Of a DNA stretch of 64,000 bases, positions 1 through 64,000 are shown piece after piece. Under the pieces are notes generated by a model that was given only the letters and a program-made list of their open reading frames with translations, had not been told where the DNA came from and did no database searches. Every line of letters starts with the position of its first letter. The stretch's first letter is position 1. The translations under genes were made by a program, and so were the position numbers. The stretch is from the NCBI GenBank assembly GCA_032768795.1, contig CP136498.1, forward strand, positions 620,001 through 684,000, given 5' to 3'. Source of the DNA: Tremella fuciformis. Taxonomy: Eukaryota; Basidiomycota; Tremellomycetes; Tremellales; Tremellaceae.

Positions 1-1062
1 TTTGATTCACCCAATCTTGCAACAATGTTCCGGCAAAACATCATGCGACTTCACGGTATACCTCAAGACATAGTATCAGACCGTGGTCCAGTATTCAACT
101 CCCAGTTTTGGCGAGCCTTTGTCAAAGGCTTAGGCATCATACCAAACTTCAGTACAGCCTTTCATCCCCAATCCGATGGTCAAACCGAGAGAGTCAACCA
201 AGTATTAGAGGCATATTTACGGAATTATTGCAACCACAATCAGGACAATTGGACATCACTTTTAGACCTTGCAGAGTTCAGCTACAACAATGCTGTCCAC
301 ACATCAACACATCATTCACCCTTTGAAGCCAACTACGGTTACCATCCTACATCACCTTCAACACTCCCAGCTCCAGCCTTGGTCCCAGCAGCACAGTCCT
401 ATCTGGAGAATCTGCAATCAGTACAAGAGGACCTCAAGGAGAATCTCAGCCGCTCCCAGCAATCTCAAGCCCATTTTTACAACCGGAAAATCAAAGAAAT
501 CATGAGTTCAGACGACATTCCCAAGTTCAAAGTAGGAGATCAGGTTTTCCTCAATCGAAAGAACATCACCTCTCTCCGCCCATCACTCAAGTTAGACCAG
601 CGCATGCTTGGTCCCTACACCATCATTGGCACTACATCATCACCACTTGCTTTCAAGCTTGACCTCCCGCCAACTCTGCCAATTCATCCAGTATTCCATG
701 TCAACCTCTTGGAACCAGTACGCCTTGGACATCCCGGCCAGCAGCAAGATCCCCCTCCGAAGATAGAAATCCAGGGAGAGGAGGAATATATTGTGGAAAG
801 GATTCTCAATTCACGCATCAGTGAAGATGGTGGATACAATTACCTTGTCCATTGGAAGGATTACTCCTCCGCACATGACTCATGGGAACCATGGGAGGAG
901 GTCTACCAAACAACGGCCTACAAGCACTTCAGACGGCAACATCTGCACGACAAGACTCAGCACTTCCCGCCACACTCAGCTCATCACAACAAAACGGATG
1001 CTCCAGCAGCACACACAAGTCAGACACGTACATCAGCCAGGCTCAGAGGACTTCGCCTTTAG
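1..1062 (+). CDS. Ty3/gypsy (gypsy-A) polyprotein, 3' end: integrase core and chromodomain, partial
   Basis: The frame is open from the window edge, so the true start lies upstream; the first internal Met is at 25. The protein begins inside the integrase catalytic core, with the second catalytic Asp in IVSDRGPVFNSQFW and the signature HPQSDGQTERVNQ downstream, followed by the integrase C-terminal domain with PTLPIHPVFHVNLLEP. A chromodomain closes it at about residues 255-305 of the Met-25 reading (EEEYIVERILNSR ... YLVHWKDY ... DSWEPWEEV). In chromoviruses this domain steers integration toward chromatin. The stop at 1060-1062 is followed almost at once by the polypurine tract and LTR, as expected for a Ty3/gypsy 3' end. 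No internal stop is seen, so the element may be intact upstream. Motifs are seen directly; activity is inferred. Confidence 0.93.
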   Translation, partial: FDSPNLATMFRQNIMRLHGIPQDIVSDRGPVFNSQFWRAFVKGLGIIPNFSTAFHPQSDGQTERVNQVLEAYLRNYCNHNQDNWTSLLDLAEFSYNNAVHTSTHHSPFEANYGYHPTSPSTLPAPALVPAAQSYLENLQSVQEDLKENLSRSQQSQAHFYNRKIKEIMSSDDIPKFKVGDQVFLNRKNITSLRPSLKLDQRMLGPYTIIGTTSSPLAFKLDLPPTLPIHPVFHVNLLEPVRLGHPGQQQDPPPKIEIQGEEEYIVERILNSRISEDGGYNYLVHWKDYSSAHDSWEPWEEVYQTTAYKHFRRQHLHDKTQHFPPHSAHHNKTDAPAAHTSQTRTSARLRGLRL

Positions 1063-1074
1063 AGGGGGAGCTCC

Positions 1075-1652
1075 TGTCATGAATCAACACATAGGAGAAA
1101 TAGTATTAGAATCAGGATCCAAGAAATAGAGTGTAGTCCGGAACTTAAGGGTAACATTTGTAGAAGCTGCACAGAAGTTGCTCAGCACCTGCACAGCATC
1201 TGCTTAGAACCTGCGTAGCACTTACTTAGAACCTACTTAGCACTTGCTTAAAATCTGCTTAGCACTTGCTCAGCACCTGCGTAGCACCTGCTCAGCACCA
1301 TTCGTAGACTCTGCCCAGCGCTCTGGGTGGCAAATTCATAGTTCTTAGCAATCTGGTGAAAGGGATATAAGCAGGCCTGTTTGCCGCTGAAGACCTTTCC
1401 CCAGTTATGGATCAAAAGTCATTCCCTTGTCTCTCTTCCTAGTCCCAGTCCCCCAGTCCTCCAGACCACGTCCAGTGCGACCCTGCGCCATCATTCTGTT
1501 ACACAGAGAGGCAAGACAGCAGACAAGCCAGAGACTAGTCATTCCAGTCCCAGTCCAGTTTGCCACTCACAGTAGTGCGCTTCCAGTCCAGCCTAGCCCT
1601 AGTCCCAGTCCGTCCGACCACCTCCGACCTCCCGACCCCCGACAGTACGACA
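1075..1652 (+). repeat. 3' LTR of gypsy-A (578 bp)
   Basis: The LTR starts TGTCATGAATC right after the purine-rich tract AGAGGGGGAG (1061-1070), the likely plus-strand primer, and ends GTACGACA. A second copy lies in reverse orientation at 9352-9932 with clean boundaries and a TSD, which fixes both ends. It holds a degenerate 12-bp tandem array and a GGGTGGCAAAT box at 1325-1335. Confidence 0.88.
1178..1299 (+). repeat. degenerate ~12-bp tandem repeat inside gypsy-A LTR
   Basis: About ten units of the type GCACTTGCTTAG / GCACCTGCTCAG / GAACCTGCGTAG lie end to end. The same array appears inverted in the solo LTR at about 9705-9830. The position in the LTR suggests a U3 enhancer-like array, by inference only. 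Confidence 0.8.
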
Positions 1653-1992
1653 GAGGAGGTAGCACAGCTACTCTCCCGAGCGGCTCTGACGGTCCCCTGA
1701 TGCCGGCGGATCTCGGCGTGGATGTCGGCAAGCGAGCGCAGTATCGCGGTGAGCCCTGAACGTCAACACAAGCAGCATGGCGGTTCACCACTCGCTCACC
1801 GCTCAGCGCAACACTGGCCGCATCCGACCAGTCGATCTCGTCGACGGCGTCGTCGACCTCATCAACTGGCGTGGGCTCCGGAGAGCGGGGACGGACTGCC
1901 CAGGTGGGGAACAGCCTGGGAGGGGGAGCTTCGACGGCCGGTTCAGGAGAGGACGGCGGCGTCGTGGAGCAGGGAGAAGGGGTCTTGGTCAT
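1653..1992 (-). pseudogene. host gene 5' end truncated by the gypsy-A LTR; unknown protein
   Basis: A minus-strand frame starts at ATG 1992 (MTKTPSPCSTTPPSSPEP), rich in Pro, Ser and acidic residues. A 44-nt intron (1756-1799, GTGAGC ... TGTTGAC ... CAG) splices in frame to a second exon that reads on as a plausible helix (LTAILRSLADIHAEIRR). That frame runs straight into the LTR edge at 1652 and is cut there. The simplest reading is that gypsy-A inserted into this gene; its remainder would lie beyond the left edge of the window. I recognise no domain. The splice sites and changed reading are seen; expression and function are unknown. Confidence 0.5.
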
Positions 1993-2678
1993 GGTGACCA
2001 GGCGAAGCGGTCAACCTCGGAGGACAACCTTGAGAGTAGGATCGGTGGCGTTGGAGAACATATGATGGGTTGGAGTGGAAAGTTGGGAATGGACGGGACA
2101 AGTAGCCTTGTCAAGGAGGGGTTATATCTTTTGGAGAGGGCATGGCGGTGACAAGGGACAGGAGGGCACTTGACGACAAGAGCAGGCAACACGACTTTTC
2201 ACGACAGTTTGGCGACTTGTTGCCTAGCAACGAGCAACATGATTGACAGAAGGGCGTAGCGCAAAGCGGCAATCACCGGTTATCTTGCGGCGAATTCCGC
2301 ATTGGGCGATTTGACCCCGGCCTCGTGGCCAAGGTCAACTCGAGGTCGACTTACATACGCGCAAATTCAGTGTGTGACACCAACAGCTCAGCAACGGGCG
2401 GCCTACAGTACGCGCATGCGACCTGCACACTACAACACAGCCTTCGCCCCGACAGCGCCTAGAGAGAAAGCACCAGCTGCGCGCGACCTCGAGCGAGAAG
2501 GACGGATCGTCGACGAGACTAGACTCTGCGTACACACCCACAGACCCTCGAGACCAGCCCTGCGAAGAATGACCAAAAGATAAGGCTTAGCGCGAGGCGG
2601 GAGCAAAGGCTCAGGCCATACAAGCTGCCCCACCTCGCCCGCCATCTCGCAGGAGCTCGATTTCAGAGGGAGGCAGAG
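1993..2678. other. no supported gene; contains one RFX-type X-box
   Basis: Only short, overlapping open frames on both strands with no recognisable domain. A perfect palindrome GTTGCCTAGCAAC sits at 2219-2231, the same 13-mer found twice upstream of the antisense gene in gypsy-C. The end (about 2662-2678, AGAGGGAGGCAGAG) resembles a polypurine tract before the next LTR, so part of this stretch may be a decayed retroelement interior. Confidence 0.4.
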
Positions 2679-3122
2679 TGTCACGTCGGCCACGCCTCCG
2701 TGATCACCAGCGCACGCCTACGACCTTTGTCCCAGCCCAGCACGCCTGTCAGTCACGCGAGCCTATCGTCGATCCTCGAGCAGCTTCGACGATCCTCGAG
2801 CAGCTTCGACGATCCTCGAGTAGCTTCGACGAGCCTCGAGTAGCCTCGACGATTCTAGAGCTCGAGCCTCGTCGATGGTGTTTCAAGGAGAAAGCCCGAG
2901 GCGGTGCAGAGGAGGGGCACGGGTGATATATATACAAGTCCTCACCCGTAGACCGTCCTTAGCACCGTGGTATAGAGTCCCATGATAGAAAGTAACGGCG
3001 CAGCCGTGTTGTCGATGCACGAGAGGCTGTAGGGTGCACCTTCTCGTGGAGGACGGAGACAGATTGACAGAGAGCAGGTGTGAGGGGGCATATCAGTCGA
3101 CGACCGGCCCGGCCCCGTGACA
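2679..3122 (+). repeat. gypsy-type LTR (444 bp), related to gypsy-B LTR
   Basis: The ends are inverted (TGTCA ... TGACA), and the opening TGTCACGTCGGCCACGCC nearly matches the gypsy-B LTR at 26058. A TATATATA box sits near 2926-2934 with a plausible R/U5 region after it. The flanking pentamers (CAGAG / TCGGG) do not match, so it is probably one LTR of a truncated element rather than a clean solo LTR. Confidence 0.6.
2762..2866 (+). repeat. 20-bp tandem repeat, TCGACGATCCTCGAGCAGCT type
   Basis: Four to five decaying copies of a 20-bp unit inside the LTR. They have the same CCTCGACGA flavour as arrays at about 26325-26412, 41925-41950 and 55186-55256. Confidence 0.8.
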
Positions 3123-3333
3123 TCGGGATAGGAAGTATCTTAGAGAATTGACTCTGCACGAGAGTATTTTACAGTAAGACGTAGGTCTGAATGCCCCCTA
3201 TGCAATCATTGTCTTTGGATCTCAATCAAGTCCATTCATTGTAAATCAGGGTCGCTGACTGATAGTCACCATCATCAGAATATTTCGTCGAGCAAGTACT
3301 AGCAAGAGAAAGGTTTGACTCGTGGCAGGGTCT

Positions 3334-3456
3334 TGTTGAAGGTTAGCCGCCACTGCGGGGTTATAGGAATTACCGTAGAAAGACGAAACTACATATAGCC
3401 ACCACTCATAGAGACAGTACGATGAATTCTCTCTTCAGCTCGTCCGCGATTCAACA
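3334..3456 (+). repeat. copia-1 5' LTR
   Basis: 123 bp, TGTTGAAGGTTAGCC ... GCGATTCAACA, preceded by GGTCT. A core with GCCGCCAC and AATTACCG is shared with the copia-2 LTR, so the two families are related. Confidence 0.93.
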
Positions 3457-3459
3457 GAT

Positions 3460-6400
3460 TTGGAATCAGATATATCTAAAGAGGCAACTCTGAGCACAAC
3501 AACCACCATCATGTCGACCACCGAGACCACTGTCAACAGCACTGCCATGAGCATCCCTATCTTGAAGGGATTAGGCAACTATTTCGAGTGGCGCAATGCC
3601 ATGATCGACTGGTTCAACTTGGTCGGTTGTTACGACGTAGCATTGGGCTACCTGCCAGAGCCAGTGGACGAAGCACGAGAACCCACCCCTGACGTCAGTA
3701 GTATGAGGACTACGACTACGAGCGGCACAGAATTGAAGCCAGCCTTGGGGATAGGGGCAGACCAGAAGAGGAGAGAACTCCTGGATTGGCGATCCAAGAA
3801 TCAGCGCGCCATGGGGCAGATCCGACGGTTTGTCAGTACAACTTATCGACTGGATCTCCTCGACTGCATGTTACGGCCTGGCTAGCTGCTGCCCAAGAAG
3901 GGTTAAGCTAGCAAGGGTGGATGATTGACTGGTGGCAAGTGATTGCCGCGGATACTCTTCAGCAGCACTAGGGCTAACTGGGAGCAGTGATGATGAAGAA
4001 GGGGATAGTGGGAGAGCTCCGGACGATGACTGAGGATCCTGGACTTGCCTATAGAAGAGCAAGCCAGTCAAAGTATCCGGTGATGGTGGGTTGCTGACCT
4101 GAGTTGAGGATCAGGTAGACTGATGATGGGTGGCAAAAGAGATGAGAGTAACAATGAGATATTGGATCCTTGAGGTCAGAAGGGCCTCAAGGTGGGGGTA
4201 TTTATCCCCTGAGCTGGGTTTGCCACCCAGCTCATAGAAGGCTATGGAAGACTATGGAATAGTATGAACTGTCCAATCAGATAAATGCCTCAATGATGTC
4301 ACATCATGAGGGATTTATCAACCAATCAGATCCCTCTTCTAGCACAGCTTTGCTTACTCAGCATTCCCATGATGTCATTTGACCCTGACACCATTGTACC
4401 TGGATTGTACATTGTGTCGTACAGAACGTGGTGGAAGATTCCATGGGTGGCAAGCCATGGAAGATCATGGAAGGTGGTGGAAGGTTGAGTGGCAAATCCA
4501 TGGAAGGTCATGGAATGTTGTGGAAGGTTGCCACTGGGAGCTGAGGTGTCAGGACTGGGTCATGACACTGCACGACAGCGTTCGAGATGTGGGAGCTCTT
4601 AATTGAGATTCACCCACTTGAGTCGGCAGAAAACAAGCAGGAGATTAGGAGAGAGCTTGGGACGCTCTTCCTGACTGAGGAAGGAGACATGAAGGAGCAT
4701 TTGGAGAAGTTCGGAGGGATAGCAGAACGAGGGGCTGCAGCCGGCATACCAGAACTCAAGGACGACAAGTCCCGGTGTGCGGCATTCATCGAAACCCTTC
4801 CCTATCACCTACACCCAATTCGCTCACAGTTTTTCAGTCTCCCGGAGAATCAGCAACGGTTTACATCCCTGCGACGCATCTACCTCATCGAAGAAAAGAG
4901 AAAAGCAATATCCGACACCCGTTCAGCAACAGCAGAGCCAATGGCACTGGCTGTTGGGGGCCAGCCCTACAGAGGCAATGGCAGGGAACGAGGTCGACGC
5001 TTTGGGAGAGGCCAACAAGGAGGCCCTCAGGGTGGCGGCAGACGTCAACCCAACTCTAGAGGAGATGGCGAGAGAACTAAAGGAAAGTTCCCTGGAAAGT
5101 GCTTTACTTGCGGGAAGCAAGGGCACAAGGCTGAGGACTGTTGGTCAAAGAAGGACGGAGAGAAGAAAGGAGAAGCAAATGCGGCGGAGAAGATGGTGGG
5201 AGTGAGCAGGGAGTACGAGGGATTGGCTGGAGTAGCACCAGCGCTGCATGTGGGGCAACCCGCTGTAGGAGCTGCTACCGAGAACGGCCATGCACTCTGG
5301 ATCCTCGACTCTGGCGCTACTCATCACCTCACTCACGACCAAAGCCTACTCTCCGACATGACCAACCTCACAACCCCACGTCGGTTTGGGGCAGCCAACA
5401 AAGATACTGTGATGACTGCAGATCAGTCAGGTTCCTTCGTCACGACCATCAACAAAAGGGTACCATTCACTCTCAAAGAGGTGTACTATCTACCAAATGG
5501 ACGACTCAACCTACTCTCAATGCCAACTTTGGCTAAGCGGGGCTGGAAGTTCAACATTGAAGCAAGTCGAGCCGGGATGACACACATTGAGCATGGTGTC
5601 ACTGTCGAGTTCACCCATAGGGGAGGCTTGTGGACGATAGAGCTACCGCGGGGCAGGGGAGCTAAAGGGAGTCAGCAAGGAGAAAGTACGAGAGGACTGG
5701 TGATGGCGGCAACGAGAGGAAGAACGTTGAAGGAGTGGCATGAGGCGCTGGGGCACTTGGGAGTGACCACCATCAAGGATTTGGCACGGGATGAGAGAGT
5801 AATTGGACTCACCATCACGGGAGGCCTCGAGTTCAAGACAAGCGACTGCGAGAGCTGCCAAATCAGCAAAGCGACCCGACTCACGTTCAACGATGTGTCC
5901 ATCAGAGGCAAAGCACCATTGGAGATTGTTCACTCCGACGTGGCTGGTCCAGTGAGACCAAGCACAAGCGGCATGCGGTACTATGTCACAATCATAGACG
6001 ACTTCACCCAGATCACTCTGCTCCGAGCAATGGAGAAGAAGAGCGAGGTACTTGGGCACTTGCAGAAGTGCATCGCCCTCCTCGAGAACGCCCTCAGCAC
6101 AACAATCAAAGTCATCAGGACTGATGGCGGAGGGGAGTACTCGGGAGAGAGGTGGGATAGGTGGACGCAGGAGAAAGGTCTGGTACACCAGATCACCCCA
6201 GCGTACACGCCTCAGCTCAACGGAGTAGCAGAGAGGCTGAACAGGACGGTGAAGGAGATGATAGCCGCAAATCTCATCGGAGCAAAGATGGGAGGAGAAC
6301 ATTGGGTGTTTGCAATGAAGTGGACGGAAGCCATGCTCATGAGGACAAGAGTAGGCTCGGACGGGAAGACGCCCTGGGAAGTGCTGTGGAAGCGCAAACC

Positions 6401-8720
6401 AAGCATGGAGGACGTACATCCTTTTGGGTGCGAGGCATGGGTAAGGATCCCAGAGGCCAACAGAGAGAAAGGGGATATGACACAGGCAAGAGCGGAGAAG
6501 GGACGACTGGTGGGATTGCCAGCGGGAACAAGTGGATGGGCAATATGGCTTCCACTCACGCAGAAGGTGATCTTCAGCCGGGACGTCACTTTCAGGACAA
6601 CAAGTCAAGTCAACGTCAATCCACCTGCAAGAGAGGAGGTAACCAAGCAAGTTGAGCAAGTGCCGGTACCGATAGAATCTTTGGACGATCAGCCAAGCTC
6701 AGGGGAGCAAGTCACAGAGGAGGTGGAAGAGAGGGCAGAGCCCGAGGCGGTAGCAGAGGAAGGGGGAGCCGGGCAAGAGGAAGCTCAGGCAGACCAACCT
6801 GCACCGGTACCTGCGGAGCCAGTACCATTCCAACCTCGACGCAGTGAAAGAGTCCGGGCGCCACGAGTAATGATTGCCGATGGCGAGGTCAACATTGCAA
6901 GCAATGACGAGATATTTGGCTGGATGCTGTCAGCAACAGCAGCATTCGACGATGACCCAAAGACGTATGAGCAGGCCATGGCGTCACCACTCAAGAAACA
7001 ATGGGAAGAGGCAGTGAACGCAGAGCTGCGCGTGATTGAGAAAGCTGGGACATGGGAAGAAGCGGTGTTGCCCAAGGACAGAAGGATAGTAGGGTGCAAG
7101 TGGGTATTCAAGACAAAGCGAGATCAGGACGGAGCAATCATCAAGCACAAGGCTCGGATTGTTGCCAAAGGATACTCGCAGGTCCCCGGACAAGACTTCG
7201 AGGAGACCTACTCACCAGTTGCACGCCTGACATCACTTCGAATATTCTTCACCATTGTGGCGGCAGATGGCCTAGCAACAGGTCAGGTCGATGTCATTTC
7301 AGCATTTCTCAACGGAGAACTCACGATACCAATCTACATGGAGATACCCCTTGGCTATCAAGCGACCAACAGGAAGGCAAACTGCGTGAAGCTGCTCAAG
7401 GCCCTTTACGGATTGAAGCAAGCAGGTCGAACCTGGTGGGAGGCTTTGGATAAGCAACTGGCAAAGCTCGGGTTTGAGCGGTGTGCACAGGACTGGGGAG
7501 TGTACGTGAGAAAAGGAAGCAAGACGGCGTACCTGGTGGTGTACGTGGACGACATGCTGGTAGCAGCAAAGGACAAGGCGACGGTTGATGAGATCAAGAG
7601 GGAATTAGCAAGGCGGTGGGAGATGACGGATGCCGGGGAGGTGACGTTCATGCTCGGACTGAAGGTCAGCCGGGACACGGAGGAGCGCACCATCCACCTC
7701 AGTCAAACGGCTTACATCGACACCATCCTTGACCGATTCAATATGACAACCGCCAAGCCTGTCACTACCCCATGGGTAGCGGGTGTCCACCTCCAACCAG
7801 ACGGAGAGCCGTGTCACGAGGGCGTGGCAAGATACCAGCAACTTGTGGGGAGCTTGATGTGGGCAGCAATGGCGACGCGACCGGACATAACCTTCACGGT
7901 CAGCGCACTGGCAAGACATTGCTCAGCTCCGACACAAGAGCACTGGGAGATGGGGAAAAGGGCGTTGAAGTACTTGAAGGGTACACGCACCTTGGGATTG
8001 AAGCTTGGCGGCAAGAGGAGAACGCCCGTGCTGGAAGCATGGAGCGATGCCGACCATGCTGGGGACTTGTCCGACAGAAAGTCAACGAGTGGCTTCATTG
8101 TCAAGTTCCGAGGATCTACTGTCAGCTGGGCAACGCAAAAGCAGAAGAGTCGAGCGCTATCAACAGCCGAAGCCGAGTATTACGCCCTCACGGAGACCTG
8201 GAAGGATGTGGAGTGGGTGAAGAAGGCGTTGATGGAGTACGGAGTGGAGAGCACGGACAGGGTGATGATATGGTGCGACAACCAGTCGGCCATAGCCCTG
8301 GTAGAGAATCCGGCTCACCATCGTTCAACCAAGCACATCGACATTTACTGGCATCAGATCCGAGACGTCAAGAAGAGCGGCAGATATGATCTGGAATACG
8401 TCAGAACAGATGATCAACTGGCCGACATCTTCACAAAGGGTTTGGCGGGACCGGCGCATCAGCGACACCGAGAGGGATTGGGAGTAGTGGATGGCGGAGC
8501 GAGAGACTCACGCATGATCCATACTCCGGACGATGGCAGGAAACATCGAGTCGAGAGATCCCCGATTGCGTCAAGCGTGTACTTTGTCGCTAAGCGGGAA
8601 TCTGTTGAAGACTCTGAAACCGCCGCGTTCGCCCCGGGTGCTGACCCGCACGCAACCAAGGTCCCGACCGATAGGATCCCGCCTCTGAAAGACCATTGCA
8701 GGCCGGCGGGTGAGGCCTAG
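3460..8720 (+). pseudogene. copia-1 gag-pol polyprotein, interrupted in gag by a solo LTR
   Basis: The N-terminal gag runs from Met 3460 (or Met 3511) to about 3868, where an LTR enters. The frame resumes at about 4573 and runs open to the stop at 8718-8720. Leaving out the LTR and one CTGCA duplication keeps the frame, so the break is recent. Counting residues from 4587: CCHC knuckle CFTCGKQGHKAEDC (~171), protease DSGATHH (~240), pre-integrase LGHLG ... CESCQ (~385-430), integrase HSDVAG (~448), RTDGGGEY (~512) and GVAERLNRTVKE (~548), reverse transcriptase with YVDDM (~985), and RNase H with DADHAGD (~1152) and CDNQSAIAL (~1229). This is the Ty1/copia order (INT before RT). About 90 residues of unrecognised tail follow RNase H. 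Apart from the insertion the frame has no stops. Confidence 0.93.
3869..4567. mobile_element. solo LTR (699 bp) inserted in copia-1 gag
   Basis: The ends are TGTTACGG ... TCATGACA, flanked by a perfect 5-bp duplication CTGCA (3864-3868 and 4568-4572). The right part holds repeated CATGGAAGG/GTGGAAGG units (about 4445-4535). GGGTGGCAAA-type boxes occur at 4128 and, inverted, at about 4219. No coding capacity; a solo LTR left by LTR-LTR recombination fits best. Confidence 0.88.
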
Positions 8721-8952
8721 GACACTGCTCCTCACCCAGGGGAACCGGGAGTTCACTGGACTCACCCCGGGATCATTGGACGGTAGAGAGGAGAAAGAGA
8801 GAGCGGCGGCGACGAGTCGAGCGGGCGTGTTGACACCAGTCAGGGACTGGAGTTATGAGGGATTATAGGATGGGTGGCAAATGTGGCACAGTGAGCAAGG
8901 CTACTCCGACTGTGCACGCATGCTTGGATGAGCAGTGACGTCTAAAGGGGAG

Positions 8953-9075
8953 TGTTGAAGGTTAGCCGCCACTGCGGGGTTATAGGAATTACCGTAGAAA
9001 GACGAAACTACATATAGCCACCACTCATAGAGACAGTATGATGAATTCTCTCTTCAGCTCGTCCGCGATTCAACA
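8953..9075 (+). repeat. copia-1 3' LTR
   Basis: 123 bp, followed by the target duplication GGTCT and preceded by the polypurine tract TCTAAAGGGGAG. A GGGTGGCAAAT box lies just upstream (8873-8883) in the 3' untranslated part. Confidence 0.93.
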
Positions 9076-9080
9076 GGTCT

Positions 9081-9351
9081 GACAGATTGCTTATTCAACA
9101 AATCCATCTAGGGTGGCAAATGCTGAATAAGCAGCACGCTCATACAGATTTGCCTTTGTAGATATAAAGCCCCCTCGTCAGACCTCTTTCTCTCTTTGTC
9201 AATGAATTATCATAAGTTACTCTTCACATCCTTCGTCCAGGTGACTTGCGCCTTTGCGCACTTACGTCCAAAGTCATCATTGTCCAGTTCACCTCTATCT
9301 TCCTCATTGCTTTAGTCATCGTTGTCCACTGGGTTTAGGTCCTTAGTCATC
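9081..9351. other. non-coding remnant between copia-1 and the solo gypsy-A LTR
   Basis: No gene seen. An imperfect hairpin GCTTATTCA ... TGAATAAGC encloses a GGGTGGCAAA box (9111-9120), and a GATATAAAG box at about 9158 looks like an LTR promoter. It is continuous with 3123-3333 once copia-1 is removed, so both are probably pieces of one older LTR element. Confidence 0.45.
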
Positions 9352-9932
9352 TGTCGTACTTGTCGTGGACGGGAGGTTGGAGGTCGGACGGACTGGAGCT
9401 AAAGCTAGGCAGGACTTGACTGGAAGCGCACTACTGTGAGTGGCAAACTGGACTGGAACTGGAATGACTAGTCTCTGGCTTGTCTGCTGGCTTGCCTCTC
9501 TGTGTAACAGAATGATGGCGCAGGGTTGCACTGGACGTGGTCTGGAGGACTGGGGAACTGGGACTAGGAAGAGAGACAAGGGAATGACTTTTGATCCATA
9601 ACTGGGGAAAAGGTCTTCAGCGGCAAACAGGCCTGCTTATATCCCTTTCACCAGATTGCTAAGAACTATGAATTTGCCACCCAGAGCGCTGGGCAGATTC
9701 TACGAATGGTGCTGAGCAGGTGCTACGCAGGTGCTGAGCAAGTGCTAAGCAGATTCTAAGCAAGCGCTAAGTAGGTTCTAAGTAAGTGCTACGCAGGTTC
9801 TAAGCAGATGCTGTGCAGGTGCTGAGCAACTTCTGTGCAGCTTCTACGACTGTTACCCTTAAGTTCCGGACTTTACTCTATTTCTTGGATCCTGATACTA
9901 ATACTATTTCTCCTAAGTGTTGATTCATGACA
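9352..9932 (-). mobile_element. solo LTR of gypsy-A (581 bp)
   Basis: On the minus strand it begins TGTCATGAATCAACAC and ends GTACGACA, matching 1075-1652 including the 12-bp array. It is flanked by a perfect 5-bp duplication TCATC (9347-9351 and 9933-9937). No internal region is present, so the element was excised by LTR-LTR recombination. Confidence 0.93.
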
Positions 9933-9937
9933 TCATC

Positions 9938-10568
9938 GCCTAGATTCCGGTCGTAACACGTGCACCACCTTCACCTAAAGGCCGTCAGCTCCGCCAGAAG
10001 GCGTTGAACCACTTCCAAACCGGTCAGAGGCTCACCAAGGTGTACCACGCTGTCACGGCGACACTTGCCTGGCGAGCCTATATAGCAGGAATCCTTGCAT
10101 ACGGGGTATGCGGAGGATTATTGAGTCCTTTTGTCGTAGTGGTAGCACGCCTGCTAGTGCCCCGTCCGTGACACATGCCCTCCTGGTTTCTGGTTTATCC
10201 GCCTGGAGGCATGCAAGCTCTCGAAATTTTGTGGAACCGCGGCAATATGCGGTCGGAATGTCGAGTGATGGAATGTCCGACCCAATTTGTGCCGAGCCAC
10301 TCGCCAGAGACCGCCTCTGCGAGGCTGCGGACATGTCCAGGGGTGAGCAGGGTCTCTCTGCTTGCAAAGTCATTGATTTTAGCGACCAATTGCTCTTCCT
10401 GGGCGACTGACAAGGCTCGATGGACGGCATCACGATGGGAGAATGACAACTCGACAGTTGATTGTTGACGATCGATTTTGGCACCCTGAACTGTTTTGAA
10501 AGCTCTCGTCTCCTCTTCTCGGGGCTGCGGTGATGCTCGAGGAGTATCGGGTCGATTGGATCATGCAT
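9938..10568 (-). pseudogene. Fot1/pogo transposase N-terminus, frameshifted and interrupted
   Basis: Minus strand. A first frame from Met 10568 carries a psq-like helix-turn-helix (KRRRELSKQFRVPKS). A frameshift near 10450 leads to a CENP-B/Tc5-type DNA-binding domain (AQEEQLVAKINDF ... LTPGHVRSLAEAVSG ... NWVGHSITRH). A second shift leads to KFRELACLQADKPETRR. The DDE half is absent here. A 123-bp solo LTR (10051-10173) sits inside the remnant. The domain order and wording are typical of fungal Fot1/pogo (DDE_1) transposases, which bind terminal repeats with this bipartite domain. Two shifts and lost catalytic residues make it a dead copy. Confidence 0.72.
10051..10173 (-). mobile_element. 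123-bp solo LTR with 8-bp inverted ends
   Basis: TGTCACGG ... CCGTGACA, with GCTATATAGG as a TATA-like box on the minus strand. The flanking pentamers CACGC (10046-10050) and CATGC (10174-10178) match at four of five positions, as expected for an ageing target duplication. The length equals that of the copia LTRs here, but the sequence is different. Confidence 0.65.
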
Positions 10569-10607
10569 GATGGAGAGACGACGAGAGAAAGACGATCATA
10601 ATGGATG

Positions 10608-10729
10608 CCAATTGTATTTTTCCGGCAATTTCCTCCATTTATCCCGCAACTTCTTTGAATGGGGCTCCTCATTTACCCCTGAAGTCCGTGCAACAGTCCC
10701 CTGATCGCATACATCTAGCCCGCAGCTCT
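10608..10729 (+). repeat. left inverted repeat of the GCGATC-rich unit
   Basis: Nearly matches the reverse complement of 12358-12480. Both contain TTTTTCCGGCAAT, TTTATCCCGCAACTTCTTT, GGGGCTCCTCAT and GATCGCATACATCTAGCCCG in the same order, with small substitutions between blocks. Confidence 0.82.
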
Positions 10730-12357
10730 TGCTATATAGCAGCGAGCGGTCTCTGCGTTGCAGCTAGTCCTCTCAGTGTACGCCAGAAGCACTCATCTGG
10801 CTGTTTGCCGGCCCAAAAAAAAGTTCAACCCTGTTTGCACCAACTTGAGTCATCATCTATCATTCAACGCTGAACCCTGACTTTGACTCAGATCAGAGCA
10901 GGATTGAGGCCGCAAAACTAGACATAAAAAACAGAGCACAGATGCAGTGTTGTGTTCACGCTCACTCTTCTTGCGCATAATGACTCACGACAAGAAGCCC
11001 ATAGCCCTGGCGATCGCAGGCGGTGTTGTGCCACAAGCACCTCGTTGAGGCCCAGGGCGTCCCCGGAAAACCTATGTTAATGGACCGACAAAGAGGCCCA
11101 ATGAGGTTTCTGATCCGCCGTCGGGGACTCCTCCCCTTCCCCTAAATGCTGTCACTCCCACCCAGCATTCTGGAACGTCCAGTGTCCCGCCTTCCTATCG
11201 GTCGCAAGCGACACGACAGTCGGACCCACCTTGGTCACCGTGTTCAGCGCGATCAGCCGGTATTCGAACTCGGGCTTTGATCGAGAAGCTTGCTCCAGCT
11301 TCTGAGCGAGTCATGTATGTGACACAGCCTCTGGTCAACAGCCCTGGGCTTGATCGCAAGCTACATGCGCTTCATGTCTCCCTGTACGATCGCCTGCATG
11401 AGACACCTTACATAGATCTATGTCTTGTGCGATCGCACTGCTTTGACCACTGGAATGCGATCACTAGGCGATTCACCCGCGAACACTTGATTCACACGCC
11501 CAATCACGCTGCTTAGAAGGTAGATTGACTGCGAGTGGACTCACTGATAGCCAAATGCGGGCAGACGTCCCTTGCAGCAATCTTTGGGCAGCTTTTTGGC
11601 TTGATCTTGATCGCCGTAACAGTGTGGTCCCCGGGAAGCCGCTTGAGACCACCATTCGTTCTCATCTGGTCTGTATGGGACGAGACCAAGATCGCGAGCC
11701 GCGTTGGGGAAATAGTGGTCGAGAACATGGCTTAGATCCTGTACTGCGCGGTGCTTCTCAACAAATGCCTGCAATGACGCGTCGTCCCGCCATATGGGGT
11801 CGAGGGGCTGATCGCCAGCCTGCCAGGCTTTCGCATTTTGGCCGCTCAGGGTACTGGGTACATGATGCGTCGCCACCAGCGACGCTGGTGGCTGCGAAGT
11901 TGCTCTTTGTCGCGGGGGCATCTCTGGTCTTGGCAAGATTGATGAAGATAGAGACGAGGCTATCTGAGAGGATGAGAAAGTGAGAGTACAAAGTCAAGCG
12001 GAATCGCGTGGGAACCTGGGCACGGACACCCCAAAGGTATTGACTACAGCGATCAGAGGTAAACAGTTGAATGACCATCTACGCGGCCAAACCTGAACTT
12101 GTCGAGCAGAGAACAGCTTCAAGAGCTCCAGGAGCATGCACCACCGTGCTGTAGCGATGCATTTGACAAATGTGAACCGGATTGACATCGAATCACAGAG
12201 TCATTAGAATAATCTGTTACCACCTCAGCGATCAACATCCTTTCTGGATTGCGATCAGGACTGAGAGCAGCGATTGAGCTCGAGCTCAAAGCGAGCAGCA
12301 TCACGGTGCATACAGGCTCCCAATCTGACGTCGGCAAAGCACGGGTTGAAGATTTGA

Positions 12358-12480
12358 GAGAGTTGCGGGCTAGATGTATGCGATCGAAGGTCTATTGTAC
12401 CAAGTTGAGGCCGATATGAGGAGCCCCACTGAAAGAAGTTGCGGGATAAATGGAAGAAATTGCCGGAAAAATTATACACG
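12358..12480 (-). repeat. right inverted repeat of the GCGATC-rich unit
   Basis: Reverse-complement partner of 10608-10729. It lies about 165 bp upstream of the PD-(D/E)XK-like gene. Confidence 0.82.
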
Positions 12481-12644
12481 CATAATGGATGTCGGTCTGT
12501 CCGAGATTCACGTGACTATGAGTAAGTGGCGGAAATGTCTTAATCCGCCCCCCCCCCCCCCTTTTCACGCATGGCCGGGACACGTAACTCGATGTCGATG
12601 TTGTATCGTTGTTGTTTCTCGACGCTCGACTCGAACCCCACATC

Positions 12645-14372
12645 ATGCCACGATCTGCATCGAGATCAGCGCTAGCGAGCGAGCGATCATCCGTTTCTAA
12701 ACGGAGCAAAAAGTCGATGACCTCCAATCTGAGTAATCGCGACGCCGGCGAGGTCGCTACGTTTCTGAGAATGATCGGCATCGTCGATCAGACATCTTCT
12801 GCCAATGGGAAGCAGCTGCAACAGCCGTGGCCGAACAGCCTTGCAGATGGTAGCACGCTGCTTGAGGTAGAGCCTGAAGACTACGACCAGGTGCTCGAGG
12901 ATCTCGGCAACACCTCAGTCAGTCCAGTCCCGTGTTGTCGTGTCGCACAGGGGAGTACGAGCTGATAGGGACCGACAGTCCATCGACATTGAGGCACCGA
13001 AAACCCAAGGTCAACGTGATCCACCGTACCCACTCGTCGCGTCGAGTGTCCGAGGTCATGCTCTCACCAACACGCAGAAGAGTTACTTGTACCTGTTGAC
13101 GTACCTCGTTCGTACATCCGACTCGCTCGAGATTGCGGCAGCGGAAGAAAGCAGCTTTCAAAACATGTTCCGCGAAGTGTTTGACATGATACTCCTTCTC
13201 GACAACAAGATATCCGTCGCATCGTGAGTCCCGCCCTCGGTTTCTCGTGACTCCATCGCTCGCTCGCTCGCTCGCTGACCCCGAACAGGACCAACAGTCC
13301 CGTCTGCGACGACGTGCTCAAAGCGTTCGAGTATCTCACCGCCGTCAAACCAGACATCATCGTCGGATTGACCCCGTCGAGAATCAACTTCAAAGGCGAC
13401 GACGACCCGGATCTGGCCGCGAAATACGAAGACTTGGAAGCATATCTCCTTGACCACCCCAAGATCCTGTACAATCTCAACATGCGCGAGTTTTTCAATC
13501 CCCCCCATGGTGTGACGTCCGATGCTGATGCCGTTTCTTTTCAGTCAGTTATGAACCGTATTTCCCCTATTTCCTCGGCGAGCTCAAGAGCCTCAAGGGC
13601 ATCCGAATCGAAGTCGAGAATCAGATCAAGTGCGGCATGTTCTACGCTTTGAATCTCTGGGTGCGACTGCGCGACAGCGCCAAGGCTGCCGACCCGCTGA
13701 GGTTTCAGACCGGACGCTCGGGCGAGTCGTTGCTCAAGGTATATGGCATCACCACCATTGGCGCCGAATGGTCAATGTGGATGATGAGCTACGATCCGTC
13801 GGCCAAGAAATTTGTGAGCATCCATCCCATCCCGTGCCAGACAGACAGGCAGGCGATGATCCTCACATTCCGAGCTCTACAGCAAATTCGATTACGGTAC
13901 CACCCGACAGCTGAGCGACGCGAAACGGCTGTTCATGCACATGGAGAGAATCAAGTCGGAAAGTGCCGAGAGGAATCGTCATGCTGCTCTGTGGCTCCAC
14001 TGCCTCGGCCGTCCAACGACCGGTGCCAAAGACATGACCAGCTCGACGTGGGGGAAAGACAGGGACAGGGACCGAGACGGTCGGGACGAGGACGAGGGCG
14101 ACGACGACGATCACGATCACGATCACGCGCCTGATCGCGCTCCTGGCAGGAAACGACGGGCCAGCGACTCTGAACGAAGGGGGAAACGAGGAGGCAACGA
14201 CGCGGCCGGGTCGTCTACTCGCACTCGCCACCTCGCTCTCCGCTCACGATCCACCATACCCAGCCCCAGTCCCAGCCCGCCGCCGGACGGGATGCGACTC
14301 GTGTCGGCCTGGCTGGCCAACGCATACGAACGAACCCTGGTTCCCGTTGACGTCGACGGCGCGGGATGGTAG
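12645..14372 (+). CDS. PD-(D/E)XK nuclease-like protein, multi-exon (fungal, DUF7924-like)
   Basis: The start is Met 12645 (MPRSASRSALASERSS, basic and Ser-rich). The structure between about 12850 and 13070 is unresolved. After that, exons join in frame across introns 13224-13288 (65 nt), 13510-13544 (35 nt, GTGTGA ... CTGAT ... TTTTCAG) and 13814-13874 (61 nt). The core reads KPDIIVG, then about 70 residues, then YFLGELKS followed by ENQIKCGMFYALNLW: the Asp and Glu-x-Lys spacing and the downstream helix of a PD-(D/E)XK fold. A WSMWMMSYD strand and a helix with FMHMERIKSE follow. The tail is low-complexity (Arg-Asp, then Asp-His runs). Such genes are abundant in fungi and often tied to mobile DNA; nuclease activity here is inferred. 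It abuts the right inverted repeat of the preceding unit. Confidence 0.6.
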
Positions 14373-14375
14373 CGG

Positions 14376-15467
14376 TTGATGCGTGGGCCCTGTCCTTGTC
14401 GGCAGCCATCGTTTGAGTTGCTCCTGATTGTGTTGCAGGCGTTGTATGATTATCCGCGCGTCATGCATGTTGACAGCCGCACTTGGCAAGTGACCGATAC
14501 TCTCTCCTTTCAGAGCCAGGACCAGAAACGGGATCCTATACGAGTACCCCAGATCAACAGAATGGGCACAGTCATCCACCCACATGGGCCAATGGACAGG
14601 ACCGCTCTCACGTCACGACGGACGCACGACCAATCGCAGCCATCATTCGATCCCCACAAAAGCCTGATTGCCCCGGTACGATTCCCGCTTGCTGACGCTG
14701 ACGCGGAGTCCCAGTCCCTAACGCGGGACTACAAGTGCGTGATTGCGCTTGCGCTTGGGGCGAGTTTGCTGCTGTGCCGAGACGAGACGCTCACGCTCAT
14801 CGAAGAAGGGTTACATGGTCTTGCAAGATGCCCCGCGGCATGCCCTTGGCCCATCGACCCTTCGACCGCTGGCCGGGTTTCACCAACCGACATGACGCGT
14901 GTGTGCTCGCTCCGCCCCTTCTGTCATGCTGCAGACGTACCGCCCGCCATTAACAAACCGACGGTGGGCCAAACGTATCCCTTGTTCGCCGGCATCTGCG
15001 AGTTTGTCGAGAGCGTCGAGATATTCACCTTTGAGCAGGTGTTGGATGAATGGAAAGATCATCCTCTTCTGTACCTCAAGCGTCATCTGAGCCACGGAGA
15101 GCAATCGCTGCCTTGGCCACTCCCATCATCGGCGACCGCGCCAAAGAGAAGTCGACCTCGATGGCAATGGCCATTGGCGCCAGTGTGCCCATTTATACGG
15201 TACGCGAAGCTCCGCTCACCCGGTGCTGTGCACGAAATCTACATGGCGACGCGTTCAATCACCCGCGGCAAGCAAAGCATTGGGTCTGCCAATCCTAGTT
15301 GCCTCTGCAATGCCACCAGCGCAGGATGGCCGATCACACCAATATCGATGGAGACGGCAGTCAAGACGTCGTGGCATATCAATATCTACATTTGGCCTGG
15401 ATTGGGAGATCTGGCGGCATCAATGGCGGTCAATCAGAGTTGTAGTGACGGGGGATGGCACAGCTGA
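14376..15467 (+). CDS. long open frame (363 codons), hypothetical
   Basis: An uninterrupted frame from Met 14376 to a stop at 15465-15467 with no recognised domain. Parts look like real protein (PLFAGICEFVESVEIFTFEQVLDEW, split here as a helical stretch near residue 205-230), but composition is irregular and other frames are also fairly open. It could be an exon of a spliced gene or a chance frame in GC-rich DNA. It begins only 3 bp after the stop of the PD-(D/E)XK gene, which argues against a normal independent fungal gene with its own promoter. Confidence 0.25.
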   Translation: MMRGPCPCRQPSFELLLIVLQALYDYPRVMHVDSRTWQVTDTLSFQSQDQKRDPIRVPQINRMGTVIHPHGPMDRTALTSRRTHDQSQPSFDPHKSLIAPVRFPLADADAESQSLTRDYKCVIALALGASLLLCRDETLTLIEEGLHGLARCPAACPWPIDPSTAGRVSPTDMTRVCSLRPFCHAADVPPAINKPTVGQTYPLFAGICEFVESVEIFTFEQVLDEWKDHPLLYLKRHLSHGEQSLPWPLPSSATAPKRSRPRWQWPLAPVCPFIRYAKLRSPGAVHEIYMATRSITRGKQSIGSANPSCLCNATSAGWPITPISMETAVKTSWHINIYIWPGLGDLAASMAVNQSCSDGGWHS

Positions 15468-15874
15468 TTCTGTTGTGGGAACCGATAATGGCCCCGGGCA
15501 CTGCCAGCCTTTACATTAATTGTCAGGATCGTGCCAGACACCCGACCTGACCAACGAACGGAATCCAACGGAACTCAATCAAAATACATGTGATATCGAC
15601 AATTTCCAATTGGAATGACCAATGCTCGGTGATCTCTACCTAGGCAACATTTGAGACCCTCTATCACCATCGCTATCAGAACGTTCGAGAACAAGGTATG
15701 ATAAGACAACCTTAGTAACCAACGGGTGACATGCCCTGGAACACAGAAGGAGCGACATGGCATTCCTGGCACACAAAGATAACCGACGCCGTTCATGATA
15801 ATAGAATTCAGCCTCAAGAAAGATAGACGGGAAGAAGATCTCGGAGGCGAGTAGAACGCGATGGAATCAAACAG
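15468..15874. other. no gene seen
   Basis: AT-richer than its surroundings, with only short frames. It ends at the boundary of the LTR relic that begins at 15875. Confidence 0.5.
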
Positions 15875-16290
15875 TGTTACGACTCGAGCCCGGCGGCCTT
15901 GATGTCCGGCAACAAGTAGACAGCGGTGGTCGTAATCGGCAAGCTTGGGTTGTACTTGGGCGGACTTTGTACAACCACTAGACCTGTGACTTGATCGACG
16001 GCGAAGGGTGGTGAACCCTCCACGGAGATAGAGCGTTGTGGATGGTTGTGTCAAAGTGTCCACGGAGATAGAGCGTCGTGGAGCGTTGGTGTCGAAGTGC
16101 TCGAAGGATCCCACGGAGAAAGGCGTCATGGCGAGCAAAGGTAGCGGAGCGAGCAACGAGGGCAAAGTCAAGTGCAAGGCTCTAGGACTAGGGTGTAACT
16201 TATGACTGTCTAGTTCGATAGAATTGATCCTTGGGAAAAAGGATCTTTGGGGCTGGACGTGCCGCCTTATATATGCCTCAGACCCGTTCA
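15875..16290 (-). repeat. diverged LTR relic, same family as the solo LTR at 37367-38031
   Basis: The reverse complement ends GGGCTCGAGTCGTAACA like the 37367-38031 LTR (GGGTTCGAGTCGTAACA). It shares a TATATA box (about 16271), a CAAGGATCAAT block, CGCTCGC-rich tracts, TCTCCGTGGGATCCTTCGAGCA and the CCGGACATCAAGGCCGCCGG end. A GCTCTATCTCCGTGGA unit is duplicated internally. The upstream (U3) half is missing or too diverged to define, so this is a 5'-truncated relic. Confidence 0.72.
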
Positions 16291-16859
16291 AGTTCTGGCG
16301 TTCACGTAGTAATTGTCACGCCTGATGGGTGTTGCCCCAAAGGGGTGCCGCGGTACTTGGAAAAGTACTGATAGGGCTAGTCTCTGGCTCGTAAAGCAAG
16401 ATGAAGTCCTGTGGTACTGAGGGAATGAGGGGGCCAGTGAGTCATGCGCTCTCCTCCACTCTTCATCTCCGTGGACAAGTACCTTGTCGGCTGTTTTCGC
16501 TTCGACGCTCCTCTCGCATTCTCTCGGCAACGAGTCCAACGCCATGCTTCTCGCAAACTGCCGCATCAACGCTGACACACCAGGTTTCATCCTGACACGG
16601 GGCTTGACACTCAGTGCAAAGACAGGGCTGAGTCGAAGTCGCATCTCGAGGTGAGCCCTTTGTGGCCCGGCCGCAGCATGTTTGCTCCCTACGATGGTCA
16701 ATGAACGCCCATCTTGTCACGATAATGGACCCCTCTTTCAACCGAAGCTCATGGGGGCGCTAAGGTTCAGACGTTCCGTCGACTGCACGGAATGCGCGAT
16801 GCTGATTCGAGTCTGTGTAGCCTCTTCCGTTATCAGGTGGCCACGACTGACATTCAGTC

Positions 16860-17325
16860 AAGCATGCTGTCTATCTCCTTTGGGGTCGTCACTTTCCCGT
16901 TGATTCATCGAAACGAGCTGGTCCTCTCTCCCTCACGCACGGCCGGAACATTGCGCAGAGACCATCTGCTCTGTTTGTGGTCGACCCTTGCGACCACGCT
17001 GATCAGTCGCTTCCGCATCTCAAGCGCTCCGGGAAGATTGACAGCCCTCGACACACGACACATTCTGCCAAGAAGGTAAGCTGCCGGCCGCGAGACACAC
17101 CAAGCTCACGTCAAGCTGCCTTCAATGCTCACCCGACTGTTCGCCTAGCTCGTATCATCTGGCCAGGGACTCAAGCAGCTGCGACTCTCGCGAATAGTCC
17201 CTCCCGCGGGTCACCAGAAGCCAGGAAACTGCACGGAGAGGTGAGACTAAACAAGTTCTGGCGAGCATGGGCTAATGAAGTTCAGGCCGTCCGACGAAAG
17301 AGGCGAACAGTTGCGTCCTAGATGA
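16860..17325 (+). CDS. 3' end of a spliced gene, unknown product
   Basis: Three segments join in one frame across well-formed introns at 17076-17148 (GTAAGC ... GCCTAG, 73 nt) and 17241-17285 (GTGAGA ... CTAATG ... TTCAG, 45 nt), ending at TGA 17323-17325. Readable stretches include KRAGPLSLTHGRNIAQRPSA and VVDPCDHADQSLPHLKRSGK. Upstream exons on the same strand are likely (for example an open stretch before a GTGAGC site near 16651) but I cannot chain them. No domain is recognised with any confidence. Confidence 0.33.
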
Positions 17326-18359
17326 ACCCGTGGGCTAGACTGAGCCATGTAAGGGAGCTGACAAGAAAAGTAATCAAAGCCCAACATTGGCCAGCGGCGA
17401 AGCATGAACAGCCGACCGGACGATATCAACGACACCTTCGCCGCAACACGTGTGGTGCATTAACCTTCCAGGAGATTCAAGGCTGACCTCAGGAACCCTC
17501 TTCGCGACCTCCAGCGCTGGCTTCGCCACAGCCAATCGTACCGCATCACGCCCGAACGTGGATGCTCAGGGTGGTAGTAGGCGGACATCGCGGAGGGTGG
17601 CGCAACCAGGCCGGAAGGTCCAGCGATGCGGGTGTCGATGCAGAGAGTATCTGAAGAAGGTGAGAGTCTGATTCTGCGGACTGGACATTGATCTAAGGTG
17701 ACACATCAGGATTTTGCCTTCCTAGGCCCACCATGTGGCACCGAAACCCGCTACAAGGATCAATTGGGTCATGCAGCCCCTGTGACGCTCGTTACTGGAC
17801 CGAATTTGGTGAGCTTTTTTGTGCACTGGTGGTAGTAGCTGACCCGCTCGTTCGTCGCGCCGTTATGCTCGGCATGATGGCAAGGGCAGACCATCAGAGA
17901 GCGCTAGACTTGTCTGATCAGCACACGCGCCGATTGTTGCACTCGAGACGATCGATTTTCGCCGGCTTCCATGGTCGCACGTGCTCATTGATCACCTCAC
18001 AATATCAATGAGCGCGCTGGGACATTACCGTGCACCCGGGAACAGACGGATACGCGGCATGAGCTCGGAGACGTCAAGCCGAGGTCATACGCTGGTGAGC
18101 TCGTCCGCCTCTTGAGATATGCTGCAACCGACGACTAGGCACCTCACCTCTTCGGGCGTATAGCTACTACGAAACCATTGACTTGCTGTCCTACGGTCTT
18201 TGAGCAGTCTCGTCCCCTCTCATCAACATCTGCGGGACGTCCACAACGACGTGGTTGAGAACGTCATGAGGACGCAGCTTGCCGCCGCTCCTGCCATCCA
18301 CGCAAGCGCTATTCGGGCTCTTACTCGGACTCGGATTTGCGACGACGGCCAAATTTGAC
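17326..18359. other. no supported gene
   Basis: Short frames and several GTGAG/CAG pairs on the plus strand that could be splice sites, but no chain of exons or domain I can defend. Confidence 0.4.
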
Positions 18360-18773
18360 CGGCCACGGCAAAGATTCTTTCCGCGGGCGACCTGCAATGC
18401 CGTCTCGACGCATCTGCCACCCTGTCCGAAGAAGGGGGAACTCTGAACACCGTGAGGGACACCTCCAACTCAGATCTCCCCCTTGTAACTCATCTTCTCA
18501 TCGTTGTATACTTTCCTCCACAGCCCTCCACGGTCCCTCTCGCGTAGTCATCCGTGGACATCCATACATTCCCCCAATCTCCGCCGCACAGTTCTGTGAA
18601 GGTCTCTGCAAACTGACGTGCTAACGCTTTAGTTGAACACCCAAACCCCGGCAGTCCGGGCAAAGATCGCTGCTGCCGAGCAGAAGGCCCAGCTGCTCGA
18701 GTACTCCACCTCGTGAGCATCTTCTTCCGATTCCATGCTTGAGCTGAGGTCCAGGTTGAGCGACAAGAACTAG
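18360..18773 (+). CDS. 3' end of a spliced gene, unknown product
   Basis: The exon ending at 18451 (reading LDASATLSEEGGTLNT) can join across 18452-18632 to LNTQTPAVRAKIAAAEQKAQ (18633-18712). A 36-nt intron (18713-18748, GTGAGC ... GAGCTGAG) then leads to a short last exon with stop 18771-18773. The frame holds throughout and the middle exon looks like a charged helix. The 181-nt first intron is long for this window, and the 5' part of the gene is not found. No recognised domain. Confidence 0.3.
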
Positions 18774-19319
18774 ACATTCACTGCACCCGTGTCGAGCAAG
18801 CACGGGTGGGAGGCGATCTCTGCAGTCGGACAGCGCAGTAGCTCGAGCCGTAAGGGACATGGAGAGTATCCCCCGGTATTACGATCGCGCAAGCTGCTCG
18901 AGATCGCGTGGCTTAACAGTCTTGAGGGTTTCCAGAGATGACCATTGGGGCGCGACCGCTCGTTCTGTACCTCTTCGGAACATTGCGCCTCGCCCTTCAT
19001 CCCGGCTCCACCAGATCTCATCGAATCACGGGTCGGCCCTTCACCCCGACCTTCCAACCGGACGACCGGGGAATCGTTCTCGTTGGCGCACATGATACGG
19101 TGCATGTGCTCAAGGGGGAGCCATCGATCTTCGAGCGCAGCGGCTTTTGCGGCATCACCCCTCGGCACAGTGAATAGGCAAACGGAAAGCTCCGCTCGAT
19201 ACAGGAACTCAGCTTTCGATGCAAGTTCATCCGCCACGTACCCGTTGAGATGGTTATCAGCATGCGGACCATCGCCATGCGGTACGATATGCTCGCCGAC
19301 GTTCTTCTGTGCATGCGTA
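18770..19319 (-). CDS. probable internal exon of an unknown minus-strand gene
   Basis: A minus-strand frame opens just after a CTGAC ... CCAAG splice acceptor (exon start about 19319) and stays open for about 180 codons. It begins HAQKNVGEHIVPHGDG and continues through YVADELASKAEFLYRAELS. No in-frame ATG lies near its start, so it reads like an internal or last exon. The opposite strand is also open (plus 18938-19177), so the call is weak. No domain is recognised. Confidence 0.22.
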
Positions 19320-21112
19320 TGCCTTGGTCAGCAAAAAGCAAAGGTGGATGCTAGCCGTCGCGCCCGAGCGTCAACTCGGGCCCAATCGTCAACTCGGGCC
19401 CAATCGTCCTTCGTATCCCGTGGGCCAAGACGAGATGAGCAAGTACGGAGGATGCTCCATACCTCCCCACCCCCATGCCACCCAGCGACAAGCACGAGAG
19501 ATCCTGCGGGTACTGCGGCGCTTCCTGAAATCCATCGGCAGAGGGTGTCCGCCTCCCCCGGCTACTTAACGGGCGCGCGAGTATCTACCTCGTCTCCCCA
19601 CGAAGGTAAAGGCGAAGAAACGAAGGCTCTTGGCTGTCTGAGTTAACGAGATTGGTGAGACGAGCCTTTGCTGAGGGCGATTGGCGGGCAGCGAAGTCGG
19701 GCGTCCGATATCGCATACCGCGTTCATGCAGAGGATCGATGTCGGGGTGAGGCGCGACTTGTGCTGGTAGCGGGATCGCACCAAGGGTGAGCTTCGACTT
19801 GCTTACAGGGTGGGGCGGATTGAGAGCTGACGGGCAGATAATGCGTGCAGGAGGAGAACCACACTTGCAGCTCGTCAAACGAACGTCCGGCTATCCGCGG
19901 CGTTTGGGCGACTCCATTGATCTCACCCAGCTGGCGGCTTTGGCAGCTCGGACTTTCACCTTTTGCTCGCCCGTCGGGCCGACAAGCTGCTCGCCCGCAT
20001 CCAGAGTCTTTGAGACGGCCGTTGAATGATCGATTGCAGCAGTTCATGCTCGCGGACCCTGGTGCGCGGCTCGTAAGCTGATTATCCCGTACCCTGTGGA
20101 TATTGCCGAACGTCAGGCCCACGTTCTTTGCGGCTTAAAGAGGAATCGTACCATCGGGCGACGCGACCTTGGCTCGAACGGTTCTTGCTTTGGCCTTGCC
20201 AGACGACAGGTCCTAATCAATTTGGCGGGAGACTCCCACAAATCCACCGGAGTCAAGGCAAACTCCAACAGACGAAGAGACGACGGGGACCGGGAGGACC
20301 AAGGCGAGATCCATGACTCCATTGGCCGCCGATATTGCACACACCGAGCGTTCAGTAGAGGGAGGAACCGAAAGCTCTGTGCGCCGAGAGCTCGCACGTA
20401 AGGCCTCTCGTCTCGTGCCGCTTTCACATCACCATCTCCTCCCGAGACTCGCGACTGGCCAAGCCGCTCACGGCCGACATATCTGCAACCCAAACGGCCA
20501 AAATCAACACGGCATTGAAATAATGAGTTTCCGCTTCAAGCTAGGGTGGGCGTTGGCCAATCATCACCAGGCCAATTCGTGCCCCACCGGCGCGCTTGAT
20601 CAGCGCCGCTGTGCGCCATCGCCACTCGCGGGCATTCGTCTGTTTACAGACTACGCTGTCGGGCTCGGTGGAAGGATATCACGAGAGGGTGTTGTGGGAT
20701 CCTGCCAGGTGTATTCAGTGTCGTACGTTCAAGGCCCAAAAGCTCGACTTTAATCCAAGGACGGACTGGGATCGTCTACGACGATGAGGCGAGGAGGAGC
20801 CATTCGATGAGGAATGCATCGGCGAGGCTGGGGCGAGCTTTGGACGACTGCACGCTTACAACACAGAGTTGTAGCAAGAGCGAGTATGACGCGAGGGGAA
20901 CGCGGAACGAGTGGCATCGGGGTACCGAGTCGCGCTGACGACGAGTCCCAAGCTGAAGTTCAGCATGACCAAGACAGTGAAGACGAAGACGACTATATAA
21001 CGGTCCATACGTGCACGCATAAACGTCCGTACTGTACTCGTACATACGATGGCATTCTCGGCCGGAGGCAGTGCTGGCGGCACTTTCGCTGTGTCTGAGG
21101 AATGTTTACGCG
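19320..21112. other. unresolved, no supported gene
   Basis: Many overlapping short frames on both strands. Notable items are a direct duplication of CGTCAACTCGGGCCCAAT at about 19372-19407 and a Cys-x2-Cys segment near 20708 (DPARCIQCRTFKAQK) on the plus strand. I cannot chain exons or name a product. Confidence 0.35.
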
Positions 21113-23491
21113 TCATCGCATACATGTCCATGGGCCGGCTGAAGCTCTGCAACAGCACAAGCAGGTGGCAGCTATGTAAAGAAAGCAGGCTTGACACGGC
21201 GAGACGCATGTGAAGAGCTGGCCCATTCTGAGATTCACGCGTGAGGTCAACGACGTGTCAGCCGGCAAAGCCAACATCCTACGTACATCCCGCTTCTCCA
21301 TCTCGCATGCCCACGCCCAATGCTCCTCGGCCCTTGCTCCTGACTCTCCATCATTCGCTTGCGCTTGCGCCCAGGCTGACACCGCGTCAAACGTGCTCCG
21401 CATGGTTGATCGTTCCAAGTCGGTCAAGACGATCCGCATCTCACCGGAATTGTTCGTCCACAGCAGGTTTCGCGGTGCGACATCTCGATGTAACACCCCC
21501 GCACTGTGTAGGCGATCGTACTGCTCCAGAATCTGATGCCTGACGAGGGTCAGCCTGCCGGCCTTCTCCCCCCGGGCAAGGAATGACTTACTTTTGATGC
21601 CATTGAAGCTGTTCCGCTTGCTCGACCGCCCAACCCTTCTCCATCACCAGTGCGCACACCTCACCAGTCTTGCTCGCTCCCCGCCCAACATAGACTGCTG
21701 CTGTCATTGGCAGTATAGTGCCTTGCAGCCCCGCAAGTGGCCCAAAGACAAGGTCGAGCTCGCATTTGATCGCCGCAGTCGCATCCGAACCGTTGTATTC
21801 GTCAGACTCTGCCACATGCGGGAACGTTGTTAGGTCACACAGCTTGACGACAAGTTCGGGAGAACCGAACGGCGGCAATGATGCATCCGAGGACAAGTCG
21901 TACACTGTCCAGAGAGCACCCTTGCCGAGTGCCGGGCCAAGGGCGATCGTGCTCAGAGGCAGCGACGGATGCGTCGGCTCCTGCGATCCGGAAGTGAACC
22001 ATCCCGTCACGGGCGACCTTGCAACCGTCGGGAGACTTTGGGCGGTACTTCTTGTGAGGCCACGCCAGTCGATCGGGCCGCACAGGTCGATCACTTTCTC
22101 GTTGTTCGAAATGGTGGACCCCGCAACGAGACGAAGGGTTGAAGTCTACGGGAGGTCAGGAGATCCACACGATGCGGGATGGAGATCGGCTTACTTGCGT
22201 TAAATCAAGCACGCCGGGCAACGGTGAGGTCTGCGGAGTGAACCAGTCCACAGTCTGCGTGTCAGCAGCGGTGTCTCACAGGCTCGCGATCTAGGGAAGA
22301 TGATCGGGCAAAGGTATCAACGAAAACAACCTACCTCAATCGAAGAAATGGACGAGTTCCCGGTGGACTGGTCACAATCGACTGTGAGCCCTCGGTCCGG
22401 TCTCGCTCGCAAAGAGCTTTGGGCTAGATTGAATCGGATGGTCGATTGACCTCGAGAAGGGCCCGTATCGGCCTCGGCAGTGGTATGGGGGCCTTGCACT
22501 TGAGTTGCGCGATGACTTGAGGCTGAACGCGTGATGCGACCACCTTGGGCAACAGGGATAGACCGCCCGGCATTTTGCAGTTGCGTGCGCAGCGGGTCCA
22601 TACCGTGTGCCGGGGCGGAGCCCGATGCCGCCAGGATGTCGTCGTTGTTGTGCTGACTCGGATCGAGCTGCAGCGAATGCGGTGAAGTTGGCCATGTGTC
22701 ATCCGGTCCGGTGAGCTGCAACTCGGACACAGGCATGACAGTGAGGGCTAGGAGCGCGAGTGCTGGCGAAGATATCGGTTTGGCGAGTCTGACCATGTTG
22801 CGCATGACGATTGGGTCTGCCCCCAACGGCAATGTCATTTGCGCGACGCACGAAAAAGGATGGCGCTGCTATCGATGCGCAAAAGTTGAGCGCCGACGGT
22901 CGCTGTTCGGATAATCGAGGACTCGCACATGCACATGGCGTACTTGACGGTATCTCTGGCGACCGGATTGCAATATTGGGCGTACATCTGGCAAAGGTAC
23001 GCAATGAGCAGAGGAAAGAGCGCGCGCGCGAGCGGCAAGGGCGAGCGGGTACGAGTACGATTTACCTGCATGAGGAGTTGACTGCTGGATCCGAGGGGAT
23101 AGGATGCTTGGAGTCCGAGCCAGAACCATGGCCGCCAGATCGCGTTGTTCGGATGGACCAAAGACCTATGGGAGTGAGCGTCATCCACATGCCACGGTGA
23201 AGCGGAGGATAACAGCTCACGATGTTCGGTTTCACCTCTACGATAGCTCGCACCACGCCGTTGATCAACAGGGCCCAGTCCGTCTCGCCCGTCCTGCCAA
23301 CACCCATTACAGTACTGTACTTGCCAAAACCTCGTCTCGGTCGCGGCCGAGGGTCGTTTCGCCACGATCTTGTTGAGGACATCGAACAAGGCTAAAAACG
23401 TCAATCGAGCGAGAGCGACGGCGTCGGTCGAGGATGGGGATGGGATAGGGGCGTCGTCACTTGATCTAGGGCCCACTGACAAGGCAGCCAT
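21113..23491 (-). CDS. REase-protein kinase fusion, Crinkler-like, multi-exon
   Basis: Minus strand, start taken at Met 23491. The N-terminal part contains GETDWALLING and AIVEVKPN, the Asp and Glu-x-Lys of a PD-(D/E)XK fold (about 23290-23221). Then come PWFWLGLQ, MVRLAKPISSPALALLAL and a polar linker. The kinase N-lobe (22094-21590) has GKGALWTVYDL, VVKL and a CELDL helix. The C-lobe has HRDVAPRNLLW and LTDLERS, so the usual catalytic residues are present. Clear introns: 23166-23220 (55 nt), 49-52-nt introns before and after the N-lobe exon, and a 35-nt intron near 22815-22849 that keeps the frame. The join after EVKPNI is not in frame with canonical sites, so one indel or an unusual intron may exist. 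REase plus kinase is a known architecture of fungal Crinkler-type proteins; role here is inferred. Confidence 0.62.
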
Positions 23492-24893
23492 GATGTGCAC
23501 GAATGGAGGGAGGGATATGTAAAAGCAACACTGGGCGCCGAGACATGACCTGAACTCGGTCTCTCCTTCCAACTCTCTCTTCTCTTGCTCGAGGCCTCAA
23601 AGTGCTTCAAGGTCTGGTCTTAGTACCGGTGTAGCTCCTGCATCCTCCCTATTGTGCTGTCCCCTACATACGAGTAGCTCTGCATGGAGCGGCAACGCAC
23701 ATCTGGGGAGAATGGACAGCGGGGGAACGCAGGCAGGGATGGCGGATGACATGACAGTAGGTCATCAACCCCTCGCTCGTTACGCCTCGCTGACCATCAG
23801 ACATCGCTCGACAACTAACCAGCTCAACTCCAGTCCCCGGTGCCGTCGATGCCCCCGATGGGGGAGAGGAGGCCCATCAGCCAATCACTGCGGCCGACAC
23901 TGCGTCCAACTCCCGTCGACCAACACGTCCCCGCGAGAAGGATCAGGACAGGGACACGTCGACGAGGCATACAGCGAAAGGGATGGAGCAAGCCACATGA
24001 GGCCGGGAGGATGGACCAGCGGGACAAGGTCACACGTACGAGTGAGCACTCTCCCGCGTGACCGCCATCTCGCCATCTGCACATGCTGCACCGCTGATCA
24101 GCAGCCCGTCCCATATGCCCACCTCCTTATACTCCCAACGCGGCTCAGTCCTGCCCCGCTCGATTGCTCCGCCCCCTTCACCCCGCCGTTCCCTCAGCTT
24201 TCGCATCGCCAAACTGCTCGATTGGACCCCGCTCAATGTAGGAGAATGGGCGAGCTGGTGGATGCTGGCGAGGAATCTGACACAAAATCCACCTCATGGC
24301 GGCAACGGGAAGTGGGTCTGTAGACTGGAAGCATACCTGCTGTCCACCTTTTACGCTGGTCCAAATGCCCGACCTACCACGCGTCGCTCCTCAATCCTGT
24401 CCACCCCGACCTTCTGACCCAAGCTACCGCTGCCACTCGTCCCGATCACCAGTTATGCTCCCTCTACCGCCACACAAGCTTACTCTGCTGCGGTTCACGC
24501 TCACCTGGGTGGGCACGCACCAGGTTGAGCAACAGGGGTATGTGCAAGAGGCGAGTGAGTACAAGACTTTGAGACTGGGCTGACGTCAGAACCAGCACGC
24601 AGATCACATCGGCACCGCCAAGCCTTGCCACTAGCGAGTTGTGCTCTGCCTCAAGAAGATCTTCGCTAAGAGGCTCCGGGATGATCCATGCCAACAACCG
24701 CTTCGATGCGGATTGCACGCACCAAATGGGATACGACATGTGTTACTCGTACTCCCGAGCGACTATGGCCGTCTCTGGAAGCCCCCAAGCAGCTCTGAAG
24801 CGGAATCAGAGCTGACCCGCAGCTCGTTCCGCCTGCCTACTATTGCGATGTCCGTTGGTGCCTCGCCATGCAAGCACCACAGCTGACGATCAG
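23492..24893. other. unresolved; possible upstream exons of the 24.9-kb gene
   Basis: Mixed short frames. A minus frame at 24739-24464 reads smoothly in part (LLEAEHNSLVARLGGADVI), as does plus 24641-24886. Neither gives a domain and both strands cannot be right. Confidence 0.3.
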
Positions 24894-25245
24894 ATCACCG
24901 CCGCCAAAGCCCGAGACTTCACGTACGGTGAGGATTCGTCGGAGATCGGGACCACGCTCTCGTCGGGGCTCCCGTCGGGCAATGACAGGAAGGACGCCGA
25001 GTTCGACCCCTACAAGCTCAGTGAGTACTCCCCGCCTGACGCAATGAAGCAGTAGCTTACAACACAGAGAAGAGGATCGAGGATGTGCCGCACCGTGAGC
25101 CCTCGGTCACCTGTCCGTATGTCTGGTTTGATAGCTGACTGTCAGTGCAGTCGTACATGTGAGGCGAACAGGGGAAGACGATGCTGCTGCGAGGGGCTAT
25201 GAAGATCGAGAGGGAGACCTTGCAAGATGGCGCCAGTCGCGTTGA
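24894..25245 (+). CDS. 3' end of a spliced gene, unknown product
   Basis: Exon 24894-25020 follows a GCTGAC ... ATCAG acceptor and reads ITAAKARDFTYGEDSSEIG. Intron 25021-25067 (47 nt) joins it to a 27-nt exon (KKRIEDVPH). Intron 25095-25150 (56 nt) joins that to the last exon, stop TGA 25243-25245. Frame and phase agree at both joins. The end is charged and soluble-looking, with no motif I recognise. Confidence 0.42.
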
Positions 25246-25301
25246 AAGTCGGTATAGTAGCAACAAGTTGAGTGCTGACCGGTGTTGTTGCTTCTGGCAC
25301 A

Positions 25302-25334
25302 GAGAGAGAGAGAGAGAGAGAGGAGGAAGAAGAG
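25302..25334 (+). repeat. GA-rich microsatellite
   Basis: An (AG)n run followed by AGGAGGAAGAAG, in the spacer after the preceding gene. Confidence 0.9.
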
Positions 25335-25670
25335 AAGGAGGGTTGAAAGCGTGAGTGGCCTGATTAGGAAATTCAAAGTCTAATCAGAGACGCGAGAAAC
25401 TGTAATGCCATTAGAAGAAAGCGACGCTTTGACCTCATCCCCGTCACCTCCTCGTCATTCCGTCTGATCGCCTTCTGCTTCCACTTCATCATCACCATCC
25501 CACCCATCATTGAGACATGTCAGTAGGTCGTGTCACGTCGAGGATGAGTGCTGACGCATCGCAGATCAGGTGTACCATCTCATTCATCATCCCATCGCTT
25601 CGCCCCTGCCGCGTGGCCGCTTCGGTCACTCTCTTCCTTCTCCTCCCCTCCGAGACCGCATCTCGTCATC

Positions 25671-26057
25671 ATGCCCCCTAGGGCTCAGACCCCCCATCAA
25701 GCCGTGGCCCTATCTTCGGTCGACAGCTCTCGCGCTCTGAGATCCACCGCAACGCCAGATTCAACTTTCATGCAGCTCCCGACCGTGACTGCCACCGCCC
25801 AACAACCCAAGAGGAAAAGAGAGGCCACCAAGTCAGAGGTCGACATGGCCGATGAAGGAGCGGACATTCCTCTGCTGGAAGAGCACCTACCTTTGACCCT
25901 CGGGACCGGGAAGAAGATGGGCAATAAGCGACAGAAGGCTGGTACCGCCGGGCAGAGGGAGGAGGGTTGGGCCCTCACCGGTACCGCTCCACAAGTTGAG
26001 GGGGTTTTGGCCGCGGGAGATGAGGAGAACAAAGAAGGAGTAGGACAACAGCGTAGG
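25671..26057 (+). pseudogene. host gene 5' end truncated by gypsy-B LTR
   Basis: Met 25671 (MPPRAQTPHQAVALSSVD) follows a pyrimidine-rich leader typical of fungal promoters. The frame stays open to the LTR edge at 26057, about 129 codons, with a basic KRKREATK patch and later GNKRQKAG that could be nuclear localisation signals. The next 14 codons come from the LTR. No domain is recognised. The abrupt meeting with TGTCACGACGG suggests gypsy-B landed in this gene. Confidence 0.45.
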
Positions 26058-26492
26058 TGTCACGACGGCCACGCCCTCGACGACCTACGCACGTGACCGA
26101 CACCTCTCACGTGGCCGACACGTGACCTACCTCGGGCTGGAGAACCTCGACGAGGGAGTAGACGTTGAATGAACACGCGACGACGGGAAGCAGGCGCAGA
26201 GTCATATAGGATGCCCAGGGCGCCCGTCGTAGTTCTTCAGCACTCTCTGATTGAGTCTCATGGATCACCATTGACGATCTCACTCTCTCCGTGGCACGCA
26301 GCGTGGCTGAGTCGCACTCACGCTGTATCCTCGACGACCTTGTTACCTCGACGACCTTGCAACCTCGACGAGGATCCAACCTCGACGAGGATTCTACCTC
26401 GACATCCTCGTTTCTACCCCTTTATCCTTTATTCTTGACTCTGATATTGTGCGAGAGGGCCTCTGCCAACGGGAGAGCGCAGCATCGTGACA
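26058..26492 (+). repeat. gypsy-B 5' LTR (435 bp)
   Basis: TGTCACGA ... TCGTGACA, 8-bp inverted ends. The next bases GTATCAGAGAGTG look like a primer-binding site. The LTR contains four to five CCTCGACGA(CC/GG) units (about 26325-26412). The 3' LTR of this element is not found in the window. Confidence 0.85.
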
Positions 26493-26654
26493 GTATCAGA
26501 GAGTGCTACTACCTCTTCGCACAACCACGCATACCCGGGGCATATGCCCACCGAGACTCGACGTTCGACATCACTCAACCCGAACCACGAGCACCAAGCT
26601 TTACCACAGTCCCTTCGACTTCCTCCTGCTAGCCGGTCTAGCACACCCAACAAC

Positions 26655-27393
26655 ATGGCGGATCAGGCTTCCCTCGCTCAGATTCTGCAACAGCTCGTTG
26701 CCATCGAGGCTCGACGAGCCAACTCCCCCGCTCCCTCGACCAACGCATCATCGAGCGAACCGAAGGCCAATCCGCCCGACACTTTCGATGGCTCAAAGCC
26801 GGAGAAACTCGAAGGATTCCTCATGCAATGTAACATCGTCTTTCGGCTACAGCCTTCGAAGTTCACAGAGGAGTCCAAGGTCATTTACGCCATCTCCTTT
26901 CTCAGAGGATTCGTTCAGGACGCTATCCAGCCTCTCGCGTCGGGAGATGAGCTCGACGAGAAGATCAGTAGCTTCCAGAGGCTGTCGAAATACTTGAGAG
27001 ACAACTTTGGAGACCCCGACATCAAGGGGACCGCTCAGAGGCGATACTTCGACTTGAAGCAGACCGGATCAGCGGCAGAGTACTTCGCGAAGCTTAGGGA
27101 GTACTTGGCGGTCTTGGGATGGGAAGCCAACGAGCAAGCTAGAGCTAGGGCGCTCGAGGGCCTCTCAGACAATCTTCGAGACGAGGTTGCTCGGACCACA
27201 GTGGAGCTGGAGACCTTCGGAGAGCTTCAGTCCTATGTCATCAAGTTGGACAACAGGCTCAGAGCAAGGGAGGCCGAGAAGAAGGCCGAGGTCAAGCGGT
27301 ACAAAGAAGCTCGACGACGACCAGTCCCGACTACCCAGCAGCAAGTTGCTCTCCCTGCCTCGTCAACCTACCGCGCCCTGCTGACGCTTGCAG
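26655..27393 (+). pseudogene. gypsy-B gag, 3'-truncated
   Basis: Met 26655 (MADQASLAQILQQLVAIEAR) begins a Ty3/gypsy capsid frame. A retrotransposon-gag domain follows: PDTFDGSKPEKLEGFLMQC, SKVIYAISFLRG, LSKYLRDNFGDPDIKGTA, SAAEYFAKLREYLAVLGW and a coiled C-terminal part (LDNRLRAREAEKKAE). The zinc knuckle, protease and pol are all missing. After TTQQQ (27344) the sequence changes character and ends in CTGAC ... TTGCAG, a splice acceptor belonging to the DDE transposase fragment. The element therefore lost its 3' part by deletion or recombination. Confidence 0.8.
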
Positions 27394-27409
27394 GTCAAAG
27401 AGTTGTATG

Positions 27410-28181
27410 TGTCAGACCTGTACCCGGTGACCTGTTTTAGATCCAACTAAAGCTCACCTAAATCAACCTATCGATTCAAGCTGCTAACTATCAACGACTA
27501 TTCGTAACAGATAGTAACGAACAAGAGTAGAGTGGAACCAAGCTGGGTGAGGAGCGATCAAGACTCACTTCACTTATCTATCTCTCGTCACTGGTACGGT
27601 CGATTCTCTAAGTAGACGTTCTATCTAGAGGACTAGTTAACTAGATCGCTGAGGAACTTCCTCTGCGATCTTCTTTCTTAAGTATCTGCTGACTCTCGCC
27701 CGCTCTCTTTCTGATCCTTCTAGCATCGTCCTTCGTGGATCATTCCATCGTGCTCCTAGTCGCTTCTACTCGTCCCCAATACTCTCTAGTATTCTCTCGT
27801 CGTCTCTCTCCTCTTCCATCGTCTTCTCTCCGCGCTGGCTTGCATCTAATCTCCTTGCGTGCCCGTCGTCGTCCTTATCGTCCTCGGTCTCCGTCCCGTG
27901 GCCCTGACTGTGAGATAACTCTATCCTCCGTTATCGTGGACCTGACTCTTGTCCTTGCGTGCGTTCCTATCTCAACTCGGCCGATGGAAGACTGAGACGT
28001 ATCCTTCTATCGTTCTCCAGGTTGTTCCAGCGCTTTCAAGAGCAAGTCGTAGTTATTCGTGACTAATAGTGACGGTTCTACCGTACTCACGTTCTTCGGT
28101 TCGTAGCATCCTTTGGATGTTTCCGTCGGAAATTACCTCGTGGTAGTCTCGTGGTCAGGATGCCGTGTCGGTTTCCTGACA
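27410..28181 (-). repeat. gypsy-C 3' LTR (772 bp)
   Basis: Same length as the 5' LTR and identical where compared, including a shared 261-bp open frame that is not a gene. It contains TAACTAGATCGCT (27638-27650) and two copies of the TATTCGT/CTAATAG-type motif. Confidence 0.95.
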
Positions 28182-28195
28182 CTCCTCCCTCCTTT
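28182..28195 (-). other. gypsy-C polypurine tract
   Basis: Minus-strand AAAGGAGGGAGGAG directly upstream of the 3' LTR, the expected primer for plus-strand DNA synthesis. Confidence 0.85.
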
Positions 28196-28282
28196 ACATC
28201 ATGAGTCCCTTCATGATAAGATTAGTCGCGACTGATTTTTATTTGTTCCTGATACCGCCTATCGGTTGTCGCTTATCGTCCC

Positions 28283-28347
28283 GTTGCCTAGCAACGACTT
28301 TCTACATGTCGAGCATCTGCGAGTCGTCACCCCAGTTGCCTAGCAAC
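28283..28347 (+). promoter_or_regulatory. two RFX-type X-boxes upstream of the antisense gene
   Basis: GTTGCCTAGCAAC occurs at 28283-28295 and 28335-28347, 52 bp apart, 208 and 156 bp before the ATG at 28491. It matches the palindromic X-box bound by RFX/Crt1-family factors (GTNRCC-N(0-3)-RGYAAC). A third copy of the same 13-mer lies at 2219-2231. A CATAAGGG stretch near 28420 may serve as a TATA-like element. Site sequence is seen; binding is inferred from the family consensus. Confidence 0.6.
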
Positions 28348-28490
28348 CGCTCGCTCTTGCGACTGCCTCATACTCGTTTTTACTCGTAACGCCGTTTTGC
28401 CGATAGACGCCCGCAGGATACATAAGGGCGCGACTGCGCCCTCTCTTGTTCGTTCGTACATCTACTTTTCTTGACCTTTGGCGTACCCCT

Positions 28491-29850
28491 ATGGCCCGCT
28501 CTCGCGCATCCTCTCAACGACGTGTGAGTACTCGATCATGTTCGTGGCCATTACTGACCAAGAGCATAAGGGACGCTTCACGCGCAAGTCCACCTCGCCC
28601 GCTATGACGCCCCTGCCTGAGTTGGACGAGTTGGCTTCGTCAAACGAAACCCGACAAGATCTCACCCAGATGGATGCAGACCCGAGTGAGTTACTTTTAT
28701 TCGTTCGTATTTGTCACTAATAGCAGATGAGACACCTGCTCTCCCCACTCTCTCGGATGGAGAAGGCGTCACCCAGCCTCTCGCCCCCGCCGACACCGTC
28801 TCAGCTCCCGCTGCTCTCGAACGTGCCCCCACTGCCCCTCTGAACACCGCCCAAGACAAGACTTCGTCGCCCGCCCCGGAGGCTGACAACAATTCCGAAG
28901 GTGTGTTTGTTTTCTTGTATTCGTGTGTATTTGTTCCTAATAGTTTCCAGATGGATCCGAGACTACTGATCCCGAGGGTAACGTCGATGAAGACCCTAGT
29001 AAGTCGTTCCTATTCGATTTTATTCGCAACTAATAGCAGCCTTCCTTCTTTCCTCCGATCCCCCCGCCATCGAAGACGAGCTGGGCTCGTCGGAGACAGA
29101 GTCCGAACCCCCTCGCAAGAAGGGTTCCAAGGGGAAAGGGAAACAACGCGCCACTGTCGATACTCCTATTCGCGAGCTCGACGAGACCAAGCCCATTCCG
29201 TCCACTCCGGAATCAGTTGATCCCGACGAGATCCTGGCCATTGTGAGTAGTTTCTATTCGTTACGAATAGTAACTAATTGTAGGACTATGCCACGTTCAT
29301 GTCAGCCGCCCACGCGAGCCAGACCCCGTCTAAGTTTGTTCCGAAGGCAAGTGATCTCGTACTGTTTGGGGTTAATAGTAACGAATAGTCCCACACTGTC
29401 GATGTCCCCCCGCCCTACAAACGGCCGTCCGAACTTAAGCCCGGTGAGGCGCCGCACAAGCGTGCTGCTCGCGGCACGCGCCCACTTTCAAATGAGAAGT
29501 TCGCCGAACAGCAGAAATATCCGGTTTCGGTTCCACCGTGCCGAGGCTGTCTCAAGGCCAAGCTTGTTTGTCGAGTCAAGCCAGGCTCAATTCGCTGTGC
29601 AGTGTGCACTTCGGCATGTTCTTTCTCAGACCCCGCGCCTTATCTTCAGATTTTACGAGAGCATTTCCTTTCCCTCAAAGAAGGTTTGAAGGGACTCGAA
29701 CGCGCTCGATTGAATTCGTCTACCTCCGGGACAGTCACTATTCCTGCGGGCACTTTTGCGGACATACATTCGCGCATTTCCCAGATAGGTGAAGCCGAGG
29801 CAGCTGTCCGTACTTTGGAGTCGCTGAAGAGGAAGAATAGGGAACTGTAG
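28491..29850 (+). CDS. antisense passenger gene of gypsy-C: seven exons, Cys-rich Zn-cluster-like protein
   Basis: Exons: 28491-28523, 28565-28685, 28724 (or 28727)-28900, 28951-28998, 29040-29242, 29284-29346, 29389-29850 (stop 29848-29850). Introns are 38-50 nt; all start GT except the last (GC-AG, GCAAGT ... GAATAG), and every phase agrees, giving about 367 residues. The N-terminal two thirds is polar and acidic, with a basic patch PPRKKGSKGKGKQR. The last exon has CRGCLKAKLVC then CAVC and a further Cys (spacing C-x2-C-x6-C-x8-C-x2-C-x3-C, 29539-29619), reminiscent of fungal Zn2Cys6 clusters, followed by a helical tail (ISQIGEAEAAVRTLESLKRK). It runs opposite to gag-pol, so its introns are not removable from the genomic RNA. 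Function unknown; nuclear DNA or RNA binding is a guess. Confidence 0.8.
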
Positions 29851-29917
29851 CATATAGTCATTTATCGTTGTACCTATGAAGTCCTCAATCGCACTGGGTG
29901 CTATTTGGGACTAATAG

Positions 29918-32900
29918 TTACTGACGACTTCTTAGATTATGCCTGTGCCCGGCCTCTTGCCTGACTGACTCTTGAGTTCGTTGTCGTTTGTTAGGTCGTA
30001 TAGGCTCTTCTTTGTCGCTATTTGTCTTTATTCGTTTCGAATAGCTCCTATCTTTCTTGATTCCTCCGAATGTGTGACCAATTGGCTTGTCGGGGTGTCG
30101 CTCGTGGAATGTTCTTACAACCTCTGCCGCGTTTCTGACGTTCACCTCCGGCTCCCAGCCCACTTCATCATCCCCGTAGCCTCTCCACTCCACTAGGTAC
30201 TCGACCTTTCCATTCCTTGTTCTCCTTGAGTCCAGAATCCTCTCGACTTCAAATTCAGCATCAGGCTCCACTATAGTTGGTAGTCCTTGTGGTTGCCCTT
30301 TTGGTCGTATTCGCTTGTCTTCGACGCTAATAACGTCGACCGGATGCAGTCTGGACACATGAAAAACATTGTGGATTTTGAGCGTCGCTGGTAACTTTAA
30401 TTTCTTCGCGTGTGTTCCTATTGACTCTTCCACCTGGAAGGGTCCATCTCGCCTGTAGTCGAGTTTCTTGCTGGGTCGTTTCGTGTTAAGGCCCTCGAGG
30501 TCCAACATGACATAGTCCCCTTCCTTGATCTCGACTTGAGGCTGATGCTTCCTGTTGTAGTACTTCTCCATCTCCTTCCCTGCTCGCACATAGTTCTCCC
30601 TGCAGATTGAGTGCACCTCATTCATTGAGTTCGCACGTTGTCTTGCTTGCTGATTGTCGACTTTATTCGGTTCTAATATTTCCTGAACCCATCTAGGATG
30701 AAATCCGTGTAGCGCATAGAACGGGGTCATTCCTATCGTATCGTGATGGGCGTTGTTGATGGCAAACTGGGCGAATGCCAACAACGGTGCCCAGTTGTCC
30801 TGGTCGAAGTTGGTGAAGATCCTCATGAACCCCTCTACCTTCTGGTTATGTCGCTCGGTTTGACCATCAGTCTGCGGCCTTCTTGCCGTGCTGAGTGCCA
30901 ATCGAATGTCGAATTGCTCCGTTAGACTCCTCCAGAAGTCTGATACAAATTTACTTCCCCTGTCGGATACAATCGTGCTCGGCAGTCCGTATCTGGAGAA
31001 AACCGTATCGAATAGTAACGAACACATTTCGGGTGCGTTCAACTTTGTTACCGTGGGTATGAGTACCGTGTACTTTGTCAAGCGATCGACCACTACTAGT
31101 ATCGAATTGAAGTTGTTTGAGACTGGTAGCTCTTCGATGAAGTCCATCGTGATGTCCTCGAACGGTAGGCGTGGAACTTCCAAGGTTCGTAGCTGACCTC
31201 TTGGTCTCTGGTTGAAAGGCTTGGTGCGCAGACAGGCTGTGCAGCTCGACACGTACTTGGTCACGTGCGCCGTGAGCCCAGGCCAGTAATAGTCCCGTTG
31301 AACCGCCTTCATAGTCCTCTTAACTCCTGGATGTCCTGCCAACGGAGTATCGTGTCTTGAGTTTATGATCTTGAACCTCAAATCATCGTAGTCTGGGATA
31401 TAGATCTTGCCGTCGATACGGATGAACCCTTGTTGGTCTATTTCGACTCTAGTATCGCTTGATAGTCGCAATTCGTTCCTAATATCTTCGAGCGGCTTCT
31501 GTGCGGCAATCCCTTCGATGACTTGCCTACACTGCTCGTCCTTCATATACCCTTCCCTCACTCTGCTTCCATCGATGATCCAGTCATACGTGTTCGGGTC
31601 TGCTGTACTGGGTGATTCGGTCGTTGTAACCCCATACATTTCAAGGGGTTCTTGGTCTTCGACGATTGAAGCCGTCTTCTTTGATTCTTCTAAATTCGTC
31701 ACTATTTGGTCCAATTCGTTCTCAGCGTCGATTGTCTCGATCACCTGTCGAACCTTCGAGTCCGTTTGGTAGCTGTCGCCGCCTCTTGTCCCTGCCAGGT
31801 CAGGTCGTCGCGACAGGGCGTCTGGTACCACATTGCCCTTACCTGGGGTGTACACTATTCGTAGATCGAAGCGAGCCAGGATCTCTGCCCATCTGGCCTC
31901 CCTGTTTGATACCTGCTTCGGCATGGTATACCCTATCAAGGGCTGATGGTCGGTGACGAATATTATTGGCCACTTACTGCCCTCGAAATATGCTCGATGA
32001 TGCTGTAGGCAATAAATAATTGCGAATAATTCCTTCTCGGTGACAGTCCAGTTCTCCTCATTCGGTTTGAGTCTTGCTGAGCCATAATGGATTGCCGTTC
32101 GCTTCATGGTATTGCGATCCACATGGTAGATCACATACCCAATGGCGAAATCCGAGGCATCCGTGTGTACCTCTATCGGGAGCTCTGGATCGAAGTGCCC
32201 GAGAATAGGCGGTGATGACAGGGCACCTTTCAGCGACTGGAATGCCTTGTCAGCCTCTTCGTTCCAAATAAACCTTGCTTTCTTCGACATCAACTTGTTG
32301 AGAGGTCTCGCAATTCCCGAGAAGTTGGGTACAAATCTTCGGTAGTAACTGAAAAGACCCACCGCAGATCGTAGTTCCTTCTGTGTAGTCGGGATAGGGA
32401 AGTTCCTAATAGTTTCTGTTAGTCCTTCGTCGGTTGCTATCCCCTCTGCAGACACCCTGTGTCCTAAGAATGTAATGCTGTCTTTCTCGAACTCGCATTT
32501 TGCTGCCTTTAGTCGAAGCTCCCATTGTCGTAGTATATCGAAGACTGTCTTGGTAAGAGCTCGAAGTTCTTCAACCGTTTTCGCGTAAATGAGAATGTCG
32601 TCGATATATACGTAGACACCTTTCCCTATTAGTTCCGAAAATATATCGTTCATAAAATGTTGGAACGTTGCGGGAGCCCCTTTTAGGCCATCTCTCATCA
32701 CAGTGGACTCGAACATACCAAAGATAGTCCTGAACGCCGTCAGGTGTTCGTGTCCTTCAGCCATCCGCACCAGCTGATAGGCCCCTGCCAAATCCAGCTT
32801 CGTGTAGAACCGTGCGTCACGTAGATCTGCCAAGATCTGCGAGATTAATGGTAACGGATAGGCGCTATTTACTGTGGCTTCATTTAGCTTGCGATAGTCC

Positions 32901-34411
32901 ACGACTAGTCGTAAGCGTCCGTCTTTCTTCGGGACAAAGAACGCCGGCGATCCATAAGGTGATAACGAATGGTATATCTTTCCTTCCGCTTTCTCCTTTT
33001 CCAAGTATTCGTGTAAGGCGTTCTTTTCCTTCGGAGATAGTTGATAGAGAGGAGCAAGAGGCAGCTTACCTCCCTCCTTTAGTTCTATCCTGTGGTCGTA
33101 CGGTCGATGTGGCGGCAGCGCTGCCGACCCACTCGGTTCTTCAAACAAGTCTTCCCATCCTTGGTAGGCCTCTGGAATCTTGCTTTCCTTTGCCAAAGAC
33201 TGTTCTTTCTCGTTCAAGGTCGTGTACGAGTCGCTCTCACTGGCGGTTACTCCGTTCACCTCTACCCTTGTTTGGTCGTATTCTTTCTCCTCAAGTGCTA
33301 TTCGTCCCCATTTGTTCCAAATAGTCACATCTTGCAAATCTTCGATTGCCGTCCAGTCCTCCGGATCGGTTCCGGCTTCATCCTTGCCGTATTTGTAATC
33401 GTCGTAGATTCCACTAGAATCATCGCTTGACTCATCATCCATCGTAGAAGGGTCACTGAGTACGGGAGTCCCGTCTTCCGTCCCAGCCCTTTCAAGAGGA
33501 TCGTCCGCCATTGGCGCTTCTTCGTAGCTATTCGTTTCTGTTGCTCCTTCGCCATCGTTGCTTATTCCGGCCTCGCCAGAACCTTCCTGGGTTACTGAGA
33601 TCGGTCTCCATCGATTGCCGCTTTCCGCGATCTCGATGTTGTTGGGATAGGTCGTCCCGGACGCATAGGGCTTCCTGTAAGCCTTCCCTTTTCGTCTGTG
33701 TGGTTTTCTCACCACAGGAGTGCACGGGAATTCAGCCCATCCATGCCTCGCATCAATGGTTACTCCGTTCTCGGCCATCCACGGCCATCCCAATACAATG
33801 TCGGCCCCATTTAATTCTGTCACAAGCAATTTGACATCTATTGGGGGATATTCGGGATGAAGTTGGATGTTCGTGTCGATATAGGTGTGAACCAGACCAA
33901 ACGCGCTTGTACGTCCATCAAACATTACTACGTGTTTGGGTCGTTCGATCACGGTGTGGTTTAAGGTCTGGGCTATCTCTGACCTCCAGTCGACAAAGCA
34001 GGAGCTGGCTCCAGTGTCGAACAGGATGTTGGAGAGATATCCTTGTCGGCAATATAAGGAAGGGAATCCGCACTGGAGCTTTGCCCGGCCGCCAGTTAGG
34101 AGTACCCTCAATCGTAGATTCTCGGTCATGTTATCGTAGCATACAATTGATCTTTTTGGTAGTAGTTCGTCCCCAATAAATTCTGTTCCGTTATAATTCT
34201 CGAATGCCGCACCTAGAGTGAGAGGTTTGTTTGAGCCCCGACTCCCTCTCAATTCGACGGGGCGCTTACTTTTGACTGTTGCGAGCTCGTAGAAGGGGTC
34301 GTGGTACGCTGGTAGGTGTTCGTAGCATTGGAAGAGACCACCGTTCCTTGAGATCGCGTCGATTGCGAACAGTCCTTGGCCTGATGACCACTCTGTCCGC
34401 AGGAAAAGCAT
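29918..34411 (-). CDS. gypsy-C pol polyprotein (PR-RT-RH-INT-chromodomain)
   Basis: The frame is open from 34411 to a stop at 29918, about 1497 codons with no break. Positions from 34411: aspartic protease FDTGASSCF (~131), reverse transcriptase with YIDDILIYAK (~602) and YYRRFVPNFSGIARPLNKLM (thumb/connection), RNase H TDASDFAIGYVIY (~752), integrase zinc domain GHPGVKRTMKAV ... CTACLRTKP (~1025-1060), core MDFIEELP (~1090), VSDRGSKFVSDFW (~1148) and RPQTDGQTERHNQ, IHNVFHVSRLHPVD, and a chromodomain EFEVERILDSR ... YLVEWRGYG ... GWEPEVNV (~1389-1440). RT-RH-INT order marks Ty3/gypsy. Pol overlaps gag by about 160 nt in the -1 frame relative to gag, so expression probably needs a -1 shift; I see no canonical heptamer and the true first residue is unknown. 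Confidence 0.95.
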   Translation of the reverse strand: MLFLRTEWSSGQGLFAIDAISRNGGLFQCYEHLPAYHDPFYELATVKSKRPVELRGSRGSNKPLTLGAAFENYNGTEFIGDELLPKRSIVCYDNMTENLRLRVLLTGGRAKLQCGFPSLYCRQGYLSNILFDTGASSCFVDWRSEIAQTLNHTVIERPKHVVMFDGRTSAFGLVHTYIDTNIQLHPEYPPIDVKLLVTELNGADIVLGWPWMAENGVTIDARHGWAEFPCTPVVRKPHRRKGKAYRKPYASGTTYPNNIEIAESGNRWRPISVTQEGSGEAGISNDGEGATETNSYEEAPMADDPLERAGTEDGTPVLSDPSTMDDESSDDSSGIYDDYKYGKDEAGTDPEDWTAIEDLQDVTIWNKWGRIALEEKEYDQTRVEVNGVTASESDSYTTLNEKEQSLAKESKIPEAYQGWEDLFEEPSGSAALPPHRPYDHRIELKEGGKLPLAPLYQLSPKEKNALHEYLEKEKAEGKIYHSLSPYGSPAFFVPKKDGRLRLVVDYRKLNEATVNSAYPLPLISQILADLRDARFYTKLDLAGAYQLVRMAEGHEHLTAFRTIFGMFESTVMRDGLKGAPATFQHFMNDIFSELIGKGVYVYIDDILIYAKTVEELRALTKTVFDILRQWELRLKAAKCEFEKDSITFLGHRVSAEGIATDEGLTETIRNFPIPTTQKELRSAVGLFSYYRRFVPNFSGIARPLNKLMSKKARFIWNEEADKAFQSLKGALSSPPILGHFDPELPIEVHTDASDFAIGYVIYHVDRNTMKRTAIHYGSARLKPNEENWTVTEKELFAIIYCLQHHRAYFEGSKWPIIFVTDHQPLIGYTMPKQVSNREARWAEILARFDLRIVYTPGKGNVVPDALSRRPDLAGTRGGDSYQTDSKVRQVIETIDAENELDQIVTNLEESKKTASIVEDQEPLEMYGVTTTESPSTADPNTYDWIIDGSRVREGYMKDEQCRQVIEGIAAQKPLEDIRNELRLSSDTRVEIDQQGFIRIDGKIYIPDYDDLRFKIINSRHDTPLAGHPGVKRTMKAVQRDYYWPGLTAHVTKYVSSCTACLRTKPFNQRPRGQLRTLEVPRLPFEDITMDFIEELPVSNNFNSILVVVDRLTKYTVLIPTVTKLNAPEMCSLLFDTVFSRYGLPSTIVSDRGSKFVSDFWRSLTEQFDIRLALSTARRPQTDGQTERHNQKVEGFMRIFTNFDQDNWAPLLAFAQFAINNAHHDTIGMTPFYALHGFHPRWVQEILEPNKVDNQQARQRANSMNEVHSICRENYVRAGKEMEKYYNRKHQPQVEIKEGDYVMLDLEGLNTKRPSKKLDYRRDGPFQVEESIGTHAKKLKLPATLKIHNVFHVSRLHPVDVISVEDKRIRPKGQPQGLPTIVEPDAEFEVERILDSRRTRNGKVEYLVEWRGYGDDEVGWEPEVNVRNAAEVVRTFHERHPDKPIGHTFGGIKKDRSYSKRIKTNSDKEEPIRPNKRQRTQESVRQEAGHRHNLRSRQ

Positions 34412-35493
34412 AAGCCCGAATCCCTTCGTCTCTGCTTCTCGAACTCACTCAGGCGTGGTCGCATACCCAGGCCCGCAAATGGGTTGCCATTCCATGGGGT
34501 GGTCGCACGCGGTGGCTGAGTGCTCTTGACTGTGCTGGTTTCTGATGAGCGGTTAAAACTGGTAACGGTTGGTCGCACTCGCCCACTATTCGTCTCTATT
34601 TGTCGTTGTTCGTGCCTCTCTGGGCGTCCTTGTTCGTTCTTCTTCTCTTGTTCCCTCTCGAACATGCGTTCATCAAGTCTCGTGATCACCGTGACAAAGT
34701 CGTTCCAGGTCTTAGGGATTTCCTCCACCTTGGTAGCGATGGCGTCCTTGAGAGAGGGCTTCAAGCCTTCCCTAGCCTTGGCGATGAGGACCGAATCGGG
34801 CCAATCCAGCAATGATGATAACTGTTCGAACTCTGCAAAGTAATTCGTAACAGAAGACTTTTGTTGGATCGCTAATAGTTTCCGTTCGGCTGTATGAACT
34901 TCATCTGGATCTCCGTAGGTTCGTTTGATGTGTTTGATGAACAACCCGTAATCGTGAAGCCATCTAGGCTGATCGTCGACATCCTTAGCTAAGTGCGCCT
35001 CAATAGAGTGCAATGGCGCCTTCCTAAAGAACGATATCATATATCGGATCTTGGCATAGTCGGTGGCGTATCGGGCTGGTTGTAAGTCGAAGACCAGCTG
35101 ACACTGCGTCAGGAATCCGGTGAGCTTGTTCCTTTCTCCTTGATACTCGTCCGGAGAGTTGACCTTTGGTTCCTTGTTGTTCGATTTGTTCGTATTAGTC
35201 TCGAATTGGTTCACTCGATGCTCAGCCATCATCCTTTGATTCTGACTCAACAGCAATAGTGCCTCACCAATCTTATCGAGTTGGGTCCTGATCGAAGAGA
35301 GCCCATCATCCTGGGTAGACTCCATCGTGTCTTCTTGAGCGCCTGGCTCGTACACGCCTGGCGTACCTTGGGCTTCTTCTCCTTCCTCCGTGGTAGTCCC
35401 AGCGGGAGGAGTGATCAGCTCGTGCTCTGCGTCGGGATTGCCTGTCGCGCCTCGGTTCCTAAGGCCGTACCCGGTCGTAGGTGCAGAGGACAT
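34249..35493 (-). CDS. gypsy-C gag
   Basis: Met 35493 (MSSAPTTGYGLRNRGATGN), 414 codons. A disordered acidic N-terminus is followed by a capsid domain: NSPDEYQGERNKLTGFLTQC, AKIRYMISFFRKAPLHSIEA, LFIKHIKRTYGDPDEVHTAE, VTNYFAEFEQLSSLLDW and a helix LDERMFEREQEKKNEQ. A zinc knuckle CFSCGQSGHQAKDC lies near residue 365-378, then a Ser/Thr-rich tail to the stop. The ATG is about 50 nt inside the 5' LTR. Gag packages the RNA and forms the particle; this copy is intact. Confidence 0.93.
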   Translation of the reverse strand: MSSAPTTGYGLRNRGATGNPDAEHELITPPAGTTTEEGEEAQGTPGVYEPGAQEDTMESTQDDGLSSIRTQLDKIGEALLLLSQNQRMMAEHRVNQFETNTNKSNNKEPKVNSPDEYQGERNKLTGFLTQCQLVFDLQPARYATDYAKIRYMISFFRKAPLHSIEAHLAKDVDDQPRWLHDYGLFIKHIKRTYGDPDEVHTAERKLLAIQQKSSVTNYFAEFEQLSSLLDWPDSVLIAKAREGLKPSLKDAIATKVEEIPKTWNDFVTVITRLDERMFEREQEKKNEQGRPERHEQRQIETNSGRVRPTVTSFNRSSETSTVKSTQPPRATTPWNGNPFAGLGMRPRLSEFEKQRRRDSGLCFSCGQSGHQAKDCSQSTRSQGTVVSSNATNTYQRTTTPSTSSQQSKVSAPSN

Positions 35494-35527
35494 GTCGTCT
35501 TGATTTGGTGGCTTGTCGAAGGATATG

Positions 35528-35540
35528 AGCGATCTAGTTA
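35528..35540 (-). promoter_or_regulatory. gypsy-C primer-binding site, self-complementary to the LTR (putative self-priming)
   Basis: On the minus strand the 13-mer TAACTAGATCGCT starts 2 nt after the 5' LTR. Its exact complement AGCGATCTAGTTA occurs in the sense strand of the LTR (complement of 35771-35783), about 28 nt downstream of a TATA-like AGATACTTAA. If transcription starts there, the RNA 5' end can fold back on the PBS as in Tf1/sushi elements. I see no obvious tRNA-type PBS instead. Confidence 0.6.
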
Positions 35541-35542
35541 TC

Positions 35543-36314
35543 TGTCAGACCTGTACCCGGTGACCTGTTTTAGATCCAACTAAAGCTCACCTAAATCAAC
35601 CTATCGATTCAAGCTGCTAACTATCAACGACTATTCGTAACAGATAGTAACGAACAAGAGTAGAGTGGAACCAAGCTGGGTGAGGAGCGATCAAGACTCA
35701 CTTCACTTATCTATCTCTCGTCACTGGTACGGTCGATTCTCTAAGTAGACGTTCTATCTAGAGGACTAGTTAACTAGATCGCTGAGGAACTTCCTCTGCG
35801 ATCTTCTTTCTTAAGTATCTGCTGACTCTCGCCCGCTCTCTTTCTGATCCTTCTAGCATCGTCCTTCGTGGATCATTCCATCGTGCTCCTAGTCGCTTCT
35901 ACTCGTCCCCAATACTCTCTAGTATTCTCTCGTCGTCTCTCTCCTCTTCCATCGTCTTCTCTCCGCGCTGGCTTGCATCTAATCTCCTTGCGTGCCCGTC
36001 GTCGTCCTTATCGTCCTCGGTCTCCGTCCCGTGGCCCTGACTGTGAGATAACTCTATCCTCCGTTATCGTGGACCTGACTCTTGTCCTTGCGTGCGTTCC
36101 TATCTCAACTCGGCCGATGGAAGACTGAGACGTATCCTTCTATCGTTCTCCAGGTTGTTCCAGCGCTTTCAAGAGCAAGTCGTAGTTATTCGTGACTAAT
36201 AGTGACGGTTCTACCGTACTCACGTTCTTCGGTTCGTAGCATCCTTTGGATGTTTCCGTCGGAAATTACCTCGTGGTAGTCTCGTGGTCAGGATGCCGTG
36301 TCGGTTTCCTGACA
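35543..36314 (-). repeat. gypsy-C 5' LTR (772 bp), with promoter
   Basis: TGTCA ... TGACA ends; target duplication GTATG at 36315. The predicted minus-strand TATA-like element is at 35811-35820 and the predicted RNA start near 35783, giving a U3 of about 530 bp and R-U5 of about 240 bp. The start site is inferred from the self-priming match, not measured. Confidence 0.93.
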
Positions 36315-37366
36315 GTATGATTCTGCTCTCTACACGCCCGCGGGCATCTTCAACATGGACGAGACCTACTTCACGCTGTCTGACACCCGCAAAGTTCGTC
36401 GCATCGGCCCCGCAGACCTCCCCCGCAACGCCCAGACTGCTCCAGGCCGCTCCGGGACTGGAGGGGAGCACATCACCGTCGTCGCGGCCGTGGGGATCGA
36501 TACCGCCTGCGTCCCGCCGCTTGTGATCTACAAGGGCAAGGCTCTGCAGGAGCAGTGGTTCCCAGAGGCTGCAGAGGGAGACCGACACGCAACCGTCACC
36601 GATTCGGGCTGGAGCAACAGCTACATCACAAAGCAGTGGCTGGAGAACTGCTTTGATCCGGCCACCCGCGACCGCGTAGCCCCGGGCCGCCGCCGCCTGC
36701 TGTTCCTCGACGGTGCCGACATCCACGACACGGTTGACTTTCTTGAGGCGTGCTGGGACCGCAACATCGTTGTCGTCATCCTGCCGGCAAGTCTCACCGA
36801 CCAGTTCCAGCCTCTTGACGTCGATCTCTTCAACCACGTCAAAGCTGCCTACTTCCGGCGGCTTGAGGACTATCGGGTCGCAACCACCAATGAGAGCGCG
36901 CCCAAGGGTCGGTTTTGGGGCTGGTTCCATGAGGCTTGGCAGGAGGCGGCTACATCGCGGCAGATCCGCAGCGCGTGGCGGAAGGCTGGTCTCTGGCCGC
37001 TCGATGCGACAATCCTCATGGGTTCCGAGCCCGAGCGACCCGTCACCCCGCCGCCACAGGCCCAAAGCGAGCTCAGGACGCCCCAGACGATCCGCACGCT
37101 TCGGTCCTACACGCGGCAACTGCGTCGCAGCGAGCTAGATCCCAAGGCGGTTGCAGAGAAAGCGCTCAAGGGACTCGAATTGACACTCGCCACCCACACC
37201 ATCACGCGTCGCGAGCTCGAGGCAACGAGGGAAGCCCAGAGGCTGGATAAGGTGGCTAGGGGGAAGAGGAGGAAGGTCACGCACCCCCAGGGACAGCTGT
37301 ATGACATGGAGCATCGAGAGACTCACGCTCAGGACCTGGCGGACCGGAAGGCAAGGGAAGCAGAGG

Positions 37367-38031
37367 TGTTACGATCCGGTCACCGTTGCCACCCATACAG
37401 GCCCCCGACCGTCCGCCACCCGGATCGCAACACCCCAAGCTGGAATACCGGAAGGGTTCACTCTCCAAGATGGAACACTGGAAGGGTCTACCGCCAGGTG
37501 ACGCCAGGTGGAATCAGGGAATGCCAGGTGACGCCAGGTGAAGTCAGGTGACGCCAGGTGACCCCGAGTGGAACCAGGAACCCAGGCCGGCCCGTACTGG
37601 CGCCAAGGTGGCACCAGCCCGGAGTCAGGTGGAGTGAGTGGCAACTCCAGGTGAAGGAGTTGCGCACACGGATTTGCCACCCAGCCCGTAGACATATATA
37701 AAGAGCCTACTTCTTGATCCTTCTCCCCAAGGATCAATCTATCGCAAGTTACACCTAGTCTTAGAGCCTTGCACCAAGCCTCCCTTCGCTCGCTTCGTCT
37801 TTACCTTCGCTCGCCACGACGCCTATCTCCGTGGGATCCTTCGAGCATTTCGACCATCGACATCCACACCGTGGCCTTCGTGGACAGTCGACTCTACTAC
37901 GCCGTCCGACCAAGCCACAGGTTCAGTGGTTGTACCCCCTTCGCCTTCGGTGCAACCCGAGCTTGCCACATTACGACTACCGCCGTCTACTCGTCGCCGG
38001 ACCTCAAGGCCGCCGGGTTCGAGTCGTAACA
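37367..38031 (+). mobile_element. solo LTR (665 bp) in the transposase 3' end
   Basis: TGTTACGATCC ... GAGTCGTAACA with inverted ends, flanked by a perfect AGAGG duplication (37362-37366 and 38032-38036). It contains repeated CCAGGTGACGCCAGGTGGA-type units (about 37494-37560), an inverted GGGTGGCAAAT box (37672-37682) and an ATATATAAAG promoter box near 37692. A diverged relic of the same family is at 15875-16290. Confidence 0.93.
37494..37562 (+). repeat. short CCAGGTGACG-type tandem repeat within the solo LTR
   Basis: Five to six imperfect copies of a 10-18-bp unit built on GCCAGGTGA lie in the U3 part of the LTR. Confidence 0.7.
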
Positions 38032-38544
38032 AGAGGCTAGGAGGAAGAGGCGCACTGCAGCTCAAGCCACAGGCCACCGGCAGCCTCAAGAACCGCACCA
38101 AGCATGCACACCGGGTCCATCTACAGCTGTGTAAAGTCTCATAGCTTCAGCTTGCATGCATCATGACTTCTGCTCGTTGACGTCGACGGCGGCGGGATCA
38201 TGGACGGTGGACGAACCGCGTGGGTGGACAACACGTGTCGGATCACGAGTAACTTACAGCACCCTGTGTCGCCATGAGGCATTGCATCGTGTGATTTGGG
38301 TCGCAGATCGATGCGAATGCCAATCCGACAAACCTGCTCGGCGTGGATGAGACCGGAGTTCAGGTATTTAGAACTCCGTGCGGTGTTGCAAATACGGGGT
38401 TTGATGAACCTCAAGAAGCCTTGGTGCTCGACTGAATCCGCATGACATGTCGCTGCCGGTGTGTTGGGAAGACTGAAATCAAGGACCGGCCTCGGGGTCC
38501 CCGACCAACCCACCATTTCATTGTTTGACCATTGTCTTATGAAA

Positions 38545-38700
38545 TGAGAGCGGTGTGCATTCGCCCTCCTGGAGTCCAATCTACATATATGTACGCAGTA
38601 GCTTGACCGTCGTCCTATTATTCTCCTCCGTATCGTACGGTATGGGGCGATCCACACCCAGTGTGGCGAACTCAGAGAGGCTTATTCCTTGACACATTGT
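38545..38700 (+). repeat. diverged repeat, copy 1 (partner 41505-41665)
   Basis: Shares GTGTGCATTCGCCC, a TATATATG box, CAGTAGCTTG/CAGCAGCTTG and CAGAGAGGCTTATT/CAGAGGCCTATT in the same order with the partner copy, roughly three quarters identical by eye. The TATA-bearing layout resembles an LTR or MITE remnant. Confidence 0.5.
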
Positions 38701-41504
38701 GGAGGACCGCCTCCAACTCCGCAAGGACAGCTCGAAGTATGTCTCTCTGAATCGAACACCGCCCAGCTCTTGCCTTCCGATCACATCATAAAGCAGTGCG
38801 AGGTGCCACTCGTAGCCGTGCTGTGAATCTGCTTCGCGACTGTTCCGGCCATAATGTCGACGATGTCGAGCGGCATGATGGCTGCGAGCGAGCCCGGTTC
38901 CCGTGTAGGCTGTGCGTTGGCTCTGCACCCCACAAGCTCGGCCAACCGAAGTATGTACGAACAGACTCAAGGGCTACGCGCAGCCCTCAATATGGACCCC
39001 CGCCAGTAAGTCATGCACGCAGATGAGGTGGCTCCCGCTTATGCAAGCAATGTCACAGCAACACGAATAAGCGCGATCATTCTGTATGCGGAGCTCGGGA
39101 CCATGTCGCGGGGGTGGCCCAAGCCATGGGCAAGCTCAATGACTTGGCACTTTGGCTAGACGCCTCGAGTATGCTTCCTCAGTACGTGGCAGAACCGATT
39201 TGGCATTGACGAATGCTGATCGCAAAGGAAGGCGAAGCACGGACACCGTGCTAGGCGTAGTCACCTATACGTACACCCGGGCAGACGCACACCGACCAAT
39301 GGCGTCTTCTCTGGCTTCCCACAAGGCTCGCCTTACTGTACCTTCCGCGACATGCCCTAGCCCGTCTCTTGTTGGTCATCGGCTCCCCCAATGCGCACGT
39401 ACCCGTGCTCCACTGCTTTGAGGTGATCCTTCTGAATTGTCGCTGCAGCTTCATGGGCAGCAATGCCGGATGCGGACGACTCGCTAAGCCAGGACTCACT
39501 TCGATCGGCATTCTGATCGGTTGGGCTGATTCCTACCTCTGCTTTCCCGGTTGCCACGATGTCGATAGCTCTCTGTACCGAGGTCGCGGTGTCCTGCCCA
39601 TCTCAGACGATCTCTGCTTTGTCTGCTCCCTTCTGCTTGACAGACCCACGCCGACTCGTCCTCATCATCATGCTGCGAGTTGTCCGCAGCGCTCTCGACC
39701 TCGACGTCCCCCTCGGCGGTGGTGGTATTGCCCAGCATTGGCATCGTCAGGCGGAGTGACCACAGGAGCTTTTCTTGCTCGGTGTGAGGGTCTGAATCCC
39801 TCTCTGCAGCGTGGAGACGTCGTCTGAACTGTCAGGCATGGGCAAGCAGCCTTGATGGCAGGCACACGCTCACTCTTCCAGTCGGCACGAAATACACGTC
39901 TTGCAGAACGGCGTTGTTCCGAGTCCCGAGAACACGACATCGATCTCGCCCACCTTGACGGCCTTGACGGTATTCCGACTGCCAGCCCAAAGACGCCAGG
40001 AGTTTCGAGCGTTCGCACGCTCTGCAGGTATCGGGTGGTGTGGTGTGAAGTGATGGGTGGCGCTGCTGCGGTTCACCCAGTCCGTTTCGACGATGCTCGC
40101 GGCAATCCCCAAGACGGTCTCTCTGGTCTCGGTGGCCTTGGCAGCCTTGATAATCTTGGCACCGGCCTCACATGCGCTCTCACTGTCCTCTGCGATCTCA
40201 ACGGTCTCGTGGACCTCAACGGTCTCGACTATTTCGGTTATCCTCTGGGCAGGCGTAACGACGACCTTGCTCTCTGCTCATCAAATTACCGAGTAGATCG
40301 GGGCATTCGGTATTCCCCACATTCAGGCCGACGCAGGCGTCCATCTGTACCGGCGCCGGCGAGCAGTCCCTAGCTTGTCAAGAGTCTCTCGGCAATGTAG
40401 CTTGCGTCCGAGCGATCATTTGAAAGCTCCCGTCATCATCGGTGCACCTCTGCTCTTTGCCACGTCTGCGCCCGTCCGCACGGTCCCTTGTGAGTTCCCA
40501 CGTGAGGGTCCTGTGCTGGCATGCAGCCTGACTGTACAGTCACGCTGCTAAGGAACCATCTGCCCGCATCGCCGGCACGCGCCATCCTTCCTTACCTTGA
40601 CGTTACGATTTGCATCCATGACCCCGTCGCCATCGTGTCTCTCGGTCAAACCGCTCTCATTGAAGCATCTCTGTGATAGCTGCGGCCTAGCTGGACGACG
40701 AGCGATCTCTGCGGTATAATTCGAGAGCGGGTTTGCTGACTCTTGGCGATAGGGGCCAAGCTCTGCTTGAACGATGCTTCAGGCCGGATCCAGCAGTGTC
40801 GAGAGGGTTCTCTGTACTCGATCTTGTATCGCTCACAACGATGCCAACGCGCTTGCCGTCCCATATAGCCTTGAAGAACGTCTCAACATGTGCGCTCATG
40901 TCGTCTGCGGGTGCGTCGCCACGCAGAACCATCATCCACAGCCTTGACTGCACCAAGCGCGGGCTTTCTAGCAAGTCGACCTTGTGCATCTTCTCGCAAC
41001 ACCGCGGCATGTCTTTGATATCGAGTCTGACAGCTTATGACACCGTCCCCTTAGACAGGACCTCGGCCCTGCCCTCTCTAGCTTGCCAGCGCTCCCGATT
41101 CTTCTTCTCCTTGCCAGTGATACCGCGTTCGGCCTCTGATCCTAGTGGCAATACAGATCCAGCACGGACTCGGACATGGGCACTTCCGGCGCCCTCGGCA
41201 CGACATCGAGCCCGGAGGCGGCACTCCAGCAGTGTCTCAGCTGCAGAGCGATCTCAACAGTTGCTCGCTAGGCGCGTATGACGACGAATCGTGCGATAGC
41301 TTTGGGATGGCGTCGATGCTGAAACTGGTGGCGGACATGGTGATAAAGGCGTCATGGGCCGTTTGTGCACCCGCAGAGGATCCGATGATTGTCGGCCTGA
41401 AGAATGACTTCCGGAGCGTGGCAGCTGATGGCCACCGCTCTAGCGATCCTTCAGTCTTCAGCAACGAGCTCTCGGTAGCTCGGCTCGGTCTTAGGAGTCA
41501 TCAA

Positions 41505-41665
41505 CGTGAGAGTAGTGTGCATTCGCCCACTTGGGCCGGATCTATATATGTATCACAATTAGACGGTCTGTGACGCAGCAGCTTGTCCAGTGTCCTCCTG
41601 TTCTCCCCGGGATCGAATCCATTGATTGTGGCATACCCCAGAGGCCTATTTCTCAAGAGCACAAA
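41505..41665 (+). repeat. diverged repeat, copy 2 (partner 38545-38700)
   Basis: See the partner. The CTATATATGTATC box is at about 41543-41553. Confidence 0.5.
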
Positions 41666-41924
41666 AAGCACGGGGAACAAGCGCGTTCGATGAGGCAGGA
41701 CACCGGTCTGTGCATGATGGATCGTCTTTCACATGAGAAACCATTGTGAAAGCACACCGTCATCCCCCTCCTTGACCCGCAACCGGGTCTATAAAGGCGG
41801 GCCAGTCTTTGCGAGGCATACCGTCCAGGGTGATGCAGCTCGTGCATGTTCAGTGTAACAGATGTATGAGACGGCCAAAGCTGCATCGAGATCACCCTAA
41901 GCCCCGGCACTCACGGCTGACCCT

Positions 41925-42053
41925 CGACGACCTTGTGTCCTCGCTGTGGAAGGTTCCCCGTCGTACGACGAGCCAGATCCCATCTATCTCTGTATCCTTG
42001 GCACCGATATTGTGCGAGAGAGCCTCTGACAGCGGGAGATCGCAGCATTATGG
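41925..42053 (+). repeat. relic of the gypsy-B LTR 3' part
   Basis: ATATTGTGCGAGAGAGCC and CGGGAGATCGCAGCAT closely follow the 3' end of the 26058-26492 LTR, and CCTCGACGACCTTGTGTCCTCG upstream matches its repeat region. No intact ends remain. Confidence 0.65.
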
Positions 42054-43769
42054 CAGAGTGCTCCCTCTTTATCGTGCTTATGAGCTGCCAGACCTCGCCC
42101 ATGATTCAAGCACAAGAGTAAGCTTTAGTACAGTTCGATAGCTGGGCCATGACCTTTTCGCCCCGAATGGCCGCAAGATCTACCGCAAGAGCTGGAAGTG
42201 ATTCCCGTCTGACCAGGTGGACCTGATGACCGGCTTCGCATAGGCCGCGGCCTCGCCCCTCAACATCTACAATGTGGTCGAGAAGGGCACCTTCCGGTCT
42301 AACGTGCTGGAGAAGGTATGGAACTAGGTCGCAAGGGGCAAGCCATGGGCGGAGGGGATGGACGGCTTGAGCATGGAAACTATGCGAGGTTGTCAAGGAG
42401 GGGGATGGTGACCTTGCCCCGCTCCCTGGAAATGGTCCGTGCCGAGATTCCGACCGGTGCGCTGCTGGTCCGACACTTCTTAAATCGCCCTTGAGGGACG
42501 AGTAACGATGCAGTGTTCTGCCACTCCGGAACCTTTCGGCATGCCTTGGCGTACGTACAGTAAACACTTGCTGAACACCATGTTTTGCCTTTTGCAGTCC
42601 CGTGCTCTCTTAAAGCTCTCCGATGATTTGACGAACGTTACTTGCCTCATGATGGTCACGGCCATAGGGTTAGCGTCTCCTCATCTCGTGAGTGACCAAA
42701 CAACGAGCATGTCGAGCAGCCAGATGAGCCGATTTGACAAAGGCTATTCGCCCTCCGAAGCCTCCTAGCCCATCATCTGTGCGCCAATCTCCTGTGACCA
42801 GGTAGAATTGGCGCGCCTTGTGCGCATGTGAACGTTATTGTCGCAGCTTGATCAAGCGAGCTTCAGTTTCCAATCTCGCCGTTGGATGGGCTACTGCCTG
42901 CGATTGACGCGTCTGGCCTGCCGGAAAGTATCAAGCTGACATCTTGGGCAGGATATAGAAATGCAGCGAACGTGACCCATGACTGTGGTGTTCAACAAGA
43001 GAGCTGAAATGCGACTTTTGGACCCAGCCCGAGGGCGGTAGTACCGGAGCTACCAGAAGGTGGGCGTCCACGTCAAGGCAGTCAATGCTGGAAGGCTTCG
43101 GAATTGCATCAAGGCTGGATAACAACCGTGAAGTCCTGCAGACCACACAACACTCCTCGCTCTGGAATCAAGTCCGAGATCGGTCCGCCAGGCAGCTGTT
43201 GAAAACGTCCATCAATGAGCCCGCATCGGTACAGTCGATAGACTCGAATGAGTCCTATTTGGCGCGTTCCGAGTGGGGGCGGAGCCGATGCAGCCAGCTG
43301 CGCCAGTACTACTGGCCAGAAGCAGCGGGCATCGACGCCTGATCGAGCAGTTGCGATAAGTTTTGCTGAATCTAGGGCTCTCTACGAAGCGCCAAACCGC
43401 AGCACGATGTGGGTCCGCGTACGTTGGAAAATGCGTACGTTGGAAAATGGGCGATCAACGCTCTAAATCACTCGGCCGCGCAGTCGATCGCAGTCGATTT
43501 TGTTCAACAGATCAGAAGTCCCACGCCACAACCCAGAGCTGCAGAGAGGGTCTAGCGGCTATCTACCGAGCTGTCACCACCGCTGCAGACGCTGCAGACG
43601 TACCCCCTAGCCGAGCCGTTGCCGTACCGCCGCAGGCGCTCGAGGACAAAGTACCTAGCAGTCAGAGAGGCTGGAGGAGTAATCGGACACGATAGACACC
43701 TGTACCCACAGGGAGAGCGTCGTGCCTGGAAACAGGCGCTCTATCTCGAGGGTCGTCCACTTTGAGGTG
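42054..43769. other. no supported gene
   Basis: Degenerate sequence. A 17-bp tandem duplication (GCGTACGTTGGAAAATG) lies at about 43417-43450, and a GCTGCAGAC duplication at about 43581-43599. Some may be 5' flank or gag of the copia relic that follows. Confidence 0.4.
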
Positions 43770-46700
43770 TCGTGCCGCTGACGGGCACGCTGTCGCATTA
43801 TCAGCATCCTCGCCTGTGCGCAGACCGCCTCACATACCTTTTCGCCATTTTGACCACCAAAGTCAACACAGAAGCGGCCCCGAAGCTCTCGAGTGATCCC
43901 GCGTCATACGCTCCATGGCGAGAAGCCAGAGGTCGCTATGGACATGGCAGATTGCTGAAACGCCGCTTTGAGGCTCGATATCGAGCTCGGATGGGTCGGT
44001 ACCGCGGAGCGCTTGGTATAGCCGGCTCTGTAATACCGGGCACGGAAACTAGCGGGGATATGACCGCCGAGGACAAGAGGGACGGGAAGCGGCAGCAAGC
44101 CAGAGAAGGCAGGGCAAAAGCGATGTTCAAGGGGATCGTAGCAGAAGCCGTCCGGCTCGACATCGAGGACCTGCTGTCCACAGCCCACATGTGAAAGTAC
44201 CGCGATAAGATGCAAGAGGCCGACTTTCTCGAAAACCGGAAGATCGTGCACGGCCGCCTGCGGACGCTCGATCTTAGAGGCGGCGCATGCGCTGATTAGA
44301 TGAGCGCTCATGGAGAGACGTTCTCGAAGGCGATATCCGACGGCAAACGCATTGGGATGGATCGTTTTGACCAATTCCGAGCGGGCTCAGAGGCTCCTTG
44401 CAACAAGCCTTGACCCCGCCTTCAACATCGTAAGGGCTGAAATGGTCCCCTTCGCCAAGGACAAGCAACCATGGGCCGTCGTACTCTAAGGTTGCACCGC
44501 CGAGAGAGCGCAACGATGGGCTAGGCCAATCCATCGACAAGGCGACGGTGGAAAACCGCTCCCGACGGCTGTCGAGCGACGTCCCCGGCTCGACAGGGAC
44601 AAGACCAATGACGAATGTCGATATTGCGGCAAGAAGGGTTATTCAGCGCGTAAATGTCTTGAGAAGGCCGCAGGACTGCAGCACAGCGGCGGCCAGCAGG
44701 GACGCGATGGCCGCGCCGGACGACAGAGAGGCGGCCGAGGGGATAGAAAGGGCACCCAAGATCACCAGGACCCCACTGTTGATCACGATCCCACCCAAGG
44801 CCAATTCGGGACCGCTAGCTGCTGCTCTCGAAGTCGATATGAGCCCATGGGCGGGTCTGATGGTGGGGACTAGCAGCTGAGCCGATGTTGGCGATGCTTG
44901 CGACGATCGTATGTCGTGCTTCCTGACCAGCTCGATGAAATATGGCTCGAGAACGGATCCTCAGGGACCGGAAATGACGCCCTATCCTCCGCAGACACTC
45001 TGCAAGTCGGGTCAGAGGCCGTCGAGCGCGTGTGAGTCTTGAATAGTGGTGCAACTGATCATTGGAGTCCGCACCGGTCGATCCTAAAGCGCGTCCGCCG
45101 TCACGAGATGCCCCGAGTCTTTTGGCTAGACAGCAGTGCCGGCACAATGCAGGCTATCGAGATGCGCGAGGTGGACTTGATCTTGTCGTGCGGGCAACGT
45201 CTCACGCTTCGAGACGTCTACCACGTTCCGACTAGAAGGATCAGCCTCCACTCACTATCAAGGCTGTTGGGCTGGAGGTGGCGGGCCGATCTGGAAGGTA
45301 ACAGCGGGACGCTCGAGTGACGACAGGAGTGCCCGGCCCAGTGGAAGAGGGGCTCACTTTGGACCTTGCGACTCGGGGCGACACAACCGACGATCTTCAT
45401 GGGGAAAGGCGCAAATACACGCTGACCGCTAGAAGCTGAACATCAGCGTCTAGGTCATGTCTGCGTTGATCGACTCAAAGAGCTAGGACGGAAAGGTCTA
45501 CTCACCGATCCCAGCGAAACCTACAAGGATGATCCGATGGTCACATCCGCATGCGTGGTGTGCGCCCGCACCAAAATCACTAGGCCACCGAAGCCTGCTG
45601 ACGCTCCTCTGCTTCGAGGCGGCGGTGAGGATGTGGGTGTCGATGTTGACATTACCGGGCCATTCGAGACGTCCATCGACGATTGTAAGAGCATGCTCGT
45701 GGCAGTCGAGCGCTCGAATAAGATCCTCCGGATAGTGCCGAGAGGTCGCAAGTTGGAGGCCTTTAATGTACTGCGACAGTTCCTAGCCAAGATCGAGCCG
45801 CAACTCGAAGATCACGTCCGAGACACTCGCAGCGATGGCGGAGGTGCGTCCGATAGCCTGGAAGCTCGCGCGATCTATCAGTCAGCCGGCATCCTACATT
45901 ACGTGACGCCCCGCTGAACGCCCGAGCTGGACGGAGCAGCCGAGCGGACGATACGTACGATCAAGGAAATGACAGCTGCGATGCTAGCCGATAGCCCGTA
46001 GCCAGCAGCCTCACGAGTACAGGTCGTACACGGCCCAGGACGATGCCGTCGTCATGAAGCTGTCAGTGTCAGCCAGAATCGGCATGTCAGCCTGGAACGC
46101 ATTCACAAGGCGTGAGAGAAGCCTAGATTCCATCCTTCGGTTCGGGCATCGGTGTCACGCGCAGGTCCCGTCTCAGATCCGCCAAAAGGCGTCATTCACG
46201 ACAGAGTTTGGCGAGGCGTGCAGGGTCCTCGGGGAGAGCGAGACCCAGAGGGGCTGAGTCATGCAGCTCGACAGCACGGGCGAGATTGCTAATAGGGAGA
46301 GGTGAGAAAGCTCGAGGTAAAAGAGATGAGTGAAGCGGATGTCGGTCACGGGACCCAAAGCGACAGTGTATAGCTCGCACCTGTTGTACCGGTTGGAGGG
46401 AAGATCGCCAGTCATGCGAGCCTAGAGGATACTGGACAGAGTCTGGAGACACCTGAGGATCAGTCTGAGTTGGGGCAAGCTCAGAAAAATGGCGTCCAGG
46501 AGGAGACCTCAGCCGAAGAGCTCACAGTCGACGATCCCCCACCATCAATCTACACCACCGACCTATAACGTGCTTGAGACGACATCCGTCAGCCGACCGT
46601 CCCATCTTCCCGTAGCTTTGGAGGGTCGAATAATGCGTGTAGCCGACCACTGGGCGTACGCGCCCGTCACCACGCCCCCTCCGACACCTCCTGCAGCCAC

Positions 46701-48480
46701 AAATGCAGCCGCGGGGGGGGGGGGGTGGCCATCCGAGACCAAAGACCGCCAACGACGCTCGTTCGGGTGACCGCACAGTCGTCTTGCGTTTCTGTCCGCG
46801 GAGGCCACCGATGTCCACGTAACCCCTGTACACCCCAGGAATCTAGCTGAGGCCATGGCGATTGACGACCATTCCCAATGTATATAGGCCATGGAACAGG
46901 AGATATCGAACATCGAGAGCAGGGCGGGAAGTGAAATTGCCTGTAGATCGCGGAGCAGTCGGTTCGCGATGGGATTACAAGTCAAGACCGATGCCGATGG
47001 CCGCGTCATCAAATATAAGGCTCGGCTTGTCGCACAGGGATACTCGCAGCTGCCGGGAGTTAATTTTCAGGAGACATTTGCCCCTGTAGGCCGTCTGGGA
47101 TCGTTACGACTACTCTTCGCCGTCGCAGCCGCCGGCCGCGTGGTCGTCGCCCAGGCCGACGTCGAGGGGGCGTACATGAACATCCCCATCGACACAGATA
47201 TGTATATTCGATGTCCCGAGAGCATGGGGCGAAAGACCGGCCGCGACGCTCTGTTGCTGTTCGAGAGTTTGTACGGCCTAAAGCAGTCAGCAAGCAACTG
47301 GCTGGAAAAACTAGGATGGATCCTACGTCGGAAAGGCTTCCAGAGGACAAATGTAGACTGGGGTCTGTATGTGCGGCGGGACCGACAACGCCGAATCGTG
47401 TACGCTTTGCCCTATTCGACGACAGCGTAGTGTGACGTCGCAGAACGAGATCGGCAAGCTGTGCGACGCCCTGACACCCGATTGGACGATCACAATGATA
47501 GATGTCGGTATCGTGCTCGGGATGAAGGTATCGCAGGACGAGACTGGGCGGACGATCTGGCTGAATCAGCCCGCATACATCTATGGAGTACTCGAACGCT
47601 CCTCAGGGGACGCTAGAAGACGCTCACGACTCGGACTGCTGTCCCAGGACGCCAGGACGATCTCGAGCGATGATCTAGCCTCCATGACCCCGCACCAAGA
47701 GCTGGTCGGGTGTCTGCTTTGGCTAGCCGGCTGTGCCGGACATTATATTGCCCGCCTCGCACTTTTCCCGCGCGCTCGCCAAGCCAACTGAGCATCATTG
47801 AAACCTCGAACAAGGCGTCCTAAGGTACCTACTGCATACTCGAATTGTCTGACTTCGGCTAGGGGGCAGCGACGATGACGAATTGCAGGGACAGGTCGAT
47901 TCGGACTGGGTCGGATACAAAGAGCTCAACGATCAACCATGGGCTGGTTGATGGAGTTCAGACGCTCACATCATCCAGTCCTCCCCCCGCAGGTCACCGT
48001 TCCACATCGAATGTCGAGGCTGAATGTGTCGCTGTAGTCGGAGCGGCCAAGGAGGCGGTTTGGCTGAGAAACCTGCTCCTTGAAGCTCGGACTCAAGCAG
48101 CACGGACCTACACCGCTCCAATGCAGCAGCCAAGGGTCCATCCAGTTCGTAGGCTAGCCCACCATTCCCTCCCGCACCAGATATATCGACATAGAGCATC
48201 ATTTGAACAGAGGACTCGTCGACAAGATCAGCCTGCAGTTCATCAGCTCGGCCGATCAAAAGGCAAAGATGCTTGCCAAGTTCCTTGCCGCGGCCGCTCA
48301 CGCTCTCCATGTCAGTGTATTAGGCCTCGGGCGTCCTCCAGTAGCCTCTAGGCAAGGTTTCATCCACAAAGCGCCAGACATCGACGATCTACATAAGCAA
48401 GTCGATTTAGAGCAAAGCGTCCGCTAGGAAAGTCAGTCGCGATCAGAAGAAGCTTTACGTAATCATAAAGTCAGCCCGAG
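43770..48480 (+). pseudogene. decayed Ty1/copia element
   Basis: Fragments of one polyprotein in order, broken by many stops and shifts. Gag-like: KLSSDPASYAPW and MFKGIVAEAVRLDIEDLL (43840-44194). Zinc knuckle in a shifted frame near 44610 (CRYCGKKG). Protease NSGATDHWSPH and DVYHVPTRRISLHSLSRL (45039-45320). Pre-integrase/integrase with CVVCARTKITRPPK, VDITGPFETS, RSDGGG and PELDGAAERTIRTIKEM (45430-45995). Reverse transcriptase with YKARLVAQGYSQLPGVNFQE, QADVEGAYMN and SLYGLKQSASNW (46891-47430). IVLGMKVSQDETGR and later pieces (47450-47791). RNase H remnants with LNRGLVDKISLQFISSADQK (to about 48340). Closest in wording to copia-2 below. Long dead. Confidence 0.85.
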
Positions 48481-48483
48481 TGT

Positions 48484-48600
48484 TGTTAGCGATGCCGCCA
48501 CCTCGAGTCATAGGGTAATTACCGAGAAACTCCGTCAGCTAGTAGGACCCATTACCATCTCGTAGGATATGTCGGATGCGACTCATATCTCACGTCAACA
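48484..48600 (+). repeat. copia-2 5' LTR (117 bp)
   Basis: TGTTAGCGATGCCGCC ... CACGTCAACA, preceded by AGTGT. Confidence 0.93.
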
Positions 48601-49338
48601 GATTAAAAGTCCCAGTACTCGATCTAGGCTCACGGCAATCCCTAGCGGTCACAAAGCAGAGCCTTGGTGCAGTGGTTAAGCTGCCAGGCTTGGATTCTTT
48701 CTCATTCTGTGGACGGCAGTACCTTTTGGCGCTGTTCGCTTCCCGTGTGGGATTAGCTGTCGAGTTGCGGTCCTCCAGTACTCTTGTGTGCGCTGGTTGT
48801 GACTTCTTGGCAGGGAGTCTAGAGTTCAAGTACCACGAGGTGCAGCATAGCGGGCATTTGGCAATACGACCGATCGTCAGACCCGTGCAAGTCACATTGC
48901 TCTCGGTAGTCGACACACCGAGACGGAACGCCTTGTTCGATCCGTCACGTCCTGGAGGGCGGTTTTGCCTTGGACGTGCGCGTTGTCCTGGAGGGCAGGT
49001 TTTTGCCTTGGACACGGAAGACGGAGAACTGGAAGGGCGCGCCTTGTTCTACCGGAAAGCCCACCACTCTTGGGCGGGAGAACTGTTAAGGGCGGGAGTA
49101 ACGCTCTGCACCGTGCTGGTGTAGGAGAAGCGGGCAGTCTAGCTTCGGCTCAGACGTAGACATTGTCTTCGGACGGTGTGGAAATCCAGATAATCACTGG
49201 TGGCGTGCACGGAGAGGCCCTTGGTGCACGTCTTGCGTACGATAAGTCCTCTCCGAGAGTTTTATCACTCTGTTTAAGGCTGTTGCTGAATTTTGCAACG
49301 GATAAGGCCTTGGTCGTCATCACCTATTCTACGGCACG
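48601..49338 (+). other. copia-2 leader, unusually long, no gene supported
   Basis: 738 bp between LTR and gag start. Short frames only. It includes TGGTGCAGTGG (48667-48677), which fits a pol III A-box, and a weak B-box-like AGTTCAAGTAC about 165 bp later. A GGAGGGC.GTTTTTGCCTTGGAC unit is duplicated near 48951-49015. Primer binding and packaging signals are expected here. Confidence 0.55.
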
Positions 49339-52300
49339 ATGAACGCCAATTTCACTTCAACCACCACTGCCGCCCAGGCAATCCCCTTCCTCTCGACACC
49401 CCGCGGCTACTTCAAATGGCGTTTTGCTGTCCGCCTTGACCTCACTACGGCGGGATGCATTGGCATCATTGAAGGTACAGACGTTGAGCCGTACAGGACG
49501 GGTGGAGCTGGAGGAGTGCCAGTGCGCACGGCGCGTGCTGGGTCAGTAGCACCTGAGGGAGACACGAGTCTCACAGGTGGTGTGCTGGGCACCGCAGAGC
49601 TCAAGCGGTGGGAGGAGTGGAGGAAGCGGGAATACTATGCGCAAGGTGTCATCCTACGCAGGTTAGACCCGGGGATTCAGATGGAGATCTCAGAGATGAA
49701 GTCGGCCAAGGAGATGTGGGATTGGCTGGAACGGGACATGAAGCGCGAGGACCCCGCATACAAGGCATCCACTGATGATGCTCTACGCGCTATCCGCCTT
49801 CCCGCCAACGCCACTGTCAAAGATCACGCCGATCATCTCAACAAATTCAACTCTCTCTTCTTCGAATCTCAACAAGCCGGTAACAAGTACGAGGACTCCG
49901 CCCGCGCTCTTATCTTCCTCAATACTCTTGTCAACAACCCACGTTGGGACATCCCTATCCAATTGCTCGAGTCATCACCCCTTTACGAGCAAAGCTGGTC
50001 GGAAGTCCGACAATTCTATCAAACCCAAGTATCACGGTGGGAGGCCAAAGGTCTACCGTGGAAGGAGGCTCAGCCTGCAGCTCAACTGAACGCTGCGGAG
50101 AAGGGCGAGCGGGTCTCCTTGGAGAAGGGTGCAAAGAAGGGTGGCTGGAAAGCCAAGAGTGCAGGAAAGGGCATGAAGCTGGTGTGCTGGACGTGCAACA
50201 AGGAAGGACATCTCAAGCGAGACTGTCCAGAAAAGACAGGCGTCCGAGGGAGCAGCAAGGCCACCAAAGGTAGAGGAGAGAAGCAGCAGGATGGCGAAGA
50301 AGACCGACTAGTCAACTTCTTTGCGGGCGCTACCTTCTCGGAACAGGCCCTTGCCTCGACCTCCTCAACGCCAGAATTCCTTGTCGATAGTGGATGCACG
50401 CACCATGTGTCCCCGTACAAGCATTTGTTCACCGACCTCAGACCTCTGAAAGAGTCTGTTGTATTCCACGTCCCTGGTGGTCACCAGTTTACGGCAACCA
50501 TGACAGGCGACATTGTCATCACCACGTCCTCCGGACACAAGATCAAGCTGCTCGATGTCTATTATCATCCTCAGACAACGAAGAACATGCTTTCAGCCTA
50601 TACCCTCATCGACAAAGGCTGGAGTGTCAAGCTTAAGGAGGAGACCGTGGAGGTGGGACCTATCAAGGTCAAGGGGACACGGCGAGGAAACTTGCTGTGG
50701 GTCAAGCTCGGTGCAATACGCCACACAGAGCTTGAGGATCCAGTGAAGCTGGATGTGAGGGAGATCAATGCTCTCACTGTCCGTGAAACCCCACTGGAGG
50801 AGGAGCACAAGCGTCTAGGACATATTGGACGGGAGAAGCTCCTGAAGCTGGCCGGTGATGGCCATCTACGGTATTCTAAGGAGGAGTTGGAGAAGGACAA
50901 GTTCAGGCTGGATGACTGCGATGCTTGTCAAGCTCGGAGAACAACTCGACCTCCAAAGAATGGTGAAAGCCCTCGAGGGCAGGCGGACTGCGAAGTCATA
51001 CATATCGACATTGCTGGTCCTATGGACCCCTCAAAAACAGGCTTTCGGTATTACCTCGGTATCATTGATGATCACTCAAAGATCAACAATGTGGTTCCCC
51101 TCGTCAACAAGCAGAACGTCTTCTTCCACGTCATCAACTTTGTCAATAGCATTGAACGGCAGACTGGTCACAAAGTCAAGTTCATCAGGACAGATGGTGG
51201 CGAGGAGTTCAAGAGCGACAAAGCTTTAGTATTCTATCATCAGACCGGCATCATTCACCAAATCTCGCCACGGTACACACCTGAACTCAACGGAGTGGCA
51301 GAAAGGTTCAACAGAACGGTGAAGGAGATGATAGGAGCGATGCTTTCCTCGGCAAATCTTGGACATGAGTATTGGGATTACGCAGCCAAGTACACCTCGG
51401 TGATGCTCATGAAGACGGCATGGGGAGGAGATGGCGTCAATGCTTGGACAAAATTCACTGGAAGAAGTCCGAACCTGGCGCACACTCTCATGTTTGGCGA
51501 GCTGGTCTTTGCCCAAATCCCAGCAGAGATCAGGAAGAAAGCAAGACTGGATACGGACAAAGGAGAACTGGCACAAGTGATGGGGGTGGAGATACAGCGG
51601 AGCGGCTGGTTGGTGAGGATGGAGGGAGATGGGCAGCTGCACATCAGTCGTGACGTCAAGAGCGCATCTGGACACCCTCTCACACCGGACAATACCATCG
51701 TTCCAATTGATACACCACAACAACCCCCGGCAGTCACGGCAGAAACAGTTCCTCCGGTGCCAGTTGCCATTGCACCAATATCCATGGCACATGTCCGACC
51801 AGTACAAGCAGCTGCAGACATTCCAAGTCAGGAAGAAGCTGCTCGGGAACCAGAGAGGAGAGAGGAAGTATCCGTGCAGGAGAAGGAGGGAGAGCAACAG
51901 CAGGTGGAAAGGGCCTTGGAGCAAGCGTTGCCGGTCAATGCTGCTCAGGAAACTACAACGCCCGACACTCTGCTGGACACCCTCCCTGTACCAACACCGC
52001 CTGAAGCTGTGCCACCACCCATGCCAGTGAGGCGCAGCAACCGTGTTGCAGAAAGGGCAACCTCTGTTCACGAGGCAAACCTGATGCAGGCATGGCACGG
52101 AGAGGATGCAAGGGGAGCATACCTGGCATCCGAGACAAGGCTAGAGGAGGACACATCCTCGGGAGAATCTGAGCCTCAAACAGCACGAGAGGCACTGATG
52201 GGCAAGGATCGGGATAGCTGGAAGGCAGCAATGCTGAGGGAGCTCGACAACATTGAGTCAAAAGGGACTTGGGTTGAGGTGATGCTCCCGCCTGGTCGGA

Positions 52301-53742
52301 AGGCCATAGCATCTCGATGGGTTTTTGCTCAAAAGTACGATGCGGACGGCAAGGTCATCAAGCACAAGGCGCGCATCGTGGCAAAAGGCTTCTCTCAACA
52401 GCCTGGGGTTGACTACGAGTTGACCTATGCACCCGTAGGACGGATGGCAAGTCTACGGCTTCTCCTTACTTTGGCGGCAACACTGGGTCTCAAGTTACGC
52501 CAAGCGGATGTCGAGGGAGCATATCTCAATGCAGACCTAGACGAGGAGATTTACATGGATCACCCCGACGCAGTGGTCAAGAAGCGACAGGGGACAGTGC
52601 TCCGCCTTCTCAAGTCACTGTACGGGCTCAAGCAATCTGCAAGAGTCTGGTGGCTGGAACTCGGCAAAGCTCTGCACGGGCTAGGGTTCAAGAGGCTTGA
52701 GGGAGACTGGGGCATGTACTACAGGCCTGGCGGAAAGCATGGTGGACCAATGCTTATCCTTGCCTATGTGGACGACATGGTGATGGCGGGAAGGAGTGAC
52801 AAGGAGATTGATGTGGTCATGGCGGCATTGAAGAAGCAATGGGTGATGACGGAGATTGGCGAGATGAGCCAGATCTTGGGACTCAAGGTTGTTCGAGACC
52901 AAACGAAACGAGTCGTTCACCTTTCTCAGCCGGCATACATTGACAAGGTTGCTCTACGGTTTCCCGGACATTCTCATCACAAGTCACTGGTAGTCCCACT
53001 GCCTACGCATTGGGACGGTCAACCAGCAGTCACCGCACACGACAAGGCAACCCCTCTCTCGCCCTTTCAAGCAGTGGTCGGATGCTTGATGTGGATTGCA
53101 GCATCCACCCGACCAGATATCAGCTTTGCGACCAACTACTTGGCACGGTACAGCTCAGCACCACTGGAGTCACACTGGCGATTAGCAATGCGCGTAGTTG
53201 CCTATTTAGCCAAGACACGCACTCACGGGCTGGTCCTTGGAGGAGCAAGCATGAGTGGCGTTGAGGGATGGGTGGACTCCGACTTTGCTGGATGTGTGGT
53301 CACACGGAGATCCACAACGGGCTATGTGTTCAAGGTGTGCGGATCAGCAATCAGCTGGATATCAAAGAGACAAGCGACGGTTTCAACATCAACGCTGGAG
53401 GCGGAATATGTTGCGATGGCGGAGGCAGCCAAGGAGGCAAAGTGGTTGAGCGGGTTGATGGAAGAGATAGGCTGGAGAAAGAGGCCAACGACTCTCTACT
53501 GTGACAACCAGGGCGCTCTCACTCTTGCGGAAAATCCTGGCATTCACGCACGCACGAAGCATATTGAAGTCCGACATCACTTCATACGAGAACAGGTGGA
53601 GCGACGAGAGATCAGATTGATCTATGTCCAGAGCGCAAACCAGCATGCCGACATCCTCACCAAAGCCTTACCGGGTCCGCGGCTCCTGAAGAACAGAGAG
53701 GATCTGCGGATAGAGGGAATTTGGACGGAGCAGGATGGGTAA
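49339..53742 (+). CDS. copia-2 gag-pol polyprotein, intact
   Basis: 1467 codons from Met 49339 (MNANFTSTTTAAQAIPFLST). Gag (UBN2-like: LKRWEEWRKREYYAQGVILR, AKEMWDWLERDM) ends in a zinc knuckle CWTCNKEGHLKRDC (~283). Protease LVDSGCTHHVSP (~347); pre-integrase HKRLGHIGREKL ... CDACQ (~490-526); integrase DIAGPMDPS (~556), RTDGGEEF (~616) and NGVAERFNRTVKEM (~650); linker rich in Pro and Glu; reverse transcriptase WVFAQKYDADGK (~993), QADVEGAYLN (~1054) and AYVDDMVMA (~1142); RNase H WVDSDFAGC (~1310), CDNQGALTL (~1387) and HIEVRHHFIRE (~1407). Catalytic residues of all enzymes are visible and there is no stop, so the copy may be active. Integrase before RT marks Ty1/copia. Confidence 0.97.
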   Translation: MNANFTSTTTAAQAIPFLSTPRGYFKWRFAVRLDLTTAGCIGIIEGTDVEPYRTGGAGGVPVRTARAGSVAPEGDTSLTGGVLGTAELKRWEEWRKREYYAQGVILRRLDPGIQMEISEMKSAKEMWDWLERDMKREDPAYKASTDDALRAIRLPANATVKDHADHLNKFNSLFFESQQAGNKYEDSARALIFLNTLVNNPRWDIPIQLLESSPLYEQSWSEVRQFYQTQVSRWEAKGLPWKEAQPAAQLNAAEKGERVSLEKGAKKGGWKAKSAGKGMKLVCWTCNKEGHLKRDCPEKTGVRGSSKATKGRGEKQQDGEEDRLVNFFAGATFSEQALASTSSTPEFLVDSGCTHHVSPYKHLFTDLRPLKESVVFHVPGGHQFTATMTGDIVITTSSGHKIKLLDVYYHPQTTKNMLSAYTLIDKGWSVKLKEETVEVGPIKVKGTRRGNLLWVKLGAIRHTELEDPVKLDVREINALTVRETPLEEEHKRLGHIGREKLLKLAGDGHLRYSKEELEKDKFRLDDCDACQARRTTRPPKNGESPRGQADCEVIHIDIAGPMDPSKTGFRYYLGIIDDHSKINNVVPLVNKQNVFFHVINFVNSIERQTGHKVKFIRTDGGEEFKSDKALVFYHQTGIIHQISPRYTPELNGVAERFNRTVKEMIGAMLSSANLGHEYWDYAAKYTSVMLMKTAWGGDGVNAWTKFTGRSPNLAHTLMFGELVFAQIPAEIRKKARLDTDKGELAQVMGVEIQRSGWLVRMEGDGQLHISRDVKSASGHPLTPDNTIVPIDTPQQPPAVTAETVPPVPVAIAPISMAHVRPVQAAADIPSQEEAAREPERREEVSVQEKEGEQQQVERALEQALPVNAAQETTTPDTLLDTLPVPTPPEAVPPPMPVRRSNRVAERATSVHEANLMQAWHGEDARGAYLASETRLEEDTSSGESEPQTAREALMGKDRDSWKAAMLRELDNIESKGTWVEVMLPPGRKAIASRWVFAQKYDADGKVIKHKARIVAKGFSQQPGVDYELTYAPVGRMASLRLLLTLAATLGLKLRQADVEGAYLNADLDEEIYMDHPDAVVKKRQGTVLRLLKSLYGLKQSARVWWLELGKALHGLGFKRLEGDWGMYYRPGGKHGGPMLILAYVDDMVMAGRSDKEIDVVMAALKKQWVMTEIGEMSQILGLKVVRDQTKRVVHLSQPAYIDKVALRFPGHSHHKSLVVPLPTHWDGQPAVTAHDKATPLSPFQAVVGCLMWIAASTRPDISFATNYLARYSSAPLESHWRLAMRVVAYLAKTRTHGLVLGGASMSGVEGWVDSDFAGCVVTRRSTTGYVFKVCGSAISWISKRQATVSTSTLEAEYVAMAEAAKEAKWLSGLMEEIGWRKRPTTLYCDNQGALTLAENPGIHARTKHIEVRHHFIREQVERREIRLIYVQSANQHADILTKALPGPRLLKNREDLRIEGIWTEQDG

Positions 53743-53810
53743 AGGACTGGTGATAGCGAGCATGGCAGTTTGGGTAGCACCAGGAGACTCAAGAGCGGCG
53801 GCAGAGGGAG

Positions 53811-53927
53811 TGTTAGCGATGCCGCCACCTTGAGTCATAGGGTAATTACCGAGAAACTCCGTCAGCTAGTAGGAACCATTACCATCTCGTAGGATATGTC
53901 GGATGCGACTCATATCTCACGTCAACA
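53811..53927 (+). repeat. copia-2 3' LTR (117 bp)
   Basis: Preceded by GGCGGCAGAGGGAG, the likely polypurine tract, and followed by AGTGT. Confidence 0.93.
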
Positions 53928-53929
53928 AG

Positions 53930-54056
53930 TGTGAGCGGTGCCGCCACCTCGAGCTACATGGGCCCAACGGACCCTCTCGAGAGGCGGGCAATTATTCCCC
54001 CCTCTTAGGCAGAGTCTGCCAGCTCAACGCTATTGATCATCTCAATGCCACTTTAG
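53930..54056 (+). repeat. probable 3' LTR remnant of the copia relic
   Basis: TGTGAGCGGTGCCGCCACC resembles the copia-2 LTR start TGTTAGCGATGCCGCCACC. The rest is diverged and the 3' limit is uncertain. Confidence 0.5.
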
Positions 54057-54108
54057 ATCCTAGCCGTGCTTGAGATTGTTTGTATCCATTGAATATTCTG
54101 CATACAGC

Positions 54109-54768
54109 ATGCCCAGCGCCTATCTCTTAGAAGAAGAGCGCGTCCAGACTGCTCTGGAAGAGGCCCTCAGCCAAGTCAAGCCGAACTTGAAGCAGCTTGC
54201 TCGAGATCACAAGATTCCCTACGACCGCCTGCGACGTCAATACAAGGCTATTCCTACTCGATCAGATAGGCCGCCAACAAACAGGAAACTAGACGACCAG
54301 ATGGAAGCTGCCGTTCTTGCCTACTGTCAACGCATGGACAAGCTTGGGATTGGAGCACGCTTGGATATGGTGGAGAAATGTGCAAACCAGCTGCTCTCCC
54401 GATCACACGCCAACACGACTTCTCCCCCTCCTACTGTTGGCGAGCATTGGGTCAAACGCTTCCGAAAGCGCCACCCAGCTCTTGTCATGGTCAAGCAGAA
54501 AGCTCAGCAGCTGGATAGGCTTGCTGCACACAGTCCTGAGGCGCTTGAGAGGTACTTCATGAAGCTTGAGGACGTGAAAAATGAGTATGGAGTTCAGGTG
54601 AGCGACCTTGAGCAACTGCACAGAGCACAACTGACTTTGAGGATTCCGACATCTGGAACTATCAAGAAGTTGGCTTCCGCATCGGGCAAGGGGCAGACAG
54701 GTGGATCCTCACGTTAAGCCCCAAGCAGCTGTCGACATTGGGATCACGCACAAGTTCAATCTACAATC
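54109..54768 (+). pseudogene. Fot1/pogo transposase N-terminus, truncated into a minisatellite
   Basis: Met 54109 (MPSAYLLEEERVQTALEEAL) starts a psq-type HTH (LKQLARDHKIPYDRLRRQYK), followed by a CENP-B/Tc5-type HTH (AYCQRMDKLGIGARLDMVE ... GEHWVKRFRKRHPAL). The frame continues through ALERYFMKLEDVKNEYGVQ. A 44-nt intron (about 54598-54641, GTGAGC ... CTGAC ... TTTGAG) then joins in frame to DIWNYQEVGFRIGQGADRW, the start of the DDE domain, though the first catalytic Asp position reads Gln (NYQE where NMDE is usual). Shortly after, the sequence turns into 21-bp repeats and the catalytic domain is lost. It is the N-terminal complement of the DDE half at 36-38 kb, but probably a different copy. 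Confidence 0.75.
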
Positions 54769-54896
54769 TCGACTCATCAATCTACAATCTCGACTTGTCG
54801 ATCTACAATCTCAACTTGTCGCTCTACAATCTCGATCCTTTGTTCTACAATCTCGACTCTTTGTTCTGCAATCTCGCCCCATTGTTCTACAATGTC
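54769..54896 (+). repeat. 21-bp minisatellite (TCTACAATCTCGACTTGTCGA type)
   Basis: About six units, 21 bp each, in a frame open with the preceding transposase exon, so each unit would encode a seven-residue repeat of IYNLDLS type. Confidence 0.88.
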
Positions 54897-55015
54897 AATG
54901 TCCCTTCAGATGACATCATTCCCTTACAAAAAGTCCTATTTCATAAGGGATTGACAAACTCGCTTTCTACATGGGCTCGACGGAATCTTAGCTCTGAGGC
55001 AATGGGATTCCGGTC

Positions 55016-55096
55016 ACCTGTTGCCCGCTCAGCACTTGCTATGAGTGATGCATTCGGACTTACCTGTTGCCCGCTCAGCACTTGCTATGAGTGATG
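55016..55096 (+). repeat. 35-bp direct duplication, 46-bp period
   Basis: ACCTGTTGCCCGCTCAGCAC ... GAGTGATG occurs at 55016-55050 and again at 55062-55096 without visible differences. Confidence 0.9.
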
Positions 55097-55185
55097 AGGA
55101 GGGCAACAGGCGGCAGCATTCTACAAGGTTGTCGAGGGTATCGGCGTTATAGGTGGAGTTATTGTTGGTGGCAGCTTGTCAACCT

Positions 55186-55256
55186 CGTCGAGGGTGAACC
55201 TCGACGAGGTTGTGTGCCTCGACAAGGTTGTGTACCTCGACAAGGCTACTCGAGGA
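55186..55256 (+). repeat. CCTCGACGAGG/CCTCGACAAGG short repeat cluster
   Basis: Five to six units of CCTCG(A/T)C(A/G)AGGTTGTG type, of the same kind as arrays in the LTRs at 2.8 and 26.3 kb. Confidence 0.75.
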
Positions 55257-55289
55257 TGAGTCAAGCTCATGTGAGCGTATCACCTATTT

Positions 55290-55874
55290 CCGTTGGATTC
55301 TCTATTTAGACGTTCTATCTAGAGGACTAGTTAACTAGATCGCTGAGGAACTTCCTCTGCGATCTTCCTATCTTAAGTATCCATTTGCTCTCGTCCGTTC
55401 TCTCTCTTGTTCTTCTAGCATCGTCTCTCGTGGATTGTTCCATCGCTCTCCTAGTTGTCAACTCGTTCCCAATAGTCTCTAGTACTTTCTCTTCATTTCT
55501 CTTCTCTTCTATCGTCTTCTCCTCGCGCTGGCTCGCATCTAATCTCTTTGTGTGCCCGTGGTCATCCTTATCGTCCTCAGTCTCCGTCCTGTTGCCCTGA
55601 CTGTGAGATAACTCTATTCTCCGTTATCGTGGACCTGACTCTTCTCTTTATGTGCGTTCCTGTCTTGATTCGGCCGATGGGTGACTGAGATGCAACGTTC
55701 CATTGCTCTCTAGGTTGTTCCGGTGTCTTCAAGAACAAGTCGTAATTATTCGTGACTAATAGCAGCGACTCCGTTGTACTCGTGTTCCTTGGTTTGTAGG
55801 ATCCCTTGGGCGTTTCTGTTGGAAGTTGCCTCGTGGTATTCTCGTGGTCAGGATGCCGTGTCGGTTTCCTGACA
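55290..55874 (-). repeat. truncated, diverged gypsy-C-type LTR
   Basis: Aligns with the second three quarters of the gypsy-C LTR in the same plus-strand reading (GACGTTCTATCTAGAGGAC, TTAACTAGATCGCTGAGG, GTCAGGATGCCGTGTCGG, TTTCCTGACA end), with scattered substitutions. The TGTCAGACC end is missing. The self-priming 13-mer is conserved. Confidence 0.85.
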
Positions 55875-56842
55875 GGGGATCTGATCAGAGTTAGCTCTTT
55901 CCCACAGTAGCTTTGAACCTGTTGTGCTAGGAGGCATGTTGGGTCGTGACACTGGGAGGATAAGGCTCTCGTTCCGCTCCGACGCGGAACCCCGTGTCCA
56001 TCCACACCTTTGCCGACAACTCGGCTTTGCGGTAAGGCTTGGTAAGTAAGGCGTACGCCAGCTCGCTTGTGCAGCTCAAAAGCAGTTATGCGCCTCATCC
56101 CGTCGTCAGGCAAAGCCCATGTCTCGGTCTGAATGCTCACCCTCGTCTGCACTTGGCCGATTGCCCCGGCTGAGCCCCGTAACGCCTGCGGACTCAAGAG
56201 GTCTTCAAGGAGGGTCTCTCAAGCCTTTCCTCTACGTGCCATCACCTGCCTTGATTTTGGGCGGTCTCTTCAAGGTCCTTCAGAGCGGCATTGATCTGCT
56301 CGACGGCTGGGGTTGGAAATCGTTGGGTTTGAGCTTAGCCAGGAGAGCACTGTTGTTTAAAGCATGATCAAGGGAGAAATGGCTGGATGAGTGCGCCATC
56401 CGCAATTGATGTCCGAAAGGGAGCTAGACCCTGCACGCGAGAGGAGGGAGCCGGGCGAGCGTAGCCATTTGGAGGTTTATTGGCGTGATGAGGAGACAGA
56501 TGTGGCCTGTGAATCACGCCTGCCTCTCCCATCCACCTCGCTCCTCCGCTCAGGCTGTGCACGTCGCTACGCTGGCAAGCTGCGGTGTCGAAAAGAAGTC
56601 AGTCGCTCGTCACACAAGCATAGGGATAAGTTGTTATCGTACCTGCGGTCCCGTCAGGAGAGCGCAAGTCACCATTCCCACCGGGTTGGACAGCGCACAA
56701 GGGTGCCACATTCATGACGTGACGTGACGTGGAATTTTACAGTATCACCCCATCACCCCGCCGTTTCACGGTTGGGTGACCTCTTGGTGGCGCTTCTGTC
56801 ACTCATCTCTCATCTCTCTCTACATCTCTCACCCTTCCTACA
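55875..56842. other. no supported gene; possible minus-strand exons
   Basis: Minus-strand pieces such as INAALKDLEETAQNQG (about 56300) and KAELSAKVWMDTGFRVG (about 55990-56040) look protein-like and are separated by possible introns, but no start, chain or domain could be fixed. Confidence 0.3.
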
Positions 56843-56858
56843 ATGACATCGCTGCAGC

Positions 56859-57403
56859 TTGCAGTCGACCGTTGGAGCGAGCGACGGCGCTTCCTGGATT
56901 GAGGACGGCAGTCAGTCGAGTTCCTCGCGCGAATCATGTGAGTCGTGCGCAGACAACGACCTCGCTGATCTGCAGCGCTACCTCCCCTTCTCCCCGAGTC
57001 AGAGAAAGATGGCCGATTCGAGTCGAGCTTCGAGGACATGGTGGACGCTGGGTCCCCCACTACCACTGCTGCCACCGCTGCCATCGCTACCTCCACGCCC
57101 CCCGCCACCCTGATCGTCAAAGTCGAGACCGCGCCCGTCCGAAGAACAGCGCGACCTCGCCATACCAAGCAGCCCGCGCGGTCCTCCCCTTCGCCATCAG
57201 TGGCGTCTGACTCCTCGTCCTGGTCGGAACCTCGCCAGACGACCAAGTCAGCGGCCGCGCAGACCAAGAACGCGACAAAAGCTACGTTGCCGCCTTCCAA
57301 ACGTCCACGAAAGCACAAGCCCCGCACCGGGCCATTGCGCCAGGATCAGAACAAGGTTGCGCAGAAGAAATATCGTGACAAGGTGAAAGAGGTGGCTAGG
57401 GCG
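56859..57403 (+). CDS. bZIP transcription factor, N-terminal exons (partial model)
   Basis: Exon to 56937 (readable from 56859; the initiating ATG is not settled, since ATG 56843 is in another frame) joins across a 38-nt intron (56938-56975, GTGAGT ... CTGAT ... CTGCAG). The next exon runs to 57403. It is Ser/Thr/Pro-rich with basic patches and ends in RQDQNKVAQKKYRDKVKEVA, which fits the fungal bZIP basic region (N-x2-A-Q-x3-Y-R). A GTGAGT donor follows at once, then a 20-base C run. The leucine zipper should be in later exons, but the next open stretch (from about 57503) shows no heptad leucines, so the gene may be broken or the later exons missed. The bZIP motif supports DNA binding; target unknown. 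Confidence 0.6.
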
Positions 57404-57417
57404 GTGAGTCAGCGCCG

Positions 57418-57437
57418 CCCCCCCCCCCCCCCCCCCC
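57418..57437 (+). repeat. C homopolymer (20)
   Basis: An uninterrupted run of C in a putative intron after the bZIP exon. Shorter runs are at 12548-12561 (C) and 46713-46725 (G). Confidence 0.9.
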
Positions 57438-58836
57438 TCTAAGCGACGAGACGGAAGGCAAGAGCAAGCAGCAACTACGCCTTTACACCGTCACCCCAAC
57501 AGAACGTTGGTCTTGCTGCGGCGTCTCGCGCGGACCATGTCCCAATGTTTTCTCGGGTGAAGCTTGCTGTAAACCCCCTCAGGCTATCCTCTTGCTGCAC
57601 CGGGCTTTCCCTTGCCAGAAACAGGTCATACCAGAGATCGTCAACCTGGCAAACCGGTTTAAGCCTCTATATCACGTAGACTTGGGGAATCATTGGTCAA
57701 CTCAATAGGCCGTCCTCCGCCTCGTAAGCACCACGGGCAATCTTGCAGATGTGATATGAGTCGGCCTGTACATCTGTGACAGTCAGATAAAGGGCTAGAT
57801 GTCCTCAACGACCGCGTGAGGATGAAAGTGATGTTTACTTGTTGTCCATAGACGGGGAGATGAACATCGAGGGGGAGGGGGTGGACGACGTCTTATAGTA
57901 TACGCCAGGGGCGAGCCTTTTGACTCTTGCTCCTCTATCTTTTCAGCCACGAAAAGGACAAATGGAGGATCGGTGACAGGCTGTACAGTGTCCAAGAGTC
58001 CATACGACCGCTTGCAAGCGCCTTGCAGCCTTGTCTTGGCGGCATGATCGTGCCGTTGACGAGCCTATCGGTCGACCGCCTTGAGAATTCCCCAGCTCTC
58101 AAAACCCTATGGCGCGGGCTCGTCGACGGGGCCACAAATCGAGGCAGGTCGTTCAGAGGTACGGGGGTCCTGAGAGCACCCAAGCGAGTCGGAGATGCAA
58201 ACACAAACATATGAGGCGAGGGCGGGAGCCAGAGAAAGGCACATCCACACGGGTTTGTCCGTTTTGCGTTGCAACGGCCTAGCATGGCGGGCCAACTCAC
58301 CCCTCTTCGCCTCTAATCAGCACCCCATGGCACAGGCGGGTAGAGGGCCTGAGCAGTCATGACAGTTGCTTGGTCCGCTCGTAATGCAGTAAAGGCAGAG
58401 AGAAGAGATGGATGTGCTTACAGGACCGCTGGAAGGGGTATGTCCAGTAAGCGAAGGGTTGAAAGTCTACCTTCGCATCAACTATCCAGCGACACTGTCC
58501 AGGCGTCGTCCAGGCTCTCGCTCACCACCCTGACATCCTCTAGCTCTTCGCGACCCGACACCAGTGCTTCCTCCACTAGCCTGTCATACAGCACCGAAAG
58601 GCCAGCCTCACTTGTCAGCCGTGAGTCCACTGGGGCGTCACCGTCATATATGCGTCAGTCTGCGGCATTCGGAGAGTGAGTAGAGGGTAGGAGGTATGAG
58701 GAGAGGTAGAGGCAAGGGTCCTCTCTCGACAGCAAGCGTGAGCAAGCCAGAGAATGTTTAACAACACAAGGTAGGCCGCGAGCGGGAGCCCGCTCAAGCA
58801 CACGAGGTCCACTCTGCAGCAAGTGAGTCGCCGGCC
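57438..58836. other. no confidently supported gene
   Basis: Plus frame 57944-58214 follows a TTTTCAG acceptor and reads HEKDKWRIGDRLYSVQESIR, possibly an exon. Plus 58359-58679 is Ser-rich. Neither has a recognised domain. Confidence 0.3.
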
Positions 58837-59690
58837 TCAGGAGGGGAAAGAAGGGGGGGCGGGGGCGGGTAGGGGGTCATAGCGGAGAAGATGTAGGAGC
58901 GAGAATACGGGCTCACCAGCCCTGTATGGACATCCCGCGACGGGATGGTCCTTCTCGTCACATCCCTCACACATATGTCGGAAGATGCAATGCTCCCGGC
59001 AGCGCCGCTTTCCATTCCAGTATCGGCAGGCTCTCTGGCTGACCTCTAAGCGCGGCCGAGGCACTTGAAAGGGCAAAGGGAGTCCCACCGCAGGCGGGGG
59101 CGGAACAGTCTCGGCTGGTTTTGCTCCCCGCTTCCGAGGTGGGTGAGTAGTCAGAACAGTCCGGGCATCGTCTGATGCTTCGGAGCCTTGATCAGGGTGG
59201 GTCTGCCTAGGCTTTCTTGCTGCGTCTGTGCGAGGAAGACGGCTCGGGGCCCGGGGATCAGTGCTTTTGAAGCTGGCGTTTCCGATGCGGGTCTATCGCT
59301 CTTGTTTTGACTCGTCTCGCCCATTGATTTGGTGATTCGGAGGCTTGAACAGTTGACGCCTGCGCGACCGGGCCAAGGGGAAAGACGATATGTCGGTCTT
59401 TCACGAGCGGCCGTTGAGGCGATGATGAGAGATTCTTGATCTTGACAAGGGAAGTTACCGGGCTAGGTGGAAGTGGGAGTCGATTATAGGTGATAGGTGA
59501 TGAAAGCTCCTTCTCGACTTCGATCGAAACGCCGCGAGGCAAAAGGACGTGAGGACCATCCGGAGTCCCCAGGCGTTCTGACCTGACGGCGCTCTTGCTG
59601 ATCTTGGCAATCCCGCTGCGTCTGCTGCCTGCCAAGGTGAGGTGACAGGATTGCGGGCAGATGCGGAACACAGCGGCCTGATTAACAAGT
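58837..59690 (-). CDS. zinc-finger protein with CCCH and CCHC motifs, spliced, partial
   Basis: The last minus-strand exon (about 59250-58916, reading on to a stop at 58837 if not spliced) contains CRYWNGKRRCREHCIFRH (C-x8-C-x3-C-x3-H) directly followed by CEGCDEKDHPVAGC (C-x2-C-x4-H-x4-C), a tandem often seen in fungal transposon-associated or RNA-binding proteins. A GTGAGC donor at about 58915 suggests further exons. Upstream, a minus frame 59671-59258 (MFRICPQSCHLTLAGSRRSG, Ser/Pro-rich) is probably the N-terminal part, but its join to the zinc exon needs a frame change I could not place on consensus splice sites. Nucleic-acid binding is inferred from the motifs. Confidence 0.45.
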
Positions 59691-62600
59691 ACCTACACGC
59701 AATCGACCTTTGTCTTTTTTTCCCTTCGGGCTACAGTGTGGCGGCGTGCTCGAAGGTCTGAAACGAGATCTTGTCGCGCGCTCGGATCGCTAGGCCGGTA
59801 GGAGCTAGACGGAGCGCCATCCTTCCCGCCCCTTGCCCCCTCACGGTGTTTCTGGTGATTCCAGCTTACAGGACGACCCGAGCGCGCAATCTATGCCCGG
59901 GACCGAGCTAAGGCTACCGCATGAACCGGACGTGCTGCTACCGGTGAGACGGGGCCAAGACCTTGGGCCATATGCCCCGACCAGCAGCTCGAAGCGACGG
60001 GCAGTGAAAAGGCCGCAATCTTGAACCATATGGGAATGTCCGTCCACATCGTTACCTTGCTGCTCAGTACAGTCCGGAGCATCAAGGTCCCCATGATCGC
60101 GGGCCCTGTCCTCGCTCGTCGTCTCTTGGTAGGGGGTCTGACGGTACTTCACAGGGTTCAATAGTATACCCGCTATGACCTACAAGGCGCAGGCTGAAAC
60201 TCGGCCGGGAAGAGCCTGTAGAAAAGACCGCCCGTTTTGGCTGAAGGTAGCCGTGAACTCCGATAAGACGGGGACTGGAAGCGCGTAAAGAGCAGAGGAT
60301 TTTGGTAGAGTGAGGAGACGAGAGAGGTTAGATGGGCATGGCTTTCGCTCGCGCACTCTTGTAAGACCCCGAGCTTGGACACCGGAAGATTCTGCCTGTC
60401 ACATCACATCTCTGCCTCTGCCCCAGACCCACCACGCAATGAACGAGTCTCTTTGACTCAAGGGGCGGATGATGGGGTTGAGTTGTCCGGTCGTGCATGG
60501 CCCGGCGCGAGGGACACGAAGGGGATTGGGGGAGATGAGACCGTACTCTCAGGTCGGCAATGCTGGTACCCTGAATTAGCGAGACGCCTCCGACGCACGG
60601 AGCTCTGCTCACGATTATCTGCTCAGTTTGGCAGCTCGGACCGGACCGCAACTTGCCAGCACCGCCATTTACTTTGTCATAGGCCTCGCGGCTCCCTGTA
60701 CTGCCACGCTTGTCCCCATGAAGTATCCGAGACCCCGACCCTTGATGAAGCTGCGAGCTGTGAGGTGTACTACGTTCCACGATGGTCGATGGTTCTGGGC
60801 GTTCTGTGACTGCTGCGGATACCATTAATCTTGGTTTCACCAGTGCTGTCGAGGAGATAATGGAGCTCGGTTCGATACCGCTGAGTTGATCATTGGACCT
60901 TTTGCTTTGAGGGACGATGCCGCATTTGCCACCTTGCAAACCTGCACGCGACGTAGACCGCGAGTCTGGGCGAAACTCGGGTCATACGTGGCCCTTTCGG
61001 CGCAGTGGCCGTAGCTGGCCAAGGCTATGGCTATTTGGTAGGTTATAGGCTTAGTGACAACTGCACACGCTCTCTCCGTTAGGCGCTGTCGTTACAGTAC
61101 ATCGACCGGAGTGCTTTACGACAAGGTAGCTAAGCATCCAAAGGGTTTCGAGACTTGCCCTTGTGGAGCTGCACAAAGCATCTTGGGACAGCCCAGTACG
61201 GCGAAGATCACACCCGGGGCCGCAGCTTTGACTAAGCCTTCCCGCCCGGCGCAAGGTTGACACCCGAGCGAGTGTGACTCACATGAAACGCTACAGCTAT
61301 TGCGTATTGCTGGTCTTCCTCTTATCACTCTCGCTTATGTACTCGTGGGACTGAGTATTCCTCCATCAGGCTGAGACGTGTCACTCAACTTGTCTCTACA
61401 TCTATCAAGGTCCACCTGTCGCAAATATCGCGCACTGCCAGACGCAGCTCCGCTTAGCGTTTCCTGATCTCGGGAATTGTGCTTGACCAGGCCTCGTACA
61501 TCCCGGATCACATCCATCAACCTCGATGGCGCATCTACCGATATCTCCAGACATTCCTTCCGGACGACGGCAGCAAGCAAGTCATGCCCGGCCATCTACA
61601 GGATGAGGATGTTGAGGGCACCGAGAGGGTGTGGATCGCAGTCAGAGGCTTGCACTGGCAGTCGCGGTGACTTGCTGATGATGAGCCGTCCCCGAGGCAA
61701 ACCGCCGGGAGTACATGCCGGAGAAGCCTCTGGGTCTTATGACGTGTCTGGTGTGATTTTGGAAACCCTGCATCGAGCATGGACACGTGGTGTAGAGCCG
61801 CTCCGCAATGAACAAGCGAGGTGTCAACTGTGTCATAGAGAAGCAGACGATGAAGTGTACAATTCGTAGATGTATGCATACAAGGGATCCGATCCGCGGC
61901 ATCTAGCATTTTGCAACACTGAAAATAGTTGAAATCTCCGACTTTGGCTCTGGCGAAGGACTGACAAGTTGCAGCCCCGCGTCAACACCTTCCTGAGGTC
62001 GAGCACATATGCCGGCGAGCAGGTGGACTCGAGTGCTCTGTGGCTGCGCGGAGACCGGGCGAAGCGATAGACGTATCGGTGGCGAAGGTAGCCAGAGGCG
62101 ATGATATTCCGCAGGGCCATCGTGGATAAGACTGGCCGGCTCTCCTACAGGAAATTGGTCGGTGGGCTGTACAGCTTTGTCGTGTTTTTGTTCTGTCGTA
62201 GCACTCGAAGTTGGCGCATCGCTTTCTGACATCCTATCGCGGTCATCTGAAAGTCAGCCACAGACACCCGAAGTCGATGCCGACAGGACGCACTTTCCAG
62301 GTCTGCTGCCTCAGCGGTCACAGCGCGTCTTGCCCTGGTAGCGCAAGGCAAGCACAGACTAGTCGCGTAGTAGCATCGAAGATGAGCGAGCGGCGCACGG
62401 ATAGCCGCACGAAGCAGATAGCTGACGGAATTGTGCAGCGAGGGCCGGTACATGTGCCGAGCGAGCGAGCAGATGCCCCAGTCGAGCCTTCCGATCTCAC
62501 GCGTACGAGAAGACAACTGGAAGTCAGCGACAAGCTTGACCACTGGCGACAGAGATCGTCCCACTCACCCTGACTGCCTCGTGGGCCCGGCAGGAGGCCG

Positions 62601-64000
62601 AAGTGTGCCGTCCGTCACGACAGTCTCTGACCGTGTCTTGAGGCTCGGCAAGGTCGCCAGGGAGAGGTCTCCCCTTGTGCCGAACACAGCCGACGGGCAC
62701 GAAGACGCCTCAGTCGATTCGTGGATCCTAACGCTGAGGTGGGGCTGTCTGTTGGTTCACTTCTCCAGATGCTCTTCTGCCTGCCCGAACAGGCTAGAAG
62801 CCGATGGCATACCGACAACAGCAGAAGCGGAAGCCAGTCTGAACGCGGGTGTGGTCGAGACGGGCTTGTGCAGCTGTTGCCGAGTATGCAAAGGTGGAAC
62901 AAGCCCCCTCTCCTCTCCCCTGCTTGAGCTCCATCTCTGCGGCTGTCCAAGGCCAAGGTCCCGGGGCATGCAGTTGTCGTTCTCCTCGGCGCAGTTCGTG
63001 AGCTGTTGAGCGACCAAGGAGACCATAGGTAGTCGACGAGTGCCTGCCGGACAATTTGCCAAGCGGGAAATCGCAAGCGTATTGCCGTTGAGCGAGGGGT
63101 GCGTCGACTGTCCGTCAGCATATTCGAAACACCCACGAGAGGACAACATCAACTGGCGATGCCTTTCTGCTGGGTCCATTCTTCGTGTTGCACCGCCCTC
63201 TCCTTGGTGTGGCCGCTCTGGAGTCCGAAATAATGGCGGTCGCGCCAATGTCCCGCTCCCGTCCACACTGGCGGCCCACTGCTCCCTCTCGATATCGTGG
63301 ATCCCGAACCGTGTTGGGACTGCCCCGCCTAGTGGACAGCGGCATAACTGCTTGAAGCATCGTCCTGGCGATACAATCCTAGGGAGCTGCCCGTTGGGCT
63401 CCCGCGGGTCGCCGCATCATCTGCAAGTCAGCCATTCGGTCTAAAAGCATGGAAGTTGCAGCAGAAAGATAACCCACGCGGAGCGCCAAGGGCTTTGATG
63501 GTCTGAAGACTTCTTCGACATCCCTCCTAGTCACGACAACAGACAGTCTCCAACTGATGGTCACCAGTTCCGGCGTCAGAAGCTTGCCCAACTGGGGTGA
63601 TGGGCTTGGTCGATGGCGATGTCTTTGTGCTGACCTGCCAGAGGGCAAAGAGCGAATGCGTCCGCGCAAAGGATACGTGTCGTGACGGAGTCGGCTGCGC
63701 TTTGGAGCAAAGGCTTTATCATTCGTGCAGTGGGGCAAGATCCAAGCAGTCGCAGCGAGGGCTCGAACATGTTGATGTCTTCCATGCATCCCTTCACCTT
63801 TGATGGCGAGCTGTGAGGCGTAGAGTCTTCAAGCGCATCTGATGTCGTTGATTGTGATCCGGACGCCAGCACAAGGGTTACTGGACACCTCTAACTGTCA
63901 GCCGGGAACCTGGCGGGCCGCGACGCCCAGGCATGATCACCGAGGGCATAAGGATCAGGCAGTACTCACGAGTGAGTTGAAAGTCTAGATGACCTGAGTG
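59691..64000. other. unresolved; no confidently supported gene
   Basis: Both strands carry overlapping frames up to about 200 codons (minus 60939-60328, plus 62431-63009, minus 63266-62757), none with a domain. A minus stretch at about 63570-63400 (PELVTISWRLSVVVTRRDVE) reads like real coding sequence and may be an exon. I see no LTR ends, tandem arrays or transposase motifs here. Confidence 0.3.

Follow-up and report, generated by a model that had tools for sequence, protein, structure and literature searches.

The closest described counterparts of the system considered here are the VANC proteins of Arabidopsis VANDAL (Mutator-like) DNA transposons, which act in anti-silencing and for which binding and demethylation were shown experimentally (passages of PMC5735166 and PMC10398659). 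In the available passages of PMC5735166, the VANDAL motif is short and family-specific, dense in its own family, rare in other elements and present also inside the introns of element genes; related VANC proteins use different motifs, and the motif can also occur in AT9TSD1, an element unrelated to them. In LTR retrotransposons, antisense open reading frames (ORFs) between pol and the 3' LTR are termed aORF-3R, examples being Grande gene23, RIRE2 and Retand (excerpts of PMC7264820 and PMC11963269). The functions of antisense genes in LTR retrotransposons are called unknown in the excerpt of PMC7264820, and HBZ of HTLV-1 is mentioned among antisense-encoded retroelement proteins in that of PMC11963269. 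Neither a spliced antisense Cys-knot gene nor a motif array spanning a whole LTR element was found among the matches listed in a search of the open-licence PMC literature (preprints lay outside its scope).

The locus described here lies in a 64,000-bp window of the Tremella fuciformis genome (assembly GCA_032768795.1, contig CP136498.1, positions 620,001 to 684,000 of the forward strand; coordinates below are window positions), where a gypsy-type element carries a spliced gene on the strand opposite gag-pol, between pol and the 3' LTR. Two further genes may be likened to it from their description only: brtn of Boty-like elements in Botrytis, reportedly described by Zhao et al. in 2011, is likewise an extra gene carried antisense by a fungal LTR element, and HBZ, a spliced bZIP factor, is a nuclear regulator encoded antisense in a retroelement, as the product of the window gene would be. 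Like the VANDAL elements, as far as the passages of PMC5735166 describe them, the window family has a short motif that is dense in its own family, rare elsewhere and present in introns. Unlike them, the carrier is an LTR retrotransposon and not a Mutator-like element, its gene is spliced and runs antisense, the encoded protein, whose binding is putative, contains a Cys knot, and the sites lie also in coding sequence, with preferred spacings of 9, 10 and 19 bp. The gene shares with aORF-3R genes, as presented in the excerpts, its position, orientation, presence in many copies and proposed regulatory role, and can be classed with them, being antisense between pol and the 3' LTR and intact in most copies. 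It contains introns, and the word "intron" is absent from the main texts of PMC7264820 and PMC11963269; the available passages of the two papers describe tandem repeats in Retand, but no motif array across the element. They give the domain of Retand as TRP28 (PF04195), which was not found in our Pfam scans of the antisense proteins.

The window element is a chromodomain Ty3/gypsy element located at 27410-36314 on the minus strand and flanked by a 5-bp target duplication (GTATG). The 3' LTR (left in the window, 27410-28181, 772 bp) and the 5' LTR (right in the window, 35543-36314) both have the form TGTCAG...CTGACA, and they show zero differences over the 771 bp compared, in agreement with the preliminary description of this DNA, which noted that they look identical. 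A polypurine tract (CTCCTCCCTCC on the plus strand), recognised by direct reading of the sequence, adjoins the 3' LTR at 28182-28192 and belongs to the minus strand, as do gag (34249-35493; Retrotrans_gag with a CCHC knuckle) and pol (29918-34411; reverse transcriptase [RT], RNase H, integrase and chromodomain), both matched in a Pfam scan. The order of the Pfam matches (RVT_1, RNase H, rve, Chromo) is that of a Ty3/gypsy chromovirus. In 13 copies of the element, seven LTR pairs are without difference, four have 1-3 differences and two have 8; perfect 5-bp target duplications flank 11 of the 13 copies checked. The family is young. The insertion of the window element interrupted the 5' part of a different gypsy-type family (26050-27409, plus strand), which is rich in TCGWCGAG and is referred to below as the interrupted family.

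The antisense gene has an open spliced frame on the plus strand from the ATG at 28491 to the TAG at 29850 and encodes 365 amino acids in seven exons (28491-28523, 28571-28685, 28727-28900, 28951-28998, 29040-29242, 29284-29346 and 29389-29850), separated by introns of 47, 41, 50, 41, 41 and 42 nt; both the coordinates and the exon count given in the preliminary description are correct. The exact splicing is not unique, as 720 combinations of nearby donors and acceptors keep the frame open, the least certain choice being the acceptor of intron 1. A search of the 28.1-Mb genome with the gene segment gave 24 matching rows, of which 18 are full length; the other six represent four further split, partial or diverged copies and are outside the open-frame count. 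In 18 of 18 full-length copies, each of the six introns keeps its donor (GC for intron 6, otherwise GT) and its AG acceptor, and the reading frame is open in 16 of these copies, with one premature stop each in copies L022 and L024. In the diverged copy L028, exon 1 is not recognisable. One copy (L027:1697-2226) is split by an insert of approximately 530 bp, and the flanks of this insert overlap by 5 bp in the match.

Divergence between copies indicates that the coding sequence is constrained: across comparisons dN/dS is 0.20-0.26 for exons 2-7 and 0.06-0.17 for the last exon. The values for exons 2-7 and exon 7, respectively, are 0.23 and 0.10 for the window copy against L028, 0.26 and 0.16 against L029, and 0.24 and 0.17 against L012; the lowest exon 7 value (0.06) is that of L029 against L028. 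Exons 2-6 are less constrained, with dN/dS of 0.33-0.44 in all six comparisons. In the aligned parts of the divergent copies L029 and L028, the indels in exons are of -6, -6 and +3 nt, and intron 6 has one of +1 nt; two other indels listed for L028, an exon 1 insertion of 59 nt and an intron 1 deletion of 1 nt, were set aside because this copy matches only from segment position 63. Introns 2-6 diverge less than synonymous sites (window against L028, 0.14 raw versus a dS of 0.37 in exons 2-6). Given the splice sites kept in 18 copies, the 16 open frames and dN/dS far below 1, this is a spliced antisense coding gene under purifying selection, which is strongest toward the C-terminal end. The preliminary description had asked whether other copies keep the exon frame (dN/dS below 1) and the intron positions, or instead show stops and broken splice sites at neutral rates; the former is what the copies show.

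Exon 7 encodes a six-cysteine knot, CX2CX6CX8CX2CX3C (29539-29619, plus strand), identified by regular expression and cross-family alignment. It is followed at 29632-29847 by two long helices, a putative coiled-coil dimeriser, which AlphaFold2 predicts at exon 7 residues 82-109 and 120-152 with modest confidence (mean pLDDT of 64). The Zn2Cys6 transcription factors of fungi likewise have six cysteines in two groups and then a coiled coil, to which the predicted helices would correspond. The canonical Zn2Cys6 spacing (PF00172) is CX2CX6CX5-12CX2CX6-8C; the first four loops of the knot fit it, whereas the last loop has three residues in the window gene and up to five in related genes, not 6-8. 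No family was matched at the cut-off in a Pfam scan of the 365-aa protein, PF00172 being absent up to an E value of 1, and in the five proteins scanned with Pfam PF00172 was not matched up to an E value of 10. The earlier label "Zn-cluster-like" therefore holds for the look of the domain, and not for its assignment, as none of the Pfam models for Zn clusters matches and the final Cys loop falls short of the canonical Zn2Cys6 length. Among 6076 candidates picked by shared short words from a set of 5.8 billion proteins, zero homologues of the 365-aa protein were found at an E value of 10 or better. A PDB sequence search with the exon 7 alignment gave two matches, both weak and unrelated, and a fold search gave two (E values of 6.9 and 9.7), neither convincing.

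A knot search of the same genome identified related genes in other gypsy families. In all five places read (L031/L032, L034, L035, L036 and L033), the gene is antisense to and 3' of a gypsy-type pol; Pfam detects a chromodomain in L031 and L034 and a gypsy-type RT in L034 and L036, and the L033 gene adjoins a pol approximately 45% identical to that of the window element. Six cysteines, one valine and one glycine of the knot are invariant in nine sequences, six of them from other families, and a profile-profile comparison matched the two antisense-protein families with an E value of 3e-7 over 34 columns. In the interrupted family, 24 of 26 gene places lie downstream of gag within 13 kb, all 24 on the opposite strand, and the distance from gag to gene is 4.9 kb in 21 of these 24. 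This pairing used 26 of 63 gene rows (the lower group, the other 37 being the L033 group and fragments) and 35 of 44 gag rows, with nine short rows left out. The interrupted gag family was also considered as that of L033 and ruled out: there are two gene groups, and this gag belongs with the 53-54% group. The protein alignment of the other families retrieved one database homologue, P0003 (longest contig, 3.9 kb), which by eye closely resembles the L033-family antisense protein and therefore represents no new lineage. Related antisense genes thus recur as components of several element families.

In a k-mer scan, TATTnGT was the most enriched pattern of its form in the window element, with 26 occurrences compared with 3.0 ± 1.7 in dinucleotide shuffles (maximum of 8 in 200 shuffles) and with an expectation of 1.05 obtained by scaling the count in the remaining window sequence. 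At the variable position C, T and A occur, but never G, which gives TATTHGT. Pol alone has nine TATTHGT sites versus 1.8 expected, a number reached in 0 of 500 synonymous-codon shuffles; the excess in gag is weak (3 versus 1.05, reached in 33 of 500 shuffles and in 15 of 300 in a second test), and no TATTHGT site falls in the spliced antisense-gene exons. Counted over one LTR and the internal region, 3 of the 26 strict half-sites lie in the LTR. When relaxed half-sites are considered (38 on the plus strand and 31 on the minus strand), 8 of 10 direct pairs on the plus strand within 40 bp are spaced at exactly 10 bp and 18 of 21 opposed pairs at 9 or 19 bp, compared with 0.17 direct and 0.28 opposed pairs expected (maxima of 2 and 3 in 5000 runs) under uniform site placement, a control that ignores clustering. 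Among close direct pairs on the minus strand, one of four is at 10 bp.

These spacings were combined into a composite of two direct half-sites 10 bp apart and one inverted half-site, scored out of 20; as it was written after inspection of the sites, its shuffle counts are flattering. A composite is present in every one of the six introns, where the best score was reached by 0 of 1000 interior shuffles each: intron 1 (28524-28570, acceptor ambiguous; 15/20), intron 2 (28686-28726; 20/20 at 28698), intron 3 (28901-28950; 20/20 at 28918), intron 4 (28999-29039; 18/20 at 29011), intron 5 (29243-29283; 18/20 at 29254, on the minus strand) and intron 6 (29347-29388, GC-AG; 16/20 at 29363), all introns being those of the plus-strand gene. 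The best score in the exons of this gene is at most 13/20. Composite matches are also found in the LTR at 27489-27523 (best 18/20, minus strand, at 27498) and 28044-28069 (18/20, plus strand), with the same sequences in the right LTR. Further matches, all on the plus strand, lie between the stop codons of the antisense gene and pol at 29892-29917 (15/20), in pol at 30009-30044 (20/20 at 30019), 31693-31718 (16/20) and 33299-33324 (19/20), and in gag at 34587-34612 (16/20) and 35183-35208 (17/20). In the 28.1-Mb genome, the composite with at most one mismatch has 88 matches and the reversed pattern 0; 87 of the 88 fall inside recognised pol or gene segments belonging to the window element's family, or no more than 400 bp away from them.

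Half-sites are retained in the divergent copies slightly above background (16 of 24 in L028 versus 57%; 18 of 21 in L029 versus 74%), and intronic sites are no better kept than the rest of the intron (L028, 14 of 84 versus 12 of 88). Site conservation as proof of selection on the motif sites was thus too weak to be used. A separate LTR piece at 55296-55875 is 84% identical to the window LTR overall, yet the composite of 28044-28069 is 25/26 identical in it (at 55737).

The examined stretches of the other families lack TATTHGT and instead have an excess of TCGNCGA. This motif occurs 42 times in L034 pol (10.2 expected, reached in 0 of 300 shuffles), 10 times in L034 gag (1.9; 0 of 300), 28 times in L035 pol (6.9; 0 of 300), 14 times in the gypsy pol part of L032 (7.1; 6 of 300) and 6 times in the gag of the interrupted family (2.0; 18 of 300); because the L035 stretch overlaps a copy of the interrupted gag family, the family numbers are those of L034 and the L035 pol ORF only. 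At its central position the motif tends towards A/T in L033 and the interrupted family, whereas L034 and the L032 gypsy element show a tendency towards C/G. Genome-wide, CTCGWCGAGG has 2283 matches on the forward strand versus 172 for the reversed pattern, and is visibly clustered among the matches listed (the first 100). The antisense ORFs of L033, L034 and L036 are without motif enrichment. The two Pfam-confirmed copia elements of the window (3327-9081 and 48484-53927) have no excess of TATTHGT or TCGNCGA, and no knot match was found in them by pattern search. At L028, TCGNCGA occurs at 12 places, five of them at 7985-8291, past the matched part of that copy.

Two exceptions were observed. 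L036 has the Cys-knot gene and no excess of TCGNCGA (6 in pol versus 4.2 expected, reached in 109 of 300 shuffles; 0 in gag versus 1.8). In pol, L036 and L034 share 90% identity, and L036 keeps 3 of 12 aligned L034 sites against a background of 52%; most of the lost sites differ at CpG (TCGGCAA, TTGCCGA or similar), so that L036 may be a CpG-decayed copy. The second exception is a copia element nested in a gypsy pol (L032:5003-9801), which has 30 TCGNCGA sites versus 15.7 expected (2 of 300) and a TCGWCGAG array like that of the interrupted family, and in which no antisense Cys-knot gene was detected. It may be a rider on the protein of another family, as the case of AT9TSD1 and VANC6 suggests in the available passages, or alternatively it may be a sign of a looser link between protein and motif than we propose.

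We consider it probable that the antisense protein binds DNA and recognises its own element through a dedicated operator array, in a manner comparable to the anti-silencing system of VANC and VANDAL. It would be a small dimeric DNA binder, with a six-cysteine knot that may bind metal followed by a coiled coil for dimerisation, and its putative binding site would be TATTHGT, typically as a direct pair of half-sites spaced by 10 bp together with an inverted one. The element would have accumulated such sites in both LTRs, the six introns, pol and, less clearly, gag. The antisense mRNA would be transcribed and spliced, and the genomic RNA would contain only the reverse complement of the introns, so that these would survive retrotransposition; this explanation had been offered in the preliminary description and, judged from the sequence, fits the anatomy of the element. 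The introns may in turn give room for sites that are missing from the exons. The dimer is expected to bind paired half-sites along the same face of the helix, thereby coating its own family, and since related families combine related proteins with another motif (TCGNCGA), each lineage would be specific for its own class of DNA. The most likely purpose would be to keep the chromatin of the element expressible, with autoregulation through the LTR a close second; sites across the element body would be better explained by anti-silencing than by promoter control. The firm parts of this account are the gene and the selection on it, its recurrence, and the array with its geometry and family specificity; that the protein binds the array is, we infer, the best pairing of the two. 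The term "passenger gene", used when the locus was first described, is too weak in view of the related genes in several families and the putative binding-site array.

The host genome has matches over the cut-off to Piwi and Pre-SET (Argonaute-type and H3K9-methyltransferase-type genes), and the DNA-methylase match is one short fragment; with these genes, silencing would be present to counter. CpG transitions are raised approximately twofold, and DNA methylation in this host is only hinted at. A broader reading, which we hold to be slightly less likely than not, is that the gypsy families of this genome are distinct self-recognition systems, each pairing an antisense-encoded Cys-knot protein that binds DNA with a corresponding operator dialect distributed along the element body. 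Each family would unsilence itself and not its neighbours, the window element would keep its dialect in antisense-only introns, and some protein-less copia elements would borrow a dialect.

Several other explanations were weighed against a self-recognising anti-silencing protein. The protein might bind LTR operators and repress or activate its own promoter for copy-number control, as antisense retroviral proteins do, the body sites being secondary. The LTR composites at 27489-27523 and 28044-28069 are as this model predicts, the latter being the one preserved in the diverged LTR piece at 55.3-55.9 kb, but only 3 of 26 strict half-sites are in the LTR, and the enrichment of pol under a codon-preserving control is unneeded for promoter control; we regard autoregulation as the main role as rather unlikely. 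It is less likely still that a host factor binds the arrays, or that they function at the RNA level (packaging or export), while the antisense protein has a separate task, for example in nuclear import or the choice of targets. The protein-motif link is itself putative, and the L032 copia (an array without a detected gene) and L036 (a gene without an excess) would suit such an uncoupling. However, the motif varies by family inside one host, the copia elements at 3327-9081 and 48484-53927, without a knot match, are also without motif excess, and the 10-bp phasing and opposed pairs suit a dimer on double-stranded DNA.

An origin of the array as a side effect of base composition, codon usage or local duplication is very improbable in view of the dinucleotide, block and codon shuffles, the spacing control and the absence of matches to the reversed pattern, although introns 2-4 are alike by eye, and some of their sites may thus share an origin by duplication. 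We give even less credence to a captured host gene that rides passively and is heading for decay: the lack of homologues of the 365-aa protein in a large protein set leaves room for such an origin, but dN/dS is 0.20-0.26 (0.06-0.10 for exon 7 in the L028 comparisons), 16 of 18 copies are open, and related genes occupy the same place and orientation in several families. The preferred reading, a self-recognising protein with its own array, pairs an antisense protein with a predicted binding site of defined spacing and is thus specific and cheap to test. If binding is true, retrotransposons would have evolved sequence-specific self-recognition like that of the Arabidopsis VANDALs in another element class and seemingly another kingdom, and this would explain both the survival of an intron-bearing gene in a retroelement and why its introns matter.

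Some minor observations concern individual elements. Copy L010 of the window element's family has a partial duplication in pol (a match to 3923-4494 directly after 1-4088). Copy L019 is 99.2% identical to the window element in pol, but its antisense gene is only 97.8% identical, a pattern suggestive of recombination between subfamilies. The copia element at 3327-9081 is flanked by inverted repeats (1075-1598 and 9408-9932) that are 96-97% complementary and approximately 8 kb apart.
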